DNA of 64,000 bases from assembly GCA_029263455.1 (NCBI GenBank), contig JAJCXM010000022.1:434001-498000 (forward strand). The letters are read 5' to 3'. The translations under genes and the position numbers were made by a program. How positions within the stretch are numbered: position 1 is the stretch's first letter; each line of letters begins with the position of its first letter. Under the pieces are notes generated by a model. That model was not told where the DNA came from, did no database searches, and was given only the letters and a program-made list of their open reading frames with translations. Source of the stretch: Holophagae bacterium. Its GTDB lineage: Bacteria; Acidobacteriota; Holophagae; Acanthopleuribacterales; Acanthopleuribacteraceae. Shown piece by piece: positions 1-64,000 of this stretch.

Positions 1-2
1 GG

Positions 3-3000
3 CAATCCGACTCGATCAATACCACTACGACGGCCTCATTTTCCTTTCCAATTCTACTCGGTTGCTTTTTCCTGTCCGGATTTGCGGGTTTGATTTACGA
101 AACCGCTTGGACACAACAATTCACTTTAGTTTTTGGAACCTCTGAGCTAGCTGTCGCTACGGTTTTAGGTGCCTATATGGCAGGCTTGGCATTAGGTGCA
201 GCCATTGCTGCACGGTATTCGAATTCTATTCGTCGTCCGCTTTGGCTATATGCGGTTTTGGAATTGGGGATCTGTGTGACCGCCTTGATGGTACCTTGGG
301 CGATTCGGGTCGCGGGCAAACTACAAGTGAATCTATTCAGCGGCCCTAATCTACCTAATGACGAGACAGGACTTTCTCTTCTATTGTTCGACCTCATCTC
401 CTCGTTCGGTATCTTGTTGGTGCCTACATGTCTCATGGGCGCAACGCTTCCTTTTCTTGTGCGTTATGCCGTAAGGCGAGAGCGAGATGTGGCGCCACGG
501 GTAGGCATGTTATATACGCTCAATACGCTTGGCGCTGCCGTTGGGACACTGGCCGCAGCTTTTGTTTTTTTGCCTAGGTTTGGCCAAAACACAACTGTTT
601 GGGTCGCGGTGTTCACCAATCTTGCCGTCTTCTTGGGTGCGTTCCTTTTAGCGCGAAATGAAAGGAACCAAGAACTCGATATCTTGACCGAGAACAACGA
701 GCATCAGGCCTATACCTGGGTCTTACCTGTCATGCTTGTATCGGGGGCGATCTCGTTCACTTATGAAATACTGTGGTCCCGTCTCTTGACACACCTATTA
801 GGTGGAAGCATTTATGCTTTCGGAACCATGTTAGCGACGTTTTTAGCTAGTATCGCATTAGGTGCGGCTTTTGCCGGAAGAATGGCGACGACACGGGCAA
901 GGACAATTCTGATTTTTGCCTTGGCTCAAATTTGTGCAGCCTTTCTCTCCTTGGGGGGTTTTGCCGTTGCCAACCGGTTGCCTCAGTTGCTGCCTACTTT
1001 AGCGAATCAGGACAGTCTTTTTTGGATGGGAACCCTACTTTCTTCGCTCACGATCTTACCGGGCGCACTCTGTTTTGGGGCGACTTTCCCGTGTGCCGTA
1101 AAATTGTTGGCAGGTGGCGCGGCCAATGCTGGTCGAGCCAGTGGTCGCGTGTTTTCCTGGAATACCATGGGCGCTATTTTCGGTTCGTTGTTTGCTGGTT
1201 TTTATCTGATCCCAACCTGGGGCTTTGCTGGCACCGTAAAGCTGGCAGTGATTTGTAGCCTCGGCCTGGCGATGGTGATCACACTCTTGTGGAGATTTTC
1301 CTTCACAAAATCGACGTCGAGTACGGATGAGGGTTTTCCTTGGAACGTGTCATTCATCTCGCTTCTTGTCTTGATTTTCACTGGATCGGTGGTTTGGTAC
1401 CTGCGGCCACCACAAACACCGTGGCGGATCTTACAAACGTCCTCACTAAGGGGAAACACAAGCGACGCAAAAGTTGTTTTTCTTGGGGTGGGCCGAAGCT
1501 CAACCGTCATGTTGACCGAATACGGCAGTGATTGGAGATTGACGACAAACGGTCTTCCAGAGTCGGTAATCCAGGCACCGGGCACAAGGCCAAGTCGGTT
1601 CTCGGTAGCGCGCTGGCTCTCGCTCCTGCCTTTAGCCGCTCGGCCTGACACACACTCGATGATGGTCATCGGTTTGGGTGGCGGTGTAACCGTTGAACAA
1701 ATACCAAATACCGTCAAACGAATCCAAGTCGTCGAATTGGAACCAGAAGTGCTACGGGCCAATCGACACCTGAGTGCACATCGTCGGACTGATGCTCTGC
1801 AGGATCCACGTATTAGCATTCACATAAACGATGCAAGGAATGCCTTGCAGTTATCGAATGAAAAATTTGATGCGATCGTTTCGCAGCCATCACATCCCTG
1901 GACGGGTGCCTCGTCCAACCTTTTCACCACTGAGTTTTTCGAACTAGTTAGGGCACGCTTAAACGACAGCGGCGTTTTTGTGCAGTGGATTGGGCTTCAA
2001 TTCGTCGATGCCGATTTATTACGCTCGCTAGTCGCCACCCTAAGTGAAAGTTTCTCCTACGTTGAGCTATATGCGCCTGACAAGAGGAGGGCGGTTCTCT
2101 TCTTGGCGTCTAACAGACCACTTGGCGATCTCGCAGCGATGAAGCTTTCCTTGTCCAATGCGAAACACAGTTGGGCGGAGGTCGGGATTTATCGCGTCGA
2201 AGATATTCTCGCGTCGAGGGAACTGGATTCGCAAGGAAGTCTCATGTTTGCAGCCGGAGCGCCAGTCATTAGCGATGGACGTAACCTCTTAAAGATTCGT
2301 TCACCACGAGTACTAAGTCAGCCCATTAATTTGGCCTTAGTCGACGCCATATTTGGAACTTGGGATCCGCTAAATCAAACAACGGATGGCATGGACCGTG
2401 TCTATATGGCTCGCCGTCTCCTAGAACGGAAGCAAGTAGTGCGAGCCAGGCGTGTGGCAGCTGCAACCCATGACCCGCTGGCTCGCCAAACGATAGAGGG
2501 CATGATAGCCATCGCAGAAAATCACATTAAGAAGGGCGTACAAATTCTTACCGATGTCTTACGCCGCGATCCGGGCCATGCTGAAGCGGTTGCCACCATA
2601 ATTCAACTATTTAGATCAAATAGGCGCGGTCAACCCACTGTGACGTTGAATCCGTTACTTTCTGAACATGCTCGTGCCCTAATTCATGTATGGCAGCTTG
2701 AGCGTGAGAATGAATGGGAGCAACTGCGTTCGATGGATTCAAGTCTTTTAATAGAAGATCCCAGTCATCCGTTATATGACGACTGTTTATCTGTGCGAGT
2801 GAGCTGGCGATTGGAGTTTGATGACCCAGTACTGATTCAGCAAAGCCTTGCTTTAAGTGAAAAGCTCGTTCAGCAGCGCGCTCTGGCACCGAGTTTTATT
2901 TTGCGCGCACGCGCCGCATCTAAGGCTGAGAATTACCCCATTATGTTGGCAATGTTGTTTGAGATGATTCAGTATCTCGAAAGGTATCCTGCCAGCCAGT

Positions 3001-3152
3001 CACCGGTCCTTAAAGAACATCTTGCGCATGAGGTGCGGCAACTCATTGACACCATGCCCGCTGGTCATCCCCTTGTTGAACACTACCGTTTGAAGATGTT
3101 GGTACAACTGGCAGAGGTAGGCAGTAAGGTACAGCGGCAAGATGAATCTTAG
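3..3152 (+). CDS. spermine/spermidine synthase-like membrane protein with long C-terminal tail (5' partial)
   Basis: The reading frame is open to the window edge, so the true start lies upstream; the first in-frame TTG (90) falls inside a conserved segment (SGFAGLIYETAW). Two related membrane halves are visible, the second starting near SGAISFTYEILWSR, each with several hydrophobic helices. A Rossmann-type spermidine-synthase-like domain follows (glycine loop MVIGLGGG near residue 553 of the visible part, acidic VVELEPEV after it). Where true polyamine synthases have a catalytic Asp-rich loop, this protein has SQPSHPW, as in the large family of membrane-bound relatives that are probably not polyamine enzymes. 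The last 300 or so residues are helical and look TPR-like. It overlaps or abuts the next gene. The family is secure; the reaction is unknown. Confidence 0.8.
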   Translation, partial: QSDSINTTTTASFSFPILLGCFFLSGFAGLIYETAWTQQFTLVFGTSELAVATVLGAYMAGLALGAAIAARYSNSIRRPLWLYAVLELGICVTALMVPWAIRVAGKLQVNLFSGPNLPNDETGLSLLLFDLISSFGILLVPTCLMGATLPFLVRYAVRRERDVAPRVGMLYTLNTLGAAVGTLAAAFVFLPRFGQNTTVWVAVFTNLAVFLGAFLLARNERNQELDILTENNEHQAYTWVLPVMLVSGAISFTYEILWSRLLTHLLGGSIYAFGTMLATFLASIALGAAFAGRMATTRARTILIFALAQICAAFLSLGGFAVANRLPQLLPTLANQDSLFWMGTLLSSLTILPGALCFGATFPCAVKLLAGGAANAGRASGRVFSWNTMGAIFGSLFAGFYLIPTWGFAGTVKLAVICSLGLAMVITLLWRFSFTKSTSSTDEGFPWNVSFISLLVLIFTGSVVWYLRPPQTPWRILQTSSLRGNTSDAKVVFLGVGRSSTVMLTEYGSDWRLTTNGLPESVIQAPGTRPSRFSVARWLSLLPLAARPDTHSMMVIGLGGGVTVEQIPNTVKRIQVVELEPEVLRANRHLSAHRRTDALQDPRISIHINDARNALQLSNEKFDAIVSQPSHPWTGASSNLFTTEFFELVRARLNDSGVFVQWIGLQFVDADLLRSLVATLSESFSYVELYAPDKRRAVLFLASNRPLGDLAAMKLSLSNAKHSWAEVGIYRVEDILASRELDSQGSLMFAAGAPVISDGRNLLKIRSPRVLSQPINLALVDAIFGTWDPLNQTTDGMDRVYMARRLLERKQVVRARRVAAATHDPLARQTIEGMIAIAENHIKKGVQILTDVLRRDPGHAEAVATIIQLFRSNRRGQPTVTLNPLLSEHARALIHVWQLERENEWEQLRSMDSSLLIEDPSHPLYDDCLSVRVSWRLEFDDPVLIQQSLALSEKLVQQRALAPSFILRARAASKAENYPIMLAMLFEMIQYLERYPASQSPVLKEHLAHEVRQLIDTMPAGHPLVEHYRLKMLVQLAEVGSKVQRQDES

Positions 3153-3213
3153 TTTCTTCAACGGCCACTACGAGGAGAGTAAGATACGGCGCTTTTGCGC
3201 AGAATGGCGGCCA

Positions 3214-4503
3214 ATGCGACAGATCGCTATCGCATGCTTGTTGATACTCAGCGTTTGTCGACCGCCAAAACAACAAGACCTGAATTTTCAACGTGGTCTC
3301 AACGCGATGGCTCAAGGGCGATATGATTGGGCACGGCACTATTTCATCGAGGACCTACGAGAGAATCCAGAACGGCCGGATTCGTTACGGGCACTCGGCT
3401 TGGCTTGGGTTGCTGGATACGAAGGCAGCCTCTCCAACGGGGTTGCGGTCTTTCGTCAATACATGGCTTTGCGTCCTGATGACGACCAAATACAGATTGA
3501 ACTAGCCAAGGCGCTTTTGCGGCTTGGCCAAAAGCAAGAAGCGCGTTTTCTGGCTGTGGCAGCTGATGACTCGCTTCAATCGAATCAACTACTGGCCGAA
3601 ATCGAATTACAGGACAACTCGGCCAGCGCTCTTAAATATATTCTGCGAGCCCTCGAGATCGACCCTGATAGTTATCGTTCCCAGCTACTTGCTGCAAAAA
3701 TCTATCAGGCGTTGGCCCAGTACGAAACAGCGCTCATTCACGCCAATCTGGCCGCATACGCCGACCCATTTCCCAAGGCAACCTTCTACATACTATCGCA
3801 ATTACATCGGGAAATGGGAGAACCAGAAAAGGCAGAGAAATCACTCGCCGTATATGAATTATTGGATGATCTTCCTGAGAACAGCATGCCCAATAGGTTA
3901 ACGCTGTTCGAGGAATTGGCGCTCATGAACAAGCTCAAAGATCTTTTAGCTTCTGATAGTCCCAAGTTTCAGATGACAATGTGTCGACTCCTATGGGAAA
4001 CAGGCCAGCGTGATGAAGCTGAGCATCTGTTAGATCTCATTGAAAGTAAGATCGATCTAATGCCACAACATTGGCTGGTTTTTGCTGACCTAGCTGCGGA
4101 ACTTGGCAAAACCCAATTGGCAATTATCTATTACGAGCGCTTTGCGGCCGAAAACACTGATAATGGGGTTTCTTTGTTGAAACGAGCAGAGTTGGCCACC
4201 AGAATGGGCGACCTAGTTGAAGCTAAGAAACTACTTAAGCGAGGCCTCGAACAATATCCCAATCACGCGCCTTTCCTGTACAGTTTAGGAACTATTTCGT
4301 TAGGCCAAAACCAGTTGGAAGAAGCTGAAATGTATTTGATCGAGGCGCTTGAAGTGGCACCTTGGCAGACAACATATCGAATCACACTTGCTGACATATA
4401 CCTGAGCGATGGACGTCTTGACGCATTTGAGCAGTTACTTAGACAAAGCCCAAGTAAGGATAAGCAGTTAGAAAATTACAAATCGCTGCACCTCGGAAAC
4501 TAG
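3214..4503 (+). CDS. TPR-repeat lipoprotein
   Basis: This protein of about 429 residues is mostly tetratricopeptide repeats (for example GRYDWARHYFIEDLRENPE, then ALEIDPDSYRSQLLAAKIY, and LEEAEMYLIEALEVAP near the end). I chose ATG 3214 because it gives a short leader, MRQIAIACLLILSVC, with a lipobox-like LSVC; Val at -1 is not ideal. An ATG at 3142, overlapping the previous gene by 11 nt, would add 24 polar residues before the leader. Neither start has a strong Shine-Dalgarno sequence. The gene sits one base before the CRTAC1-like gene, so they are probably co-transcribed. TPRs imply protein-protein scaffolding, here probably on the periplasmic face of a membrane. The partner is unknown. Confidence 0.75.
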   Translation: MRQIAIACLLILSVCRPPKQQDLNFQRGLNAMAQGRYDWARHYFIEDLRENPERPDSLRALGLAWVAGYEGSLSNGVAVFRQYMALRPDDDQIQIELAKALLRLGQKQEARFLAVAADDSLQSNQLLAEIELQDNSASALKYILRALEIDPDSYRSQLLAAKIYQALAQYETALIHANLAAYADPFPKATFYILSQLHREMGEPEKAEKSLAVYELLDDLPENSMPNRLTLFEELALMNKLKDLLASDSPKFQMTMCRLLWETGQRDEAEHLLDLIESKIDLMPQHWLVFADLAAELGKTQLAIIYYERFAAENTDNGVSLLKRAELATRMGDLVEAKKLLKRGLEQYPNHAPFLYSLGTISLGQNQLEEAEMYLIEALEVAPWQTTYRITLADIYLSDGRLDAFEQLLRQSPSKDKQLENYKSLHLGN

Positions 4504-4504
4504 C

Positions 4505-6268
4505 ATGGAAAACCTGTCCTCCGTACGTGAGCTGTTGTTTGGCTTCAAAACCAGAAGGTGGATTCTGTCTGCGTTGTCTTTGTTATGCATCCATTTTGGG
4601 TGTCGTTCGGGAGGGATGTCAGAAACAATTGGCGACCCCAATGAAGTCGCATCCCAAGCTGAATGGTTTCATGAGGTTGCCGCTGAGAAGGGTATCAAAT
4701 TCATTCATCGTGATGGCCGATCAGGGCAGAGATTCTACGTTGAAACGGCCGCAAGTGGTGGAGGTTGGATCGATTATGACCATGACGGCGATTTGGATGT
4801 ATACCTTATCAATGGCGCAAAGACACCAGGCTCGATCATAGAGGAAATACCGCGCAACCACCTATTTGAGAATCGCAATGGTCTTTTTGTTGACGTCACG
4901 GAACATGCCGGTGTGGGTGATCGCGGCTATGGGATGGGGATGTGTGTCGGCGATTTTGATGCTGATGGTTTTTTGGATATTTTTGTAAGCAACTTTGGCC
5001 GCGATCGAATGTATCGGAATACGGGGAAGGGACAATTTGAAGAGGTCTCAGAACAAGTCGGGTTAGCTGGGGATCGCTGGGGTACGAGCTGTGCTTTTGG
5101 TGATTTGGATGGGGACGGAGATTTGGATCTTTACGTGGCTAATTACGCTGATTTTCGATTCGAGCATAATCCCCGTTGCGGCGATGAAGCCCAGGGGTTA
5201 TGGAGCTATTGTCGGCCTGCACGGTTCGACGGACAAACAGATTACCTCTATATCAATAACGGTGAGGGCAAATTTGAGGATCAGTCGCTGAAGAGAGGTA
5301 TTTCAATCGATCACGACGATCGCGGGTTTGGCGTGGTCTTAAGCGACATTGATGACGATGGTGACCTCGATATTCTGGTGGCGAACGATGGGTCTGCCAA
5401 TCGTCTGTACATAAACAACGGAAATGGGTTCTTTGATGATCGTGGCTTGGCTAGCGGTTTTGGCTACAATCGAAATGGGCAGGCTGAGTCTGGGATGGGA
5501 CTTTGTTTAGGCGATACTAACGGAGATGGGCTGATGGATCCTGCGGTTTCTAACTATTCATTTGAGACCAATACGCTCTATCTCAATCGCGGCAGTCTCT
5601 TTTTCGAGGATAGTACGTCATGGACGGGTATGGCTGATATGTCCTATCTCCCTGTCGGGTGGGGCATTCAATATTTAGATTACGACTCGGACGGCGACCT
5701 GGACCTCGCGGTTGTCAACGGACACGTTATGGATAATATCGATCAATTCGAAACGGGCATCGGCTATCCGCAAAGTAACCATCTCTTAGAGAATGACGGG
5801 TCTGGTCATTTTGATGATGTTTCTGCGCAAGCAGGTCCTGCTTTTGGGGCTAAGAAAGTGAGCAGGGCCTTGGCTGTGGGTGATTGGAACAACGATGGCC
5901 GACCTGATCTTTTGGTTACAAATACCAACGACCACCCCGATCTCATTGAAAACCTTGTGAAAAGCCAAAACCACTGGCTAGGGCTTGAACTAAAAGGTCC
6001 AGCCATTAATCCCTTTGCCATTGGAGCGCGTGTTACTTTAAGTCGGAATTCCAACCGTCTCGGAATTCGTGAAGTTCGTAGCGGCGGTGGATTTATGGCA
6101 CAGGACGATTTAAGGCCGCTGTTTGGCCTCGGCCGCGAACCTGGGCCTGTAACCATCCAGATTAGATGGCCTGACGGCCGTCTTCAAAACGAAATTATTC
6201 AGAAGGTCGACCGCTACCTTCGTATTCAGTATCGACCCGAGTCAAACTCGAAAAAGGATTCAGAATGA
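4505..6268 (+). CDS. CRTAC1-like FG-GAP/ASPIC-UnbV surface protein
   Basis: The 587-residue product carries seven calcium-loop FG-GAP/VCBS motifs spread over residues 90-470, such as DYDHDGDLDVYLING, DFDADGFLDIFVSN, DLDGDGDLDLYVANY, DIDDDGDLDILVAND and DWNNDGRPDLLVTN. It ends with an ASPIC/UnbV domain (SGGGFMAQDDLRPLFGLG, then IRWPDGR). The N terminus has a hydrophobic leader after basic residues (KTRRW) ending in FGC at about residue 33, so it may be a lipoprotein with a non-standard lipobox. The repeats predict a calcium-binding beta-propeller in the periplasm or on the surface. It follows the TPR gene by one base and overlaps the parvulin gene by 4 nt (ATGA). TPR plus CRTAC1 neighbours are common in Acidobacteriota and Planctomycetota; the role is not known to me. 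Confidence 0.88.
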   Translation: MENLSSVRELLFGFKTRRWILSALSLLCIHFGCRSGGMSETIGDPNEVASQAEWFHEVAAEKGIKFIHRDGRSGQRFYVETAASGGGWIDYDHDGDLDVYLINGAKTPGSIIEEIPRNHLFENRNGLFVDVTEHAGVGDRGYGMGMCVGDFDADGFLDIFVSNFGRDRMYRNTGKGQFEEVSEQVGLAGDRWGTSCAFGDLDGDGDLDLYVANYADFRFEHNPRCGDEAQGLWSYCRPARFDGQTDYLYINNGEGKFEDQSLKRGISIDHDDRGFGVVLSDIDDDGDLDILVANDGSANRLYINNGNGFFDDRGLASGFGYNRNGQAESGMGLCLGDTNGDGLMDPAVSNYSFETNTLYLNRGSLFFEDSTSWTGMADMSYLPVGWGIQYLDYDSDGDLDLAVVNGHVMDNIDQFETGIGYPQSNHLLENDGSGHFDDVSAQAGPAFGAKKVSRALAVGDWNNDGRPDLLVTNTNDHPDLIENLVKSQNHWLGLELKGPAINPFAIGARVTLSRNSNRLGIREVRSGGGFMAQDDLRPLFGLGREPGPVTIQIRWPDGRLQNEIIQKVDRYLRIQYRPESNSKKDSE

Positions 6269-7932
6269 TGCATGGTCTATTACTTTTTGTGGTTGTTTTT
6301 ATGGGGATTTCAACCTTTGAGGTGCCAACACAAGAAACTCCAGATGTCGTTATCGCAACATTCGACGGCGGGACAATTACCAGGAGCGAGTTTGAGAAGT
6401 GGTGTTCGTTGAGCAATTGGGAACCTGACAGCGACCGCGAACTTGTCATCCAGCAGTTAGCAATCAGTAAATCAATGGCAGCGGAAGCGATCCGTAGAGG
6501 CTGGGATGCCGACCCTGTGATTCAAGTCGAGCTTGATTGGAAGACAAATCAATTGGTCCAAGCAACGCTTAAGAAAGATGTTTTCTCCAAGATTGTGGTA
6601 CCGGTACAGAAAATCGAAGCGATGTACCAAAATTCGAGAGACCGACAGAACAAGCCGCGTAAACTTCGACTCTACAATATCTATAAACGAATACCAGATG
6701 AGCTGGACGTGCCCCGTAAAAAAGAAGTACGGCAAGAAATCGATCGTCTTCGCCTGCGATTGCTTGCTGGCGAAGACTTTACCGCAATCGCTGAGGCAGA
6801 ATCGGATTCACAAACGAGATTTCGCAAGGGTCTCATCGGTAACGTTCCAGCGGGTGTCCTAACGCCCGAGGTCGATAAAGTGGCGATGACGATGAAAGCC
6901 GGGGAGATTAGCGAGGTCATCGAAACCAAAGATGGTCTCACGATTCTTTACTGCGAAAAGATAATCCCTGAGGTGAAGCGAACTGAAATCGAATTCAAAG
7001 AAAAGATATCCAAGTACCTTAAAAGACAATTGCAGGAGCGAGCTTGGTTAGACATCGAAAATGAGCTTCTGACAAGAGCGGCAATTCAATATGACTTGCC
7101 CATTTTGCGAATGAATGATGTTGACGGCAGCTCCGTGATTGCTCATTCCCGAGGGAAACGCATGAGTGTGAGTCAATTGAAGGCATTGGCTAGTCTTCCC
7201 AACCCATCGTTGTCGTATTCGGACACTAACCTCGAACGACGTAAGGAAACCGTTTCCCAGTATTTCTTGCTTTGGGAGACATTCGCTGAGGCTGAACGAC
7301 GAGGCCTGCTAACGGCCGAAATTACGTTCCAGCGCGCTATTACGCGGCAAAAAGAGCTTGAGCAAAAGCTGCGCCTTCACCTCATTAAGGAAAAGTTTAA
7401 ACCGCCGTCCGATGAGGAGTTAGTGGCATATTTCGAAGCTAATCACAATAAATTCGTGCAGCAGGAGCAATTTGATCTATCCATGATTCAATGGAGCTTT
7501 TCACCAGAAGAGTTGAAGGACAGTTACCTCCAGGGCGAAAAGGTACGTGCTTCGATCAGCAGTGGCGAATTGGACTTTGAAGCTGCGGCCGAACGCTATT
7601 CAGAACTCGATTCCTCCAAGAGTGGGGGCAGATTGGGGTGGATAGGTCGGTCTCAAATCGGCGCATCCAGCATGATCCTGCTCAAGGCCATCTTGAGGAT
7701 GAAGCCTGGCCAGTTAAGTGGCCTAATTCAACATGAGCAAAAGCTCTGGATTCTGAAACTTCATGGTCATCACGATAAGCGCCCGATGACCTACTTAGAA
7801 GCTAAGAGCCAGCTGGAGGACATAGTAGGCACCGATAAGGCCCAGGTGTTGGAAGTTAAGATCATCAATGAATGGCTCGATAAAATTGATATTCAAATGG
7901 CAGCCTTGCCGGTCGTTGAGAGTCCCGAATAG
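6265..7932 (+). CDS. periplasmic double-parvulin peptidyl-prolyl isomerase (SurA/PpiC-like)
   Basis: The 555-residue protein begins with a signal-like hydrophobic stretch (GLLLFVVVFMGIS) and a SurA/PpiD-type N-terminal chaperone region (VVIATFDGGTITRSEFEKW). It then has two parvulin-like domains. The first, about residues 130-225, contains LLAGEDFTAIAEAESDS and LIGNVPAG. The second, about 395-510, contains DFEAAAERYSELDSSKSGG, LGWIGRS and MKPGQLSG, the classical parvulin hallmarks. The first domain keeps less of the consensus, so it may bind rather than catalyse. The start overlaps the previous stop in an ATGA arrangement, implying translational coupling. Expected role: folding of exported envelope proteins, perhaps those encoded just upstream. 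Confidence 0.85.
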   Translation: MMHGLLLFVVVFMGISTFEVPTQETPDVVIATFDGGTITRSEFEKWCSLSNWEPDSDRELVIQQLAISKSMAAEAIRRGWDADPVIQVELDWKTNQLVQATLKKDVFSKIVVPVQKIEAMYQNSRDRQNKPRKLRLYNIYKRIPDELDVPRKKEVRQEIDRLRLRLLAGEDFTAIAEAESDSQTRFRKGLIGNVPAGVLTPEVDKVAMTMKAGEISEVIETKDGLTILYCEKIIPEVKRTEIEFKEKISKYLKRQLQERAWLDIENELLTRAAIQYDLPILRMNDVDGSSVIAHSRGKRMSVSQLKALASLPNPSLSYSDTNLERRKETVSQYFLLWETFAEAERRGLLTAEITFQRAITRQKELEQKLRLHLIKEKFKPPSDEELVAYFEANHNKFVQQEQFDLSMIQWSFSPEELKDSYLQGEKVRASISSGELDFEAAAERYSELDSSKSGGRLGWIGRSQIGASSMILLKAILRMKPGQLSGLIQHEQKLWILKLHGHHDKRPMTYLEAKSQLEDIVGTDKAQVLEVKIINEWLDKIDIQMAALPVVESPE

Positions 7933-7991
7933 AAAGAATCGGAATATCCCCGAACAGTCTAAGAACAGGATCGTAGAGTCAAAATAAGTCA

Positions 7992-9005
7992 TTACGTCAT
8001 GCTGCTGGGATCTGTAACCTCACCATGGATCGCTTTAGCTGAGTACGCGCAATGACTGAACGATAGGTGCCATCCATATTTGCTTCTCGAAAGTGAGTAG
8101 GGTTGACGTTCGATGGTCTGAGTGACTCGCGCTTCTATCGCAATAGGGTCGATCCAACCTGCCACCCCGCCCGTCAGTGAACCTGCGATTTGATCCAAAT
8201 AGATGCACGGCCAACTAGGGTTCAGGTTGTGTGTGGGATTTTTCATGACATTTATGGTGTTCCAAATGGGCCGCGGATCGTCGTCATGAAAATCGGTATC
8301 CCACGGCTTCACCCAAACGCGAGCTGACAAAAGCCTTTTGGCATCTTGCGCAAACCACTGGATGTGGCGGGCACGTATAGATAAAACATAACATCGCAGT
8401 GGCAGTTGATGAAGCGTGCGTAGGAACATATGATCAAAACAGTGCCACTTTTGACCGCTCCATGGCGGCAGATGCTCCTGTCTAAACAGTTCGGATTGCA
8501 AGGCGATTTCTCCTGCTTCTGATGTAAACGAGCGCCAACGGTGCTTTGTCAACCAACGTTGCAGCCGCATGCGTGGATGTAACGCGTAGGGCAACAGAGG
8601 GCGCCATTCGCGCTTACATTGGCTCGCAGCCTGACTGGCCCAAATAAGCGGAAAACCCATGTCCAAGGAAATCGGGAACCGGTTGTTTGTAGAACCCAAT
8701 GCACATAAGTGTGCGAGCGGAGCGGGGCGATATGTGTATGGACAAATCCAAACGAGTCTTCGATCCGATTGCATCAAGCGGACTCTTTTCAAGCGGGTCA
8801 ACGATGTGCTGGCCAGAATCTGGTTGCTACGTGGCGGCGATTCAGGCAACTGCGAAAGAAGCAATTTCTCTATTGCCTGGCCACCTTTACTGGGTAAACG
8901 TGTCAAGCGATGTTCTTGCCAAAATTGAGTTTCTAATGGTTTCGGGTCTACCATTAGCCATGCGAATCGGTAGGCATTGAGACGTTGCGTCAAGGGGTCG
9001 ACCAT
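7992..9005 (-). CDS. unrecognised tryptophan-rich protein downstream of the methylase
   Basis: The 337-residue product matches no family I know. It is basic and rich in aromatics, with about 16 tryptophans (near 5%), and has no signal peptide, membrane segment or obvious repeat. I looked for nuclease signatures (PD-(D/E)xK, HNH, HKD, GIY-YIG) and found none that are convincing; an acidic cluster, DTDFHDDDPRP, lies past the middle. Its ATG lies within the end of the upstream methylase gene (16-nt overlap), so the two are translationally coupled and probably work together. It could be an accessory or effector subunit of a restriction or defence system, but that rests only on gene order. Confidence 0.6.
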   Translation of the reverse strand: MVDPLTQRLNAYRFAWLMVDPKPLETQFWQEHRLTRLPSKGGQAIEKLLLSQLPESPPRSNQILASTSLTRLKRVRLMQSDRRLVWICPYTYRPAPLAHLCALGSTNNRFPISLDMGFPLIWASQAASQCKREWRPLLPYALHPRMRLQRWLTKHRWRSFTSEAGEIALQSELFRQEHLPPWSGQKWHCFDHMFLRTLHQLPLRCYVLSIRARHIQWFAQDAKRLLSARVWVKPWDTDFHDDDPRPIWNTINVMKNPTHNLNPSWPCIYLDQIAGSLTGGVAGWIDPIAIEARVTQTIERQPYSLSRSKYGWHLSFSHCAYSAKAIHGEVTDPSSMT

Positions 9006-11785
9006 GGTGGCAAGTCTCGCTGTAGATAGAATTTTTTGTCGGGCTCAGGCACTGGGATTCGTTGAAATGTTTCTTGGCACAACGGCATGCCAGCCATGGT
9101 GTGTGCATAGTGAAAGAAACAGCCATCTTTGCCTCGTTCGGCTAGCATTGATAGATCGACAGCAGACTGGGGTCGTGTCAGCCACACAAGTAATCGATAT
9201 CCCGTTTCGAATGAGGGAACACTCATGTAATAGGTTGTTTGGTCAGGTACCCACGGTGGGTCCTTCCAAAGGGAACACACGGGCTTTGTAGCCAAGTACT
9301 TCCAGACAAGAATCCAATTTTTCAGTGTTTTCGGGCAATAGGGAAGTTTAGGGCTTGTTTGGGTCACGCGTAATTTGCCACATTTAAGGATTTCGGAAAT
9401 TTCTTGAGGGCCCATGTGATCTATCCAATACATGTCATCAAACGGCCAGTAGATCCATCGTTTTGGCTGGCAGCGATTGGGCTGTATGTCTCTGCCGGAA
9501 AGTAAGGGCCTGAAATGGTTGGTGTTGTATCCTTGAGGGATGGTGTCAAAGGTGAAGATTCGTTTGGCGTTGGTTACGACACCTCTTCGGATTGGGCATT
9601 CAAGACTCGCTAAAGTTGCTGAATCATCGCAGCAGTTGTCATTTGTCGAGAGTGTCCATACCGACCTTTCGAATTGGGTCTGGTCCATTCTTGAAAGCAC
9701 TCGTTCATGGCCTCGATGAATCTCGATGGCGACCGAAGGGTTGCCAGCAGGCCGGTGACTGAAGCCCAAAGCAATCGGGAACGTATCGGCTTTAAAGATA
9801 TCGCCTTGCCGCACGCCATGATCTGAAACGTAGTTAACATACAGTTGCCTAGCTAGATGGTTTCGAAGCGGTAATGCGTATTTGGCTTGCATGAATTTGC
9901 CAGGCAGAACGAATCCGATATGACCTTTTCGTTTTGTTAAGCGCAGACTCATAACCATGAAATACAGGCTAAGGTCGGCGTTTCCTGGAAGTAGCCGACG
10001 TTCTGGCGGGGTTAGGGAAGCGCGAATTCTCTTTTTTACCTCCCCATGGATGCGTGTACCGCTGATCCAAGGAGGATTCCCAACGATCAAATCAAAGCCC
10101 CCAGCCATGAAAGCCTCGCTGAATACGATGTGGGGTTCAAATTGAGATGACCATGCTGTCGATACTTTGATTCTCTTATCCGATGGCCTCTTTACGTCAA
10201 ACAGACAGGTCTGCGAGCGCGACTGTTTCGTCTCGTAAATGGCGCCAGCTCGGGCCTGTTGATCCAAATAAGTCTGCAGCTCGGTTTCCAAACGACTCAT
10301 GTGTTTAAGCATGGTGTCGCGTCGTTGAGGCTCAGAGTCAGGAAATCTCACTCTCAGGCGCTGGAGCTGCTTGAGTTTGGGCCATTCGCGCAAGCGATTG
10401 AGATTGATCTGAGATCGTTGAAAAAGAAAGTCACCGCAACGAACGTGGTGTCTTAGGTTCGGCAGAGCTGGCGCCAGTTCGGGATCTGATACTTCGATAT
10501 CCTGAATCATGTTCAACCACAACCTAACTTCCGTCAATTTGACGGCTGTCGGGTTGATGTCCAGTCCAAACAGGTGGTGGGAAACAATCTTCTTTTTGAG
10601 TTCATACAGCTTCCCGTTTGTACGTTCTTGAGCTGGAGATATGGCTAGCCATTCGTCTAGCAAACACTGGAAGGAAGCAACCAGAAAAGTGCCGCTACCG
10701 CAACTTGGATCCAAAACGCGTAGCTCGGACAAGAATGACCGCATGGCGTCGGGATCCTGTGCATTGATACCGTGATTCTCGCGCAAATGCTCAAAACCCG
10801 ATCGCACTTGCTTAGCAGCCAACGCAAATGGTGTATAAAAGACGCCCTGCCTTTTGCGTTGCTTTTCGTTGAGAAGATTCTCGAATACATGACCGAGGAT
10901 CTCCGGGCTAATCCCATAAATGGTGCGGCCCGGGCGGGATTCGATGAGCGAAAACGAGAATCTGGCGGAAAGCGTATCCGTAAAATCGAGTAGCCAGCGG
11001 TTATCGATAAGAGGCAAATACGACGAGTCCCACTGAAACAGTCCTCCACCCAAGCGAGGCAAGTTTCCAAGGGGAATGAACTCCGCTACCCGTATACCTT
11101 CGAGGCGTGCAAATAGTGGCTTTAAAAAACACTGCAAGATCGAAAGTCCCTTTTCGTGACTGTAAGTCATCCATCGCTGTATGTAGTTAGGGTCGCTATT
11201 TAGCCAGCCTTTTCGCTGAACGAAAACCAAGAATAGGATTTTCAACATGAGGTCAACAACCGCTTGGCGTTGATGAAATTTGTTTTTGTCGACCACTCTT
11301 TCAAGAAACATATTAAGCACTTGTCGAAATCGGTCTCTGATTTCAGGATCACGTGCCATGTCAACCATCGAATCAAATCCATTTTGATCTAGGTTCTCTA
11401 CAGGGGCTATTAGCTTGAGTTCAACCTCTGTCAGTCTCGAAAAATCCAGATCGACATGAATCGCTTCGTTTGGCCAATGTTTGCGCCATAAGATGAGATG
11501 GCTGCGGGAGCCGCTCCAATGGACGACGTGTAGCAAAACACGGTCAGACAGTTGTGTATGGGCACACAAGATTAGATGAGAGTAAGCATCTTTGGGAAAA
11601 AGGTCAGATACCACAAACTCGAGGAAGGTGACGCCATTAACCTCCGCGCGGTGAACGCGAAAAACGAGGTCAACGATGTGAGCTGTTAAATTAAGCTGGC
11701 CCCATTGCTTGGTAACCAGTTCTTCAAATTGAATTCCGCTAGCACCAATAAGGCGCTGGGTTGGCAAGGTAAGTGTAATAGCCAT
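8990..11785 (-). CDS. Eco57I-like N6-adenine DNA methyltransferase (type IIG/restriction-modification family)
   Basis: The 931-residue protein has a gamma-class adenine methyltransferase core: FYTP at 316-319 (motif X region), DPSCGSGTFL from 359 (motif I, SAM binding), GLDINPTAV from 407 (motif II), GD at 451-452 and NPPW at 570-573 (motif IV, catalytic). An inserted helical segment at about 455-520 follows motif III. After residue 700 comes a TaqI-type specificity-like region (FRPLLSGRDIQPN). The N-terminal 300 residues include a helical block with VFVQRKGWL typical of this family. I see no clear PD-(D/E)xK nuclease, so cutting activity is uncertain. It lies 48 nt downstream of the capD-like gene on the same strand and overlaps the 337-residue gene. 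Likely restriction or phage defence; an orphan methylase is the alternative. Confidence 0.85.
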   Translation of the reverse strand: MAITLTLPTQRLIGASGIQFEELVTKQWGQLNLTAHIVDLVFRVHRAEVNGVTFLEFVVSDLFPKDAYSHLILCAHTQLSDRVLLHVVHWSGSRSHLILWRKHWPNEAIHVDLDFSRLTEVELKLIAPVENLDQNGFDSMVDMARDPEIRDRFRQVLNMFLERVVDKNKFHQRQAVVDLMLKILFLVFVQRKGWLNSDPNYIQRWMTYSHEKGLSILQCFLKPLFARLEGIRVAEFIPLGNLPRLGGGLFQWDSSYLPLIDNRWLLDFTDTLSARFSFSLIESRPGRTIYGISPEILGHVFENLLNEKQRKRQGVFYTPFALAAKQVRSGFEHLRENHGINAQDPDAMRSFLSELRVLDPSCGSGTFLVASFQCLLDEWLAISPAQERTNGKLYELKKKIVSHHLFGLDINPTAVKLTEVRLWLNMIQDIEVSDPELAPALPNLRHHVRCGDFLFQRSQINLNRLREWPKLKQLQRLRVRFPDSEPQRRDTMLKHMSRLETELQTYLDQQARAGAIYETKQSRSQTCLFDVKRPSDKRIKVSTAWSSQFEPHIVFSEAFMAGGFDLIVGNPPWISGTRIHGEVKKRIRASLTPPERRLLPGNADLSLYFMVMSLRLTKRKGHIGFVLPGKFMQAKYALPLRNHLARQLYVNYVSDHGVRQGDIFKADTFPIALGFSHRPAGNPSVAIEIHRGHERVLSRMDQTQFERSVWTLSTNDNCCDDSATLASLECPIRRGVVTNAKRIFTFDTIPQGYNTNHFRPLLSGRDIQPNRCQPKRWIYWPFDDMYWIDHMGPQEISEILKCGKLRVTQTSPKLPYCPKTLKNWILVWKYLATKPVCSLWKDPPWVPDQTTYYMSVPSFETGYRLLVWLTRPQSAVDLSMLAERGKDGCFFHYAHTMAGMPLCQETFQRIPVPEPDKKFYLQRDLPPWSTP

Positions 11786-11833
11786 ATCGAGTATGGCTTG
11801 GTTGATTCCAAGGCAACCTTACTTGTTGCTTGA

Positions 11834-13705
11834 TTACTTGTCAACGACCATATTTGGCATTTCTTGCTTTTGTTCTTCGTATGGCTGATATTCCGGAACA
11901 ATGGGTTTGATGAACGATAGCAACTCGCAATCACCTTGTTGTGCCGCTCCAATTAGGGCCGTTACCTGATCATCGACCACAGATAGGATACCCTGATTTG
12001 CGACTAGGATTTTTGGGTGCGAGGTCCCGACTTGTTGTTCTTGGGATGAGAATAATTCTTCATAGAGTTTCTCACCCGGTCGCAGTCCGGTTATGGTTAT
12101 GTCCACATCGGTTCCGACTTCGAAACCGTGAATTTCGATAAAGTCACGGGCGAGATCATGGATGCGGATAGGTTCTCCCATGTCCAGCACGTAGACTTCT
12201 CCGCTGGTGCCCATGCTGGATGCTTGAAGGACCAGTTGTGTGGCTTCGGGGATGGTCATGAAGAAGCGGGTAATGTCTTTGTGGGTAACGGTTAACGGGC
12301 CACCTTGTTTTAGCTGACGTTCAAATATAGGAATTAAACTTCCTTTACTACCCAATACGTTACCGAACCGGACGGTCATGAATATGCAGGGACTGCGGCC
12401 GTTGAGGCCTAAATAGTAACGTTCCAAGACGCGCTTTGTGACGCCCATCATATTGGTGGGATTGACCGCTTTGTCCGTTGAAATGAGGATGACACGGTCG
12501 GCATTGTACGTCATCGCCAGATCAGCTACGTTCTTGCCGCCCAGAACATTATTGATAACACCAGTCGTAGGATGTAATTCGACCATGGGTACGTGTTTAT
12601 AAGCAGCTGCATGAAAGATGATTTGCGGTCGGTGCAGGTCAAACACTCTTTTTAGTTCTTTATGATTCTTGATGTCGGTCAATGACGCAATGATCTCAAC
12701 CTGCACGTGCTTTTCCTTGAGCTCGCAGTCGATTTCGTACAAAGGTGATTCTGCGATGTCCACCATTAGCAATTTCTTTGGCCGGAAATGTAGTATTTGA
12801 CGACAAAGTTCTGAGCCGATAGAGCCTGCAGCACCAGTGACCATGACACATCGGTCGTAAAGGTGATGCTCGATCTTCGATAGGTCCAGGATCACGGGAT
12901 CTCTGCGCAAAAGATCTTCGAGGTTGATTGAGCGCAGTTGGGTTGCAGGGTTCTTGCCTTCGACAAAATCTGTCAAATTTGGCAAGGTTTTGATTGGGAT
13001 TCCGAGGGGCCGGAAAAGGCGTAATAGCTGTTTGAGCGTCTCACCACTCGCCGAAGGCATAGCAATAATGATTTCTTGAAAAGGGGTGCGACTGGCAACC
13101 TGAACCACCTCTTCGCACGTTCCCAAAATGGGTAAATTACACAACTCTTTGCCTTGTAAGAGGGGATCGTCATCAAGGAATCCTACAATGCGAATTCGGC
13201 TCTGGTGTCTTAGCGCGCGGACCAGCTGCACGCCTGATGTTCCTGCGCCTGCAATCAGGATCGATTTCTTAATAGCTAATGCTGATTTCGGTGTCTTTTT
13301 CTTGTATCGATTTATTTTTTCGTGCATGTAACGGCCTACGAAGCGCAAGGAAATGACCATGCCCGACAGGATCATTGGGTAGAGTACAAAAATCGACCTT
13401 GGGTAACCTGTTTGGTGAATCGAATACAGGAAGAGACCAGACGTCAATGCACCAATGGCGATCGAGGTGAGCAGCCGTACGGTATCTTCAAAGGTAATGC
13501 GCAGCAAACTCAGCCGGTGTGTGCCAAAAGCCACAAACATCAGCGTTTGAATGAGGGTTACGGGTACGATTCCGCGATAGAAAAAACGCTCGTGGATAAT
13601 TTCAAATTGAAACTCAGAACGGACAAAAAAAGCGAGCCAGAATGAGATGGCCACAAAAAATGCGTCCAGTATGAGGATGATGTATCGGTTGAGTAGAAAA
13701 TTCAT
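11834..13705 (-). CDS. CapD/WbpM/PglF-type nucleotide-sugar 4,6-dehydratase (membrane bound)
   Basis: The 623-residue protein starts with four hydrophobic helices (residues 8-125) and then has two Rossmann domains. The first is a CoA-binding-like fold with GAGTSG at 153-158. The second is the catalytic SDR domain, with GAAGSIGSE near 292 and STDKAVNPTNMMGVTK near 407, where Met replaces the usual SDR tyrosine exactly as in PglF/WbpM-type dehydratases. The family converts UDP-N-acetylglucosamine to a UDP-4-keto-6-deoxy sugar, the first step to bacillosamine-like or QuiNAc-type sugars of polysaccharides and glycans. It is transcribed divergently from the Wzc-type kinase gene, so it belongs to the same exopolysaccharide locus. 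Its length matches the family. Confidence 0.9.
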   Translation of the reverse strand: MNFLLNRYIILILDAFFVAISFWLAFFVRSEFQFEIIHERFFYRGIVPVTLIQTLMFVAFGTHRLSLLRITFEDTVRLLTSIAIGALTSGLFLYSIHQTGYPRSIFVLYPMILSGMVISLRFVGRYMHEKINRYKKKTPKSALAIKKSILIAGAGTSGVQLVRALRHQSRIRIVGFLDDDPLLQGKELCNLPILGTCEEVVQVASRTPFQEIIIAMPSASGETLKQLLRLFRPLGIPIKTLPNLTDFVEGKNPATQLRSINLEDLLRRDPVILDLSKIEHHLYDRCVMVTGAAGSIGSELCRQILHFRPKKLLMVDIAESPLYEIDCELKEKHVQVEIIASLTDIKNHKELKRVFDLHRPQIIFHAAAYKHVPMVELHPTTGVINNVLGGKNVADLAMTYNADRVILISTDKAVNPTNMMGVTKRVLERYYLGLNGRSPCIFMTVRFGNVLGSKGSLIPIFERQLKQGGPLTVTHKDITRFFMTIPEATQLVLQASSMGTSGEVYVLDMGEPIRIHDLARDFIEIHGFEVGTDVDITITGLRPGEKLYEELFSSQEQQVGTSHPKILVANQGILSVVDDQVTALIGAAQQGDCELLSFIKPIVPEYQPYEEQKQEMPNMVVDK

Positions 13706-13843
13706 GGCCTAGCCTATGCTGTCTATGATCGACTTATCATATAACCAATCGATGTTAGGCCCAAATACGTCTACCTGTAACCAAGCCAGCTGTATGATTG
13801 CGAATCGCGGTATAATGAGTGTTTACGTATAGCTCTGAGGCCC
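13706..13843. promoter_or_regulatory. divergent promoter region between capD-like and wzc-like genes
   Basis: This 138-bp gap separates two divergently transcribed polysaccharide genes. A perfect -10 hexamer, TATAAT, sits at 13811-13816 facing the wzc-like gene, preceded by GCGG; no good -35 is found at the usual distance. The leader to the ATG would be short, with GAGG at 13837-13840. No clear operator palindrome is visible. Confidence 0.45.
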
Positions 13844-16111
13844 ATGATGACACAACCCGATTTTGCTATTGACCAAGAACAATCCGAATTCAATATTTTC
13901 GAGTATTTAGGTCTTTTACGAAAGTATTTGAAGATTATTGTCTTGTTTGGCGTGGTTGGACTAAGTGCAGGTGTCGTGTATTGGTTTATCACCCCGCCGC
14001 GTTATCGTGCTTCGGTACTCATGAAGATGAGTCACATCAGCCAGGACGTAATTGGATTCGGCCAGCAATATGCTTGGGACCCGTATCGCGATGAGTTCTT
14101 TAAAACGGAATTCCAGATCATACGCAGCTTACCGGTTGCTATTAGAGTGGTTACTGATCTTGGGCTCAATTTCTTTAGAGCAGACTATGATCCGAGCTTA
14201 AAGTCCGATAATTTGGCCTCGTTAATTGGACAAGAGATCGACACCTATGGCGAGGATCCTGACGCTGCGACCAAGAGAAAGCGAGAAATCCAGAGTCAAG
14301 GATCATCGTTGCTGGGTGGCCTATCTGCGGACAGCGTTCGAGGCACTAACTTGGTGCGAATTTCATTCACGTCACGTGACCCTGATCGGGCACAAATTGT
14401 GGCCAACGCTTGGGCAAATGCCTACATCTCACATGATCTGGACGTGAATTATGAAAAAAACCTTGAAGCCTATACCTTTATTTCGAACAAGGCTGACGCT
14501 TTACGCCTGAAAATAGACAGCATGGTCAATAACCTCAATAAACTGAAACAAGAAAAAGATATTGTCGCTATTGGTCGCAATACAACGGTAGAAGAAGACG
14601 CACTTTCGCGCCTAAATGATCAAGTCATTGAAGCAGAGACTGAGCTCTCCGAACGCATCGGTGCGCTAAATAAACTAGAGGACTCTTCATATGCTTTCTC
14701 CAGTGAGGTTAACGATAACTCGATTATTAAAGACCTCACGACACGGCTTGCGCAAGAAAGTGCGAGCTATGAGCAAAACCTAAAAATATACAAACCTCAA
14801 GCGCCCCGAATGCAGTCTCTAGCCAGCCAGATCGAGTCCATGGAAAAAGAACTGTCGGACCAACGTCGCAAAGTGTTTAGCCAGCTTGTTCGAGACGCGA
14901 CTGCCGATATAAAGGCCAAAGAGAACGACTTGGCGCGTATTAAGGCTAATTTTGAGCGACAGAAGCGGTCTTCTGCAGAATCCCAAATCACGTCTCAAAG
15001 TCAAATAGAGTCTATGGTGTCACAATTAGCTGTAATGCGTAAGCAGCTAGAAATGCTTGACTTCAAGAAGGAAGAACTAGATTTGGCTTTGAGTCTTAAG
15101 AATATAGGTCGATCCAATAAAGTGATCGTCCAGGAAGCAACGCGGCCTGGAGGGCCTTTTGCCCCTTCGCTGAAACGTTTCGCGTTAGCTGGCCTAGTTT
15201 TGGGCTTTTTTCTAGTTGCTGGTCTGATTTTTGTGCTCGAAATTACGGATCGAAAAATCCATACGGCAGAAATACTTGAAAGGGTCACCGGTCTCCCCAA
15301 TTTGGCGACCATTGCGCTCGTGCAACCGGAAGGCAAAGTCAAAAAGGTACAAAGGGATCCCAGCTCACCTTTAGACCACAGCGAAGATCGGGCAAAGATA
15401 GCGTTCTTAACTCACAGTTCGCCAACTTCACCCTTTGCTGAAACCTACCGTCACTTGCGTACCAATATTCAACTTTCCAAAGCCGAGCGTAATAAGGTGT
15501 TACTGGTTACTAGCGCCGTGAGTGGTGATGGCAAGACCATCTCCAGCGTAAATCTTGCGATATCATTTGCTCAATTGGACAAGAAAATACTCTTGGTTGA
15601 CTGTGATCTGCGGCGTCCTAAGATGCATAAGTTATTTCGTACGCCCAACCAAAAAGGCGTTGTTAGCATGATTGTCGAACGCGAACCCTTGGGACGCTGC
15701 GTCAATCACACGGCGATCCCGAATCTTGATCTCATGACTTCTGGACCATTGCCGCCTAACCCAGCTGAGTTGGTCGCTTCACCCAGAATGGGTGAGGTCT
15801 TGGCAGAATGGCGAGATCATTACGACTATATCGTGATTGATACGTCGCCTTTATTGGCTGTGACAGACGCCATTATTATGGCCCACCAAGTAGATTCGGT
15901 TGTTTTTGTTTCCAAAGCCTCGTCGACCCACCGCGATGATGCGGCGCGCGCGATGCACCTGCTTGCTCAAAGTAATATACGTGCCCTTGGAACGATTCTT
16001 AACGGTTACGACTATGCTCAAGGTCGTAAGTACGGTTATAAATATGGCTATCGTCGCTACGGATACGGCTATGGTTACGGTAGTTATGAATACAAAACCG
16101 AAAAGGTCTGA
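13844..16111 (+). CDS. polysaccharide co-polymerase / BY-kinase (Wzc family)
   Basis: The 755-residue protein has the full Wzc architecture: a Wzz-type chain-length domain opening with a membrane helix at about 30-50, a long periplasmic coiled-coil region (about 200-420), a second membrane helix at about 446-467, and a cytoplasmic BY-kinase. The kinase shows Walker A (SGDGKT near 559-564), Walker A' ([10 protein letters not shown] near 584) and Walker B (YIVIDTSP). The tail is an extreme tyrosine cluster with 12 tyrosines in the last 34 residues, the autophosphorylation site of this family. It controls export and chain length of capsule or exopolysaccharide. Two adjacent ATGs (13844 and 13847) are possible; GAGG at 13837 fits the second better. 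The UXS gene follows by 8 nt. Confidence 0.93.
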
Positions 16112-16119
16112 GGTTAATT

Positions 16120-17094
16120 TTGCGAAAACGTATCTTGGTGACTGGCGGAGCTGGATTCTTAGGTTCCCATCTATCTAACCGCTTACTGGGCGACGGCCAC
16201 CAGGTCATCTGCTTGGATAACTTCTATACTGGCCAAAAGCGAAATATTCGCCGACTAATGGATAACCCACGTTATGAGTTCATCCGTCACGATGTGGTTG
16301 AGCCCATCCGCCTTGAGGTGGACGAAATCTATAATTTGGCGTGTCCAGCATCCCCTGTCCATTACCAAAATAACCCTGTGGCGACAACCAAGACCTCGGT
16401 TATGGGTGCCCTCAACATGCTGGGCTTAGCCAAGCGACTCAATATCAAAATCATGCAGGCCTCCACTTCCGAAGTCTACGGCGACCCACAAGAACATCCG
16501 CAAGTTGAAAGCTATTGGGGTCACGTCAACCCGTTCGGTATACGTTCCTGCTACGACGTAGGTAAGCGCTGTGCCGAAGCGCTCTTTTTTGACTATCGGC
16601 GCCAACATCAACTGAACATCAAAATTGCACGCATATTCAATACCTTTGGGCCCAACATGCATCCCAACGATGGTCGTGTGGTCAGTAATTTCATCGTTCA
16701 AGCATTGCTTGGTAAAGACATTACGATTTACGGTGATGGCACCCAGACGAGATCTTTTTGTTACGTCGATGACTTGATACGTGGTTTTATCGCCCTCATG
16801 GCTACCGATCATGATGTAACGGGTCCCATCAATATCGGTAACCCCCACGAATTTACGATCGCTGAGCTAGCCCAACAGGTACTCGATTTGACCGGCTCCA
16901 AATCGGAGATCATCTACCACCCGCTACCTGGCGATGACCCGAAACGACGCTGCCCTGATATTGGGCTTGCAAAAAAGGTCTTGCAGTGGCAGCCAGAAGT
17001 CACGCTAAAGCAAGGTTTAGAAAAGACGATCCGTTACTTTGACGATCTTTTGCGTGAGGATGACGGATATGTTGGGCAAATGATAAGCACCTAA
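16120..17094 (+). CDS. UDP-glucuronate decarboxylase (UXS, extended SDR)
   Basis: The 324-residue product has the NAD-binding GGAGFLG at 9-15, the UXS-typical [22 protein letters not shown], the catalytic pair in SCYDVGKR (Tyr near 146, Lys near 150) and [10 protein letters not shown] followed by DGRVVSNFI. These features separate it from UDP-galactose 4-epimerases. It converts UDP-glucuronate to UDP-xylose in the cytoplasm, a donor for polysaccharide synthesis. The start is TTG, supported by GAGG seven bases before it; the gene follows the Wzc-type kinase closely, so they form one unit. The length is normal for bacterial UXS. Confidence 0.92.
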
Positions 17095-17130
17095 AGCCGC
17101 TCTCACTCTTTCTTTGCGTCCTTAAAAGGG

Positions 17131-17136
17131 TATAAT
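17131..17136 (+). promoter_or_regulatory. -10 element upstream of cysS
   Basis: A perfect TATAAT lies 31 bases before the cysS start, between the end of the UXS gene and the GAGAGGGAG Shine-Dalgarno. The -35 is poor (TTTCTT about 16 bp upstream). It suggests that cysS has its own promoter. Confidence 0.5.
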
Positions 17137-17166
17137 GCGAGGTTTCTTTGAGAGGGAGCAAAGCCT

Positions 17167-18621
17167 ATGGCCATTTCTGTCTACAACACCATGACACGCA
17201 ACAAAGAAGTTTTTGTGCCGCTAGTAGAAGGCTGCGTAAGCATGTATGCGTGCGGGGTGACAACCTATGATGTCTGTCATATAGGCCATGGCATGCAAGC
17301 ACTTATCTATGACGTGATTCGTGAATACCTCAAGTTTCGCGGTTACCAAGTAACCTATGTCCGCAATTACACCGATGTGGACGACAAAATCATTGCACGT
17401 GCAGCCGAGCTAGGCGTACCAGCCCTAGAACACGCTCAGACAATGATCGATCTGAGCGAGCAGGATATGGCGTTGATGGGTATAGAGCCTGCCGATATTC
17501 GGCCCAAAGTAAGCGATAACATCCCCGAAATCATTGGGCTAATCGAGTCTTTGATTAAACGTGGATTCGCCTATGAAACGGAAGGTGACGTCTACTTTAA
17601 GGTCCGCGCCTTTGAAGGTTACGGGCAACTTTCTAATCGCAATGTCGAAGAATTGCGCTCGGGTTCGCGGATAGAAATTAGTGAACGTAAGCAAGATCCC
17701 GTCGATTTTGCGTTATGGAAACAAGCCAAGCCCGGCGAGGTCAGCTGGCCATCACCTTGGGGAGATGGTCGTCCTGGCTGGCATATTGAATGTTCAGCCT
17801 TGGCCATGAAATTTTTAGGTGAACAATTCGATATTCATGGCGGCGGCAAAGATTTGATATTCCCGCACCACGAAAATGAGGTCGCTCAATCCGTGTGCGG
17901 AACGGACGGTGGTTTCGCGAAGTATTGGGTGCATAACGGCTTGGTTACAGTCGACGGGCGTAAGATGTCGAAGTCTTTCAATAACTTCATGAGCATTCAG
18001 GATGCGGTTGAGAAATACCATCCTGAAGCCATTCGTTACGCTATCTTGAGGAACCATTACGGTGCCAATATCGACTTTTCGGAACAGGCCTTTTATGACG
18101 CATACAGTCGTCTCATCTATTTCTACAATACGCTGGCTAAAGTTGACGCGCTGGCAGACTCTTTTCCAGATGCACCCGAGAGCGTACCTGCCGGTCTTGC
18201 CGTTCCTGACCTCGTCAGCGCGTTCACGGAAGCAATGGACGATGATTTCAATTCGGCCTGTGCGGTCCGAGAATTAGGTCAAGCTATTAAGTGGGTCAAC
18301 GATGTGATGGCGTCGAAGAAGCCTAAGTTAGCTCAGAAGATCCACACAATTAGACAGGTGGTTCGTGATATTCGCCGTTGTGCATCCGTATTGAGATTGC
18401 TAGACACGGCGCCCAATGTCGCTCTGGAGTCTTTAAAACAATACTTAATCCGACGCCGAGGCATTGATCATGACCAAGTATTGCAACTGATTGCTGATCG
18501 AGACCAAGCCCGCGCCAACAAAGACTGGGCAGAAGCCGATCGCTTACGCGAAGAACTGACCACGCTCGGTATTGTCATCATGGACTCACCTGAGGGAACG
18601 CAATGGCAAGTTCAACCCTGA
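17167..18621 (+). CDS. cysS: cysteinyl-tRNA synthetase
   Basis: The 484-residue class I synthetase charges tRNA-Cys with cysteine. It shows the zinc-ligand start MYACGVTTYD (Cys29), HIGH at 38-41, the WHIECSAL and DIHGGGKDLIFPHHENE signatures, and KMSKS near 266-270. The C-terminal DALR-like and anticodon-binding region ends with EADRLREELTTLGIVIMDS and EGTQW, typical of CysS. A strong Shine-Dalgarno, GAGAGGGAG, precedes the ATG. Its 3' end overlaps the next gene by 19 nt, so the U32 protein is probably translated from the same mRNA. All active-site motifs are intact. Confidence 0.97.
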   Translation: MAISVYNTMTRNKEVFVPLVEGCVSMYACGVTTYDVCHIGHGMQALIYDVIREYLKFRGYQVTYVRNYTDVDDKIIARAAELGVPALEHAQTMIDLSEQDMALMGIEPADIRPKVSDNIPEIIGLIESLIKRGFAYETEGDVYFKVRAFEGYGQLSNRNVEELRSGSRIEISERKQDPVDFALWKQAKPGEVSWPSPWGDGRPGWHIECSALAMKFLGEQFDIHGGGKDLIFPHHENEVAQSVCGTDGGFAKYWVHNGLVTVDGRKMSKSFNNFMSIQDAVEKYHPEAIRYAILRNHYGANIDFSEQAFYDAYSRLIYFYNTLAKVDALADSFPDAPESVPAGLAVPDLVSAFTEAMDDDFNSACAVRELGQAIKWVNDVMASKKPKLAQKIHTIRQVVRDIRRCASVLRLLDTAPNVALESLKQYLIRRRGIDHDQVLQLIADRDQARANKDWAEADRLREELTTLGIVIMDSPEGTQWQVQP

Positions 18622-19787
18622 TCCCAGAAATATTGGCCCCAGTGGGCAATATGCTGAAGCTGAAAGTTGCCGTTATGTATGGTGCAGACGCTGTCTACTT
18701 GGCCGGCCCTCGTTTCGGTTTGCGTTATGCAGCAGATAACTTCAGTGAAGAACAGTTGCGCGAGGCCTGCGTTTTTGCCCATCAACATGGCGTGAAGGTT
18801 TTTGTCACCCTCAATGCATTTTTGTTTGATGAAGACATGCATGATTTACCTGCATTTGTTGCGTTTTTGCAGGAAATCGATGTCGATGCAGTTATTGTCT
18901 CAGATGCCGGTGTTGCGCGAGTGGTGCGCGAACACTCGTCATTGAATATTCATGTATCCACACAATCCAGCACGCTTAACACCTGGTCAGCGCGTTTCTG
19001 GGCACAGCTTGGTGCCAAACGTGTGGTCCTTGGACGTGAGACGTCGCTGGCTGCGGCGAAGGCTGTTAGAGAAGGCTCTGGCCTTGAAGTGGAAATGTTC
19101 GTCCATGGTTCCATGTGCATGGCCTTTTCTGGCAACTGTACGATTTCTAACTACACGGCCGGGCGCGACAGTAATCGCGGAGGTTGTTCTCATTCGTGTC
19201 GTTACGAATACGGACTGTTTGACCAATCTGGCCATAACTATGGAGAGGGCCATTTCATGAGTTCAAAGGATCTCAATGCCCTACGTTTGATTCCTCAATT
19301 TGTACAGGCCGGAATCGATAGTTTCAAAATAGAAGGTCGCATGAAGAGCGCCCTGTACGTGGCCACTACCGTGCAAGCCTACCGCCATGCTCGCGATGCG
19401 GCATGCGGGCGTTTGAGTCCGGTTACACATAACAATCTCGATGACCTTCCTAATCGTGGTTACACCGAAGCGAGCCTGATCCAGGCTGCTGGGACAGAAT
19501 CGATCGCCTTACAGAAAAAGGATCAAGCCGTTTTCGATATGGCCGGCTACGTGCTCGATACCAACGATCAATCTCAAATGGCTGTCTTCTTGAATCACCC
19601 TGTCGAAAAGGGACAGCGACTTGAATTATTGTCGCCTGCCGGTGAAAACGTACCTGTTCAAACAGGTAAGATCATTGATGTACGAGGCCGCTTGGTCGAT
19701 CGCGGAAACCCAAACTCTGTCGTGCTTTTGCCACGCCCTGAGGGCGCATCTGCGTTTATGGTGTTACGCCTACAACATGCGTCGTAG
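18603..19787 (+). CDS. U32-family protein (TrhP/YegQ- or RlhA-like RNA hydroxylation factor)
   Basis: The 394-residue protein has the U32 TIM-barrel-like start (ILAPVGNMLKLKVAVMYGADAVY), the HVSTQ strand, and the signature with four cysteines at 172, 179, 195 and 199 (GSMCMAFSGNC, then NRGGCSHSCR). In studied U32 proteins these cysteines bind a 4Fe-4S cluster, and members such as TrhP and RlhA take part in hydroxylating tRNA or rRNA pyrimidines from prephenate, despite the old 'peptidase' label. KIEGRMKSALYVA is also conserved. The neighbour cysS fits a translation-related role. Which RNA is modified cannot be read from sequence. It overlaps cysS upstream by 19 nt and the next gene by 11 nt. 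Confidence 0.88.
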   Translation: MASSTLIPEILAPVGNMLKLKVAVMYGADAVYLAGPRFGLRYAADNFSEEQLREACVFAHQHGVKVFVTLNAFLFDEDMHDLPAFVAFLQEIDVDAVIVSDAGVARVVREHSSLNIHVSTQSSTLNTWSARFWAQLGAKRVVLGRETSLAAAKAVREGSGLEVEMFVHGSMCMAFSGNCTISNYTAGRDSNRGGCSHSCRYEYGLFDQSGHNYGEGHFMSSKDLNALRLIPQFVQAGIDSFKIEGRMKSALYVATTVQAYRHARDAACGRLSPVTHNNLDDLPNRGYTEASLIQAAGTESIALQKKDQAVFDMAGYVLDTNDQSQMAVFLNHPVEKGQRLELLSPAGENVPVQTGKIIDVRGRLVDRGNPNSVVLLPRPEGASAFMVLRLQHAS

Positions 19788-20925
19788 CTATAACGTTCAT
19801 TCCATAGATCTGTGGCATTCGATAAAAAATCTGGCGCTAGGCCACGAACTGCTGCTTGAGCATCGCGAACTAGGGCGCTTAGGTTGTTTAGACAGCAAGC
19901 AATTGAGTGAACTTGCCATTGAAAACAGGGCGCATGGCGGGCGCAACGTTCTGGTTTGGGACATTCTTGCCAGCGATGCTCAAATTCAACGCGCTGACAC
20001 ATTGCTACATGAGCTGGACTTGTCGATCATCGACGCCATCCGTGTGCAAGATCCTGGCGTTGCGATGTACGTGTCACAATCGTGGCCGTTGCCCTTGCAG
20101 TTGGTGCTGGAAACAGGGAATCACAATATAGGTGCCATTTTGAGTTGGATAGACGTGCTCGGCGACGCCGTTGAACGGATTATCCTTTCTAATGAACTGC
20201 CGATCTCGTGGACTCTTCAATACCGTGATCAAATAGCCGTCGAAGTGGAATTGGCGGTATTGTCACCCATCCTTATTTTTTACTCACCTCGACCGTTGAT
20301 TGGGACGCGCGTACCGGAACCCGATCAGCCGCTTTTTTGGGGTGAACCAGGTCAAAGGCGCTTGCCGGTCAAACAAAACCAACACGGTACCTTCCTGTTC
20401 TATGAGAAAGCACTTTTCTTATTACCTCACTGGCAGGATATTCGAGCAGCAAGGGTGGATGTGAATCGCTATGACTTACGACTATGGCACTCGGATGCCT
20501 TGGTCGATACGCTAATTGCATGGCATCAGGAGAAGGACACTGAATCAAGCAGAAGGGTGCGAGATCAGCTAACTAAGCGCACCACGCAAGGATTCTTCAA
20601 ATCGAATCGTACGGATAAGCAGTTTGCCAAGCTAAAACGTCACGATTCCGTGCCTGAAGGATTACGACCCGCCGGACTGGTTGTGGATACGCGAAAGAAG
20701 TCCTACACACTGATTAACCTACAAGAAGCGATTAGGGTGGGGCAAACCCTCGTTTTTGTGAACTCAATTGGTGAGACCACCCATCACCAAATACGTTGGA
20801 TCGAGGACCTGGACCGCCAACGACACTCGGTGCTCGGTTCGGGGTTGGCAATCATCGATCATGTGAGTCGTGCGCCTACGGGTACAAATGTCTACATGCC
20901 AGTTGACGATGAGACTTTTGAGTAG
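19777..20925 (+). CDS. degenerate U32-like partner protein lacking the cysteine cluster
   Basis: I start this at ATG 19777, overlapping the previous stop by 11 nt; the open frame goes back to 19621, but that part only reads the U32 gene in another frame. The product has about 382 residues. Segments such as PLPLQLVLETGNHNIGAIL, VERIILSNELP and VEVELAVLSPILIFYSPRP resemble the barrel strands of U32 proteins. From 19777 it has only one cysteine (in GRLGCLDS), so no iron-sulfur cluster is expected. This recalls heteromeric U32 pairs such as UbiU-UbiV, although both of those keep cysteines. A non-catalytic partner of the upstream protein is the simplest reading. The family call is tentative. Confidence 0.6.
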   Translation: MRRSYNVHSIDLWHSIKNLALGHELLLEHRELGRLGCLDSKQLSELAIENRAHGGRNVLVWDILASDAQIQRADTLLHELDLSIIDAIRVQDPGVAMYVSQSWPLPLQLVLETGNHNIGAILSWIDVLGDAVERIILSNELPISWTLQYRDQIAVEVELAVLSPILIFYSPRPLIGTRVPEPDQPLFWGEPGQRRLPVKQNQHGTFLFYEKALFLLPHWQDIRAARVDVNRYDLRLWHSDALVDTLIAWHQEKDTESSRRVRDQLTKRTTQGFFKSNRTDKQFAKLKRHDSVPEGLRPAGLVVDTRKKSYTLINLQEAIRVGQTLVFVNSIGETTHHQIRWIEDLDRQRHSVLGSGLAIIDHVSRAPTGTNVYMPVDDETFE

Positions 20926-20987
20926 CATAGAATAACCTTTCGAGGTTTCACGACATTTGTGATTTTGAAACGTCATGGAAGGTGAAA

Positions 20988-21653
20988 ATGAGTGCTTCTC
21001 AACAAATCTTGTTCTGGTGGATGCTTTTCGCCGCTAGTCATATGTTGTTGTCTTCGTCCAAACCGCGTGCCGCGCTGGTGAAACGATTATCGACGCGTGG
21101 TTTCTTGGGCGTCTATTCGCTCGTGGCCATCTTCACCTTTGTGCCAATCGGTTGGATTTATCTCAATAATCGTCATGTAGGTGAACTTGTATGGAACTTT
21201 TATGGTGTTGGCTGGGTCAGGAATTTGGCCATAACACTGGCAGCCCTTTCACTGACTCTTACGCTAGCATCGATTAGTCAGGCTGGTCCCACCTCGCTTT
21301 TGGGTCAGGGTCAGAGTGCACGAGGGCTGCTGCGAATCACGCGTCACCCGATGTTTTTGTCCCTAGGATTTTGGGGGCTTTCACATATGCTACTCAATAG
21401 CTTCACGAGCGACGTTGTCTTTTTCGGCGGTTTTTTTGTGTTTGGGGTGGTTGGCTGTTTACACCAAGACATGCGCTGGCGAAAGGATGAGACTATGGCG
21501 GGTTTTTTTGCAGAAACCTCCTTCTTCCCGTTTCTTGCTATTCTTACTGGTCGCACAACCTTGCCATTAAGGGAGCTGCCATACAAGTCATTGGCTATCG
21601 GACTGGCGATCACTTATGGGATCTATTTGATGCATCCAATGATGTTCAAATAG
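20988..21653 (+). CDS. NnrU-like integral membrane protein
   Basis: The product of about 221 residues has five to six hydrophobic helices and the conserved RHPMFLSLGFWGLSH segment of the NnrU/isoprenylcysteine-methyltransferase-like membrane family. I place the start at ATG 20988 because GGAAGG at 20977-20982 is five bases upstream; a GTG at 20982 overlaps that ribosome site and is less likely. NnrU was named in denitrifiers, but most homologues have no proven role and no nitrate or nitrite genes lie nearby. It faces the DedA/ATP-grasp gene tail to tail. Confidence 0.75.
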   Translation: MSASQQILFWWMLFAASHMLLSSSKPRAALVKRLSTRGFLGVYSLVAIFTFVPIGWIYLNNRHVGELVWNFYGVGWVRNLAITLAALSLTLTLASISQAGPTSLLGQGQSARGLLRITRHPMFLSLGFWGLSHMLLNSFTSDVVFFGGFFVFGVVGCLHQDMRWRKDETMAGFFAETSFFPFLAILTGRTTLPLRELPYKSLAIGLAITYGIYLMHPMMFK

Positions 21654-21673
21654 CTAAACGATGCCTCTGTCTT

Positions 21674-21690
21674 GATGTTGGATCAACATC
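21674..21690. terminator. hairpin between convergent genes
   Basis: GATGTTG-GAT-CAACATC forms a perfect 7-bp stem with a 3-nt loop in the 42-bp gap between the tail-to-tail NnrU-like and DedA/ATP-grasp genes. There is no long T run, so a bidirectional terminator is likely only from position. Confidence 0.4.
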
Positions 21691-21695
21691 TAAGA

Positions 21696-23357
21696 TTAGT
21701 TAGCATCCAAATGGTAACGTGTGTTCTTTCGATAGCGCTTTATAGAGGCGATGAAATCGGACAACTTGGGAGTCGGCTCGCCAGCCAACCGATTGAGATG
21801 CCCGATATACCAAACATTAGACCAATGTTTCATCAGTTGTCGCCAGGCATTAAATAGGCCATGGCGCGGATCATACATGTGCGAAGGTTCAGCGGTTGCG
21901 CCATTGATTTCTACCATCTGAAAGCATTCTCCGGACCGAAACGCTTCAAGATTCTTTGCGCGGATATCAATACGACAGATATGTAAGCCTTCAATTTCGC
22001 GCGTAATTAGATCTATTCTCTCTTCCAGCTGAGGGGTAATGAGGTGCGTATGGTCCAGGAAAATGGTGCCTTGACAGTGATTTCCAGCGTGCACCAAAGC
22101 CAATGTCTCGCCGCGCACAAGTACCTCATTTAGCCTGTCTTTGAATCGGTTCGTGAATATATGGATGCGTCCTTGTGCGGCCGGCAGGCGTAGAATCAAG
22201 TCCTCGATATTCGTTGTGCCATCACCAACGAGTTTCGGGAATTCCTTGCCGGTTATGCCTGCCACAACGCCGCGCTCTTCTCCTGGTCTTCTCACATAAT
22301 AGACGCCAAATTCATAGGGTCCGTGCGCGTATGCTTGGGCAATGGTTGGGATAGGTACGAGCTGCAGGTAGTCGTGCATATCGGTTGCATTGCGTATGAG
22401 CCGTACACCATAACCCCGCTGTCCGGCGTCGGGTTTTAGGATGATAGGGAATGTTAACCCCCCTTCTTCCATCCACTCGAGAGTCTGAGCGATGCGGCTC
22501 TCCACTGTGCCGGCTAGGAGCACCCTATAAGACGGGATAAATCGGTGTGGCTTTTTGTATAAATCAAGAACCTCCGATTTTGATTCGCCAACAATGCCTC
22601 CGAATTCAATCGAAGGATTACAAAGCAGCGGAAGGGTTAATCGTCGGTACTTTATGGCTAACCACAGGTTTTGCACGAAGATGGGCAAGTAGAGCACACC
22701 GATGGGCCAGAACTCCCAACGCATGATGCGGTGCAAACGTGAGCGAAACCTGCGGCGCCAGCGCCAATTGGTCAGTTTTGAAAACCCTTGAAATACAACA
22801 ATTAGGATTGCGAAACTCAGCGGCACCACAATCCAAGGATGGGCGCCCAATTGTGTGAATAGTGCGCTCAGGCGGTCACCGAAAAACCACGAGGCTCCCA
22901 AGAGTAGTGGCGTCCATATCGCGGTTGCGATGGCAGCCGCGAGCATGAAGAACGATGCCCTTGAGCGCATGACACCAGCGGCAAAATAGGTTGGCAGCCT
23001 TGTACCTGGTAAGAATCTAGACATGATGACAACTTGGATGCCGTTTCTCGCAAACCAGGCCTCACATTCAGCTACCTTTTCAGGCGTCAATAGTCGCCGC
23101 AAGATCGGTAATTTCATGGCAGGCCTGCCAAGCACTAGTCCGATTAAATAGAGGAGGCCATCACCGAGAAAGATGCCTAAGAAACAACCCCAAAACGCAG
23201 TGGACACGGATAGAACATCCTGGGAAATTAACATGCCTGCGGCAATCGTTGTCAGGTCTTCCGAGACGACAAAGGTTGAGACGCCCAACAATCCTATCTT
23301 TTGCCATTCGCTCGCCAAAGCTATGTTTTGGCTGAGTTCGATCATCCAATCATCCAT
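21696..23357 (-). CDS. DedA (VTT domain)-ATP-grasp fusion protein
   Basis: This is one 553-residue frame with two domains. Residues 1-200 are a DedA/SNARE-associated membrane domain with FVVSEDLTTIAAG and the hallmark RFLPGTR at 114-120, followed by helices. After another hydrophobic stretch (215-235), residues 270-500 form an ATP-grasp fold: ILKPDAGQRGYGV at 306-318 (phosphate loop), CRIDIRAKN at 461-469 and the metal-binding MVEINGATAEPSH at 481-493. DedA proteins flip or move polyprenyl phosphate and phospholipids; ATP-grasp enzymes ligate carboxylates to amines or thiols. A carboxylate-amine ligase acting on a lipid-linked or envelope substrate at the inner membrane is a reasonable inference. 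The gene ends the minus-strand run after thiI and a small membrane protein. Confidence 0.87.
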   Translation of the reverse strand: MDDWMIELSQNIALASEWQKIGLLGVSTFVVSEDLTTIAAGMLISQDVLSVSTAFWGCFLGIFLGDGLLYLIGLVLGRPAMKLPILRRLLTPEKVAECEAWFARNGIQVVIMSRFLPGTRLPTYFAAGVMRSRASFFMLAAAIATAIWTPLLLGASWFFGDRLSALFTQLGAHPWIVVPLSFAILIVVFQGFSKLTNWRWRRRFRSRLHRIMRWEFWPIGVLYLPIFVQNLWLAIKYRRLTLPLLCNPSIEFGGIVGESKSEVLDLYKKPHRFIPSYRVLLAGTVESRIAQTLEWMEEGGLTFPIILKPDAGQRGYGVRLIRNATDMHDYLQLVPIPTIAQAYAHGPYEFGVYYVRRPGEERGVVAGITGKEFPKLVGDGTTNIEDLILRLPAAQGRIHIFTNRFKDRLNEVLVRGETLALVHAGNHCQGTIFLDHTHLITPQLEERIDLITREIEGLHICRIDIRAKNLEAFRSGECFQMVEINGATAEPSHMYDPRHGLFNAWRQLMKHWSNVWYIGHLNRLAGEPTPKLSDFIASIKRYRKNTRYHLDAN

Positions 23358-23399
23358 GAAAATCTGCCTTTGTTTGGGATGAATGGTTCACGTTTTATC

Positions 23400-23831
23400 C
23401 TAAAAGGGAAAGCCAGCTTTGTCAGCTTGGCGCTGGTTAGATGTGATTTGATTAAACTCATGCCAGATGGGCGGGGACACTAGATAAATAAGGACGAATG
23501 GCAATGTAAAAAGGACTACTTGTTCCAGTTGATAGGGCTCAAGAATCATCTGCAATAACTTGACACGTTTGACCATGTACCATGCCGTCATCGGTAATCC
23601 AGCCGCCAACAGGATAGGCACCCATCGATTCTGACTCTTGAGTAGATGAATCGTCGCAACCAAAACGCCACACACGATCAATAATCCATAGAAGTTGATA
23701 CGAGCTGGTTCTTCTGGAAGCGGCGGTAAGCTCAGCGCCACCACTGTGCCTAACATAAACAGATAGGTACTCAAAAGAATACGACTACTCGATAAGATAA
23801 TATTAGGTGTGTACGTGGTTGGGCTAGTCAC
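23400..23831 (-). CDS. small hypothetical membrane protein
   Basis: The 143-residue product has four predicted membrane helices (about 17-37, 46-63, 70-88 and 104-121) and no motif I recognise. The proposed GTG start lies 6 nt after the thiI stop and its Shine-Dalgarno is weak, so the exact start is uncertain. Position argues that it is read from the thiI message and leads into the DedA/ATP-grasp gene. No function can be given. Confidence 0.6.
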   Translation of the reverse strand: MTSPTTYTPNIILSSSRILLSTYLFMLGTVVALSLPPLPEEPARINFYGLLIVCGVLVATIHLLKSQNRWVPILLAAGLPMTAWYMVKRVKLLQMILEPYQLEQVVLFTLPFVLIYLVSPPIWHEFNQITSNQRQADKAGFPF

Positions 23832-23837
23832 GGATAC

Positions 23838-25004
23838 TCAGGTAAACTTCGGCGTTAAAATCATTGTTTCTGTCTGGTTCAAAGCTTGACTGACCAAGTC
23901 GTCAATTTTGAGGGCGGATTCCATGCGATGGATCTTACGCAAGGAGACACGCGTTGCAGGTTCAGCAGGCGCAAACAAAGAACAGCAATCTTCGAATGGC
24001 TGAATCGATGTTTCATACGTTCCGATTCGTCGCGCAACCCGAATGATCTCCTGTTTATCCATTCCGATCAGCGGGCGCAGAATAGGGTAGGGTACGTCTT
24101 CTCCAATCACGCCCATGTTCTCGATCGTTTGTGATGCGACTTGTCCCAAGCATTCTCCCGTTATGATCGAGTGTCCCGATTCTTGCCTCATGATTTCAGT
24201 GGCAATCCTCATCATAAACCGACGGCTCAATACAACCATGCAACTAGGGTCACAGTCGGCAACGATCGCTTTCATCACTCCAGTAAAGCTTACGATGTGG
24301 AGCTTTAACTGGTTCTGAAATTTAGATAATATTTGCGCCAACTCGATTACTTTGTCTTTCGCTTCCTCAACTGTATAAGGAGGCGTATGAAAATAGATTG
24401 CTTGAATCTGACCACCGCGTTTCTGGATTAGGTATCCGGCAACAGGTGAGTCAATGCCGCCACTTAGTAGTAGACCGTGAACGTTGCGCTTCTGAATTGG
24501 AAGGCCGCCCATCGCCGGCCATTTCTCGACGGATAGCCACGTGTCATGGACCTCTGTGGAAATATTCAAATTCAGATCTGCATTCTTAAGGTCGACCGGC
24601 AAATCCAGTCCACGCATGTAGAGGCTATCAGCCACCATGGTCTGTAACTCTGTCGAACGGATTGGGAACCGTTTATTTGGGCGTTTTGCGCGAACCGAAA
24701 ATGAGCGACCTGAGCCGATAAAGGGTTTTACAAGAGTCCAAGCACACTCAATGATCTCATCAGGATCATGAGAACAGATATAAACCGGGCTAATACTCGT
24801 GATCCCCGCAATTGTCGATAGGAGGGCGCGTACTTGCTCCGGTGGCGCATCTGTTGTGACGATTAACTTTTTGTGTAGCGACCTAAATCGTCCGTCTAGG
24901 ATCTTTAGACGTGGCTTAAGCACTGCCAACAACTCGTTAACAAAATTTCTGCGATTGCGTCCTTTGAGAACCAACTCGCCATAACGGAGTAAATATGATT
25001 GCAC
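23838..25004 (-). CDS. thiI: tRNA 4-thiouridine synthase / sulfurtransferase ThiI (no rhodanese domain)
   Basis: The 388-residue protein has the ferredoxin-like and THUMP N-terminal region (LLRYGELVLKGRNRRNF; VRAKRPNKRFP) and a PP-loop ATPase domain with SGGIDSPV at 181-188, GECLGQVASQT and YPILRPLIGMDKQEII. ThiI adenylates U8 of tRNA for sulfur transfer to make s4U, and in many bacteria also feeds thiamine synthesis. The short form ends at DCCSLFAPAEPATR plus a tail, so the C-terminal rhodanese domain of E. coli ThiI is absent, as in many bacteria. The GTG start is backed by GGAG seven bases upstream, which lies in the end of the PBP gene; the two genes are 4 nt apart. Confidence 0.92.
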   Translation of the reverse strand: MQSYLLRYGELVLKGRNRRNFVNELLAVLKPRLKILDGRFRSLHKKLIVTTDAPPEQVRALLSTIAGITSISPVYICSHDPDEIIECAWTLVKPFIGSGRSFSVRAKRPNKRFPIRSTELQTMVADSLYMRGLDLPVDLKNADLNLNISTEVHDTWLSVEKWPAMGGLPIQKRNVHGLLLSGGIDSPVAGYLIQKRGGQIQAIYFHTPPYTVEEAKDKVIELAQILSKFQNQLKLHIVSFTGVMKAIVADCDPSCMVVLSRRFMMRIATEIMRQESGHSIITGECLGQVASQTIENMGVIGEDVPYPILRPLIGMDKQEIIRVARRIGTYETSIQPFEDCCSLFAPAEPATRVSLRKIHRMESALKIDDLVSQALNQTETMILTPKFT

Positions 25005-25008
25005 GAAT

Positions 25009-26721
25009 CTACTCCAAGTAGGCGGGTGCTTGCACGGCCAATTGACGTATTAGTTCAGAGGTAACTTTAGCGCCGTTTATCTCCGCTTTGCCTCCACCTT
25101 TAAGCACAAAAGCAAAAGCCAAGCGCGGCTTGCTTAACGGCATATAACCCACCATGATGGCGTCATAGGGCCTGTCTCCGGCTGTCCCTGTCTTGGCCGC
25201 CAATTTGATAGAGCCAGCTTCGACGTTACGTGCCGTACCTCGTTCGTCATTTAGTGCCGCAACCATGGATTGACTTATCAGCTTGGAAATTTCGGCACCG
25301 ATGACTTTGCGACCTTTGATCGCCGCTGATTCGCGGTAGGCCGATCCTCTCAAAGTGATGACGCGATCGATTAATCGTGGATTCGGCATGACGCCCTGAT
25401 TGGCGATGGTTGCTGGAATGATTGACAACCCCAAGGCCGTAGCTTTGATGTGGTCAAGGCCAATCGCCGCACGGCCGACTTGAAATTCATCTTCTGGATC
25501 TGTTGCTAAAACGCCGTATTTTGCTGGGGTGAAGAAGAATGGTTTGCTGTCACCATCAAAAAAATGGCGCATGCCAGATCTTAACTTGGGCCAGCCCATG
25601 TCGATGCCCATGTGTGCGAAGATCAAGTTACAAGAGACGGCCATACCTTCTTCAATTGTTTCAATGCGGCCGTGTTCTGTCCAATCGTAGAAAATTCGCC
25701 CGCTAATAGATTCGCTGGAAGGATAACGTTTTGGCACGTAGTTTTCTACGCGGCCACCGTCCTGCAGAAAGAATCCGTAAGTGATCAGCTTGACCACAGA
25801 ACCTGGCTCGAACATGGTTGTAAATGGCTCAATCCCCTCAGAGCCATAAGCGGCATAAATATCGCCGCTTTCAGGGTCGATGATCACCATGGCCCCGGCA
25901 AAACCCTTCATTGCCTGATAGGCGCTGCGTTGTACATCTAAATCAAGCGTAGTCACGATACGATTGAGTTTGTCTCGCGTTTCGAGACCGCCGAGCAGTT
26001 CACCGGGTTTGTCGCCTACGGTTGGCCAACCCGAGAATAGTCTAGGAACGGTGTATATATGCTCAGAATTCTCGATGTCAACAACGACAATCGGCCGTTC
26101 ATTGCGATCGAGAACAACGGGAACTTCGCCGGATTGCTCAAATCGGTCGGCCATGGCTTTCAATGCCGTGAATGCGGCCGTATTGCGTTGTAGCGGACTT
26201 ACATTGGATAACATCCTACGGACTTCAGCTAGTTCTCTTGTACCCAATGCCATGGTGGCGAAGTCTAAGAAGTGTACGCGCAATTGGTCCTGTGTTTTCC
26301 AATTCAACAAGAAATCACGATAGACCTGACCACGATGGTAAAGTCCTTGTTCGATGAAGCGACCGAGGACCAGTTCCGGTTTTGCCCCAAAACCCGAAGG
26401 TCTTGACGTCAAAACACGTTGGAAATATTGGTTTGCCAACGATTCGTCACCCTCGAGAAGCGCCAAGGCTCCAAGACCGTCGTCGCCGACTGAATACGAG
26501 AATGGGATGCTAGACGCGCGAGCGAAAAACTTTTTTGCGTCGTCATCGTGTAGGTCCGCTAACGCATGATTGGCTTTCCCCAATGTATAGCGGATGAATT
26601 GGCGATGAGAAAAATAACCCGCCAAACACGCCAAGATAACAATGATCGCGAAGCGAATGGGTCGCATTTTCACAGCCCCGCGCCGTTTGCGTGGTGTATA
26701 GGTTTGCTTAATTCGTACCAA
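25009..26721 (-). CDS. penicillin-binding transpeptidase
   Basis: The 570-residue protein has a short basic N terminus, one membrane anchor (about 22-38), a TPR-like helical stretch (about 45-195) and a class-B-like transpeptidase domain. The three active-site motifs are intact: S308-V-V-K311 within MFEPGSVVK, SCN at 363-365, and KTGT at 510-513. It cross-links peptidoglycan peptides on the periplasmic side. The TPR-like segment in place of the usual PBP dimerisation domain is unusual and may be a docking module. The TTG start has an AAGGAG site five to six bases upstream. It is followed 4 nt later by thiI. It is shorter than typical FtsI, so a specialised PBP is likely. Confidence 0.9.
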   Translation of the reverse strand: MVRIKQTYTPRKRRGAVKMRPIRFAIIVILACLAGYFSHRQFIRYTLGKANHALADLHDDDAKKFFARASSIPFSYSVGDDGLGALALLEGDESLANQYFQRVLTSRPSGFGAKPELVLGRFIEQGLYHRGQVYRDFLLNWKTQDQLRVHFLDFATMALGTRELAEVRRMLSNVSPLQRNTAAFTALKAMADRFEQSGEVPVVLDRNERPIVVVDIENSEHIYTVPRLFSGWPTVGDKPGELLGGLETRDKLNRIVTTLDLDVQRSAYQAMKGFAGAMVIIDPESGDIYAAYGSEGIEPFTTMFEPGSVVKLITYGFFLQDGGRVENYVPKRYPSSESISGRIFYDWTEHGRIETIEEGMAVSCNLIFAHMGIDMGWPKLRSGMRHFFDGDSKPFFFTPAKYGVLATDPEDEFQVGRAAIGLDHIKATALGLSIIPATIANQGVMPNPRLIDRVITLRGSAYRESAAIKGRKVIGAEISKLISQSMVAALNDERGTARNVEAGSIKLAAKTGTAGDRPYDAIMVGYMPLSKPRLAFAFVLKGGGKAEINGAKVTSELIRQLAVQAPAYLE

Positions 26722-26805
26722 AATCGCTCCTTAGTAGCCGAACGCAAGCCAACAGCCTAACAAAAATCACGCCGACTGTCAGGCGCATCCCTGTTTCTGG
26801 TGCTA

Positions 26806-28254
26806 TCAACGCCTCCAAGTTTGTGGCAAAAAGAGAATTAACACAGAGAAGATCTCCAATCGACCCATGATCATACATAAGGTCAGCACTAAAATTCCTG
26901 GAGCTGGGATGCTTAAGAAATTTTCTGTCGGTCCTATCTCTCCGAGACCCGGGCCTACGTTTCCTAAACAGGTCAGGGTGGCCGTAACGGCTGTCAAGAT
27001 GTCCACATCTAAGAACGCTAGGAATGCGGATGCGGCCATATGGAGCATGATGAACACCAAGAAAAGGCCCAAGATATTTTGTATCACCTCACGTTTCACG
27101 CGCGCACCATCGAGCTTGATGACAAAAACGCCTGAAGGGTGGAGCTGTTGATTCAAAAGTACTTTGAGATATTTGAAGAGCAGTAAGATTCGCACGACCT
27201 TTAGTCCGCCACCAGTACTGCCTGCACAACCGCCCACAACCATTAGACCCAAAATAATCATCTGCGCGAATGGCGTCCATAATTCAAAATCGTTGGTGCC
27301 GTAACCGGTGGTTGTGATAATCGAAACCACTTGAAACAAGCTGTCTCGGAAATTTTGTTCGGTGGTCATACCGTCATTCAGTCGCGTCAAATAGATAGCC
27401 GTGGTGGCCAGAGCGATTAAGGTAACGAAAAACCTTAGTTCAGCCTGCCTAAAGTAGGCTTGGGGTCTGCCAATGAGGGCCCGGTAGTGGAGGGCGAAGC
27501 TGACGCCGGAGACAAACATGAAGAAGATGATGATGTAGTGGATAGATGGGCTTGAGAAATGGCCAATCGAGGCGTTGTAAGGAGAAAACCCACCTGTTGC
27601 GACGGTCCCAAACGTGTGGCACGCGGCATCAAACCAGCTCATGCCAAACGTCATCAATAGGACAAAACAAAGCAGGCTTATGAGGATGTATACTCCCCAC
27701 AACAATTTGGCAGTCTGTTGAATTCGCGGCCGTAATTTGTCCTTGGTCGGACCTGGTGATTCTGCTTTGTAGAGCTGCATGCCACCTAGCCCTAAGAAAG
27801 GCAGAATGGCGACCGATAGGACGATGATGCCCATGCCGCCAAGCCAATGAAGGAAACTGCGCCAGAAAAGGATGCCTTTTGGCAACGATTCAATGTCGGC
27901 GAGGATGGTTGATCCGGTCGTCGTTAGCCCCGATGCAGATTCAAAGAACGCGTATGCAAAATGAGGTATAGTGCCTGAAAGTAGGAAAGGGATCGCCCCA
28001 ATCAGTGATGCCCCGAACCAGCTAAAGCCAACGATTCCGAAGCCATCTTTAAGGGACAGTTCTTCAACGGCTCCTCGCTTTGGATTACTAAAGAAGAGCG
28101 CGGCACCGAGCGCCATCGAAATGATGGAACTCAGAAAAAGCCGATTTGCGCTGCCGTCATCAAACCAAACCCCGACAGCTGTCGCCAATAACATCGACGC
28201 GCCCATAAAAAAAATAACGACACCGACTAGCGATGCAATACGGCGGATTCTCAC
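26806..28254 (-). CDS. trkH: TrkH-family potassium uptake channel subunit
   Basis: The 482-residue membrane protein has the four-fold TrkH/KtrB pore repeat: SASGLTTTGST, FGTVATGGFSPYNASIG, STGGGLKVVRILLLFKY and a final TCLGNVGPGLGEIGP. Filter-region glycines are present in the loops (TTTGST, VATGGF, TTTGYG, LGNVGPG). It conducts K+ across the inner membrane under TrkA control. Its start overlaps the trkA stop by 4 nt (ATGA), so the pair is translated together. Length and motifs are typical. Confidence 0.95.
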   Translation of the reverse strand: MRIRRIASLVGVVIFFMGASMLLATAVGVWFDDGSANRLFLSSIISMALGAALFFSNPKRGAVEELSLKDGFGIVGFSWFGASLIGAIPFLLSGTIPHFAYAFFESASGLTTTGSTILADIESLPKGILFWRSFLHWLGGMGIIVLSVAILPFLGLGGMQLYKAESPGPTKDKLRPRIQQTAKLLWGVYILISLLCFVLLMTFGMSWFDAACHTFGTVATGGFSPYNASIGHFSSPSIHYIIIFFMFVSGVSFALHYRALIGRPQAYFRQAELRFFVTLIALATTAIYLTRLNDGMTTEQNFRDSLFQVVSIITTTGYGTNDFELWTPFAQMIILGLMVVGGCAGSTGGGLKVVRILLLFKYLKVLLNQQLHPSGVFVIKLDGARVKREVIQNILGLFLVFIMLHMAASAFLAFLDVDILTAVTATLTCLGNVGPGLGEIGPTENFLSIPAPGILVLTLCMIMGRLEIFSVLILFLPQTWRR

Positions 28255-29594
28255 GGGAACAAAGCCTCAAGTTGCCTTTGTGACTCGGGCTTTCCAATAA
28301 CAACCACCTTGTCGCCGACCTCAAGGGTTGAGAACCCTGTAGGGATAAAAACTTCGGGCCCACGACTTACCATGCCAAAGAGGACTTTGGACTTGAGCTT
28401 GAGGTCTTTAAGGGGGGAACCCACCAACTTGCACTTATCGGTTACGATGAATTCGATAACCTGTGCTCGATTACCCTTTAAGGTAACTACCGACATGATG
28501 TTCCCACGTCGTACGTACTTGAGAATAGTATCAACCACGGCCAGCCTTGACGATACGGCCGTATTGACGCCAACTTTCTTGACCAAAGGCACGTATTCTA
28601 ATTTTTCCAGCAAGGCAATGACCACGCTTACCATATGGTTTCGAGCAATCAATCCTGTTAATAAATTTTCTTCATCGTCTTGTGTTAAGGCCAAAAACGC
28701 ATCCATTTCGTTAAGCCCTTCTTGTTCCAAAAGGTCAATGTCGGTTGCGCCTCCTTGGATGACCAATGTCTCGTCTAACTCTTCGGCTAACTCCTCGGCA
28801 CGCTCTTCATCCGCCACGATCAACGTCACCCGCGTCTTTTGACGTTCTAACATTTGACATAAGTAGTAGGCAACGCGACTGCCACCGAGCACCATGACTC
28901 GGCGTACAGGCGTACGCTCGATGCCACAAAACTCAAAAACCAAATCCATGGCGCTCTTTTTGGCGATTATGTAGACTTGATCGCCTGCCTTTAGTTCGGT
29001 AGAGCCATATGGCAATGTGGTTTGGCCGGCTCGGGTGATGGAAACAATTAAATAGTTGTCGACTCCAAACTCGAATTTAAGTTCTTGCAAAGGCCCTTTG
29101 AGACAGGGGGCACCCGCCTGAACCGTTAGACCCACGAGCAACACCTGGCCACTACCAAATTCGGCCACATCTGTTGCGCCTGGCACACCTAACAAATTCA
29201 TGATTTGTAAGGCACATTCGAATTCGGGGTTGATGAGTAAATCGACACCCAGATTGTGTTCACTGAGCCAGTCGTCTAAGGGGTAATAGTCCATGTCACT
29301 TACGCGCGCAATTTTGAAAGGCACGTTGAATTGGGCGGCAGCCAGGGAGGCGATCATGTTTGTTTCATCAGAATTAGTGACGGCCATAATCATGTCACAT
29401 CTTTCGATGCCGGCCTTGCGCAGGACCCTTGGCGATGCGCCATTGCCCTCGACCACCATGATATCGAATTGGTCCTGCAGCACTTGGGCCCGCTGTTTGC
29501 TGGCATCAATCAGGGTTACGTCTTGATTCTCGCCGGAAAGATGATCTGCTAAATGAGTGCCAACCGAACCCGCACCAATCACAATTATCCGCAT
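28251..29594 (-). CDS. trkA: TrkA potassium channel regulatory subunit (tandem RCK)
   Basis: The 447-residue cytoplasmic protein has two RCK_N/RCK_C units. The first begins MRIIVIGAGSVGTHLADHL with an intact GAGSVG dinucleotide loop and an acidic LIDASK strand end. The second begins RVMVLGGSRVAYYLCQML near residue 233, where the glycine pattern is weaker, as in many TrkA proteins. It gates TrkH in response to NAD(H) or nucleotides. GAGGG lies about 8 bases before the ATG. It is 14 nt downstream of the beta-barrel gene on the same strand, and trkH follows with a 4-nt overlap. Confidence 0.95.
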   Translation of the reverse strand: MRIIVIGAGSVGTHLADHLSGENQDVTLIDASKQRAQVLQDQFDIMVVEGNGASPRVLRKAGIERCDMIMAVTNSDETNMIASLAAAQFNVPFKIARVSDMDYYPLDDWLSEHNLGVDLLINPEFECALQIMNLLGVPGATDVAEFGSGQVLLVGLTVQAGAPCLKGPLQELKFEFGVDNYLIVSITRAGQTTLPYGSTELKAGDQVYIIAKKSAMDLVFEFCGIERTPVRRVMVLGGSRVAYYLCQMLERQKTRVTLIVADEERAEELAEELDETLVIQGGATDIDLLEQEGLNEMDAFLALTQDDEENLLTGLIARNHMVSVVIALLEKLEYVPLVKKVGVNTAVSSRLAVVDTILKYVRRGNIMSVVTLKGNRAQVIEFIVTDKCKLVGSPLKDLKLKSKVLFGMVSRGPEVFIPTGFSTLEVGDKVVVIGKPESQRQLEALFP

Positions 29595-29608
29595 AGGTAT
29601 GTCCCTCT

Positions 29609-30853
29609 TTATCGGCTATATGACATGTTTAAGAAGACTCTCAAGCCTTCATCATCCAAGTCATCGATGTTTGAATCCCTTTGATGCCAGCCTATGGTTA
29701 GGCCTAACTGATAGGGACGCTTTAGTGGAATTTGACTTTGTAGTCCGACAAGGAGGATATCGTCTTTACGACGCGCTATGTCTGTGCGAACTGGGGTGCG
29801 GTAGTCGTTTTGGCCAATTTCAAAGGTGGGGCCCAAAGCGAAGTGCTTTGAAAACTGGTAGCTCATACCGAAAGCAACACGGCTACTAATGTAGTGATTG
29901 AAACCCTCGAAAACAGAAGCAATTGGCGTCTGACTCAAGCTCAAATCTGAACTCAACCTGCGCGTGAGTTTGAGGTTCGCGTAACCTGTCACCTTGATAC
30001 TGGACGCGTCATGGTTGAGCTCTGCATTTTGGGGATAGTCATATGCAAACGAAACGGGACCAGCTTTAAGATCGATGTGAAAACGCTCGCTTACTTCGTT
30101 CCTGAATCCCAAAGCGGCCGTCTCTGATGTCAAGGTATAAGGTTGGACAGTGTCTTTGAAGTTTCGGTCTTCGTAGGATAATTCAAGTAGAGGCCAAAAT
30201 CGCTGGGACCGCTGCCACAACGTAGTAATGGCGTAGCGTTCTCCGCTTTGATTCAAACGGTTAAGAACCGGGTCACTGCTTTGAAAACGAAACTCATTAT
30301 GCCTGAGGTTCATTTCCACGAAGAGTCGCGCGCTCAATTGAAAGACAAGGTCTCCGGTGATGGCCTCGTCGCGGTTGTCTACCCGATCGTCAATCTCGCT
30401 ATTGGGGCGCAAAATCGAGTCGCGAAACGAATAAGCCAAGCTTGCATGGGCGCGCCTAAACATGCCGTGCCATTTGCTGTCTCCGGCAAATTCAATGCCG
30501 TTGAGTTCATCATTCTCGTTAAACCACTTGTAAGCTATCCGAGCATCGTTTTCGACGGCGAATTTGCCGCTGGGACGCCAAATGGTTTCCATTCCCACAT
30601 AGGGCGAAGACGAGTAGTTAGCCTGTCGTAAGTTGTCTTGTTGGCTAAGGGTGTTGTTGTCATAACCTGTTTCGCTCAGTCCAAAAATAGGGCTAGCTGA
30701 CCATGTTGTGTGGCGCCAGAGAGCGCGTTCGAACTTAGCTTCAATCGTTTTTTTGCGATTGAAAGGCTGGCTTTGGTAACGCTCTCGGTCATTTTGGGCC
30801 GCCGCGTATACCGCACACAACAATACTAAACTCAGTCGCGTCCAAATATACAT
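29609..30853 (-). CDS. predicted outer-membrane beta-barrel protein
   Basis: The 414-residue protein has a clean Sec leader (TRLSLVLLCAVYAAAQ) and then alternating polar and hydrophobic strands with aromatic girdles (for example YAITTLWQRSQRFWPLLELSY and ISSRVAFGMSYQF). It ends LRVFLNMSYSR, close to the aromatic C-terminal signature of barrel proteins. This resembles outer-membrane barrels often found with exopolysaccharide genes, but no specific family can be assigned. It heads the minus-strand run into trkA, although no link to potassium transport is evident. Its promoter should lie in the 65-bp gap shared with the divergent TPR gene. Confidence 0.7.
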   Translation of the reverse strand: MYIWTRLSLVLLCAVYAAAQNDRERYQSQPFNRKKTIEAKFERALWRHTTWSASPIFGLSETGYDNNTLSQQDNLRQANYSSSPYVGMETIWRPSGKFAVENDARIAYKWFNENDELNGIEFAGDSKWHGMFRRAHASLAYSFRDSILRPNSEIDDRVDNRDEAITGDLVFQLSARLFVEMNLRHNEFRFQSSDPVLNRLNQSGERYAITTLWQRSQRFWPLLELSYEDRNFKDTVQPYTLTSETAALGFRNEVSERFHIDLKAGPVSFAYDYPQNAELNHDASSIKVTGYANLKLTRRLSSDLSLSQTPIASVFEGFNHYISSRVAFGMSYQFSKHFALGPTFEIGQNDYRTPVRTDIARRKDDILLVGLQSQIPLKRPYQLGLTIGWHQRDSNIDDLDDEGLRVFLNMSYSR

Positions 30854-30918
30854 GCATGCCTCGTTTCAAATTACTGAGCATCAGTCTAGGGTTTTAACGG
30901 TCAGAATAAAAGAGCGTT

Positions 30919-32583
30919 GTGTACAACAAACCAAATGCGATGGCTAATGGTAAGATAGGGCGAGATCGAAGTGGTGTTGGTGTGAACTTGTTAAAGTGTC
31001 TTTTTATATCGTTAACGTGCGTCTCCATCTACGGACAGAACGCTTTTTATGTTCAACTGCTGGAGCAGGGCAAACATGCCGTTTTGCTAGGTCAAAGCGA
31101 GCGCGGCAATGAACTGCTGGAAATTTCCGCATTCGGTTTACTGAATTATCCAAACCTTTTGCACGAAGCCACAGTGCGTCGCATCTTCTGTCTGGCCAGC
31201 TTAAACAAGATGGATCAAGCAAAGACATTATCAGTGAAATTGCGCTCCTGGATCACAAGTGACTCCAAAAAGCCTATCGGAGTCGAACAGGGCTTGTGGG
31301 ATGCCTTCCTATTGTTTGCTTATCACGATTCGGAACCTAGCCATGATTTATTGGTAGACGATGTTTCATTGTCAGCTTATTTATCACTAGTCCCCGACGA
31401 TGCGCTCGTTTGGCGCAAAAGGTTGGAACGTTTTTCGCCAACTACGGAACAGAATCAAGGGGACGCTTGGCTGACAGCCGGACTTGCGCAGGTTGCAGAT
31501 GATGTCCCGTTCTTGGAATCAGGAATCCTTTGGTACGACTCAACAGGACGGATTGATGACGCCAATTTCATCGCCGAACGACTGTTGTCACTTGATCAAA
31601 GCAATAGCTTGGCCCACGAATTAAAAGCGTTGCTTGCTCGTCGGGCTCAAAAGCAAAGCCAGGTCAAGAAACACTCGGTATTTATCACGGAGTCTAGGCT
31701 TTCGGAAAAAATGGAGTTAGAAAATCAACCAGAAGTTCAGCCAAGCATCGACACCAATCAGCCGCCGCCCAAATTGTCCCAGCGAGAAATTATTAAGACG
31801 CTTGATCGTCAATTGGATGCGGACGAATCGAACCAAGCTGTACGTGCTCGATTGATAGCGGCGCTACTTGATGCGGGCAGCCTCAGGAAGGCGGGTCGGC
31901 AGTTAACAGTTCTCGGTAAGGCAGATCCGGCGGATCTGAGTTACTTGACGTTGTTTTCGCGTTTCAACTATTTAACCAAGAATCATGAAGCCAACCTTAG
32001 CTTGTTTGATCTGGCCAAACGTACGCCTGAAGCTGACTTTTATTTGGCTAAGTCGTGTCTGGAATTGGGACTTAATGAGCGTGCGCAGAGGCTGATTAAC
32101 GCATTACCTGAGGACGCAAACTTCAACAAGAGTCAGTTGCAAGAAGACATGAGCCAACAAGTGTCGGAAGCAACCTATAGCAAAACACAGACAGAGTTAC
32201 TCGAGAATCTCGTCAATAGTGGCAACGCAAGCTTCATTGAACGAGCACAGCTAGGCCAAATATATGTAGATGAAAATGAGTGGAAACGAGCGCAACGCTT
32301 GGTGCAAAAACTCGTGAAGGAATTTCCCAAAGAACCTCGCGCTCAATATCTGGAGGCTCGAATACTGCTCCAAGATGGCCGGCATGAAGAGGCATCTCGT
32401 ATTTTCAGTAATCTAGCCAACGCCGGCTTCCATGATAACGAAGTGTTCTATTACGGCGGGCTAGCCTACTACTACCTTAACAATCATGAGATCGCTGCCT
32501 ATATGTTTTCTCGCGCACTCAAACGCGGCACCCAATTTGAAAATGAAATCAATGGCATTCAAGCAAAACTACAGAGCCAATGA
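30919..32583 (+). CDS. secreted TPR-repeat protein
   Basis: The frame encodes up to 554 residues. Most is alpha-helical with TPR-like pairs, clearest in ALLDAGSLRKAGRQL, then AQLGQIYVDENEWKRAQRLV, ARILLQDGRHEEASRIF and GGLAYYYLNNHEIAAYMFSRAL. A signal peptide (LLKCLFISLTCVSIYGQ) indicates export. Three starts are possible: GTG 30919, ATG 30940 and GTG 30982; the last leaves only the leader, but none has a strong ribosome site. A polar linker at about 255-285 separates two TPR regions. The gene is divergent from the beta-barrel gene and its stop is one base from the stop of the large secreted protein. Role unknown; TPRs imply a scaffold in the periplasm. Confidence 0.72.
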   Translation: MYNKPNAMANGKIGRDRSGVGVNLLKCLFISLTCVSIYGQNAFYVQLLEQGKHAVLLGQSERGNELLEISAFGLLNYPNLLHEATVRRIFCLASLNKMDQAKTLSVKLRSWITSDSKKPIGVEQGLWDAFLLFAYHDSEPSHDLLVDDVSLSAYLSLVPDDALVWRKRLERFSPTTEQNQGDAWLTAGLAQVADDVPFLESGILWYDSTGRIDDANFIAERLLSLDQSNSLAHELKALLARRAQKQSQVKKHSVFITESRLSEKMELENQPEVQPSIDTNQPPPKLSQREIIKTLDRQLDADESNQAVRARLIAALLDAGSLRKAGRQLTVLGKADPADLSYLTLFSRFNYLTKNHEANLSLFDLAKRTPEADFYLAKSCLELGLNERAQRLINALPEDANFNKSQLQEDMSQQVSEATYSKTQTELLENLVNSGNASFIERAQLGQIYVDENEWKRAQRLVQKLVKEFPKEPRAQYLEARILLQDGRHEEASRIFSNLANAGFHDNEVFYYGGLAYYYLNNHEIAAYMFSRALKRGTQFENEINGIQAKLQSQ

Positions 32584-32584
32584 T

Positions 32585-35212
32585 TTAGTGAGCTGGATAA
32601 CCACCTAACTCAGTTCTGTCCTCGTCGCCTACCAACCCAAATCCTACCAGTACAGGTCGATCCAATCTTTCTTTGCAGATAACGGATCCAGAAAACCCGA
32701 GCGGGGCGAGCGTGGTGGTCTTTGCTTGCGGAGCCACACGGATGGTGCTCGATTTTGCGATACTTCCGTCAAGGTTCCGGAACTGAAACTCCAGATCAGC
32801 AATCTCATCGCTGACGTTGACAACGGCGATCCCGGTCCAGGTTTCTTCATTACCTTCGACGTATGGGAAGGAAAGGATAGAGCGTGGCGTCGCAGGCAGG
32901 GTGAAGCCAGCCAAATACGGCTGTTCCTTCGTGACTCCGCCAACCAGCTCAACCCCTACTAACGGTTGTGAACTGTCAATCCTAATCCAGGAAGGCCTTG
33001 CATCTACCAGCCTATCAACGCCGATGACGGCGACATCTTGACTTCCTGCGGCGATGGAGATCGATTCTCGGGCTACTTCAACACCTTGGCTACTGAATCC
33101 AGTCATTATCAGTGTGGCGGATCTTAGTGGGTCGGGATTGAGCAGGCTGTAACCGGTCCAAAACAGGAGAGGGTCCTGAGCGACGTGTGGCAAGAAATAG
33201 GATCGAGCCGTTCTTCCTGGCTCAAATTGATCTGTATTTTGTGGCGCTATTGAGGCACTTCCGCCGCTTCCGTTTCGATGGCTAAAGGTTAAGTACCCAT
33301 TGACGTGGGGGTTGTTGGGACCGCCCACGTCCAGTAATGTCCAGCTCTTATTTGGGGTGGGTATGTAACTCGGGAATTCGTAAGCAAATGAACCCGGTGA
33401 GTCGACTTGACCCAAGGCTACGGAGCCATTGCCAAACGACCAGCGCAAGTCGGTCGGCGTTTCAGTCGCAAAGGTGAAGCGATTGCGCCAAGTAGTTGTC
33501 TGTGAAGCCAAGTGGGGCAAAAGGCACGAAGTGAAATAACTCGGGCCTTGGGTAACCAGGTCTAAGTCACCTTGGGCGCGGGTAACAACTGCGGTGACGA
33601 TTGGTAAACTCGACATGATTTGAACGGCACTTGTTGATGGGTCGTTGAAATGTTCGTTCATGTCAACTCGGGCGTGGGCGTTGATGATCATTTGACTGGC
33701 TGTCCCTGAGGGCCACTCTGTCCATCGAACGATCACCGATTGACCATTGGGGTTGTTGACAACGCATCGATCTGCTGGCTCCAACAAGGGAATGAAAGTC
33801 AAAGGGAAACTGCGTCTTAAGTCTAGGGAGTAAGTTGAGTTTTCGTTGTCTAATGTCTCAACACGCATGAAATACGAGGATCCGGGTCTAATCTCAATGT
33901 TTTGGGCCTGGTTGACGGGTTTTTCGAATAGCCAGGGAGCAACAGAGTCCGGGGTTACGGCCAACTTAAGGGTTCCCGTCTTAATGCCGTCTACCTTGAG
34001 TTTGGCATATTGACTACCGTCAAGTGAGAATGCATATGAGTCTGCCGAATCGTAGTTGTGTACCTCTAGGTCGCCATAAACACCCGCTACCAAGAACCCG
34101 GCTCCGAGTAATACGTTCGTTTCTTCGAGGAAGGTCTCGGCACTTTCTATGCGTCTGAACAGATAGCGATAAGCGGTTGTCAAAACATTCAGGGTCTGTC
34201 GTTCCACGAGCTCTGCGCGAACGATATGCAGTCCTTCACTTAATAAGTTGGGGTTTATGTCCAGGTCAACATAGGAGTTGTTGAGTGTGAAACGCACGTC
34301 GGCTTCGTTGGAGCTAAAGGTCATCACGTCCAGTGATAAATGACCGACCGTTTTGCCTACCAAAACGACGCCTTCCGATTCGGTGAATGCGATAGCAGCA
34401 TCCGCCCTGTCCATATAGAAACCAATGCGTCCTTCAATTTCGTTGCTGCCGTCATCGACGGTGAACTTCAATTCGTCCAAGCCAGTCCAAGCTTCAAATG
34501 GTTGAAACAGATAGCCGTCCGTCGTCAACGACACGTTGCCGTATAAAGGAAGTTCTTTGATATTAAAAATTAGCTGCTTGTTTGGAGTCTCAGGATCAAC
34601 GGCATCAAGCTTGAAACGAACAGGATCTAAGAATTCGGAGACAGCGAATGTGGCGTTTCGTGGGACAGGGGCAGAATTAGTGCCCTGGGAGCAACTTATG
34701 TAGTTGTTGCCGTCTTTTTCAAGAACAGATACCAGCTCCACCAAATCGGTTTTGTGCTTGTTCAATACACCCCAAATGGCGACACGTAATATGACAGAAC
34801 CAGGCCCGTCGGACACATATTGGCAAACACGTATATCGTTCAGCTGAACCACCGTGTTGGGCGATAACGTACCGGAAAGTAACTGGAAGCGAATGGCAAT
34901 TGCGCCGCGCGTGTCGCTATCGATCACTTGTGCGGCTGACCAAGCGTTGCCTAAGGTGTCGGTAACACTGCCCAAAGCTTCTATTCGATAAGGCACACTC
35001 GGTTGACCGGTAACGAATGGGGGGTTGTCGAGATTGGTGTCGGGAATAGAAATGACGATCAAAGTTCCGTTAAAAAGGGTAATTGGGCTGTTGATCTGAA
35101 ACGATAACGAATTCTCGAGGCAGACAACTTGGTCCGTGTCACCGCATAACGAGACATCGGCCGCCATACTTGGGATGGCCAACAAAGCGGCGCTTAGGAT
35201 GAACTGTTTCAA
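32585..35212 (-). CDS. large secreted protein with cadherin-like domain
   Basis: I place the start at TTG 35212 because a perfect AGGAGG (minus-strand sense of 35219-35224) is six bases upstream and the product then begins directly with a signal peptide (LKQFILSAALLAIPSMAA). The frame extends up to 35302 but adds only an Arg/Ser-rich stretch. The product has about 875 residues. A segment with DAVDPETPNKQLIFNI, PLYGNVSL and WTGLDELKFTVDDGSNE is a cadherin-like/CSPG-type repeat. The C-terminal 250 residues carry two related beta-rich units (for example FWTGYSLLNPDPLRSATLIM and TWTGIAVVNVSDEIADLEF). No sortase, PEP-CTERM or T9SS signal is visible. Probable cell-surface or extracellular protein; ligand unknown. 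Confidence 0.7.
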   Translation of the reverse strand: MKQFILSAALLAIPSMAADVSLCGDTDQVVCLENSLSFQINSPITLFNGTLIVISIPDTNLDNPPFVTGQPSVPYRIEALGSVTDTLGNAWSAAQVIDSDTRGAIAIRFQLLSGTLSPNTVVQLNDIRVCQYVSDGPGSVILRVAIWGVLNKHKTDLVELVSVLEKDGNNYISCSQGTNSAPVPRNATFAVSEFLDPVRFKLDAVDPETPNKQLIFNIKELPLYGNVSLTTDGYLFQPFEAWTGLDELKFTVDDGSNEIEGRIGFYMDRADAAIAFTESEGVVLVGKTVGHLSLDVMTFSSNEADVRFTLNNSYVDLDINPNLLSEGLHIVRAELVERQTLNVLTTAYRYLFRRIESAETFLEETNVLLGAGFLVAGVYGDLEVHNYDSADSYAFSLDGSQYAKLKVDGIKTGTLKLAVTPDSVAPWLFEKPVNQAQNIEIRPGSSYFMRVETLDNENSTYSLDLRRSFPLTFIPLLEPADRCVVNNPNGQSVIVRWTEWPSGTASQMIINAHARVDMNEHFNDPSTSAVQIMSSLPIVTAVVTRAQGDLDLVTQGPSYFTSCLLPHLASQTTTWRNRFTFATETPTDLRWSFGNGSVALGQVDSPGSFAYEFPSYIPTPNKSWTLLDVGGPNNPHVNGYLTFSHRNGSGGSASIAPQNTDQFEPGRTARSYFLPHVAQDPLLFWTGYSLLNPDPLRSATLIMTGFSSQGVEVARESISIAAGSQDVAVIGVDRLVDARPSWIRIDSSQPLVGVELVGGVTKEQPYLAGFTLPATPRSILSFPYVEGNEETWTGIAVVNVSDEIADLEFQFRNLDGSIAKSSTIRVAPQAKTTTLAPLGFSGSVICKERLDRPVLVGFGLVGDEDRTELGGYPAH

Positions 35213-35229
35213 GGTCTGCCTCCTGGAAA

Positions 35230-35273
35230 ATCGAGAATGTCTAGTTCTCGATCGAGACGTTCTGTGTCGTCTC
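35230..35273. promoter_or_regulatory. two adjacent inverted repeats in the leader of the cadherin-like gene
   Basis: ATCGAGAA at 35230-35237 and TTCTCGAT at 35245-35252 form an 8-bp perfect inverted repeat with a 7-nt spacer. Directly beside it GAGACG (35254-35259) and CGTCTC (35268-35273) form a second one. They lie 6 bp from the AGGAGG site, so they may be mRNA hairpins affecting translation or a protein-binding site. Confidence 0.4.
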
Positions 35274-35383
35274 TTGCACCGTGCGCTCTCTAAAAACTGC
35301 ACGATGAACTAGCTTTCAATCATGACCCGTGCCAGTTTTGATAATCACGCATTGTGCGAGCTTTTGTAGGACTTAATTCGTGG

Positions 35384-35399
35384 GTCGCTTGGAAGCGAC
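35384..35399. terminator. hairpin after the FmdB-like gene
   Basis: GTCGCTT and AAGCGAC form a 7-bp palindrome (effective 4-nt loop) that begins about ten bases past the stop of the minus-strand FmdB-like gene. No T run follows, so terminator activity is plausible but unproven. The surrounding 35213-35408 holds no gene. Confidence 0.35.
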
Positions 35400-35408
35400 T
35401 AGCTTGCG

Positions 35409-35747
35409 TCAATCGCGAATTTTGCTTTTGAGGTTTGGAGCGCTGCTGGGGTCGTCAGAACGGACATATCTACTTTCATTTTTTGTGGCGGTGACATTCT
35501 CGTAGACACCTTTCTCACGCTTGACCAGTTTGGTGAAGCCTAAGTTCTTGAGTTCTGAGTTGGTTTTAGGAAAGGCCAACCCTGGTGCACTAATCACCCG
35601 CATAATGGCAGATTGGGCCGGGGTTTCGCCCGTATCTATCCCCGCTTTTTGACACAATTCGCCCCATGTTGTTAGCGTCTGATTGATGCCATGCATGACC
35701 TCGACGATTTGGTTGTTGGTTGGGCAATGATAGTCGTAAGTTGGCAT
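35409..35747 (-). CDS. FmdB-like small protein with reduced zinc site
   Basis: The protein of about 112 residues begins MPTYDYHCP, the start typical of FmdB-family putative regulators, preceded by GAGG about 5 bases before the ATG; a longer frame to 35789 adds 14 unlikely residues. Standard FmdB has two CxxC pairs for zinc. Here only one cysteine of each pair seems kept (HCPTNN and GELC), so a normal zinc ribbon is doubtful. The later NLGFTKLVKREKGVYENVTA is conserved in a gamma-proteobacterial subfamily I recall. Function unknown. It reads toward the cadherin-like gene. Confidence 0.7.
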   Translation of the reverse strand: MPTYDYHCPTNNQIVEVMHGINQTLTTWGELCQKAGIDTGETPAQSAIMRVISAPGLAFPKTNSELKNLGFTKLVKREKGVYENVTATKNESRYVRSDDPSSAPNLKSKIRD

Positions 35748-35910
35748 CGTTTCCTCATTTGCATGTTTAGGGCGCTGATGGTCGTCCAAACTGCTTGGTA
35801 GTCCATTTTACCTGAGACGCGGAATATTGGCATGCAGATGTGTGTTCTCGTGCCAATGGGCCAACATGAGTTAGAATGCTGGCTGCGAATTTAGTTTTTT
35901 AGGAGCGATC

Positions 35911-36288
35911 ATGGCTGTCTGGTTTACCTTATTATTGTTTGGTGGAAGCGATGTCTTTTTTGAGGGCAGCCTTGAGGACGTTTTTGCCCAAGCAAAAAAA
36001 CAAGAAAAATTAATAGTAGTAGATGTTTACACCACATGGTGTGGACCTTGTAAACTTCTGGACAAAACCACCTGGAACGATGCCAGGGTTAAGAAGCTCC
36101 TTGGCGAGGACGTGATTGGGGTTAAGATCGACGCCGAGAAAGGCGAAGGTATTGACTTCGCTCGTAAATACAAAATCTCGGCCTATCCGAACCTCTTGAT
36201 TCTCAATGCAGATGGTGAAGTGGTTTCGCGTCAGGTCGGCTATGTCGCTCCGGCACAATTCCTGGAATGGGTGCGTCAAGTTATCTGA
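35911..36288 (+). CDS. thioredoxin-fold protein with signal anchor
   Basis: The 125-residue protein has a short hydrophobic N terminus (MAVWFTLLLFGGSD), then a thioredoxin fold with VDVYTTWCGPCKLLDKTTW (active site CGPC) and the cis-proline segment AYPNLLILNADGEVV. This resembles the DsbD-gamma/thioredoxin_7 group, so it may act in the periplasm as a disulfide reductase or oxidant. AGGAG lies five bases before the ATG. Its stop shares a base with the rfbC ATG (TGATG), coupling the two genes. Confidence 0.85.
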   Translation: MAVWFTLLLFGGSDVFFEGSLEDVFAQAKKQEKLIVVDVYTTWCGPCKLLDKTTWNDARVKKLLGEDVIGVKIDAEKGEGIDFARKYKISAYPNLLILNADGEVVSRQVGYVAPAQFLEWVRQVI

Positions 36289-36842
36289 TGACTTTAGCAA
36301 TCAAGTCATTTCAAATTGACGGCATCAAACTGGTCACGCCGCGTGTCTTTAGTGATGATCGTGGATATTTTTTTGAGTCATTCAATCAGCGCCAATACAA
36401 TGATTTGGGTATCGAAGGTGATTGGGTCCAAGACAATCAGAGTTTCTCAACAAAAGGCACATTACGCGGCCTCCATTACCAAGTGGACCAACCGCAAGCA
36501 AAGCTTGTGCGCGTAGTTGAAGGTCGCGTTCTTGATGTGGCTGTTGATATTCGACCTGGCTCACCAACCTACGGGAAATGGCAGTCCGTTGAATTGGATG
36601 CACAGCAACATCAGCTCTTCTATGTTCCTGCTGGCTTCGCCCATGGATTCCAAGTACTCAGTGAACGCGCTGTTTTCCTCTACAAATGCAGCAATTTTTA
36701 TGCGCCCAACTGCGAGCGTGGAATTTTATGGAATGATCCCGCCTTGGCGATCGACTGGCCACTAAAGAATCCTCAGCTAAGTCCCAAAGACCTAGCATTA
36801 CCTTTGCTAGCCCAGCTTGATCCAGACGAGGTGCGTTGTTGA
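36288..36842 (+). CDS. rfbC: dTDP-4-dehydrorhamnose 3,5-epimerase
   Basis: The 184-residue cupin enzyme epimerises C3 and C5 of dTDP-4-keto-6-deoxyglucose on the path to dTDP-L-rhamnose. Signatures: VFSDDRGYFFESF, GTLRGLHYQ with the catalytic His, VRVVEGRVLDVAVDIR, YVPAGFAHGFQVLSE and ILWNDPALAIDWP. I use ATG 36288, which overlaps the thioredoxin stop by one base; a start 21 nt earlier would lengthen that overlap. rfbA, rfbB and rfbD are not in the window, so the rest of the rhamnose pathway must lie elsewhere. It overlaps or abuts cinA. Confidence 0.95.
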   Translation: MTLAIKSFQIDGIKLVTPRVFSDDRGYFFESFNQRQYNDLGIEGDWVQDNQSFSTKGTLRGLHYQVDQPQAKLVRVVEGRVLDVAVDIRPGSPTYGKWQSVELDAQQHQLFYVPAGFAHGFQVLSERAVFLYKCSNFYAPNCERGILWNDPALAIDWPLKNPQLSPKDLALPLLAQLDPDEVRC

Positions 36843-38128
36843 GCGTGCCGCGAGTCGAGATTATCTCGACTGGTGAAGAGGTCATCCACGGAGAGTTGGT
36901 TGACACCAATGCGGTGTGGCTCTCGCAGAAAGTCGTAGAGTTGGGTTTCCATGTTCAACGCCGAATCACGGTCGGTGATCGCATGTCGGACTTGGTTTCC
37001 GTGTTTCGAGAAAGAGCCGCTCATGCCGATGTCGTTGTCGTAAGTGGTGGGTTAGGGCCAACGACCGATGATTTGACCGCAGAAGCTGCTGCATTGGCAA
37101 AAGGTGAACCTCGTGTCATCTTTGAAGAATGGGCCCAGCACCTACGCGATCGGTTCTCGCTGCGGGGTCGTGAAATGCCTGATAACAACTTAAAACAAGC
37201 GCTTCTGGCTGAGTCAGCTGTCCTAGTGGATAATCCCATTGGCACGGCATGCGGGTTTAGGCTTGATATTGATGGCACACGTTTCTATTTCACTCCAGGT
37301 GTGCCCCGCGAAATGAAGCGCATGATGAGTGAAATTATCCTCCCTGAAATGGCGCACGACTTTGGCGCTCAGAAACGTTGTTTAAGGCGCCTTCATACTT
37401 TTGGCGTCAGCGAAGCTCGTATGGACGAGTGGCTTAACCAAATGCCTCGCCACCAGGATATTTCGTTAGGGTTTAGAGCCCATCTACCCCTGTTAGAAGT
37501 GAAAGTATTGGGCGTTGGCGATCAAGCAACTGTCCTCGTTGAGCAGTTTTTGGCGTCGATGCCAGAGAAAGTACGTGAGTCTGTTGTTGCTCGAGATGAT
37601 CAATCCATGGCCCAAGTGATTGGCGATATGTGCCGTGCCCGCGCCATAACCATCAGCACAGCGGAGAGTTGTACTGGCGGCTTACTTGCCGACGCATTTA
37701 TTCACGTAGCGGGTAGTTCGGACTATTTTGTCGAGGGCGCGATTACCTATAGCAATCGAGCCAAGCAGAATCGTTGCGATGTGAACCCTCAGCTCTTGGA
37801 TGAATACGGTGCAGTCTCTCTTGAAGTGGCACGCGCCATGGCACTTGGCATGCAACGTCGAGCCGAGAGTACTTTGGCGCTGTCGACGACAGGAATTGCT
37901 GGACCCGGGGGCGGATCCGATCAGAAGCCTGTTGGTACGCTTGGCTTGGGGCTGGCCACTGAATCAGGCTGCTATTCTCAGCTTCTCGTCATGCCAGATT
38001 TTGGGCGCACGTCAGTCCGACTGGTGTCCACCTTCTTAGCGCTGGATATGCTCCGCCGTTATCTTTCTGGGCTTGACGTTTTCGCGCCCTACGAAATGAT
38101 TAAACGATTACAACAGCACGTTTCTTAA
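36839..38128 (+). CDS. cinA: CinA-family nicotinamide-nucleotide amidohydrolase
   Basis: The protein of about 429 residues has both CinA domains. The N-terminal MoCF-like domain shows VEIISTGEEVIHGELVDTN and VVVSGGLGPTTDDLT. The C-terminal NMN deamidase domain shows TAESCTGGLLADAF, GSSDYFVEGAITYSN and STTGIAGPGGGSDQKPVGT. It is thought to recycle pyridine nucleotides (NMN to NaMN). The start is one of two adjacent TTG codons (36836 or 36839); GAGG at 36828-36831 is at the better distance from 36839. It overlaps the rfbC end by 4-7 nt. Full-length and intact. Confidence 0.93.
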   Translation: MSVPRVEIISTGEEVIHGELVDTNAVWLSQKVVELGFHVQRRITVGDRMSDLVSVFRERAAHADVVVVSGGLGPTTDDLTAEAAALAKGEPRVIFEEWAQHLRDRFSLRGREMPDNNLKQALLAESAVLVDNPIGTACGFRLDIDGTRFYFTPGVPREMKRMMSEIILPEMAHDFGAQKRCLRRLHTFGVSEARMDEWLNQMPRHQDISLGFRAHLPLLEVKVLGVGDQATVLVEQFLASMPEKVRESVVARDDQSMAQVIGDMCRARAITISTAESCTGGLLADAFIHVAGSSDYFVEGAITYSNRAKQNRCDVNPQLLDEYGAVSLEVARAMALGMQRRAESTLALSTTGIAGPGGGSDQKPVGTLGLGLATESGCYSQLLVMPDFGRTSVRLVSTFLALDMLRRYLSGLDVFAPYEMIKRLQQHVS

Positions 38129-38195
38129 GTAGTCGATCTAAGAAATATGCGAATGACGCCAATTAATCATTAGTTCGAGAATAATACATAGTGCC

Positions 38196-38223
38196 TTGTA
38201 ACTTGCTTGAATGAGACTATAAG
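38196..38223 (+). promoter_or_regulatory. candidate sigma70-type promoter for the acidic response-regulator gene
   Basis: TTGTAA at 38196-38201 and TATAAG at 38218-38223 are separated by 16 bp, a fair sigma70-like pair in the 171-bp gap after cinA. GAGGAG at 38288-38293 follows as the ribosome site. Confidence 0.4.
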
Positions 38224-38299
38224 TTTAAGATGAAAGATAAGTATATCCATTGAATTTGCCACGCAACCCGTAGGGCTTAGGTTGTCTGAGGAGAAACAC

Positions 38300-40777
38300 A
38301 TGGGAAAGAAAGTCTTGTTGGCCGATGATAGTATCACAATACAGAAACTCGTCGAGATGGCATTTGCCGACACGGACTTCGATCTGGTATCTGTCTCGGA
38401 CGGCCAACAAGCGATAGATAAACTGCCTGAATTTCAACCTGATATTGTTCTAGCAGATGCGATCATGCCTTTGAAAGATGGCTACGAAGTCTGTCGCTAT
38501 TTAAAAGATTCACAGTTATACGCGCATATTCCTGTCGTACTTTTGACGGGTCGTTTTCAGCCATTTGATCAATTAAAAGCCGAACAGGTGAAAATCGATG
38601 GCCGCGTCGTAAAGCCATTTGTTCAGGAACAACTGGTTGACCTTATCAACCGACTCACATCTGGCGGCGAAGAAGAGCCCGCTGCTGAAGCACCGGTTGT
38701 TGAAGAGGTCGCTGAAGAGGTCGGCGAAGCACTTGAGGAACCTGTCGAGGAAACTCCTGCAGAATATGACGCCGATGAGACCTTGGTCTTAGACGCCAGC
38801 ATGTCTCTAGATGATGATCAAGAGCAAGACGAAACGCGTGCCGACGACTCAATGAGCTTCGACTCTCACTCAACTATCCGAGTCAATCCCGTTGATCTGC
38901 AACAGTTTCTTACTGACAAGCAGATTGAGGACGGGTTAGGTCAAGGAAACGATGCTGAAGAGCTCGGCATGGATGAACTTGAAGATATTGATGATTTAGA
39001 AGACGTCGAAGAACTAGATGATGCGCTAGAATCGAACGAGTTCGTCGCTGAATTTGAAGATGACGAAGATAATTCACTTGATCAATCCATCGAAGAACTC
39101 GAATTGGATGATTTGGCTGAACTGGACGAAGAAGACGAAGACGACGTTCTCGAGCTTGACGAAGCACAGATTCTTGACGATACGCCGATCGCAGAAACGC
39201 CAGCTGTTGAGGAAGTCGAAGAAATTGATGTAGTCGCAGAACCTGTCTGGGACGAAGATGTTGAGGAGTTGGGCGACGAGGATTTTCTTGCCGAACCGCC
39301 CGAGCAAATCGCGCTTAACTCTATCGATTTAGAAGAACCTAGCGAAGTCGAAGCTGAGTTAGACGAAATAGATGACTTCGAGCTGGAAGACGTGAGCGAT
39401 GAAGACGCGTTTACGCCCATCGAAGAACGCGACACGGTTTCCTTTGAAGATGAGCCCATGGAGCTAGCCGAAGAGGATCTGCTCTTGGATGACGATTTTA
39501 GCGATGTCGAGGCTTTGAGCCTGGATGATGAGGAGCCGGACGAAGCTCAATTTGATGAAGCCACCGTGGATGAATCAGGATTAGGGCAATTGGGTATAGA
39601 GTCTGCCGCCGCGACCCTACCACTGACTCTACCAGAAGATATCAAAGAATATACGTTAGATCAGCCGGAACCAGAGGAAGTAGATCCACCCGAGCAGGTC
39701 ATTGAACCCATTCCGGAAAGTGCTGATATTGAACCCGATTTCGAAATACCTACCGAAGAGTTAGATGTCTTGGGTGAAGAGGACCTGATCACAGAACCCA
39801 CCGATGTCGAAGCGACAGATATACCAACGGAAGTCAGCGTTATTGGCGAAGATACATTACCGGGACAAAACGTGGTTACAGAGATTGAAGCCGACGATAC
39901 GGATGAATCATTAGCTGTCACAGCGGAGCCCGAGGATGAAGAGGATGAAGACGAATTAGATGTGGCTGAAATAGATGACGATTTCCTTGAACAGGTCGAA
40001 GAGGTCGAAGCAGTAGATGCGGACGCCGTTGAGCCGCTTGCTTTCGAAAAGGCACTTGCTGATGAAGGTGAAGATGTCGCGCTCGACTTGGACGAAGAAG
40101 CTGAGCCTACTTTCGATGAAGAATTTGGATTAGACACTGGTGACGAACCCGTTTTTGATGCCGAGGAAATGGGATTAGAAACGGAAAGCGCAAATGAGAC
40201 CGAATTAGATATGGCCATTGCCGACTTCTCTTTAGATGATGATTCAGTTGAAGAATTAGTGGCAGAAAGTGAAGTAGAACCTCTACCAACCGCGAGCTGG
40301 GATGAAGAAATCATCACCGATGAAGTAGAGGCAGAAGTCGAATTCGAGGAACCTGCATTTGAAGACCAGCCGATTGAAGAATTCGCGGAGTTGGTACCCG
40401 ACCTAGACGACGAACCCTTTGAGGTTGAAACGCCGGAATTACCGACCGCTGATTTGGAACTGGATATTCCTGTCGAGGAAGTCCCAGATGTGGATGAGAG
40501 CCTTGGCGAACTGCTTGATGTCGAAGTGCCTGAATCTGAGCCCATCAGCGTTGCCGTCGCCGAAACCAATGAAACAGTAGGTTCCGAAACACCTCCGCCG
40601 CTTCCCGTAGCTATGCCAGACAATATGGACGAGTTGGTTGAGGCTGTCGCTAAGCGCGTGATCGCTAAATTGAGTGATGAAGTGTTGCGCGAGATCGCCT
40701 GGGAAGTTATCCCAGAACTTGCGGAAGCGATGATCAAGAGCCGCATACATGACCTCGAGAAATTGGCTGAAGAATAG
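38300..40777 (+). CDS. response regulator with long acidic disordered region and conserved C-terminal helices
   Basis: Start ATG 38300 is fixed by GAGGAG six bases upstream; a TTG at 38282 would overlap that site. The 825-residue product begins with a complete REC domain: D9/D10, phospho-acceptor D53 (LADAIMPLKDGYEVC), T83 and K105. From about 122 to 770 it is almost entirely Asp, Glu, Val, Pro, Leu and Ala with hardly any Lys or Arg, which predicts an extremely acidic, disordered chain. The last 50 residues are again ordered and basic-containing (VAKRVIAKLSDEVLREIAW, then VIPELAEAMIKSRIHDLEK), looking like two or three helices. There is no DNA-binding or enzymatic output domain. A phosphorylation-controlled scaffold is my inference. 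Confidence 0.85.
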   Translation: MGKKVLLADDSITIQKLVEMAFADTDFDLVSVSDGQQAIDKLPEFQPDIVLADAIMPLKDGYEVCRYLKDSQLYAHIPVVLLTGRFQPFDQLKAEQVKIDGRVVKPFVQEQLVDLINRLTSGGEEEPAAEAPVVEEVAEEVGEALEEPVEETPAEYDADETLVLDASMSLDDDQEQDETRADDSMSFDSHSTIRVNPVDLQQFLTDKQIEDGLGQGNDAEELGMDELEDIDDLEDVEELDDALESNEFVAEFEDDEDNSLDQSIEELELDDLAELDEEDEDDVLELDEAQILDDTPIAETPAVEEVEEIDVVAEPVWDEDVEELGDEDFLAEPPEQIALNSIDLEEPSEVEAELDEIDDFELEDVSDEDAFTPIEERDTVSFEDEPMELAEEDLLLDDDFSDVEALSLDDEEPDEAQFDEATVDESGLGQLGIESAAATLPLTLPEDIKEYTLDQPEPEEVDPPEQVIEPIPESADIEPDFEIPTEELDVLGEEDLITEPTDVEATDIPTEVSVIGEDTLPGQNVVTEIEADDTDESLAVTAEPEDEEDEDELDVAEIDDDFLEQVEEVEAVDADAVEPLAFEKALADEGEDVALDLDEEAEPTFDEEFGLDTGDEPVFDAEEMGLETESANETELDMAIADFSLDDDSVEELVAESEVEPLPTASWDEEIITDEVEAEVEFEEPAFEDQPIEEFAELVPDLDDEPFEVETPELPTADLELDIPVEEVPDVDESLGELLDVEVPESEPISVAVAETNETVGSETPPPLPVAMPDNMDELVEAVAKRVIAKLSDEVLREIAWEVIPELAEAMIKSRIHDLEKLAEE

Positions 40778-40806
40778 AGCGTTCACTGCGCAAGGAGCTA
40801 ACATTC

Positions 40807-41628
40807 ATGTGGCGTAACTTGATAATTGGGGCATGTTTATGTCTTCAAATAATGGCATTAGACGATACGCTACCGCCCGGTGCCTCCGTCATACAGTTTC
40901 GCTACGATTTCATTGAAGCGGATGACTATTTTGACACCCACGGTCTAAGCGTCTCACTTGCTGATGACGGCTTTGATCAAGCCTATGAAGGCACCAAATC
41001 TACCCTGGAATACGAAGTCGGCATTGCTCACGGTATGTCTATTGAGTTCAGGGCTGAAAACTGGAGCCGAAAACTCGCAAGCCCTGAAGAATCGTTCAAA
41101 AGCAGCGGCACCGGTGATGTTTACGTTGGCTTACGCCAACGATTATCGCCCATGGGTTCCAGCCATATTTTGATTTCTGAGTTTGGCGTTTCTTCGCCCA
41201 CGGGATACAACCAAAACGCAGATTTGCCCCTTGGCTCTGGTGGCGTGAATTGGTACGCAATCATGACGTACGGACAACAATTTCACCCCTGGCGTAGTGC
41301 TGTTCAGATGGATATTGGTTATGTTTTCCGCAATGAGAGACCCGATGACGAAGTCTACGTCCAGATTGATTTGGATTTTGGCATAACCAGCAAACTATGG
41401 TTACAACTCGGTTTCTATACTGAAGAAAGCTCCAAGCGTAGCCTCATTCCCTACGATGTCTTGGCTTACCCTAGTGAGCATGGCAATCAATATGCCTCCG
41501 CTAATCTGTTGTATCATTTAGGCAATCGCTGGCACGTAGAAGTGAATGTCGCGGAAACCATCGACGGACGTAACCAGCTCGATGAGCAACGATGGGGATT
41601 CGCGATCGGCTGGAGAAACCAAAAATGA
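40807..41628 (+). CDS. predicted outer-membrane beta-barrel protein
   Basis: The 273-residue protein has a short Sec leader (RNLIIGACLCLQIMA) and alternating amphipathic strands throughout (VYVGLRQRLSPMGSSHILIS, YVQIDLDFGITSKLWLQLGF, RWGFAIGWRNQK). A 10-12 strand barrel is plausible; it resembles the broad MetA-pathway/transporter-like barrel group, but I cannot assign it. AAGGAG nine bases before the ATG is a good ribosome site. Its stop overlaps the ATG of the molybdenum enzyme gene (ATGA), so the two proteins are made together. Confidence 0.68.
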   Translation: MWRNLIIGACLCLQIMALDDTLPPGASVIQFRYDFIEADDYFDTHGLSVSLADDGFDQAYEGTKSTLEYEVGIAHGMSIEFRAENWSRKLASPEESFKSSGTGDVYVGLRQRLSPMGSSHILISEFGVSSPTGYNQNADLPLGSGGVNWYAIMTYGQQFHPWRSAVQMDIGYVFRNERPDDEVYVQIDLDFGITSKLWLQLGFYTEESSKRSLIPYDVLAYPSEHGNQYASANLLYHLGNRWHVEVNVAETIDGRNQLDEQRWGFAIGWRNQK

Positions 41629-42680
41629 AACTCACGAGACGTCAATTCCTGAGGTGGGGGACCCAATCAGGCGCTGCCGTCGCTGTAATGAGTTTGACTA
41701 ATTGTGAGAAAGCAGAGGTCGCCACTGAAATAGAAATGAAGGCGCAACCGATGGTGACCTCGGAAGACAGAGCCTTCGTTCTCAATCATTACCCCCAGGC
41801 GCCTATTAATGAGACACACTGGCGCTTGCGGCTCAAAAGGGCCAATAGCGACGACCTTAATCTGTCGCTGACCGATTTGCACAATCACGCCAATCGGATT
41901 TGTGCCTTGGCATCGGTCGTATGCGTTTTTGATGGGCCGGATCAAGACTTAGCCTATACGGGTATCTTTGAGGGCGTGGCCATTAAAGATCTATTAGGTG
42001 AACCCGCTCCCGAGACCCGGCGGATATTGGTCCATGCCGCAGATGGTTACACCAGCTCGTTGCCATTATCGATTCTTGAGCAACGTGGCGATGACGTACC
42101 CGCTTTCTTGGCTACCAATTACTTAGGGAAGCCGCTGAGCCACGAAAGGGGCTTTCCAGCGCGCTTGATTGTGCCTGGTTATTACGCGTACAAGCACGTT
42201 AAATACGTGACCCAATTGAGTTATTCAAATGAGTCCCAAGCTAGCGGCGATTTCGAGTCCATGTTTAGAGATGCACCTGATCGCGCCCTTTCGGGCAGCA
42301 CAAAGATAAGCCATCCATTGGATACGTCTATTGTTTCGGCTGGCAAGCTGGTGTTGACGGGTTATGCATTGCCTTCGTCTGCACCGGTAACCAGGGTGGA
42401 AGTCAGAATTAACCAGGGTCCATGGCGTCCCGCTCGACTGGTGGCGGCCGAGAGTATAGCCAAAGAGATACATGATTTGGGTGCCCGCTTACCTATCCAG
42501 GTCGCGAATGCGCGCGAATACCCATTTGCGGGTGTCTGGGCGCCGTGGGTGTTTAATTGGCATGCGGAGCCGGGCGAATATTCGATTCAAGTTCGAGCGC
42601 ATACCGCAGCAGTCGCGTACGTACCTAAAGATCAGTACCAGCCAGACCCGGGCCAAACTATCCAAATTACAGTCCTTTAG
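41625..42680 (+). CDS. Tat-exported molybdopterin oxidoreductase (sulfite-oxidase family)
   Basis: The 351-residue product starts MKLTRRQFLRWG, a twin-arginine signal, followed by a hydrophobic stretch (SGAAVAVMSLTNC). It then has the sulfite-oxidase-type molybdenum cofactor fold: Cys100 in ASVVC aligns with the Mo-ligand cysteine, and HERGFPARLIVPGYYAYKHVKYV is the conserved cofactor and substrate region. The last 120 residues match the Mo-co dimerisation domain (VLTGYALPSSAPVTRVEVRI; NWHAEPGEYSIQVRA). Sulfite oxidation or a related periplasmic reaction is likely, but the substrate cannot be read. There is no haem domain or cytochrome gene nearby. The 4-nt overlap with the barrel gene is notable. 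A longer frame to 41592 is spurious. Confidence 0.88.
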   Translation: MKLTRRQFLRWGTQSGAAVAVMSLTNCEKAEVATEIEMKAQPMVTSEDRAFVLNHYPQAPINETHWRLRLKRANSDDLNLSLTDLHNHANRICALASVVCVFDGPDQDLAYTGIFEGVAIKDLLGEPAPETRRILVHAADGYTSSLPLSILEQRGDDVPAFLATNYLGKPLSHERGFPARLIVPGYYAYKHVKYVTQLSYSNESQASGDFESMFRDAPDRALSGSTKISHPLDTSIVSAGKLVLTGYALPSSAPVTRVEVRINQGPWRPARLVAAESIAKEIHDLGARLPIQVANAREYPFAGVWAPWVFNWHAEPGEYSIQVRAHTAAVAYVPKDQYQPDPGQTIQITVL

Positions 42681-42717
42681 AAACAATTTTGATTGCGAAA
42701 AATTGCCATTGAAAGGT

Positions 42718-42756
42718 GAAACGGGCACCGCTGAGGAGGGTCACAGTGCCCGTTTC
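42718..42756 (+). terminator. strong intrinsic-terminator-like hairpin after the molybdenum enzyme gene
   Basis: GAAACGGGCAC at 42718-42728 pairs perfectly with GTGCCCGTTTC at 42746-42756 (11 bp, 17-nt loop), followed by TTCTT-like bases only briefly. It lies 38 bp after the stop codon and closes the preceding operon before the giant gene. Confidence 0.65.
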
Positions 42757-43129
42757 TTGGGACCGCTGGAGTCTTGGTACTGAATTTACCGGATTGACCC
42801 GGTATGCCAGGGGAGACGCCGCAATCGAGGATAAGTTTCACATCAATTTGATGGACCATTCGGGTTTTTTGTATGGCCCATTTTAGTAAGTGGTAGTTTC
42901 AATTGGAAAAAAAATGGAATCAAGTGAAAAAGGCTTGAATATGCAAGGGTCGCATGATGTAATGGGCTCCTTGAACAAGGTTGTCTTTTAGACATACCAA
43001 CATAGGGGGAGGAAGACGTCGGGCTAGATCCCGGATCATCGCTTCTTTTATGCATTGATTTATTAATTGAGGGTTATCTGGGGGAGTCGTTTAGAAATTA
43101 AGCGACTTGGCGTCCGTGTCTTCGGATTT
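42757..43129 (+). promoter_or_regulatory. long leader region of the giant gene
   Basis: No gene is supported here. It contains TACCGG/CCGGTA (42787-42804, 6-nt spacer), an imperfect 8-bp stem TGGACCAT/ATGGCCCA (42852-42880) and the short palindrome CCTTGAACAAGG (near 42969-42980). A GGGGGAGGAAG purine run lies at 43005-43015. I could not match a known riboswitch or find a convincing promoter. The region is unusually long for this gene-dense window. Confidence 0.4.
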
Positions 43130-46100
43130 ATGACACGTATTTTTTGTTGTTTTCTGCTGAGCCTTAGCGCTTGGTCCCAAACACAAGACGACATGCTGGC
43201 CACGTCTCGTTTTGAAATGAAGAGGCTCGGATTGACCTTGTCGCCGGAACATCAAACGGTGTTACTGGGTTTCAACGAGTCACCTTTGTCGTTCCGCTTG
43301 GCTTATGACGGTGCATTGCAAAGTGGCATGCGCATTAAGGCTGGGCTTACCGGATCAGGCCTTTCCGCGCCTGTTCAGGTAGATGTGCCAGCCGACCAAT
43401 TGCGAATCGACCTGGATCGCTCTGTCTTCACGACAATCGGCAGCTATGAGTTGATTGATGTCAGGTTGGTCAATGCAGCGGACCAGGTGATCGAGTTTGC
43501 AGAGCCGCGAAACGCCAAGATCGACGTTATCGATGATGTGTTTGTAACGCGCGTTGAAGTACGTGAACTCTCACTCGAGGAGCTGTTAGAGCTCGGCTAT
43601 GTCTTCAACAAGGCTGACTATCATTCTGTCAGTTTCACACTGAACCTGGTAATAGGTTCTCGCGAAGAAACCGTAACCACCAATGTTGTTTATCCGAAGG
43701 TTAAGAATGATCGATTTAAACCGTTAGTCATTACAGATCCCTTTAAACCTTACGTTCGCGCGATTCCGATGGAAATCTTTTTGCCGGAATATGATGTGCC
43801 GTATGCCGATTTTACGCCGCCAGCGCCTAGCGAGTTTCGTGGCGATGGCTTGTTGATCATCCCTGGTAACTTCAACTACCTGAAATCGCATTTTGGCGTG
43901 ACAGCCGTCATATTGAATAAAGGACCCCAAGGTTTGGATGTACGGCTTGAGCGCTTGAAATCCAAAATTGTATTGCCTGACGCCACCATCTACGGAGAGC
44001 CACTCGCCACCAATCAGTCACGATCCCAGGATATGATTAATGTTGGGCCAGACGGTGAACGAGATACGCCCGATGACCGTAACTTCGCCGATCCAGGCGA
44101 AGAAGCCTCCTCACAATATGTCCTCATCGGCAACATCGAAGGAATGTACGACGTAGATGTGGAGATCACTGGCGACGTTGCTTTAACCTCGGAAACGATT
44201 CCCATACGTTCAACCGCTCATGCACGAGTCTTTGTTCGCAACCCCAACTTTTCGGTCACCTTTGAACATCCGGATGCCGTTGCCGAAGACGAAGCATATG
44301 ACTTGCACATGCATGTCAGCAACACATCTGAATCCAATCTTTCCGGATTCTCGGTGACGCTTGACCCCTTCCGTATGGTTGGCGTCCAACTGGATACGGG
44401 CGTAAACCCCATCCAAACATTAGCGACGCTGCCGCCTGGCGGTGAAGGAACGATTACGTATCGTCTGCGTTCTAACACGGCTGGAAAAGTGTTGGCTTCC
44501 TATCTAAAGATCGATGGCGCACCTTCTGGTCAGGTAGATTTGTATGTCGGGGTGGGAGAAAGCGGCGAGGTAATAACCCCTTATGTTTTTAACTATCCGC
44601 CCATATTTAACCTGTTTCCGGCTTCATTAACTTCACCGCTGCGTCGGCTTGCAAAAAAGGGCATGGATTTCGCCCAGATGACATCAGACACGCTGCCGTT
44701 GGAACTTCAACCCATATCACCTGCTGCGGTTCGTGAACTCAATGACCAAATGGTGCGCGCAGCCCAGCTACAAACGTTCCAAGCCCCATACCAAGAATCT
44801 TTGATTCAGCTCTTTGGGACTTGGTTGCACGGCGTAAAGGGCTATGAACCCATCGATCTTTTGCGCCGAAAACTCATCTCCGAGGGGACTGTAGACCCTA
44901 GGTCCGCCTTTGCCTCAGAGTTTGAATCGAGTTTTCAATTCACAAGTCCTGAAACCATTGCCCGTACTATCGCTCAAGAACTAGACGCGCAAACAAATCA
45001 AATTGGCGTGGTTATTAACGCTAGTCAGCCCGGACTAACCGTGCGTGTAACCGATGGGTCGGGCCGATCATTAGGACACGGACTGCCAGACCAAATCCCC
45101 TTTGGCACCTTCTTGCGGCTCAGCGATGAGCAGAGTCTGATATGGATTTCTGCGGCAACCGAAACGCCCATCATTGAACTCCAAGCTCCCGATGGAACTA
45201 ACGTCCAAGTGGCAGCCATATTTCCTGGCTCGTCTAATACCCTGTTTGCTCTTCTACCGCCTTTCACCCTTAACGGAGCGTTGCAGATCGGTTTTGAACC
45301 CAGCCGAAGTCAATTAGTCCTGAATCCTGCCGATCAGCCGGCGTTCAATCTCGCTGCTAGCACATTACCTGGCAAAGCAATTGAGTTGCGGGAAGTTAAG
45401 CAAGTAGACCCAACCTTGGGTCGATTTGCTGATGGTTATGGACGTCATGTCATGTTTCCGTTTACGGCGGAGCTAGATCTTTCTTCGTTGCAGCCCATCG
45501 AAGACCACATTTGGATCAACGGTGAGCCAGCTGTGGATGCCAGTTTACAAAAAGACGGGCGCACACTTTTCGTGAGCGCACGCATGCCTCTGGGCCCCTA
45601 CCGAGACATTGACTACAGAATCGAAGGCGCACGCTCAAAATCAGGTTCAACCATGGCGGTCGGCCAAGGCTTGGTAACCGCATCTAGCTGGTTCATTGGT
45701 GTCTCCGTTGAAGGGCGAGTGGTTGATCATGCTGGTAGCGATTTAGACGATGCCGAAGTGATGTTGTTCTTACCCAATACCACTCATTCGGACGATCCAA
45801 ATCAACCGTTTCGCGTGTTTGCGCGAAGTAAGCTCGATAGTTCTGGAGCCTACAACTTCGATTTTGTCCCTTTTTTGCCGTTTTCTCAGTCGAATCAAGG
45901 TCAGAATCGCGCAACGGGCGCTGTTCGCGTGGGCGTGCAGACTGCAGACGGTCGCTTCCGATTTGAAGAACTTTGGCCCGGCGGCGCTGGCCAAACGTTA
46001 CGGGCCGATTTTGCCTTTTTACACCAGGGCGATGTTGAAGGCTACGTTTTTCACAATGGTGAACCCGTCCCCTTTGCGCCAATATTTGTCCAACACAATA

Positions 46101-49100
46101 ACGATCCAGTCCAAAACCGCGAGACCACCACCGATCAGAACGGCTTTTACCGCGTGACTGGCATCGATGTTGGCCCCATCACCGTGCGCGCCCTAGCCAA
46201 TAATACGCTTGGATTAAGATCCGGGTATCTGACGCAGGCGGAATCGCCGCTCAGACTCGATGTTTACGTGGATACACCTGAAGGCGCCTTAACCGGACTT
46301 ATCCAATTCGAATCCGAAGGTCAAGATCTGCCGTTGGCGGATGCGTTTGTGGTATTCGCTCGTTACGGCGACGTGCTTTCGGAATTTGAAATTGCTGGAT
46401 TTTCTTTTCAGGCATCGGCTGTAAGCCAGACAGGCGCAGATGGCCGCTTCCTTATGGAACATATCCCTGCGGGTTTTGGGCAATTAACGTTACTCAGTCG
46501 CCAGTTTGGGATGAAGCAAGTTGAATTGACCATCTCGCCGGGCGCCGTTGAGGTATTTAACTGGACCTATCAGGTGGACGACGACCTCGAGTATGGAGGG
46601 ATAGCTCGTGGTCGTGTCTTAGTCGACGGTTTTGGCTTTGAGGGCGCCTGGGTTGCGGCAGCCGGTCGTGGCGTACAAACCAATGCATCCGGCCAATTCG
46701 AATTGCTAGATTTACCGCTCGACCAATTTTTATCGCTTAACTTATTTATGCCTGGCTCATCAACACCGAACGCGACCTTTGACATCTTCTTAGCTAAAAC
46801 TAACCCCATTGTTGAGAACCTCGAATTCAACATGAATGCGGCCATAACCGTGAGCGGACTGCTTCATGACGAGTTGGATCAGCCAGTGCCTTTTGCACCC
46901 ATATTCTCGCCACCCTATATCGAACGCGTGCGGCCCGTCGCAGAAACCAATGCTAGCGGCGAGTGGTCTTATCGCAGCACAAAACGTGGTCATGTCAATC
47001 TCACCGCCATCCGTCAACCCCACATCGCAGAAACCGAAATCTTCGTACAAGACGACGATATCTATGGGCTGATCATTCGAGAAACCGCTTCATCCGCGCT
47101 TAAGGTGCGTGTTTTTGACCCCGACGGCAATCCCATTCTGGCCAAAGTTAGACTCAAATCCCTGAGTCCCATCTTGCATCCAGATAGTTATGGTAAAGCG
47201 CAATATGGGCTGACTCACGATCTACTGACAGACGCAACTGGCGTGATTGATTTCCCGGAACTGAATTCAGGTGACTTTGAAGTCTGGGCCAGCAACCCGC
47301 TTTATGGCGATACGAATCATTTCACGGGTTATCTTGCGCCTCGTACACCCGACGACCCGATCGTGATCAGCCTCTCATTCCAGCAAGCGACACTGGCTAA
47401 TCTGTTTGGTACTGTCTTCGACGCGCAGGGCTTTCCCGTGGCCGATGGCATCCACGTCCAAGCGCGATTCGACAACATATTCGCGCCCATACGCACCAAC
47501 CCAAGCGGAGACTATCGCTATGAAAGCCTTGTTAATAGCAATGACCCGACTCGGGTCGAATTGCTTGCCTATAACCCGCAAACAGATCAGTTCGCCGTAT
47601 CAAGGATTGATTTGAGACAAGGGCTCAATTACCGGCAAGACCTGGTTTTGAAGAACCGCCGTAATGTCATCGTTCGCGTCGAAGACCACGAGGGTCAACC
47701 CGCCGATTTCGCGGCCGTTCAAATTGAATACAATAATGTCTTGTTCACGCCGCCAGCTGATCCCAGTGACCCGCTCTCCTTCGGTGAAGCCGATTTGCGA
47801 CGAGTGGTCGATATCGATCAGGTCACCTTAAACGATCCTGCCGCGCAATTCGATTCGGTCCCACTGGGTGAATTCACCATCAGAGCCAGCTCTGGCAACG
47901 GTTTAGCCGCTCTGCGATCTTTTATCCTGCCCAACTTGCCAGGCGACTTTGAAGTCGTGGTTCGGCTTGAAGCGGCTTCCCGTATTTCGGGAACCTTTTT
48001 CGACCATGGCGATCAACCAATCGCTGATGCTGAAGTGGAGCTGAAACAAGGTTCACGTGTTCTTCAACAGCACTTAACGGAGGGCGCTTCAGGAGACGTC
48101 GGCCATTTCGAATTTGATGAGTTGCCGATGCGCACCTATCAACTTGAAGGCTTAGACCCAACTACAGCGTTCACCGGGCGTGCGACCGCCACTACCTCGT
48201 CGTTTCACCCTGACGTAGAAGTTGATTTGAGATTGGACCCGATCGCTCATTTGGCAGGGACTGTCTTTTTTGCGGGTAGCCCGGTCGTGGGTGCCACGGT
48301 CGAATTGGCGGGCAGCGGAATCCTGTTGTCTACGGGAACAGACGATCTGGGTCGCTATCAGTTTGCGAATCTACCACTCAATAACTATCAGTTGTCGGCG
48401 TCCAAACTAGGCATTCCCTCAACCGTCGCCAGAACTACCGTCACCTTGTCCGAAGCCAATGTCGAACACATCCAAGACCTTTTCTTTATTGAAACTAAAG
48501 ATGTAGATGTACTCGTTTTGGATCCAGACGGCGTGCCGTTGCAGGACATATTGGTGACAATGGCAGCCAGTTCGGGACAAACCGGATTTGGTGATATCGC
48601 CTATTCCGATGAAGAAGGCATTGCTCACTTCACCGATATCACACCAGCAAGATACCAACTTGAGGCGGAGTCGCCGCAAGGCTTCAGTGATGCTACGGGT
48701 ACATTGGTGGTGGCCTCCTTAGACTACTCACCTGTGTGGCATAGCCTGCAATTCCCGGGCATTGGTTCGGTTTCGGGACATGTGCTTTTGAGTTCGGGTC
48801 AACCGCCAGGTCAGACCCTGGTTGTTACCGTTGAGACGCGAAACTTTGTGGGTAATTGGTACAGCTTAAGTAGCTTACCTGCCAACCAGGATGGCAGCTT
48901 CTTCATGCCCGGTCTCAACGTGGGACAGGGTTATCGTTTCTCAGTTGCCGATCCATCGACCCGCCAATCAGATTCACTCAAAGTCACGCTCGACTTTCAC
49001 GGCGAAAATCGCGCTATAGATTTGACGTTACAAGAAACGACCTACATCACAGGGTTAGTGCGACGCGCTGACGGGTCTGCTGCTCCCCACGTGAGGGTTA

Positions 49101-52100
49101 CTCTAAATGAACCGTTCTTCGACATTGCATATACCGATGGCTTAGGCGAGTTTTATCTAGAACCGGTTCCCGCAGGCTCATTCGAGTTGATCGCCGAAGA
49201 CCCGCTCTCACCACGATTGGCACGCTATCAGGGTGAGATTCTGACCGACGCGAATGGCTTCCCGATTCCTGCCAATATTGAACTAACCCTTGGCGGCCTG
49301 GCGACCGTCAACGGCATGGTCCGTTTAGGTGACGGCTCGCCCGTAACCTTTGGTGAAATGCGCCTGCAAGCTGAGTCCACTGGCGTGATCACAACCCCGA
49401 TCCAGGCTGACGGATCTTATTTGTTCTCGTTGGTTCCGCTCGGCAATTACCAGTTGACAGCATTTGACGGCGAACTCATTGCCTATAGTGCGGCGCAAAC
49501 GGTGCTATTAGATGTTGATGGCGGATCAGCCACTTTTGATGTCGACTTCCCAGCGAGTTATCAACTTAGCGGTCATCTCTTTATGCCTCCGACCCAACTA
49601 GTGGCGGGTGGAACGGTCGAGTTATGGAAGCGACCCGCAGGCTCTACCCAATACTTGCTTGTCTATCGAGCCACTACCGACGAGTTTGCGGCCTTCGGTT
49701 TTGACCATGTTTATCCAGGTAGCTACCAGCTGAAGGCCTCAAATGCTAGCTTAAGTGCGTTGGCGAGTTATGCGATCTCCATGCCCAGCGGGCCATGGGT
49801 TCATGATGTCTATCTAACGGAGCGTGCCACGGTCATTGGTCAGGTCATGGATGGTTCGTTGCGGCCCTTTACCAGTGGCAGTTTACAAGTTACGCAGTTT
49901 TGTCTGACCCAATCCGTTTCAATCGGCCCTGACGGTGGTTTTTTCCTCGATAACCTGGTTCCTGGCGATGTGACCTTTGTGGCGTCGTTGGTTTCTGGCT
50001 GGTTCAATATTGATCAGACGGTGACCTTGGGCGCTGGCACAAATGCCATCAATTTGCAGTCTCAACCCTCTGTGGATATTGCCGGACAAGCGATTGTTAT
50101 TTCGCCTCTGACACTCGTACCGCAAGTCTCTTTTTCATATAACGGGCGTAGCCGAGGCGTTTCGCTAAATGCCAGCGGCGATTTCGTTTTGTCTAGGGCC
50201 CCAGCCCAATCCGCACTGGAACTATCAATACGTCGCCAGACCCTTAGACGCGATGTAGCCATCAACACCGCTGTAACGAACATGGATTTGGGCGCTGTAT
50301 ATCTAGATAGTACGCCACCGGAAGTTAGCTTTGCGGATGCAGGTCAGACGGTTACTCAATTGCCTTATTCGATGCAATTCACGATCACGGAAACAGATCT
50401 TCAAAGCTCGATCGACGAAGATTCTCTCCTCGTGCGTGTCAATGGCAATGACGTAACCCACCTGTTCCAATTAACGGGTTCATTTTTATCGGCGAACTTT
50501 CAATATTTCCCCGATTTCATGGTGTTGGGAAACAACCAAGTACACCTTGAAGTGAAGAACACCAGCCGCGCAAAAGCAGACGTTAACTTTGATTTTGATT
50601 TGCAACCACAGGATTTTGCCTTGGTTGTGAATCTTGTTGATGTTGGCAGCCCCGTTGCCGGACAGGTCTCCTTCGCGGCCGCAAGCTACGTCGACACCGA
50701 TGCCTCCGGTCAAATTGTATTTAACAATCTATCGCAAGGGTCCTATCAACTTAAGGCTCGCGTTTCGGATTTAGGCGCTCGTGCCATTGCAAACGTGGGC
50801 GTCACGCCAACCGCTTTCTTGACGATAGAATTGGATCCAGTCGCTTCGTACACCGGTGAAGTGAGGCTCGTGGATAGTTCACCCGCAGCCAACGCCACTG
50901 TGTGGGTAGGACCATTTTGGGAAACCGCCGACGCAATGGGCGTATACAGCTTTGATCTGTTGCCGCTTTCAGCGCATGCACTATTTGGCAAGAGTGGTGC
51001 TCAGCTTGGCTACCTGTTAGGGCCCGAGCTCACGCTTAGTGGTCAATTGATCATTGATGTTGATGTGCAACTTGAAGGTTCGGGCCAAGTTCAAGGCGTT
51101 GTCTATGACGACGACGGTTTAACGCCAGTGCCCAACGCAGAAGTGACATTAACAACCCCAGGACTGCCGAGCTTCTTTGACCGGGCAACGACAAGTGACG
51201 CCAGTGGGGCTTATGCGCTTAATGAGGTCATCGCGCGGCACGCAAATTTGACCGCCTTAGACCCCGTCACCGAACGCATGGGATTTGCGGAATCAGACAT
51301 CATTGCAGATCAGGTGAACCAAATAGATATTGTTTTGGCGCCTGCCCGAGATCTGTTTGGGATATTGCTTGATAGTCAAGGTCAACCGCTACCTGATCAT
51401 ACTGTTGAATTGAGCGGACCACGTTCGGGCAACGTTCAGACCGAGGCACTGGGTCAGTTCCGTTTTGAAGATCTACCCATGAACGCCAATTACTCGATTT
51501 ACGCCGAACAGCGTGACCTTTTTGAATACCTCGAACTAGATGTTCAGTTACTCGAAGCGGACTTGGATGTGGGCTCTTTGACCATGGCCGTCGATCAGCC
51601 ACCCGTCATCAATTTATTGACGGTGACCGATCCCTTGGACCCTGTCGCGCCCGTTTATATGTCAGTCGACGTAAGCGACGACCGCCGCTTAAGTAACTGG
51701 GACATAAGATTTTTGGATGGTGCAACCAGTGTTGGACATTCCTATGGTGGGCTTAATGGTACGACATGGGTGCGCACGAGATCGGTAGACGTGAATAATG
51801 CCGTGACCGCATCCCAATTGACCTATAACTTCACAGTTACTGATCATTGGGATCAAACGACCGTCGTGTCTCAGACGGTGAATGTTGTGCTTGATGCTGA
51901 ACCGCCAGTTGTTGCCATCACGGCACCGCTGGCAGGCAGTGAGTTTTTTGGCGGAGACCGCATGACGATTCGTGTTGATGCCACAGATAACTTTAGTGTT
52001 GACCGCGTCGAGTTGTCGGTGGCAAGTGATCCGCCTATTCAATTGAGCGACCAGAACGCGCCCTTCCAATTCACCATCGATGCGCCGTTTGTGGCTACGG

Positions 52101-55100
52101 CAACAAACGTTCCTTTTACAGTGACGGCTTACGATCAACGAGACAATTCTGCCGTTGCTGCATCCGATTTCCAGTTATTGCCGCTTACCACGACCGGTGT
52201 TCCTGAACTGACGTTGAACGCGCCCGTGGCTAACCAGCCTCTGCCTATCTGGTTGACTCAAGGCCTACAGCTTCGTGTGGCCGCAGAAGCCAGTGATCCG
52301 GACGGTTTATGGAATTACACCCTCTTCATCAACGACATAGAAGTGCAATCAAATCTGTTGTCAGGTACAACGGATCTGATAGATGCGACTTACGTTATCG
52401 GGCCCGAGTTCCGGGATTTGACTAGCATGGATGTATCACTACTTGTTCGCGACATCGGCGGCCAGAGCACACGCCGTGATGTCACGATCCAGAACATTTT
52501 GGGTGTATCACTGGAAGCATTGGTGATAGGCGTCAATGACTTCCAATACGACGGTCAATCATTGATCTTGGTAGGTGGCTCACACCTGATTGACGGCGAC
52601 CATCAATTCCAGAACCTGGTGCTCGTCAATGGCGCAGAACTCGGCCAAACCGCCACACACGATGTGTTCCCAGAAGTGGTTCGCACTCAATTGCAAATCG
52701 ACGAACATTTTGTGGTGGATTATGGCTCAATCGTTAATTTTGATGGTGCAGGTTATAGCGGTCTGCCCCCGGAACTGAATATCGCGACGGGTACAGCTTC
52801 ACACGCAGGCTTGGCTCACGACGGTACGAACCCAGCCGAAATTTACGGATCTCCCTTTCAACCCAACCGGCCTGGCTCATACTGGGGCGGTGGTTGCCTG
52901 CGTGTCATCGCACCAGATCAATGGATTTTGGGTGATATTAGTTCTGATGGCGCTCGCCGTACGTCGTCACCTCATTGGGGATCTGGTGGCAGTATTTGGC
53001 TGAGCGCGACTCAATTCCATGGCTTTGGCAACATCGGAGCCAACGGCTATCCGGGCAAACTCTCGCAAAGTTCGTTTGGTGGTTCTGGCGGACGTGTCGC
53101 CATTGAAGGTGACTTCCAAGGCACGGTGATGGCCGTTGGTGGCAAACAAGGGAACGCAGGCGGCGCGGCAGGAACCGTTTACCGGCGCACACTAGACGCC
53201 TCAAAGCCAGACGGATATCTAGACGAATTGAGCATCCAGAATGACGACGTCAATGCCGACAGTCAACCCACCTTATTGCAAGAACTAGGTCCGTTCCAGG
53301 TTGATCAAGATGTGTTTGTCCGTTTTGAGACGGTGGGGCCGGATACATTCCAGGTCTTGGATATCCCGGCTGGCTGGAACTATTTGGATGTGGCTGGCTT
53401 TAAAGTCGTCTCCGACGTGGACCCCGTTGGCGTTGCGATCATGCGCAACCAGTCGACTGAACTCTGGTTGGCAGCCAATGAGACGCTTGTCTTGAACCCG
53501 GGCAATCAAGTGCGACTTGTGGCAAAGTTCGACCACATCGTGATTGGTAAACGAGCGGTCGTTGAGCTAGCGGGCAAGCTATCTAGCCCGTCACTCGTTA
53601 TCGATAACGGCACTTTGGCCGGTCGTTGGGCGCACGCCGATGTGTCCGCTATCGAACCTGTTTTGCTGAATGATATTTGGATACGCGGCTCTGTTCAATT
53701 CGCCGATTTGATCACCCATGCGGGTTTCACCTTGGATATACGTGGATCCTTATTGACAAATCTCTTTGACCATCAAGTAGGCGATGTCACCTTGGATGGC
53801 GAAATCGTGGCCAATACGCTGAATACGGGTGTTGGGGCCAATATCCTGACCCCAGCAGGCCTCTTAGGCGCAACCATTACCTTGGACGCCAATGCGCTTT
53901 CCTTGGCTGGCAATGTAGAAGCTCGTAGAAACGGGATGGTATTGGATACCAGTGATCCCGAGCAGTTGGCTCGGTCTCGCAGCCATGGCGGCGTGGGTTA
54001 TCTACCCACTTCCACCAAGACCTATGGCAGTTTGTACGACCCGAAATCTCAAGGGAACGGTGCGACCCATGCGGGTGGGATCATCAATATTCTTGCCCAG
54101 GATTTCTCTCTCGATGGCTCACTCAATGCCAGCAGCACGAGTCATAGCTCCGGTGGCACTGTGCATGTCAGCGCTACAACCATGGCGGGAGCGGGTCAGA
54201 TTTCTGCCAATGGCTGTTCAAGTTGTAATGGTGGTGGCGGCGGGGGTCGTATTGCACTTTTAGTAAACGACCCTAGCTTGTTTATCGGGCTCGTCGAAGC
54301 GCGCGCACAATCTGGCGGCGGAGCGGGCACGGTTTATTATCGAACCGACCAATGGCCTTTGGGTCGACTGGTTGTCGATAACGGCGGATTAGATGGCGGA
54401 TCGGCAAGTCAGCCTAAAGACCGTGAGACTCTATTGCCAGGATTAGGCGTGCGCACGGCTGGGCAGGCCACAGGCGGTACGGAAATCTTGGGTTCAGATT
54501 TTGCCGATAGTTTGTCGGGTCTGCACCTGGTAGTCGATGGTTTTGCGCCGTTACCAATATTAGAGAACACTGACACTCAGATCCTGCCGGTAACATCCTT
54601 CCCCAGCATTGAGGCAGGTGGCTCGTTCTCAGGGCTACATCGCCTGAACGTCGTAGAAATTCGCGGTAATGCGCACCTTGTGAGTATCGACCCCATCGAA
54701 GTCACCGATGAATTGATTTTCGTGGATGGCTCGATTTCAGCTCCTGATATTAGCTACCCTCCCGGCTTTGTATTCAGGGATGGCTCTATTACCCTCGATG
54801 CGCCACTAAGTAGCAATGAGTTGATTCTGGATAATTTCCATATGACCGTGCCTTTTCCGTTGAGTCTGGATTCGATTCAACTACTCAACGGTTCGACGCT
54901 TGTTTATCGGGAACCCATCAGCGCGCAAACCATTGCCGTCGACGCATCAACCTTACAAGCCGAAATCGAGAATCCCGTTGCCGGCATAAAATGTGTGGAC
55001 CTATCACTATTAAATGGTGCGTTGTGGACTGTATCGGACCTTCCCGCCACAACAAGTGATCCCTATGCCATCGACGCCGAAATTACGGGCACTCTGCTAA

Positions 55101-58100
55101 TTGATTCGAGTTCATCCATTACGACAGGCTTGCAAGACAAGAATATACGCAAGCGTTTCGAATGGCCTTTGGGTGTGACCTATAACCCAAGCAACAGCGA
55201 TATTAGTCATGCGGGCGTAGGGCGTTTGTATTCCGGTATGGACGCCAAGAGTTCGGGCTCATTTGCCCGGCCAAACCGTTTTGGTAGCGTCTATGGCGGC
55301 GGACTCGTCCAGCTCAATGCGAACCACATGCAAATCGATGGCAGCATTCAAGCCAACGGGTTTAGTATTGGATCAGGTGGATCGATTCATCTGCAAAGTC
55401 AAACGCTTGCGGGCGCTGGACGGGTCGAAGCAAAGCCGGCCCATCGTCGCAGTGGCGGTGGGCGCATAGCCGTTCACTACGCCAACGACGCTAGTTTCCG
55501 CGACACGCTCGTATTTGATACGGCTTTTGACACCGTAGAGGCTAATTCACTCTATGTTGGCGGAGCAGGGACCGTCTTTTTCCAGTCGGCCAGCCAGGAA
55601 TACGGCGAACTGATAGTCGATCAGAAAATATCTTCAGCCACCACATCCTCGTCACCACAGGAGTATTCAGCTCGCAGACGCTTTACCGCCGTTCCTGGCT
55701 TTGATGAAATCAATTTGTTTAGTGATACAACGCCTCAGGATCTGACCACCATTACGGATCCCAGTTGGAGTTTGCCTCCTGATTTGACGGGCTTGACGTT
55801 GATCGTTGACTCACCAACACCTTTTGAAAGTCGCATCCTTGCAAGCACGTTCACTTCGATCACGGTTGATCGTGATTTACCCAAACCGATTGCCGATGGT
55901 ACGCCGATGCGACTCGTGCTCAAGCTGGACAAGCTGACGCTACGAAATGGGGGACAACTCTATTTTGAAGGCGAAATTGAAGTCACCGAATTGAATCTGG
56001 AAGGGACTTACCTCAACAGCGTTTGGGCCAAGGACCTTCTTGGTCTGCCGGACCAAATCCAATGGATCGATCAAAAAGTACGCTTCATCCTCGATCAACC
56101 TAGCTGGCAGAGCAAGCAAATAGAAGCGAACAACACGCATATCTATATAGATAAGCCGCTCGAGATGAATAGCTTGTCATTGGTGAATAGCCAAGCCATG
56201 CACTCTCTTTATGACAGTACGGACTTGTTCTTTGCGCCACGATTTGAACTGACCGCTGATTCTGTTGTCATGGATTCCTCTAGCTCCATCGACGTAAGTG
56301 CTCGAGTAGAGAGCTTCGCTCATAATGGGATACGCAATAGCCACGGCGGTGTGGGAACCAGCACCGAAACCACCTATGGTTCTCTGTTTAGACCAATTGA
56401 CTATGGCAGTGCCAACTCCGGTGAGTTAGCCGGTGGCGCTGTGCGTTTGCAGGTCAATAATCTTTCCGAAGCAACCATCAACGCTGCCGGTGACCGTGGC
56501 GCAGGTGGCTCAATCTGGATTGAAGCCAATCACATCGCAGGTGACCTCAACCTGGACGCCTCTGTCTCAAGAAGCTTCACGCGCGGCGGCGGTGGCCGCA
56601 TCGCCGTTAATTACGACCAACTGGACGGTGTCATCATTGCTGATGCGCGCGGCATCCGCAGTGCTGGCACGATCTATCAACGACATCGGCCAAGTCAACC
56701 TTTCGGTTTACTTACCATTCAAGACATGACCGGCAGTAACCCTGCAGCCACCAGACTTCCTGGCTTTGCGCCTGCCACTTTAGCGGCTGGATTTACCCAG
56801 GATTATGATCTTGCCAGTGATCGAACCAGCTTGCGCATTCCGGCACTCACCCTGACTGAAAACTTCGTGGACCACCACTTAATGTTCCAGGGTAATGAGG
56901 CGATGCGATTCGTGATTGTCGATCAGCAGCAGCAGGGTAGCGATGCCCTATTCACTTTAGCAGGGGAAGTGCCGTCACTAGCCATCGGTGATGCCTACCA
57001 ATTGGCCGTAGTCTTAGATGACTTTGATCTGTGCGCTACTTGCAGCATGGGCGTCGAGAATGTGCGACTCATTGTCATTGACGATGTACCGCCGGTTATC
57101 GATATGGTCACCGCTTCTCCGCTCATCGGTGGCGTGCTCGATTCCGGTCAACTATTCGACGTTGAGGTGACGGGCTCAGATAACCAGGCGCTTAACCGCG
57201 CAGAAATTTCGTGGGACGGACAGGTATTCACTCTGATGGGCGACAGCCCCTACCAGCTGCAGTTACAAGCGCCAGTCGTCGGCGTCGCCACCGATATGCA
57301 GTTAAGTGTTGTGCTCTTTGATGCCGGTGATTTGGCTTCGCTACCTGCCAATCAAATGATTCAGGTGGTTGAGCCGGATATGATTGATCCTGTGCCCACC
57401 ATCGAATCACCAACCGCAGGCACACAGGTCAGTCCCGACACGCCATTCATAGTGACGGTTTCAGCATCTGACAATCGCCTTGTGTCCTCAATCTCGATCA
57501 CCTTCAACGGTGAAACCAGCGAGCATATCTACGCTGAAGGTACTTGGGGACAAGCGGTTGACTTCAACGTTACCGCACCGTCCAGCGGCGGAATCTACCC
57601 CATCCAACTTAGTGCGACAGATCTACAAGGTAATATGAGCAGCGTTTCAATCGACATTGAAGTTGATGCCTCGGACACAGAAGCTCCAGTGATTACCGTG
57701 CTTATGCCTACTCAGTCATCTGCTGCAGAAGGCGATGTTTTAGCCATCGAAGTTGAATTGTCCGATGCCAGCGCGATTCAATCGGCGCAGGCCACTTTGT
57801 TAGGCACAGTCGCTCAACTCACCGAGTCCGGCGGCGTCTATCTGGGTAGCTTACCAGTCTCGGCACCCATGTCGCTAATCGACGCAGCATCTATTTCCAT
57901 TGAAGCCAGCGACATCCACGGTAATTCGTCGATGGTTCCCGTACCCATGCAGGTGACCGCATCCAATTACGCGTTACCCACATTACACGTCAACGCACCT
58001 GCTCAAGGATCAACGGTTGAGAGTCTTCAAGCCGCCGTCATTGCGCTCGAATTGCGCTATTTAAACGAGGATGCGGAGGCGCCGTCTCCGGGTTGGTCTC

Positions 58101-61100
58101 ACACAGCTAGTAGCCGATCCGTCGACTGGCGACTCGACTCAGTTTCACCTCACTTGGGCCTATCTTCGTGGCGTATCCCGGACCAAGCTTCAAACGTGGC
58201 TTCACTGAATTCGCCCTTCTTTACGCCTGCCAATGGCAGCAAACTCAGCTTCTGGAACAAAATGACCGTCAATCCTCGTGTCGATGCCGGTCAACTATTT
58301 GTCGAGACTTATTTGGCCAAGACAGGCAAACGTGTTGTTACTGCCGTGACCGATTTTGAGATGGGCGGCTATAAAGATGTCATTAACCAATCAAGTAATC
58401 CCGCCTTTGGTCAACAAGCATGGACTGGCAACTTTGACTACGAACCTTGTGTCGTCGATCTGTCGCCTTGGCAGGGTCAGGCCATTCGTCTCACCTGGCG
58501 TTACTCCAGCAATAGCACCACCAACGGCGTGTATTGGGCTATCGACGATATTCGCGTGAGTCATTTGGGCGGTCCCGCCAATCTGACTCAGTTCCAAGTT
58601 GATATTGACGGTAATCTTTTTGATCTGGAAGCTGAACGTCCATACCTACCCGTCATAGCACCAAATGTCGCCATAGCAACCACACAAAGCTGGCGATTCC
58701 TGGCAACAACACCGGATAATTTGTCACTAGAGATCTCCCATCAATTCAATTTGATCCCCGATGCCACGGCGCCTGAACTCGAATTGATCGCACCAGCATC
58801 CTACGCGGTGGTGAATTTTGGCGATCCGCTGCAGGTTGCTCCGCTTGTTTCGGAACCCAGCCAGGGATTGCTTGTGCTCGGCTTTGAACCGCCATATGCG
58901 GGAATCGATAATCGATCGGCTAATCCGGCTGGTTTCGAAAACCTGATGCTGGCCCAAGATCATGTGCAATTCGACTTACTCAATGGCAATAATTTTGACG
59001 CGTCAGTCGAAACAACTGCGCTCGTGGTTCCAAACGCAGGAAGGCTAACCTTCTCGCAATCATTCTCCCAGAGCCAAGCCACGGCGGGATCCATCATGGA
59101 GATCAGCACCGATGGCGGTGCAAACTGGTCCGACCTTGCGCTTTCAGTTGTGGGTGGATATGACGGCGTTTTTGGCTCGTCAACAGCGGCAGGATGGGAA
59201 GATCGCCCCTGCTGGACGCCAGAAAGTAACCCGAATATTGAGGTCGACCTCAGTTCTTATGCCGGTCAACGCGTGCAATTGCGCTGGAGCCTGCGCAAAG
59301 TGAATTTCACGGCCGTCACCTGGACGTTAACGCAAGCGCAGTTGAGCGGCGTCTACGCCGATGATGCCAGTCGCATCGATGTTGTCGAATTTGACTATGC
59401 CGGTTCGCAGTTGCAGGATACGAGCTTGCCGTTCACGGCCGATTTCGTTAACCCCAGTCCTTTGGGCACTGAGACTCAGGTGATCACGATCACGGCTCGG
59501 GACCTTATTGGAAATCAAAGTCAGTTGACGCGTCCGATTCTGGTTGTTGGTTCTCAAACGCAACAATTGAGTTCGGCCCAGATTATGGCTGGCGATGCTA
59601 CTTACGATGGTCAAGACATCCTGCTTCATGCAGGCAGCCATTCCATTGAGGGTAGCCATCAATTTGCTTCACTTGTACTTCAAGATGGCGCTGTCATGAG
59701 TCACGCTATGACAAGCGATGTCATGAATCCTGCTGGACTGGATTTGAACATAGCGGGCAGTTTCGTCGTTGCCAACAATGCTCAACTCGATGTAGATGGG
59801 CTCGGATACCCACAAGATATGACCGACCCAAGTCTTGGGTTGCTTTCTGGGCACGGACACGCGGGCCTCGGTCAAGGTGAAGATGAGGGCAGCTATGGTT
59901 CCGTTGTCGCACCATTCACGGTTGGTTCTGCCACCGGCGGTGGTCGCATTCGCATTCAGGCGAACGAACTGATTATTAACGGTGCCATTCATGCGGACGG
60001 CAAGCCTTATAACGGTCAATTTGGGTCGGGCGGTTCCATCCACTTAATAGGCAACACGTCGATTTCCGGTCAGGGCACCATTTCCGCTAACGGCTATTCG
60101 GGCAACCGAGCGAGTTTCGTGGGAGGCGGAGGCGGACGCATCGCTTTAACAAGCAATGGTTCGCTTGATTTCAGTGGCTCCGTTTCTGCGTTCGGAGGCC
60201 GCGAAGCGGGTTCCGGCACCATTTATCGTTTTGCACCGGGCATTGATCAATGTGATGTTGTGGGCTTCAGCAACGATGAAAGCCGTCACATGACACCTTT
60301 AGACACACTCGATGTGACGCCACAACTGCTGCGCGTCCAACATGCTCGTGTCTCTCAAACAGGTCCATTACCAGGAACCTCGTTTGAAGTCACTGATGGC
60401 GAGCTGGGCTTTGACCTGGCACAGTTGGTCGACCTCAGAGGTCGCCTTCTGAATACCGACGCGCGTCTGTCTGGCGATTTGATGTTGGACCTAGAGATCA
60501 TCATCCCAGGTTCAAGGAACCGCGGTTCACTCGAATTGGCGGGTACCATCAACACAGGCTCGTTGAATCTAGTGGCCGCTCAGGGCAACCAAGAGATTGG
60601 CTTCGTTGGAACCTGGAATGCACCTTCGCTGATCAATTCAAACGTCACGATTCGTTCCATGGATGATTATGCGAATGAAGCCATGCGCTTCCAGATCACA
60701 GGTAACATGAGCGTTTCATACGATGCCGTTATTGATGCGCGAAACGGGGCGGGTATTAACGCGAACCGGTACTCCCATGGCGGCTTTGGTCTTCAGTATT
60801 TACAAGGCGGAGCCATCGAAGAAGTGACAGGCGAGTCACCTTACGGTTCGTTCTATGCGCCCAACACGCCAGGAGGCGTAGGTGGCATCATTCACATTGA
60901 GTCGAACCAATTGACGGTGGACGGTGTCATTAAAGCGGATGGTTCGGGATTAGACGGAGCTGGCGGATCAGCAGGCTCCGTGAACATTGAAGTTAATCAA
61001 TTGTTGGGCAGTGGCACCATTAGCGCTCATGGCGGTCAAGAATACGACGTGGGCAACATTGTCGAAGTGGCCGGATCGGGCGGACGCATCGCCATTCGCG

Positions 61101-62677
61101 TGAATCAGGTGGGCGGCGACCAATTTTCGGGTCAAGTCTCGGCAAATGGCGCTGGCATTTATCCATCCACCGAAATGTTTGCCGCCCCGGGAACCATCTA
61201 TCGCGTCAATGATCAGTACCCGCAGGGTCATCTGCTGATTGACGGCGGATGGGGACTCATTTATCAACATGGCAGAACCGTTTTGCCTAGTCTCGGTCTG
61301 CGTACCGTGGGCACTGACGATACCGATCTCGACAATCTCTTAGTTGATGCGACGCAACAGTTCACCGCAAGTCTGAAGGGACGCGCGCTTGTTCACGAAT
61401 CGGGGCCGGTGGTGAACATCCTCGACAACGATGAGACCAGTATATTGGGCGACCAGCCTTTTATGGCTTTTACAAGCGGTGAAACTTACTGGGGCCGCCA
61501 CCATGTTTCTCAGCTTACGGTGAATTGGGATCTGGTCAGCGAAGACGAAATTGTTTATGACAGCCTCGACCATCAAGACGGCGTGATCGATGTGCTTAAC
61601 TTTGTCGTGCCCAAAACGCGGCTCTTGGAAAAGGGCACAGGCGAGTGGCAACAACGGCAAGTCCAAGAAGAGTTGGTTCTTGACCAGTATGAACTGAGAG
61701 CTGTTGGACCACTCCGTGTTGGACGACTGGAAATGAGGGCCGGGTCGCGTTTGATCCTGGATCCTCACCTCCCAGCACACCAACTCGTGGCCGATGAGCT
61801 AGTCATGTTGCCTGGGTCACAGATTCTAGTGGCCGCTTCGAATGAATTATTGCCACCGCTTTCGATCGTTGTACGTGGCCAAGCCGTGATCAGACAGGGT
61901 GCGAGCATCGACGGATCGGGTAGCGTTCTCAGACCAGACATGGCGCCGTCACATGGCGGCATTGGCAGTACGTTTGCACTCGAAAGCCTCTATGATTCGC
62001 CCGTTTACCCACGACGAAGTGGAGGCGGACCCACAGCTGGCGCTGCGATCAACTTACAAGCTGAAGTTTTGTCGCTTGAAGGGGATATCAAATCCGACGG
62101 ATTTGCATTCTCGTCTGGCGGTTCAATCCTTCTCACGCTTTCTGAACTCAAAGGCAATGGCCGTGTTTCAGCGATTGGCGGTCAAGATGGTCAGCGTCAA
62201 GCCGGCGGTGGTCGAATCGCGATTCACGCCGACCACTGGCACCGATTCGCAGGCTCATTGGTAACGGGGCAGGGCGTGGAAGCCGGCACAATCGTGCTCC
62301 ATCGCTTGGGTTCAGAAGAGCTACACATTGCAGCTAACTACCCGCAAGAAACGACCGATCAGCCATTGTCTGTGTTGGCAGCTATTAGCCTTAAACAAAC
62401 AGACATTCACCAGCTAATGAGAAATCAAATTGGAACGGTGCTCATTGTCGCCGACAGCAAGCACTTACATGATTTGATCGGGCTAAGGCTATTTGATGAC
62501 GAAATCAGCCTGGAAGTGATGGACGTGGTTGGTTTAGATGATAAGCGCACCATGATCCAACTCAGAGGCTACTTACCCTCAGGGTTCGGGGATTTAGAAG
62601 CAGGGCTCATGATTAATCACAAATCAGAGATGGCACGGCCCGGAAGGTTATTGCTACGAACCGAAGGGACGCGTTAG
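43130..62677 (+). CDS. giant secreted multidomain repeat protein (about 6,515 residues)
   Basis: This is a single uninterrupted 19.5-kb frame. I start it at ATG 43130, which gives a compact signal peptide (MTRIFCCFLLSLSAWSQ); a TTG at 43067 would add 21 residues. Neither start has a strong Shine-Dalgarno. Order of parts, in residues: an N-terminal beta-rich region of its own (about 20-855), about 21 carboxypeptidase-regulatory-like repeats (858-2821), three Ig-like units (2821-3124), four glycine-rich modules with linkers (3124-4554), four Ig-like units and two MAM-like domains (4650-5477), and three more glycine-rich modules (5482-6400). The C terminus shows no anchor, autotransporter barrel or T9SS domain. 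Few cysteines occur outside the leader. It is probably a surface fibre, adhesin or predation/biofilm factor; that is inference from architecture. The next gene begins 3 nt after its stop. Confidence 0.93.
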   Translation: MTRIFCCFLLSLSAWSQTQDDMLATSRFEMKRLGLTLSPEHQTVLLGFNESPLSFRLAYDGALQSGMRIKAGLTGSGLSAPVQVDVPADQLRIDLDRSVFTTIGSYELIDVRLVNAADQVIEFAEPRNAKIDVIDDVFVTRVEVRELSLEELLELGYVFNKADYHSVSFTLNLVIGSREETVTTNVVYPKVKNDRFKPLVITDPFKPYVRAIPMEIFLPEYDVPYADFTPPAPSEFRGDGLLIIPGNFNYLKSHFGVTAVILNKGPQGLDVRLERLKSKIVLPDATIYGEPLATNQSRSQDMINVGPDGERDTPDDRNFADPGEEASSQYVLIGNIEGMYDVDVEITGDVALTSETIPIRSTAHARVFVRNPNFSVTFEHPDAVAEDEAYDLHMHVSNTSESNLSGFSVTLDPFRMVGVQLDTGVNPIQTLATLPPGGEGTITYRLRSNTAGKVLASYLKIDGAPSGQVDLYVGVGESGEVITPYVFNYPPIFNLFPASLTSPLRRLAKKGMDFAQMTSDTLPLELQPISPAAVRELNDQMVRAAQLQTFQAPYQESLIQLFGTWLHGVKGYEPIDLLRRKLISEGTVDPRSAFASEFESSFQFTSPETIARTIAQELDAQTNQIGVVINASQPGLTVRVTDGSGRSLGHGLPDQIPFGTFLRLSDEQSLIWISAATETPIIELQAPDGTNVQVAAIFPGSSNTLFALLPPFTLNGALQIGFEPSRSQLVLNPADQPAFNLAASTLPGKAIELREVKQVDPTLGRFADGYGRHVMFPFTAELDLSSLQPIEDHIWINGEPAVDASLQKDGRTLFVSARMPLGPYRDIDYRIEGARSKSGSTMAVGQGLVTASSWFIGVSVEGRVVDHAGSDLDDAEVMLFLPNTTHSDDPNQPFRVFARSKLDSSGAYNFDFVPFLPFSQSNQGQNRATGAVRVGVQTADGRFRFEELWPGGAGQTLRADFAFLHQGDVEGYVFHNGEPVPFAPIFVQHNNDPVQNRETTTDQNGFYRVTGIDVGPITVRALANNTLGLRSGYLTQAESPLRLDVYVDTPEGALTGLIQFESEGQDLPLADAFVVFARYGDVLSEFEIAGFSFQASAVSQTGADGRFLMEHIPAGFGQLTLLSRQFGMKQVELTISPGAVEVFNWTYQVDDDLEYGGIARGRVLVDGFGFEGAWVAAAGRGVQTNASGQFELLDLPLDQFLSLNLFMPGSSTPNATFDIFLAKTNPIVENLEFNMNAAITVSGLLHDELDQPVPFAPIFSPPYIERVRPVAETNASGEWSYRSTKRGHVNLTAIRQPHIAETEIFVQDDDIYGLIIRETASSALKVRVFDPDGNPILAKVRLKSLSPILHPDSYGKAQYGLTHDLLTDATGVIDFPELNSGDFEVWASNPLYGDTNHFTGYLAPRTPDDPIVISLSFQQATLANLFGTVFDAQGFPVADGIHVQARFDNIFAPIRTNPSGDYRYESLVNSNDPTRVELLAYNPQTDQFAVSRIDLRQGLNYRQDLVLKNRRNVIVRVEDHEGQPADFAAVQIEYNNVLFTPPADPSDPLSFGEADLRRVVDIDQVTLNDPAAQFDSVPLGEFTIRASSGNGLAALRSFILPNLPGDFEVVVRLEAASRISGTFFDHGDQPIADAEVELKQGSRVLQQHLTEGASGDVGHFEFDELPMRTYQLEGLDPTTAFTGRATATTSSFHPDVEVDLRLDPIAHLAGTVFFAGSPVVGATVELAGSGILLSTGTDDLGRYQFANLPLNNYQLSASKLGIPSTVARTTVTLSEANVEHIQDLFFIETKDVDVLVLDPDGVPLQDILVTMAASSGQTGFGDIAYSDEEGIAHFTDITPARYQLEAESPQGFSDATGTLVVASLDYSPVWHSLQFPGIGSVSGHVLLSSGQPPGQTLVVTVETRNFVGNWYSLSSLPANQDGSFFMPGLNVGQGYRFSVADPSTRQSDSLKVTLDFHGENRAIDLTLQETTYITGLVRRADGSAAPHVRVTLNEPFFDIAYTDGLGEFYLEPVPAGSFELIAEDPLSPRLARYQGEILTDANGFPIPANIELTLGGLATVNGMVRLGDGSPVTFGEMRLQAESTGVITTPIQADGSYLFSLVPLGNYQLTAFDGELIAYSAAQTVLLDVDGGSATFDVDFPASYQLSGHLFMPPTQLVAGGTVELWKRPAGSTQYLLVYRATTDEFAAFGFDHVYPGSYQLKASNASLSALASYAISMPSGPWVHDVYLTERATVIGQVMDGSLRPFTSGSLQVTQFCLTQSVSIGPDGGFFLDNLVPGDVTFVASLVSGWFNIDQTVTLGAGTNAINLQSQPSVDIAGQAIVISPLTLVPQVSFSYNGRSRGVSLNASGDFVLSRAPAQSALELSIRRQTLRRDVAINTAVTNMDLGAVYLDSTPPEVSFADAGQTVTQLPYSMQFTITETDLQSSIDEDSLLVRVNGNDVTHLFQLTGSFLSANFQYFPDFMVLGNNQVHLEVKNTSRAKADVNFDFDLQPQDFALVVNLVDVGSPVAGQVSFAAASYVDTDASGQIVFNNLSQGSYQLKARVSDLGARAIANVGVTPTAFLTIELDPVASYTGEVRLVDSSPAANATVWVGPFWETADAMGVYSFDLLPLSAHALFGKSGAQLGYLLGPELTLSGQLIIDVDVQLEGSGQVQGVVYDDDGLTPVPNAEVTLTTPGLPSFFDRATTSDASGAYALNEVIARHANLTALDPVTERMGFAESDIIADQVNQIDIVLAPARDLFGILLDSQGQPLPDHTVELSGPRSGNVQTEALGQFRFEDLPMNANYSIYAEQRDLFEYLELDVQLLEADLDVGSLTMAVDQPPVINLLTVTDPLDPVAPVYMSVDVSDDRRLSNWDIRFLDGATSVGHSYGGLNGTTWVRTRSVDVNNAVTASQLTYNFTVTDHWDQTTVVSQTVNVVLDAEPPVVAITAPLAGSEFFGGDRMTIRVDATDNFSVDRVELSVASDPPIQLSDQNAPFQFTIDAPFVATATNVPFTVTAYDQRDNSAVAASDFQLLPLTTTGVPELTLNAPVANQPLPIWLTQGLQLRVAAEASDPDGLWNYTLFINDIEVQSNLLSGTTDLIDATYVIGPEFRDLTSMDVSLLVRDIGGQSTRRDVTIQNILGVSLEALVIGVNDFQYDGQSLILVGGSHLIDGDHQFQNLVLVNGAELGQTATHDVFPEVVRTQLQIDEHFVVDYGSIVNFDGAGYSGLPPELNIATGTASHAGLAHDGTNPAEIYGSPFQPNRPGSYWGGGCLRVIAPDQWILGDISSDGARRTSSPHWGSGGSIWLSATQFHGFGNIGANGYPGKLSQSSFGGSGGRVAIEGDFQGTVMAVGGKQGNAGGAAGTVYRRTLDASKPDGYLDELSIQNDDVNADSQPTLLQELGPFQVDQDVFVRFETVGPDTFQVLDIPAGWNYLDVAGFKVVSDVDPVGVAIMRNQSTELWLAANETLVLNPGNQVRLVAKFDHIVIGKRAVVELAGKLSSPSLVIDNGTLAGRWAHADVSAIEPVLLNDIWIRGSVQFADLITHAGFTLDIRGSLLTNLFDHQVGDVTLDGEIVANTLNTGVGANILTPAGLLGATITLDANALSLAGNVEARRNGMVLDTSDPEQLARSRSHGGVGYLPTSTKTYGSLYDPKSQGNGATHAGGIINILAQDFSLDGSLNASSTSHSSGGTVHVSATTMAGAGQISANGCSSCNGGGGGGRIALLVNDPSLFIGLVEARAQSGGGAGTVYYRTDQWPLGRLVVDNGGLDGGSASQPKDRETLLPGLGVRTAGQATGGTEILGSDFADSLSGLHLVVDGFAPLPILENTDTQILPVTSFPSIEAGGSFSGLHRLNVVEIRGNAHLVSIDPIEVTDELIFVDGSISAPDISYPPGFVFRDGSITLDAPLSSNELILDNFHMTVPFPLSLDSIQLLNGSTLVYREPISAQTIAVDASTLQAEIENPVAGIKCVDLSLLNGALWTVSDLPATTSDPYAIDAEITGTLLIDSSSSITTGLQDKNIRKRFEWPLGVTYNPSNSDISHAGVGRLYSGMDAKSSGSFARPNRFGSVYGGGLVQLNANHMQIDGSIQANGFSIGSGGSIHLQSQTLAGAGRVEAKPAHRRSGGGRIAVHYANDASFRDTLVFDTAFDTVEANSLYVGGAGTVFFQSASQEYGELIVDQKISSATTSSSPQEYSARRRFTAVPGFDEINLFSDTTPQDLTTITDPSWSLPPDLTGLTLIVDSPTPFESRILASTFTSITVDRDLPKPIADGTPMRLVLKLDKLTLRNGGQLYFEGEIEVTELNLEGTYLNSVWAKDLLGLPDQIQWIDQKVRFILDQPSWQSKQIEANNTHIYIDKPLEMNSLSLVNSQAMHSLYDSTDLFFAPRFELTADSVVMDSSSSIDVSARVESFAHNGIRNSHGGVGTSTETTYGSLFRPIDYGSANSGELAGGAVRLQVNNLSEATINAAGDRGAGGSIWIEANHIAGDLNLDASVSRSFTRGGGGRIAVNYDQLDGVIIADARGIRSAGTIYQRHRPSQPFGLLTIQDMTGSNPAATRLPGFAPATLAAGFTQDYDLASDRTSLRIPALTLTENFVDHHLMFQGNEAMRFVIVDQQQQGSDALFTLAGEVPSLAIGDAYQLAVVLDDFDLCATCSMGVENVRLIVIDDVPPVIDMVTASPLIGGVLDSGQLFDVEVTGSDNQALNRAEISWDGQVFTLMGDSPYQLQLQAPVVGVATDMQLSVVLFDAGDLASLPANQMIQVVEPDMIDPVPTIESPTAGTQVSPDTPFIVTVSASDNRLVSSISITFNGETSEHIYAEGTWGQAVDFNVTAPSSGGIYPIQLSATDLQGNMSSVSIDIEVDASDTEAPVITVLMPTQSSAAEGDVLAIEVELSDASAIQSAQATLLGTVAQLTESGGVYLGSLPVSAPMSLIDAASISIEASDIHGNSSMVPVPMQVTASNYALPTLHVNAPAQGSTVESLQAAVIALELRYLNEDAEAPSPGWSHTASSRSVDWRLDSVSPHLGLSSWRIPDQASNVASLNSPFFTPANGSKLSFWNKMTVNPRVDAGQLFVETYLAKTGKRVVTAVTDFEMGGYKDVINQSSNPAFGQQAWTGNFDYEPCVVDLSPWQGQAIRLTWRYSSNSTTNGVYWAIDDIRVSHLGGPANLTQFQVDIDGNLFDLEAERPYLPVIAPNVAIATTQSWRFLATTPDNLSLEISHQFNLIPDATAPELELIAPASYAVVNFGDPLQVAPLVSEPSQGLLVLGFEPPYAGIDNRSANPAGFENLMLAQDHVQFDLLNGNNFDASVETTALVVPNAGRLTFSQSFSQSQATAGSIMEISTDGGANWSDLALSVVGGYDGVFGSSTAAGWEDRPCWTPESNPNIEVDLSSYAGQRVQLRWSLRKVNFTAVTWTLTQAQLSGVYADDASRIDVVEFDYAGSQLQDTSLPFTADFVNPSPLGTETQVITITARDLIGNQSQLTRPILVVGSQTQQLSSAQIMAGDATYDGQDILLHAGSHSIEGSHQFASLVLQDGAVMSHAMTSDVMNPAGLDLNIAGSFVVANNAQLDVDGLGYPQDMTDPSLGLLSGHGHAGLGQGEDEGSYGSVVAPFTVGSATGGGRIRIQANELIINGAIHADGKPYNGQFGSGGSIHLIGNTSISGQGTISANGYSGNRASFVGGGGGRIALTSNGSLDFSGSVSAFGGREAGSGTIYRFAPGIDQCDVVGFSNDESRHMTPLDTLDVTPQLLRVQHARVSQTGPLPGTSFEVTDGELGFDLAQLVDLRGRLLNTDARLSGDLMLDLEIIIPGSRNRGSLELAGTINTGSLNLVAAQGNQEIGFVGTWNAPSLINSNVTIRSMDDYANEAMRFQITGNMSVSYDAVIDARNGAGINANRYSHGGFGLQYLQGGAIEEVTGESPYGSFYAPNTPGGVGGIIHIESNQLTVDGVIKADGSGLDGAGGSAGSVNIEVNQLLGSGTISAHGGQEYDVGNIVEVAGSGGRIAIRVNQVGGDQFSGQVSANGAGIYPSTEMFAAPGTIYRVNDQYPQGHLLIDGGWGLIYQHGRTVLPSLGLRTVGTDDTDLDNLLVDATQQFTASLKGRALVHESGPVVNILDNDETSILGDQPFMAFTSGETYWGRHHVSQLTVNWDLVSEDEIVYDSLDHQDGVIDVLNFVVPKTRLLEKGTGEWQQRQVQEELVLDQYELRAVGPLRVGRLEMRAGSRLILDPHLPAHQLVADELVMLPGSQILVAASNELLPPLSIVVRGQAVIRQGASIDGSGSVLRPDMAPSHGGIGSTFALESLYDSPVYPRRSGGGPTAGAAINLQAEVLSLEGDIKSDGFAFSSGGSILLTLSELKGNGRVSAIGGQDGQRQAGGGRIAIHADHWHRFAGSLVTGQGVEAGTIVLHRLGSEELHIAANYPQETTDQPLSVLAAISLKQTDIHQLMRNQIGTVLIVADSKHLHDLIGLRLFDDEISLEVMDVVGLDDKRTMIQLRGYLPSGFGDLEAGLMINHKSEMARPGRLLLRTEGTR
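45701..51590 (+). repeat. array of about 21 carboxypeptidase-regulatory-like (Cna-B/transthyretin-like) repeats
   Basis: The encoded repeats of 75-110 residues share the pattern G-x-V/L at the first strand, G-x-P-(V/L)-(A/P)-x-A-x-V, then a turn D-x-x-G-x-(F/Y) and LP-x-x-x-Y-x-L-x-A. Clear examples are AHLAGTVFFAGSPVVGATVE, ATVNGMVRLGDGSPVTFGEM and GQVQGVVYDDDGLTPVPNAE. Repeats are strongly diverged from each other, so the array is old and not prone to recent slippage. Such domains form stiff beta-sandwich stalks in surface proteins. Confidence 0.85.
51592..52500 (+). repeat. Ig-like (bacterial Ig, P-x-V-x-I-x-x-P type) block A
   Basis: Three units begin PPVINLLTVTDP, PPVVAITAPLAGSEF and VPELTLNAPVANQP, each with a following D-(A/V)-x-D or SDPDG strand. 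They separate the stalk-like array from the first glycine-rich module block and match the Big-type domains common in large surface proteins. Confidence 0.75.
52500..56790 (+). repeat. glycine-rich module block A (modules 1-4)
   Basis: Four copies of a roughly 130-residue glycine-rich unit occur at about 52740-53190, 53980-54345, 55200-55590 and 56335-56685. Shared skeleton: S-H-(A/G)-G-x-G, then Y-G-S-x-(Y/F), a G-G-G strand, I/L-D-G-x-I-x-A-x-G, GSGGSI(W/H)(L/I), G-x-G-x-I-x-A, GGGGRIA and finally AGT(V/I)(Y/F). Linkers carry an LPG(L/F)-type motif and beta-rich segments. The regular strands suggest a right-handed beta-helix or similar solenoid. I do not recognise a named domain. Confidence 0.8.
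57080..59560 (+). repeat. Ig-like block B with two MAM/jelly-roll-like domains
   Basis: Ig-like units start PPVIDMVTASPL, DPVPTIESPTAGTQVS, APVITVLMPTQSSAA and LPTLHVNAPAQGS. Two jelly-roll domains follow: the first has KLSFWNKMTVNP and NGVYWAIDDIRVSHLG, the second has RLTFSQSFSQSQ, ISTDGGANW and the degenerate end VTWTLTQAQLSG. The first ends with the typical WAIDDI motif of MAM-like or choice-of-anchor domains, often involved in binding glycans or proteins. Confidence 0.7.
59575..62330 (+). repeat. glycine-rich module block B (modules 5-7)
   Basis: Modules 5-7 lie at about 59800-60230, 60765-61210 and 61945-62310. Module 5 (HADGKPYNGQFGSGGSIHL; GGGGGRIALTS; GSGTIYRF) opens with the same entry segment as module 1 (YDGQ, then GSHxIxGxHQF and LVL), so block B begins as a copy of the start of block A. 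Modules 6 and 7 keep GSGGRIAIRV and AGGGRIAIHAD. The protein ends about 115 residues after module 7. Confidence 0.78.
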
Positions 62678-62680
62678 GTT

Positions 62681-64000
62681 ATGAACATGCACAGGAAAAC
62701 GAAGATGTTGAGAATTCTTGTTGGCATCGCCCTATTTGCGGCCTTGCCCCTGTTCGCTCAATTTGAGCGCGTGGTTTTGACGGGGTCGCGCGGTCCTGAT
62801 CGTTCGGTCACCCTAATCGCAGCACCGCAAGGGACGGATATCCAATTACCAAACGCCATGATGGACCGCATCGAATTGATCCAAGCTGATCTTGATGGCA
62901 ACGGTACTCAGGAACTCGTGGTTGTGGCTGATTATGGCGCCCTGGAACGAGCGCGCATTCGTGTCTTGGATCCAAAAACTGGCGTCTTGCTTGCCACCCT
63001 TGAGCCCTCCGATTTTGACGCGACCCTTGGCGGTGCCGCTCAATTGACGGCCGCCTATTGGTCCGGGCTCGGCGGTCGGCTGATCGTTGGTCTGCAAAGG
63101 AACACGGAGCTGGAAATCACGGCTTTTCGCTTCTTTGGCAATCAGTTTGAGATTGATCCCAATATTCGCTTCTCCATCAATGACACCACGGAAAAATCCA
63201 GGCTTTTTGCCCTCGACACCCAACTCTACTTAGCCCTGGTTGATGGAACAGGCTTTGCCCAACTAGATTTGGCTCAGAATAAAGTCGCGCAAATGACCAG
63301 CTTTTCGGGCAGCAATGGCTGGCCGCCGGACCAGGTCCAACTACACGCAGACAGCCAAACTTGGTGGATAGGCGAACAGGGAAAAGCCCTTGTGCATCAG
63401 TTCAACATGCAGGGCCAAGAGATCCATCAGTGGAACTTCCCGCTCAGCCCGAACTTTGATCGTTTCGCTTTTCATATCGCGAGTCCTTCTCTTGTCTACG
63501 CACTAACGTCACAAACCCCGTCCGGCTCCAACCGACTCCTGCGCTGCGTACTAACTGGCGATTCAGTTTTGATCGAATCTGAACTTAGCGTTGACCAGCT
63601 CGGCTACCCTCATATTTGGCCTATCGGTGCCATCGACTTCCTGGACATCGAGGGCGCAATCCAGGTAACCATTAGCCAACCTGTCGATGGATTTGTGACC
63701 AACGCACAACCGCTACCCGTCGAAGGAACCTATAGCGGTGATGTGCAGTCACTCACACTTAACGGTCAAGCCAATCCTTTCAGTAACCAGACTTGGTCGA
63801 ACCAACTAACATTACCTGAAGGACCCGTTACCTTAGTGGCGCATGCGGAAGGCGCAAGCGGATCTGACGAAGATCAAGTTGCGGGCATCATTGACCGCAC
63901 ACCGCCCGTCATCACCATTACCCAACCGACCTTCAATCAAGAGATAACGCGTCTTCCATTTACGATCAGCGGCAATCTAACCGATAACTTGGATCCGTCA
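62681..64000 (+). CDS. secreted FG-GAP/Ig-like protein, 3' partial
   Basis: The frame starts 3 nt after the giant gene's stop and stays open to the window end (440 codons visible). ATG 62681 is possible, but ATG 62705 has AGGA eight bases upstream and gives a clean leader, MLRILVGIALFAALPLFAQ. The mature part starts with a beta-propeller-like region containing a calcium-loop motif (ADLDGNGTQELVVVADYG) and then Ig-like units, VTISQPVDGFVTNAQPLPVE and PPVITITQPTFNQEITRLPF, of the same type as in the giant protein. Tight spacing and shared domains suggest co-expression and possibly a physical partner. Its full size is unknown. Confidence 0.8.
   Translation, partial: MNMHRKTKMLRILVGIALFAALPLFAQFERVVLTGSRGPDRSVTLIAAPQGTDIQLPNAMMDRIELIQADLDGNGTQELVVVADYGALERARIRVLDPKTGVLLATLEPSDFDATLGGAAQLTAAYWSGLGGRLIVGLQRNTELEITAFRFFGNQFEIDPNIRFSINDTTEKSRLFALDTQLYLALVDGTGFAQLDLAQNKVAQMTSFSGSNGWPPDQVQLHADSQTWWIGEQGKALVHQFNMQGQEIHQWNFPLSPNFDRFAFHIASPSLVYALTSQTPSGSNRLLRCVLTGDSVLIESELSVDQLGYPHIWPIGAIDFLDIEGAIQVTISQPVDGFVTNAQPLPVEGTYSGDVQSLTLNGQANPFSNQTWSNQLTLPEGPVTLVAHAEGASGSDEDQVAGIIDRTPPVITITQPTFNQEITRLPFTISGNLTDNLDPS

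Follow-up and report, generated by a model that had tools for sequence, protein, structure and literature searches.

To our knowledge, it is poorly understood by what route the leader-bearing RHS toxins of Gram-negative bacteria leave the cell and how they are retained at its surface. The closest described systems are the Maf loci of Neisseria and the RHS systems of the Sec/T2SS type. In the former, MafA is required for the secretion of MafB (PMC7738311), having earlier been proposed to anchor it (PMC3482391). Toxins of the latter have been listed in Acidobacteria (Zhang et al. 2012, PMC3482391). In this study, we describe a very long repeat protein of Acidobacteriota (hereafter, the giant) that is encoded directly upstream of a large RHS/YD protein (the partner). 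We found no earlier account of this giant-RHS pairing in the open literature, subscription journals being mostly outside the scope of the search, and the terms 'Rhs', 'toxin' and 'secretion system' are absent from the main text of the comparative-genomics paper on the family (PMC8841776). We put at about even chances the reading that the giant is a constant, non-polymorphic surface scaffold, encoded first in a polymorphic-toxin cassette of two genes.

The window analysed here is a stretch of 64,000 nucleotides, positions 434001-498000 of contig C22 in a 6.2-Mb genome of 40 contigs (G000), belonging to the Acanthopleuribacteraceae. The giant gene occupies 43130-62677 on the plus strand and is one unbroken frame, 6,515 aa followed by a stop codon, which confirms the intact 19.5-kb frame reported in the preliminary description. 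An open frame of this length is beyond chance expectation. The mechanical ORF starts at TTG 43067; we took ATG 43130 as the start, since this is favoured by the closest ortholog, in G001 (MAG HKST-UBA04). The two proteins are 53% identical over 6,120 aligned residues, the ortholog being 6,144 aa long. The third-position share of their codon differences was 0.61-0.71 in each 500-residue block that aligned, indicating that the frame is a maintained gene. Independent assemblies, one of them the complete chromosome of Sulfidibacter corallicola M133 (G003), contain same-frame homologs of ~5,000-7,700 aa. A frameshift or an assembly join inside the frame, the flaw that the preliminary description had considered, is in practice ruled out by these homologs together with the codon constraint. 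The Sec leader described earlier was also recognised by us, by eye, as a probable signal peptide (43130-43180, plus strand) that ends in ...LSLSAWS and is followed by QTQ.

The window holds some other genes of note. An Eco57I/MmeI-type restriction-modification methylase is encoded at 8990-11785 (minus strand). Polysaccharide biosynthesis is represented at 11834-16111 and 36267-36842, with a Polysacc_synt_2 epimerase, a Wzz protein with an AAA domain and a dTDP-4-dehydrorhamnose 3,5-epimerase. The gene at 38282-40777 (plus strand) encodes a protein in which a very long acidic tail comes after a response-regulator domain, and the mirror ORF on its opposite strand (39661-40746) is a composition artefact.

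We analysed the domain architecture of the giant using Pfam, NCBIfam and HMMs iterated over related giants; all the features given below lie on the plus strand. The conserved N-terminal region (~aa 21-700; 43190-45229) is followed by a stalk of carboxypeptidase-regulatory-like (CpepD) repeats. The family CarboxypepD_reg (PF13620) was matched in Pfam with E=2.1e-82 and a score of 272 bits, the cutoff being 32.3; by this score, and with 20 copies, the giant is a member of the CarboxypepD_reg repeat proteins. The iterated HMM placed these 20 repeats at aa 859-2809 (45704-51556), close to the estimate of about 21 made from the sequence earlier, and found 19-21 of them in close family homologs. A tblastn search of plasmids with the CpepD stretch gave no match. 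Each half of the protein has an Ig-like Big_7 domain in Pfam, at aa 2926-2987 (51905-52090) and aa 4754-4805 (57389-57544), in agreement with the two Ig-like blocks proposed before. The seven glycine-rich modules proposed in the same description were all recovered by HMM: the cores of modules 1-4 are at 52784-53152, 53969-54316, 55193-55495 and 56324-56638, and those of modules 5-7 at 59852-60208, 60764-61153 and 61943-62266. The claim of two MAM-like domains held only in part. One weak region (aa 5037-5203; 58238-58738) gave an InhA-like_MAM match under its Pfam cutoff (E=8e-4) and a partial, sub-cutoff NCBIfam match (E=2.7e-9), whereas a second domain is marginal at best in both collections. 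The protein ends with a short segment (62357-62629, approximate boundaries), which by eye aligns with that of several family giants. The view that sortase signals, a beta-barrel and a T9SS tail are missing also stood: neither Pfam nor NCBIfam reported an autotransporter barrel, sortase or T9SS family in the giant, and Pfam reported no beta-barrel family in its C-terminal half.

The N-terminal region is the part by which these giants could be traced. The first 950 residues had homologs in each of the five large-genome relatives sampled (G001 and G003-G006), in frames of ~4,700-7,700 aa, and none in the small-genome relative G002; matches elsewhere in the class were weaker. A profile search of 297 Acidobacteriota genomes found the region in 30, within frames of ~1,400-6,500 aa, some of the shorter ones sitting at contig ends. 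The pooled alignment (A1) corresponded to no accepted Pfam family and had no sequence relative in the PDB. It was too divergent for a pattern scan, and a narrower alignment (A2) was used instead, which confirmed family members only. The AlphaFold2 (AF2) model of the region shows beta-sandwich domains, a helical segment at ~aa 491-617 and then further strands; its overall confidence is modest (pTM 0.39). Kinship of this model with macroglobulin, complement or transglutaminase proteins was considered and rejected: the E-values were low but the TM values did not exceed ~0.2, and we read the matches as generic beta-sandwich likeness. The glycine-rich module also has no accepted Pfam family. The AF2 model of module 5 (query 59522-60898) is all-beta, with mostly pLDDT > 90 over residues 11-240, the first half of the modelled stretch. 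It gave no significant fold match; the weak neighbours were tapirin, RbmB, EtpA and EspP. The binding or solenoid tip suggested earlier for the last half of the protein is plausible in view of the all-beta prediction and of the beta-helix proteins among the best, albeit non-significant, fold matches.

The partner ORF begins only 3 bp past the stop of the giant, at 62681 (plus strand), and continues beyond the window (62681-64000 and onwards) up to the contig end, giving at least 5,189 aa. The preliminary description had advised looking for secretion genes downstream of 64000; what is present there is this toxin partner and no recognised secretion gene. It has a leader, judged by eye, and a Pfam scan of its first 5,000 aa showed Glucodextran_B, Big_7, Big_5 and one weak RHS_repeat; its own toxin tip would lie past the contig end. 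Aligned over 5,244 columns, it shares 45% identity with the G001 partner, which is complete (6,049 aa) and has both YD_repeat_2x and Rhs_assc_core above cutoff. RHS cores are also present at other paired loci. Glycine-rich modules were not found in the partners by HMM, and some of the partner N-termini look similar to them by eye. The two genes are separated by 3 bp in the window and by 10 bp in G001, and they overlap at other loci; this spacing suggests that giant and partner may be co-transcribed.

Next, we asked how regularly the two genes occur together. The gene behind each giant was classed by its RHS motifs and by BLASTP and tblastn against known partners, and loci lying at the end of a contig were excluded. 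Within the Acanthopleuribacteraceae, the partner is the next gene in 14 of the 19 giant loci: G000 C22 and C7, G001 C61 and C10, four loci in G003, G004 C178, C236 and C375, C48 of G005 (Holophagae MAG 8_bin.70), and C1 and C6 of G006 (Acanthopleuribacter pedis KCTC 12899). In several cases the partner is truncated by the end of the contig or of the retrieved sequence. The family loci without a partner are the tandem giants of G006 C59 (two) and G005 C15 (two), and G004 C168. Outside the family, the partner is a neighbour in 12 of 20 loci, namely in the class relatives G009, G023 and G049 and in G092, G211, G108, G121, G277, G100, G088, G123 and G099; G088, G100 and G123 are closely related, so the pairing counts are not independent events. 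One small gene lies between giant and partner in G211, and no YD shell was detected in the partners of G009 and G023. Seven loci are unpaired (G258, two in G110, two in G300, G087 and G267), and in G122 an RHS gene lies ~10 kb further on. The Sulfidibacter genome has 46 RHS cores in 11.8 Mb, and all four giants found in it adjoin a partner, a neighbour rate that is not attributable to chance. The distances among giants and among partners are correlated (Mantel rho 0.51, a value reached in 5 of 5,000 permutations), without correction for the species tree. The giant-partner pairing as such is well supported.

Some further observations were made at these loci. At G003 C1:130001-150000 the partner occupies two frames, of 1,899 and 2,445 aa, as would be expected if this copy had suffered a frameshift. 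Sulfidibacter also has at least three partner-type RHS genes (C1:7711458, 2106804 and 1688470) that are not preceded by a giant; these may use a giant in trans. A different giant frame of at least 5,906 aa, at G003 C1:9157001-9177000 (minus strand), immediately precedes another large RHS gene; its N-terminal stretch looks by eye like alpha/alpha-toroid repeats, and the locus may represent a second type of giant-RHS pair. In G211, at both G300 loci and in G110 C1, the gene behind the giant is a small ORF of ~165-185 aa that looks secreted and, by eye, thioredoxin-like.

Among close relatives, the partners differ in their C-terminal tips. Alignments of the family partners stop at or near a DPxG motif past the core. 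The tips beyond gave Pfam matches above cutoff to DUF900, EndoU, PT-HINT with Tox-REase-7, a Tle1-like domain and VanY; one further tip has PT-HINT and, after it, an AHH match below cutoff, and three of the ten partner tips had no Pfam match at all. The partners of G088 and G123 are 94% identical over 5,217 residues and then carry unrelated tips, and their giants are 94% and 83% identical at the sampled N-terminal and C-terminal ends, respectively. The partners of G009 and G023 (39% identity over ~3,150 columns) likewise end in unrelated tips, with a VanY domain in one and a lytic transglycosylase-like domain, by eye, in the other. A YD/RHS shell and core with exchangeable tips, as expected of RHS polymorphic toxins, were observed in partners of the relatives. 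Most partners have an RHS shell, and in their sequences they show the hallmarks of such toxins: a conserved shell, an RHS core and swapped C-terminal tips. Small ORFs lie 3' of the partners and are by position candidate immunity genes; in G108, G123 and G088 they are followed by RHS fragments.

At the sequence level, then, the genes are paired, the partner tips are swapped and the giant stays constant. From this we infer for the giant a role in scaffolding or export, and for the two proteins a surface location, joint action and contact-dependent delivery. Both would reach the cell surface, where the giant would form a long fibre with a CpepD and Ig stalk and all-beta glycine-rich modules. This fibre would anchor or present the RHS protein and bind a neighbour or the matrix. 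The RHS shell would retain the tip until contact, and the tip would then be passed into the neighbouring cell. The type II system may carry out export through the outer membrane, or the giant itself may help to provide a route. A type II GspD-like secretin was found above cutoff in G000 and G003 and just below it in G006. Other routes were also considered. Two-partner secretion was rejected, as neither Pfam nor NCBIfam showed a TPS domain in the giant and POTRA_2 was absent in G000, G003 and G006 with positive controls; a type Va autotransporter was rejected for the giant's lack of a C-terminal beta-barrel family. For T9SS, NCBIfam showed no C-terminal signal family in the giant, and a SprA_N search matched nothing, its controls being likewise silent.

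There is good support for the giant being secreted and elongated, with a stalk and modules. The earlier proposal of a surface fibre for adhesion, biofilm or predation had an antagonistic role among its options but treated the giant as a lone fibre; the gene that tells most about it is the adjoining RHS partner. The corresponding alternative, that the giant is a stand-alone adhesin or biofilm fibre whose RHS neighbour merely shares islands of giant surface proteins with it, agrees with an architecture typical of adhesive stalks and with the giants that have no RHS partner; we consider it rather unlikely in the light of next-gene pairing that recurs in diverged lineages and of the correlated distances. 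The unpaired loci also count against the cassette reading, as pairing is not universal and Sulfidibacter has partner-type RHS genes without a giant, and so do the G009 and G023 partners with no detected YD shell.

The giant might instead be a dedicated secretion partner, required like MafA for the passage of the RHS protein through the outer membrane and not for holding it there. As in the Maf loci (PMC7738311), a polymorphic toxin has a constant gene upstream of it, no POTRA_2 transporter was found in three genomes, and the unpaired RHS genes could use the giant in trans. However, Pfam and NCBIfam reported no beta-barrel or membrane domain in the giant, and the type II secretin is available as an alternative; we regard pure secretion as improbable. 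A stable complex of two components like that of the Tc (ABC) toxins, with the giant as the receptor-binding and delivery part, would account for an RHS shell and a large partner encoded adjacent to each other. It is very improbable, as Pfam reported no Tc-family domain in the giant, TcA and SpvB/TcdB-type domains being absent from it and from the first 5,000 aa of the window's partner, and as the architecture differs. A stronger form of the cassette reading would make the giant an obligate display or secretion partner of Acidobacteriota RHS polymorphic toxins, a single constant fibre, several thousand residues long, being able to serve several exchangeable giant toxins in cis and in trans. We advance this only tentatively, and equally so the new fibre-based system of export or presentation that it would represent, for which the N-terminal region, unnamed until now, would be the marker.

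Paired with RHS toxins in several Acidobacteriota lineages, the giant is a direct candidate for their transport to, and retention at, the cell surface, and its N-terminal region is a marker for finding such cassettes. The pairing also offers an explanation for the retention of several such very long genes in the large Acanthopleuribacteraceae genomes. As the pair is carried by the cultured Acanthopleuribacter pedis and Sulfidibacter corallicola, these ideas are testable if genetics can be set up.

Compared with known systems, the giant has a repeat stalk and Ig domains in common with giant CpepD/Ig surface proteins and adhesins, and like them is probably an extended fibre; it differs in its linked toxin gene and in an N-terminal region and glycine-rich module outside the accepted Pfam families. 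With the bacterial YD-repeat ancestors of teneurins (PMC6425310), the YD-shell principle is common to the partner only, the giant having no YD shell. The Sec/T2SS-type RHS toxins (PMC3482391) share with the partners the leader, repeat stalk, YD/RHS shell, core, variable tip, HINT and small ORFs. In contrast to them, the partners are 4,300-8,300 aa long, against a length peak of 1,400-1,600 aa for RHS toxins (PMC3482391), and are accompanied by a giant constant protein, for which we found no earlier description. The Maf loci of Neisseria (MafA, MafB, MafI) likewise combine a constant exported protein with an adjacent polymorphic toxin and small ORFs downstream. Here, however, the constant protein is a repeat fibre of several thousand residues in which Pfam and NCBIfam scans reported no MafA-like family, and the toxin is of the RHS and not the MafB type. 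By analogy, and without detected kinship, the giant may work as MafA does beside MafB.
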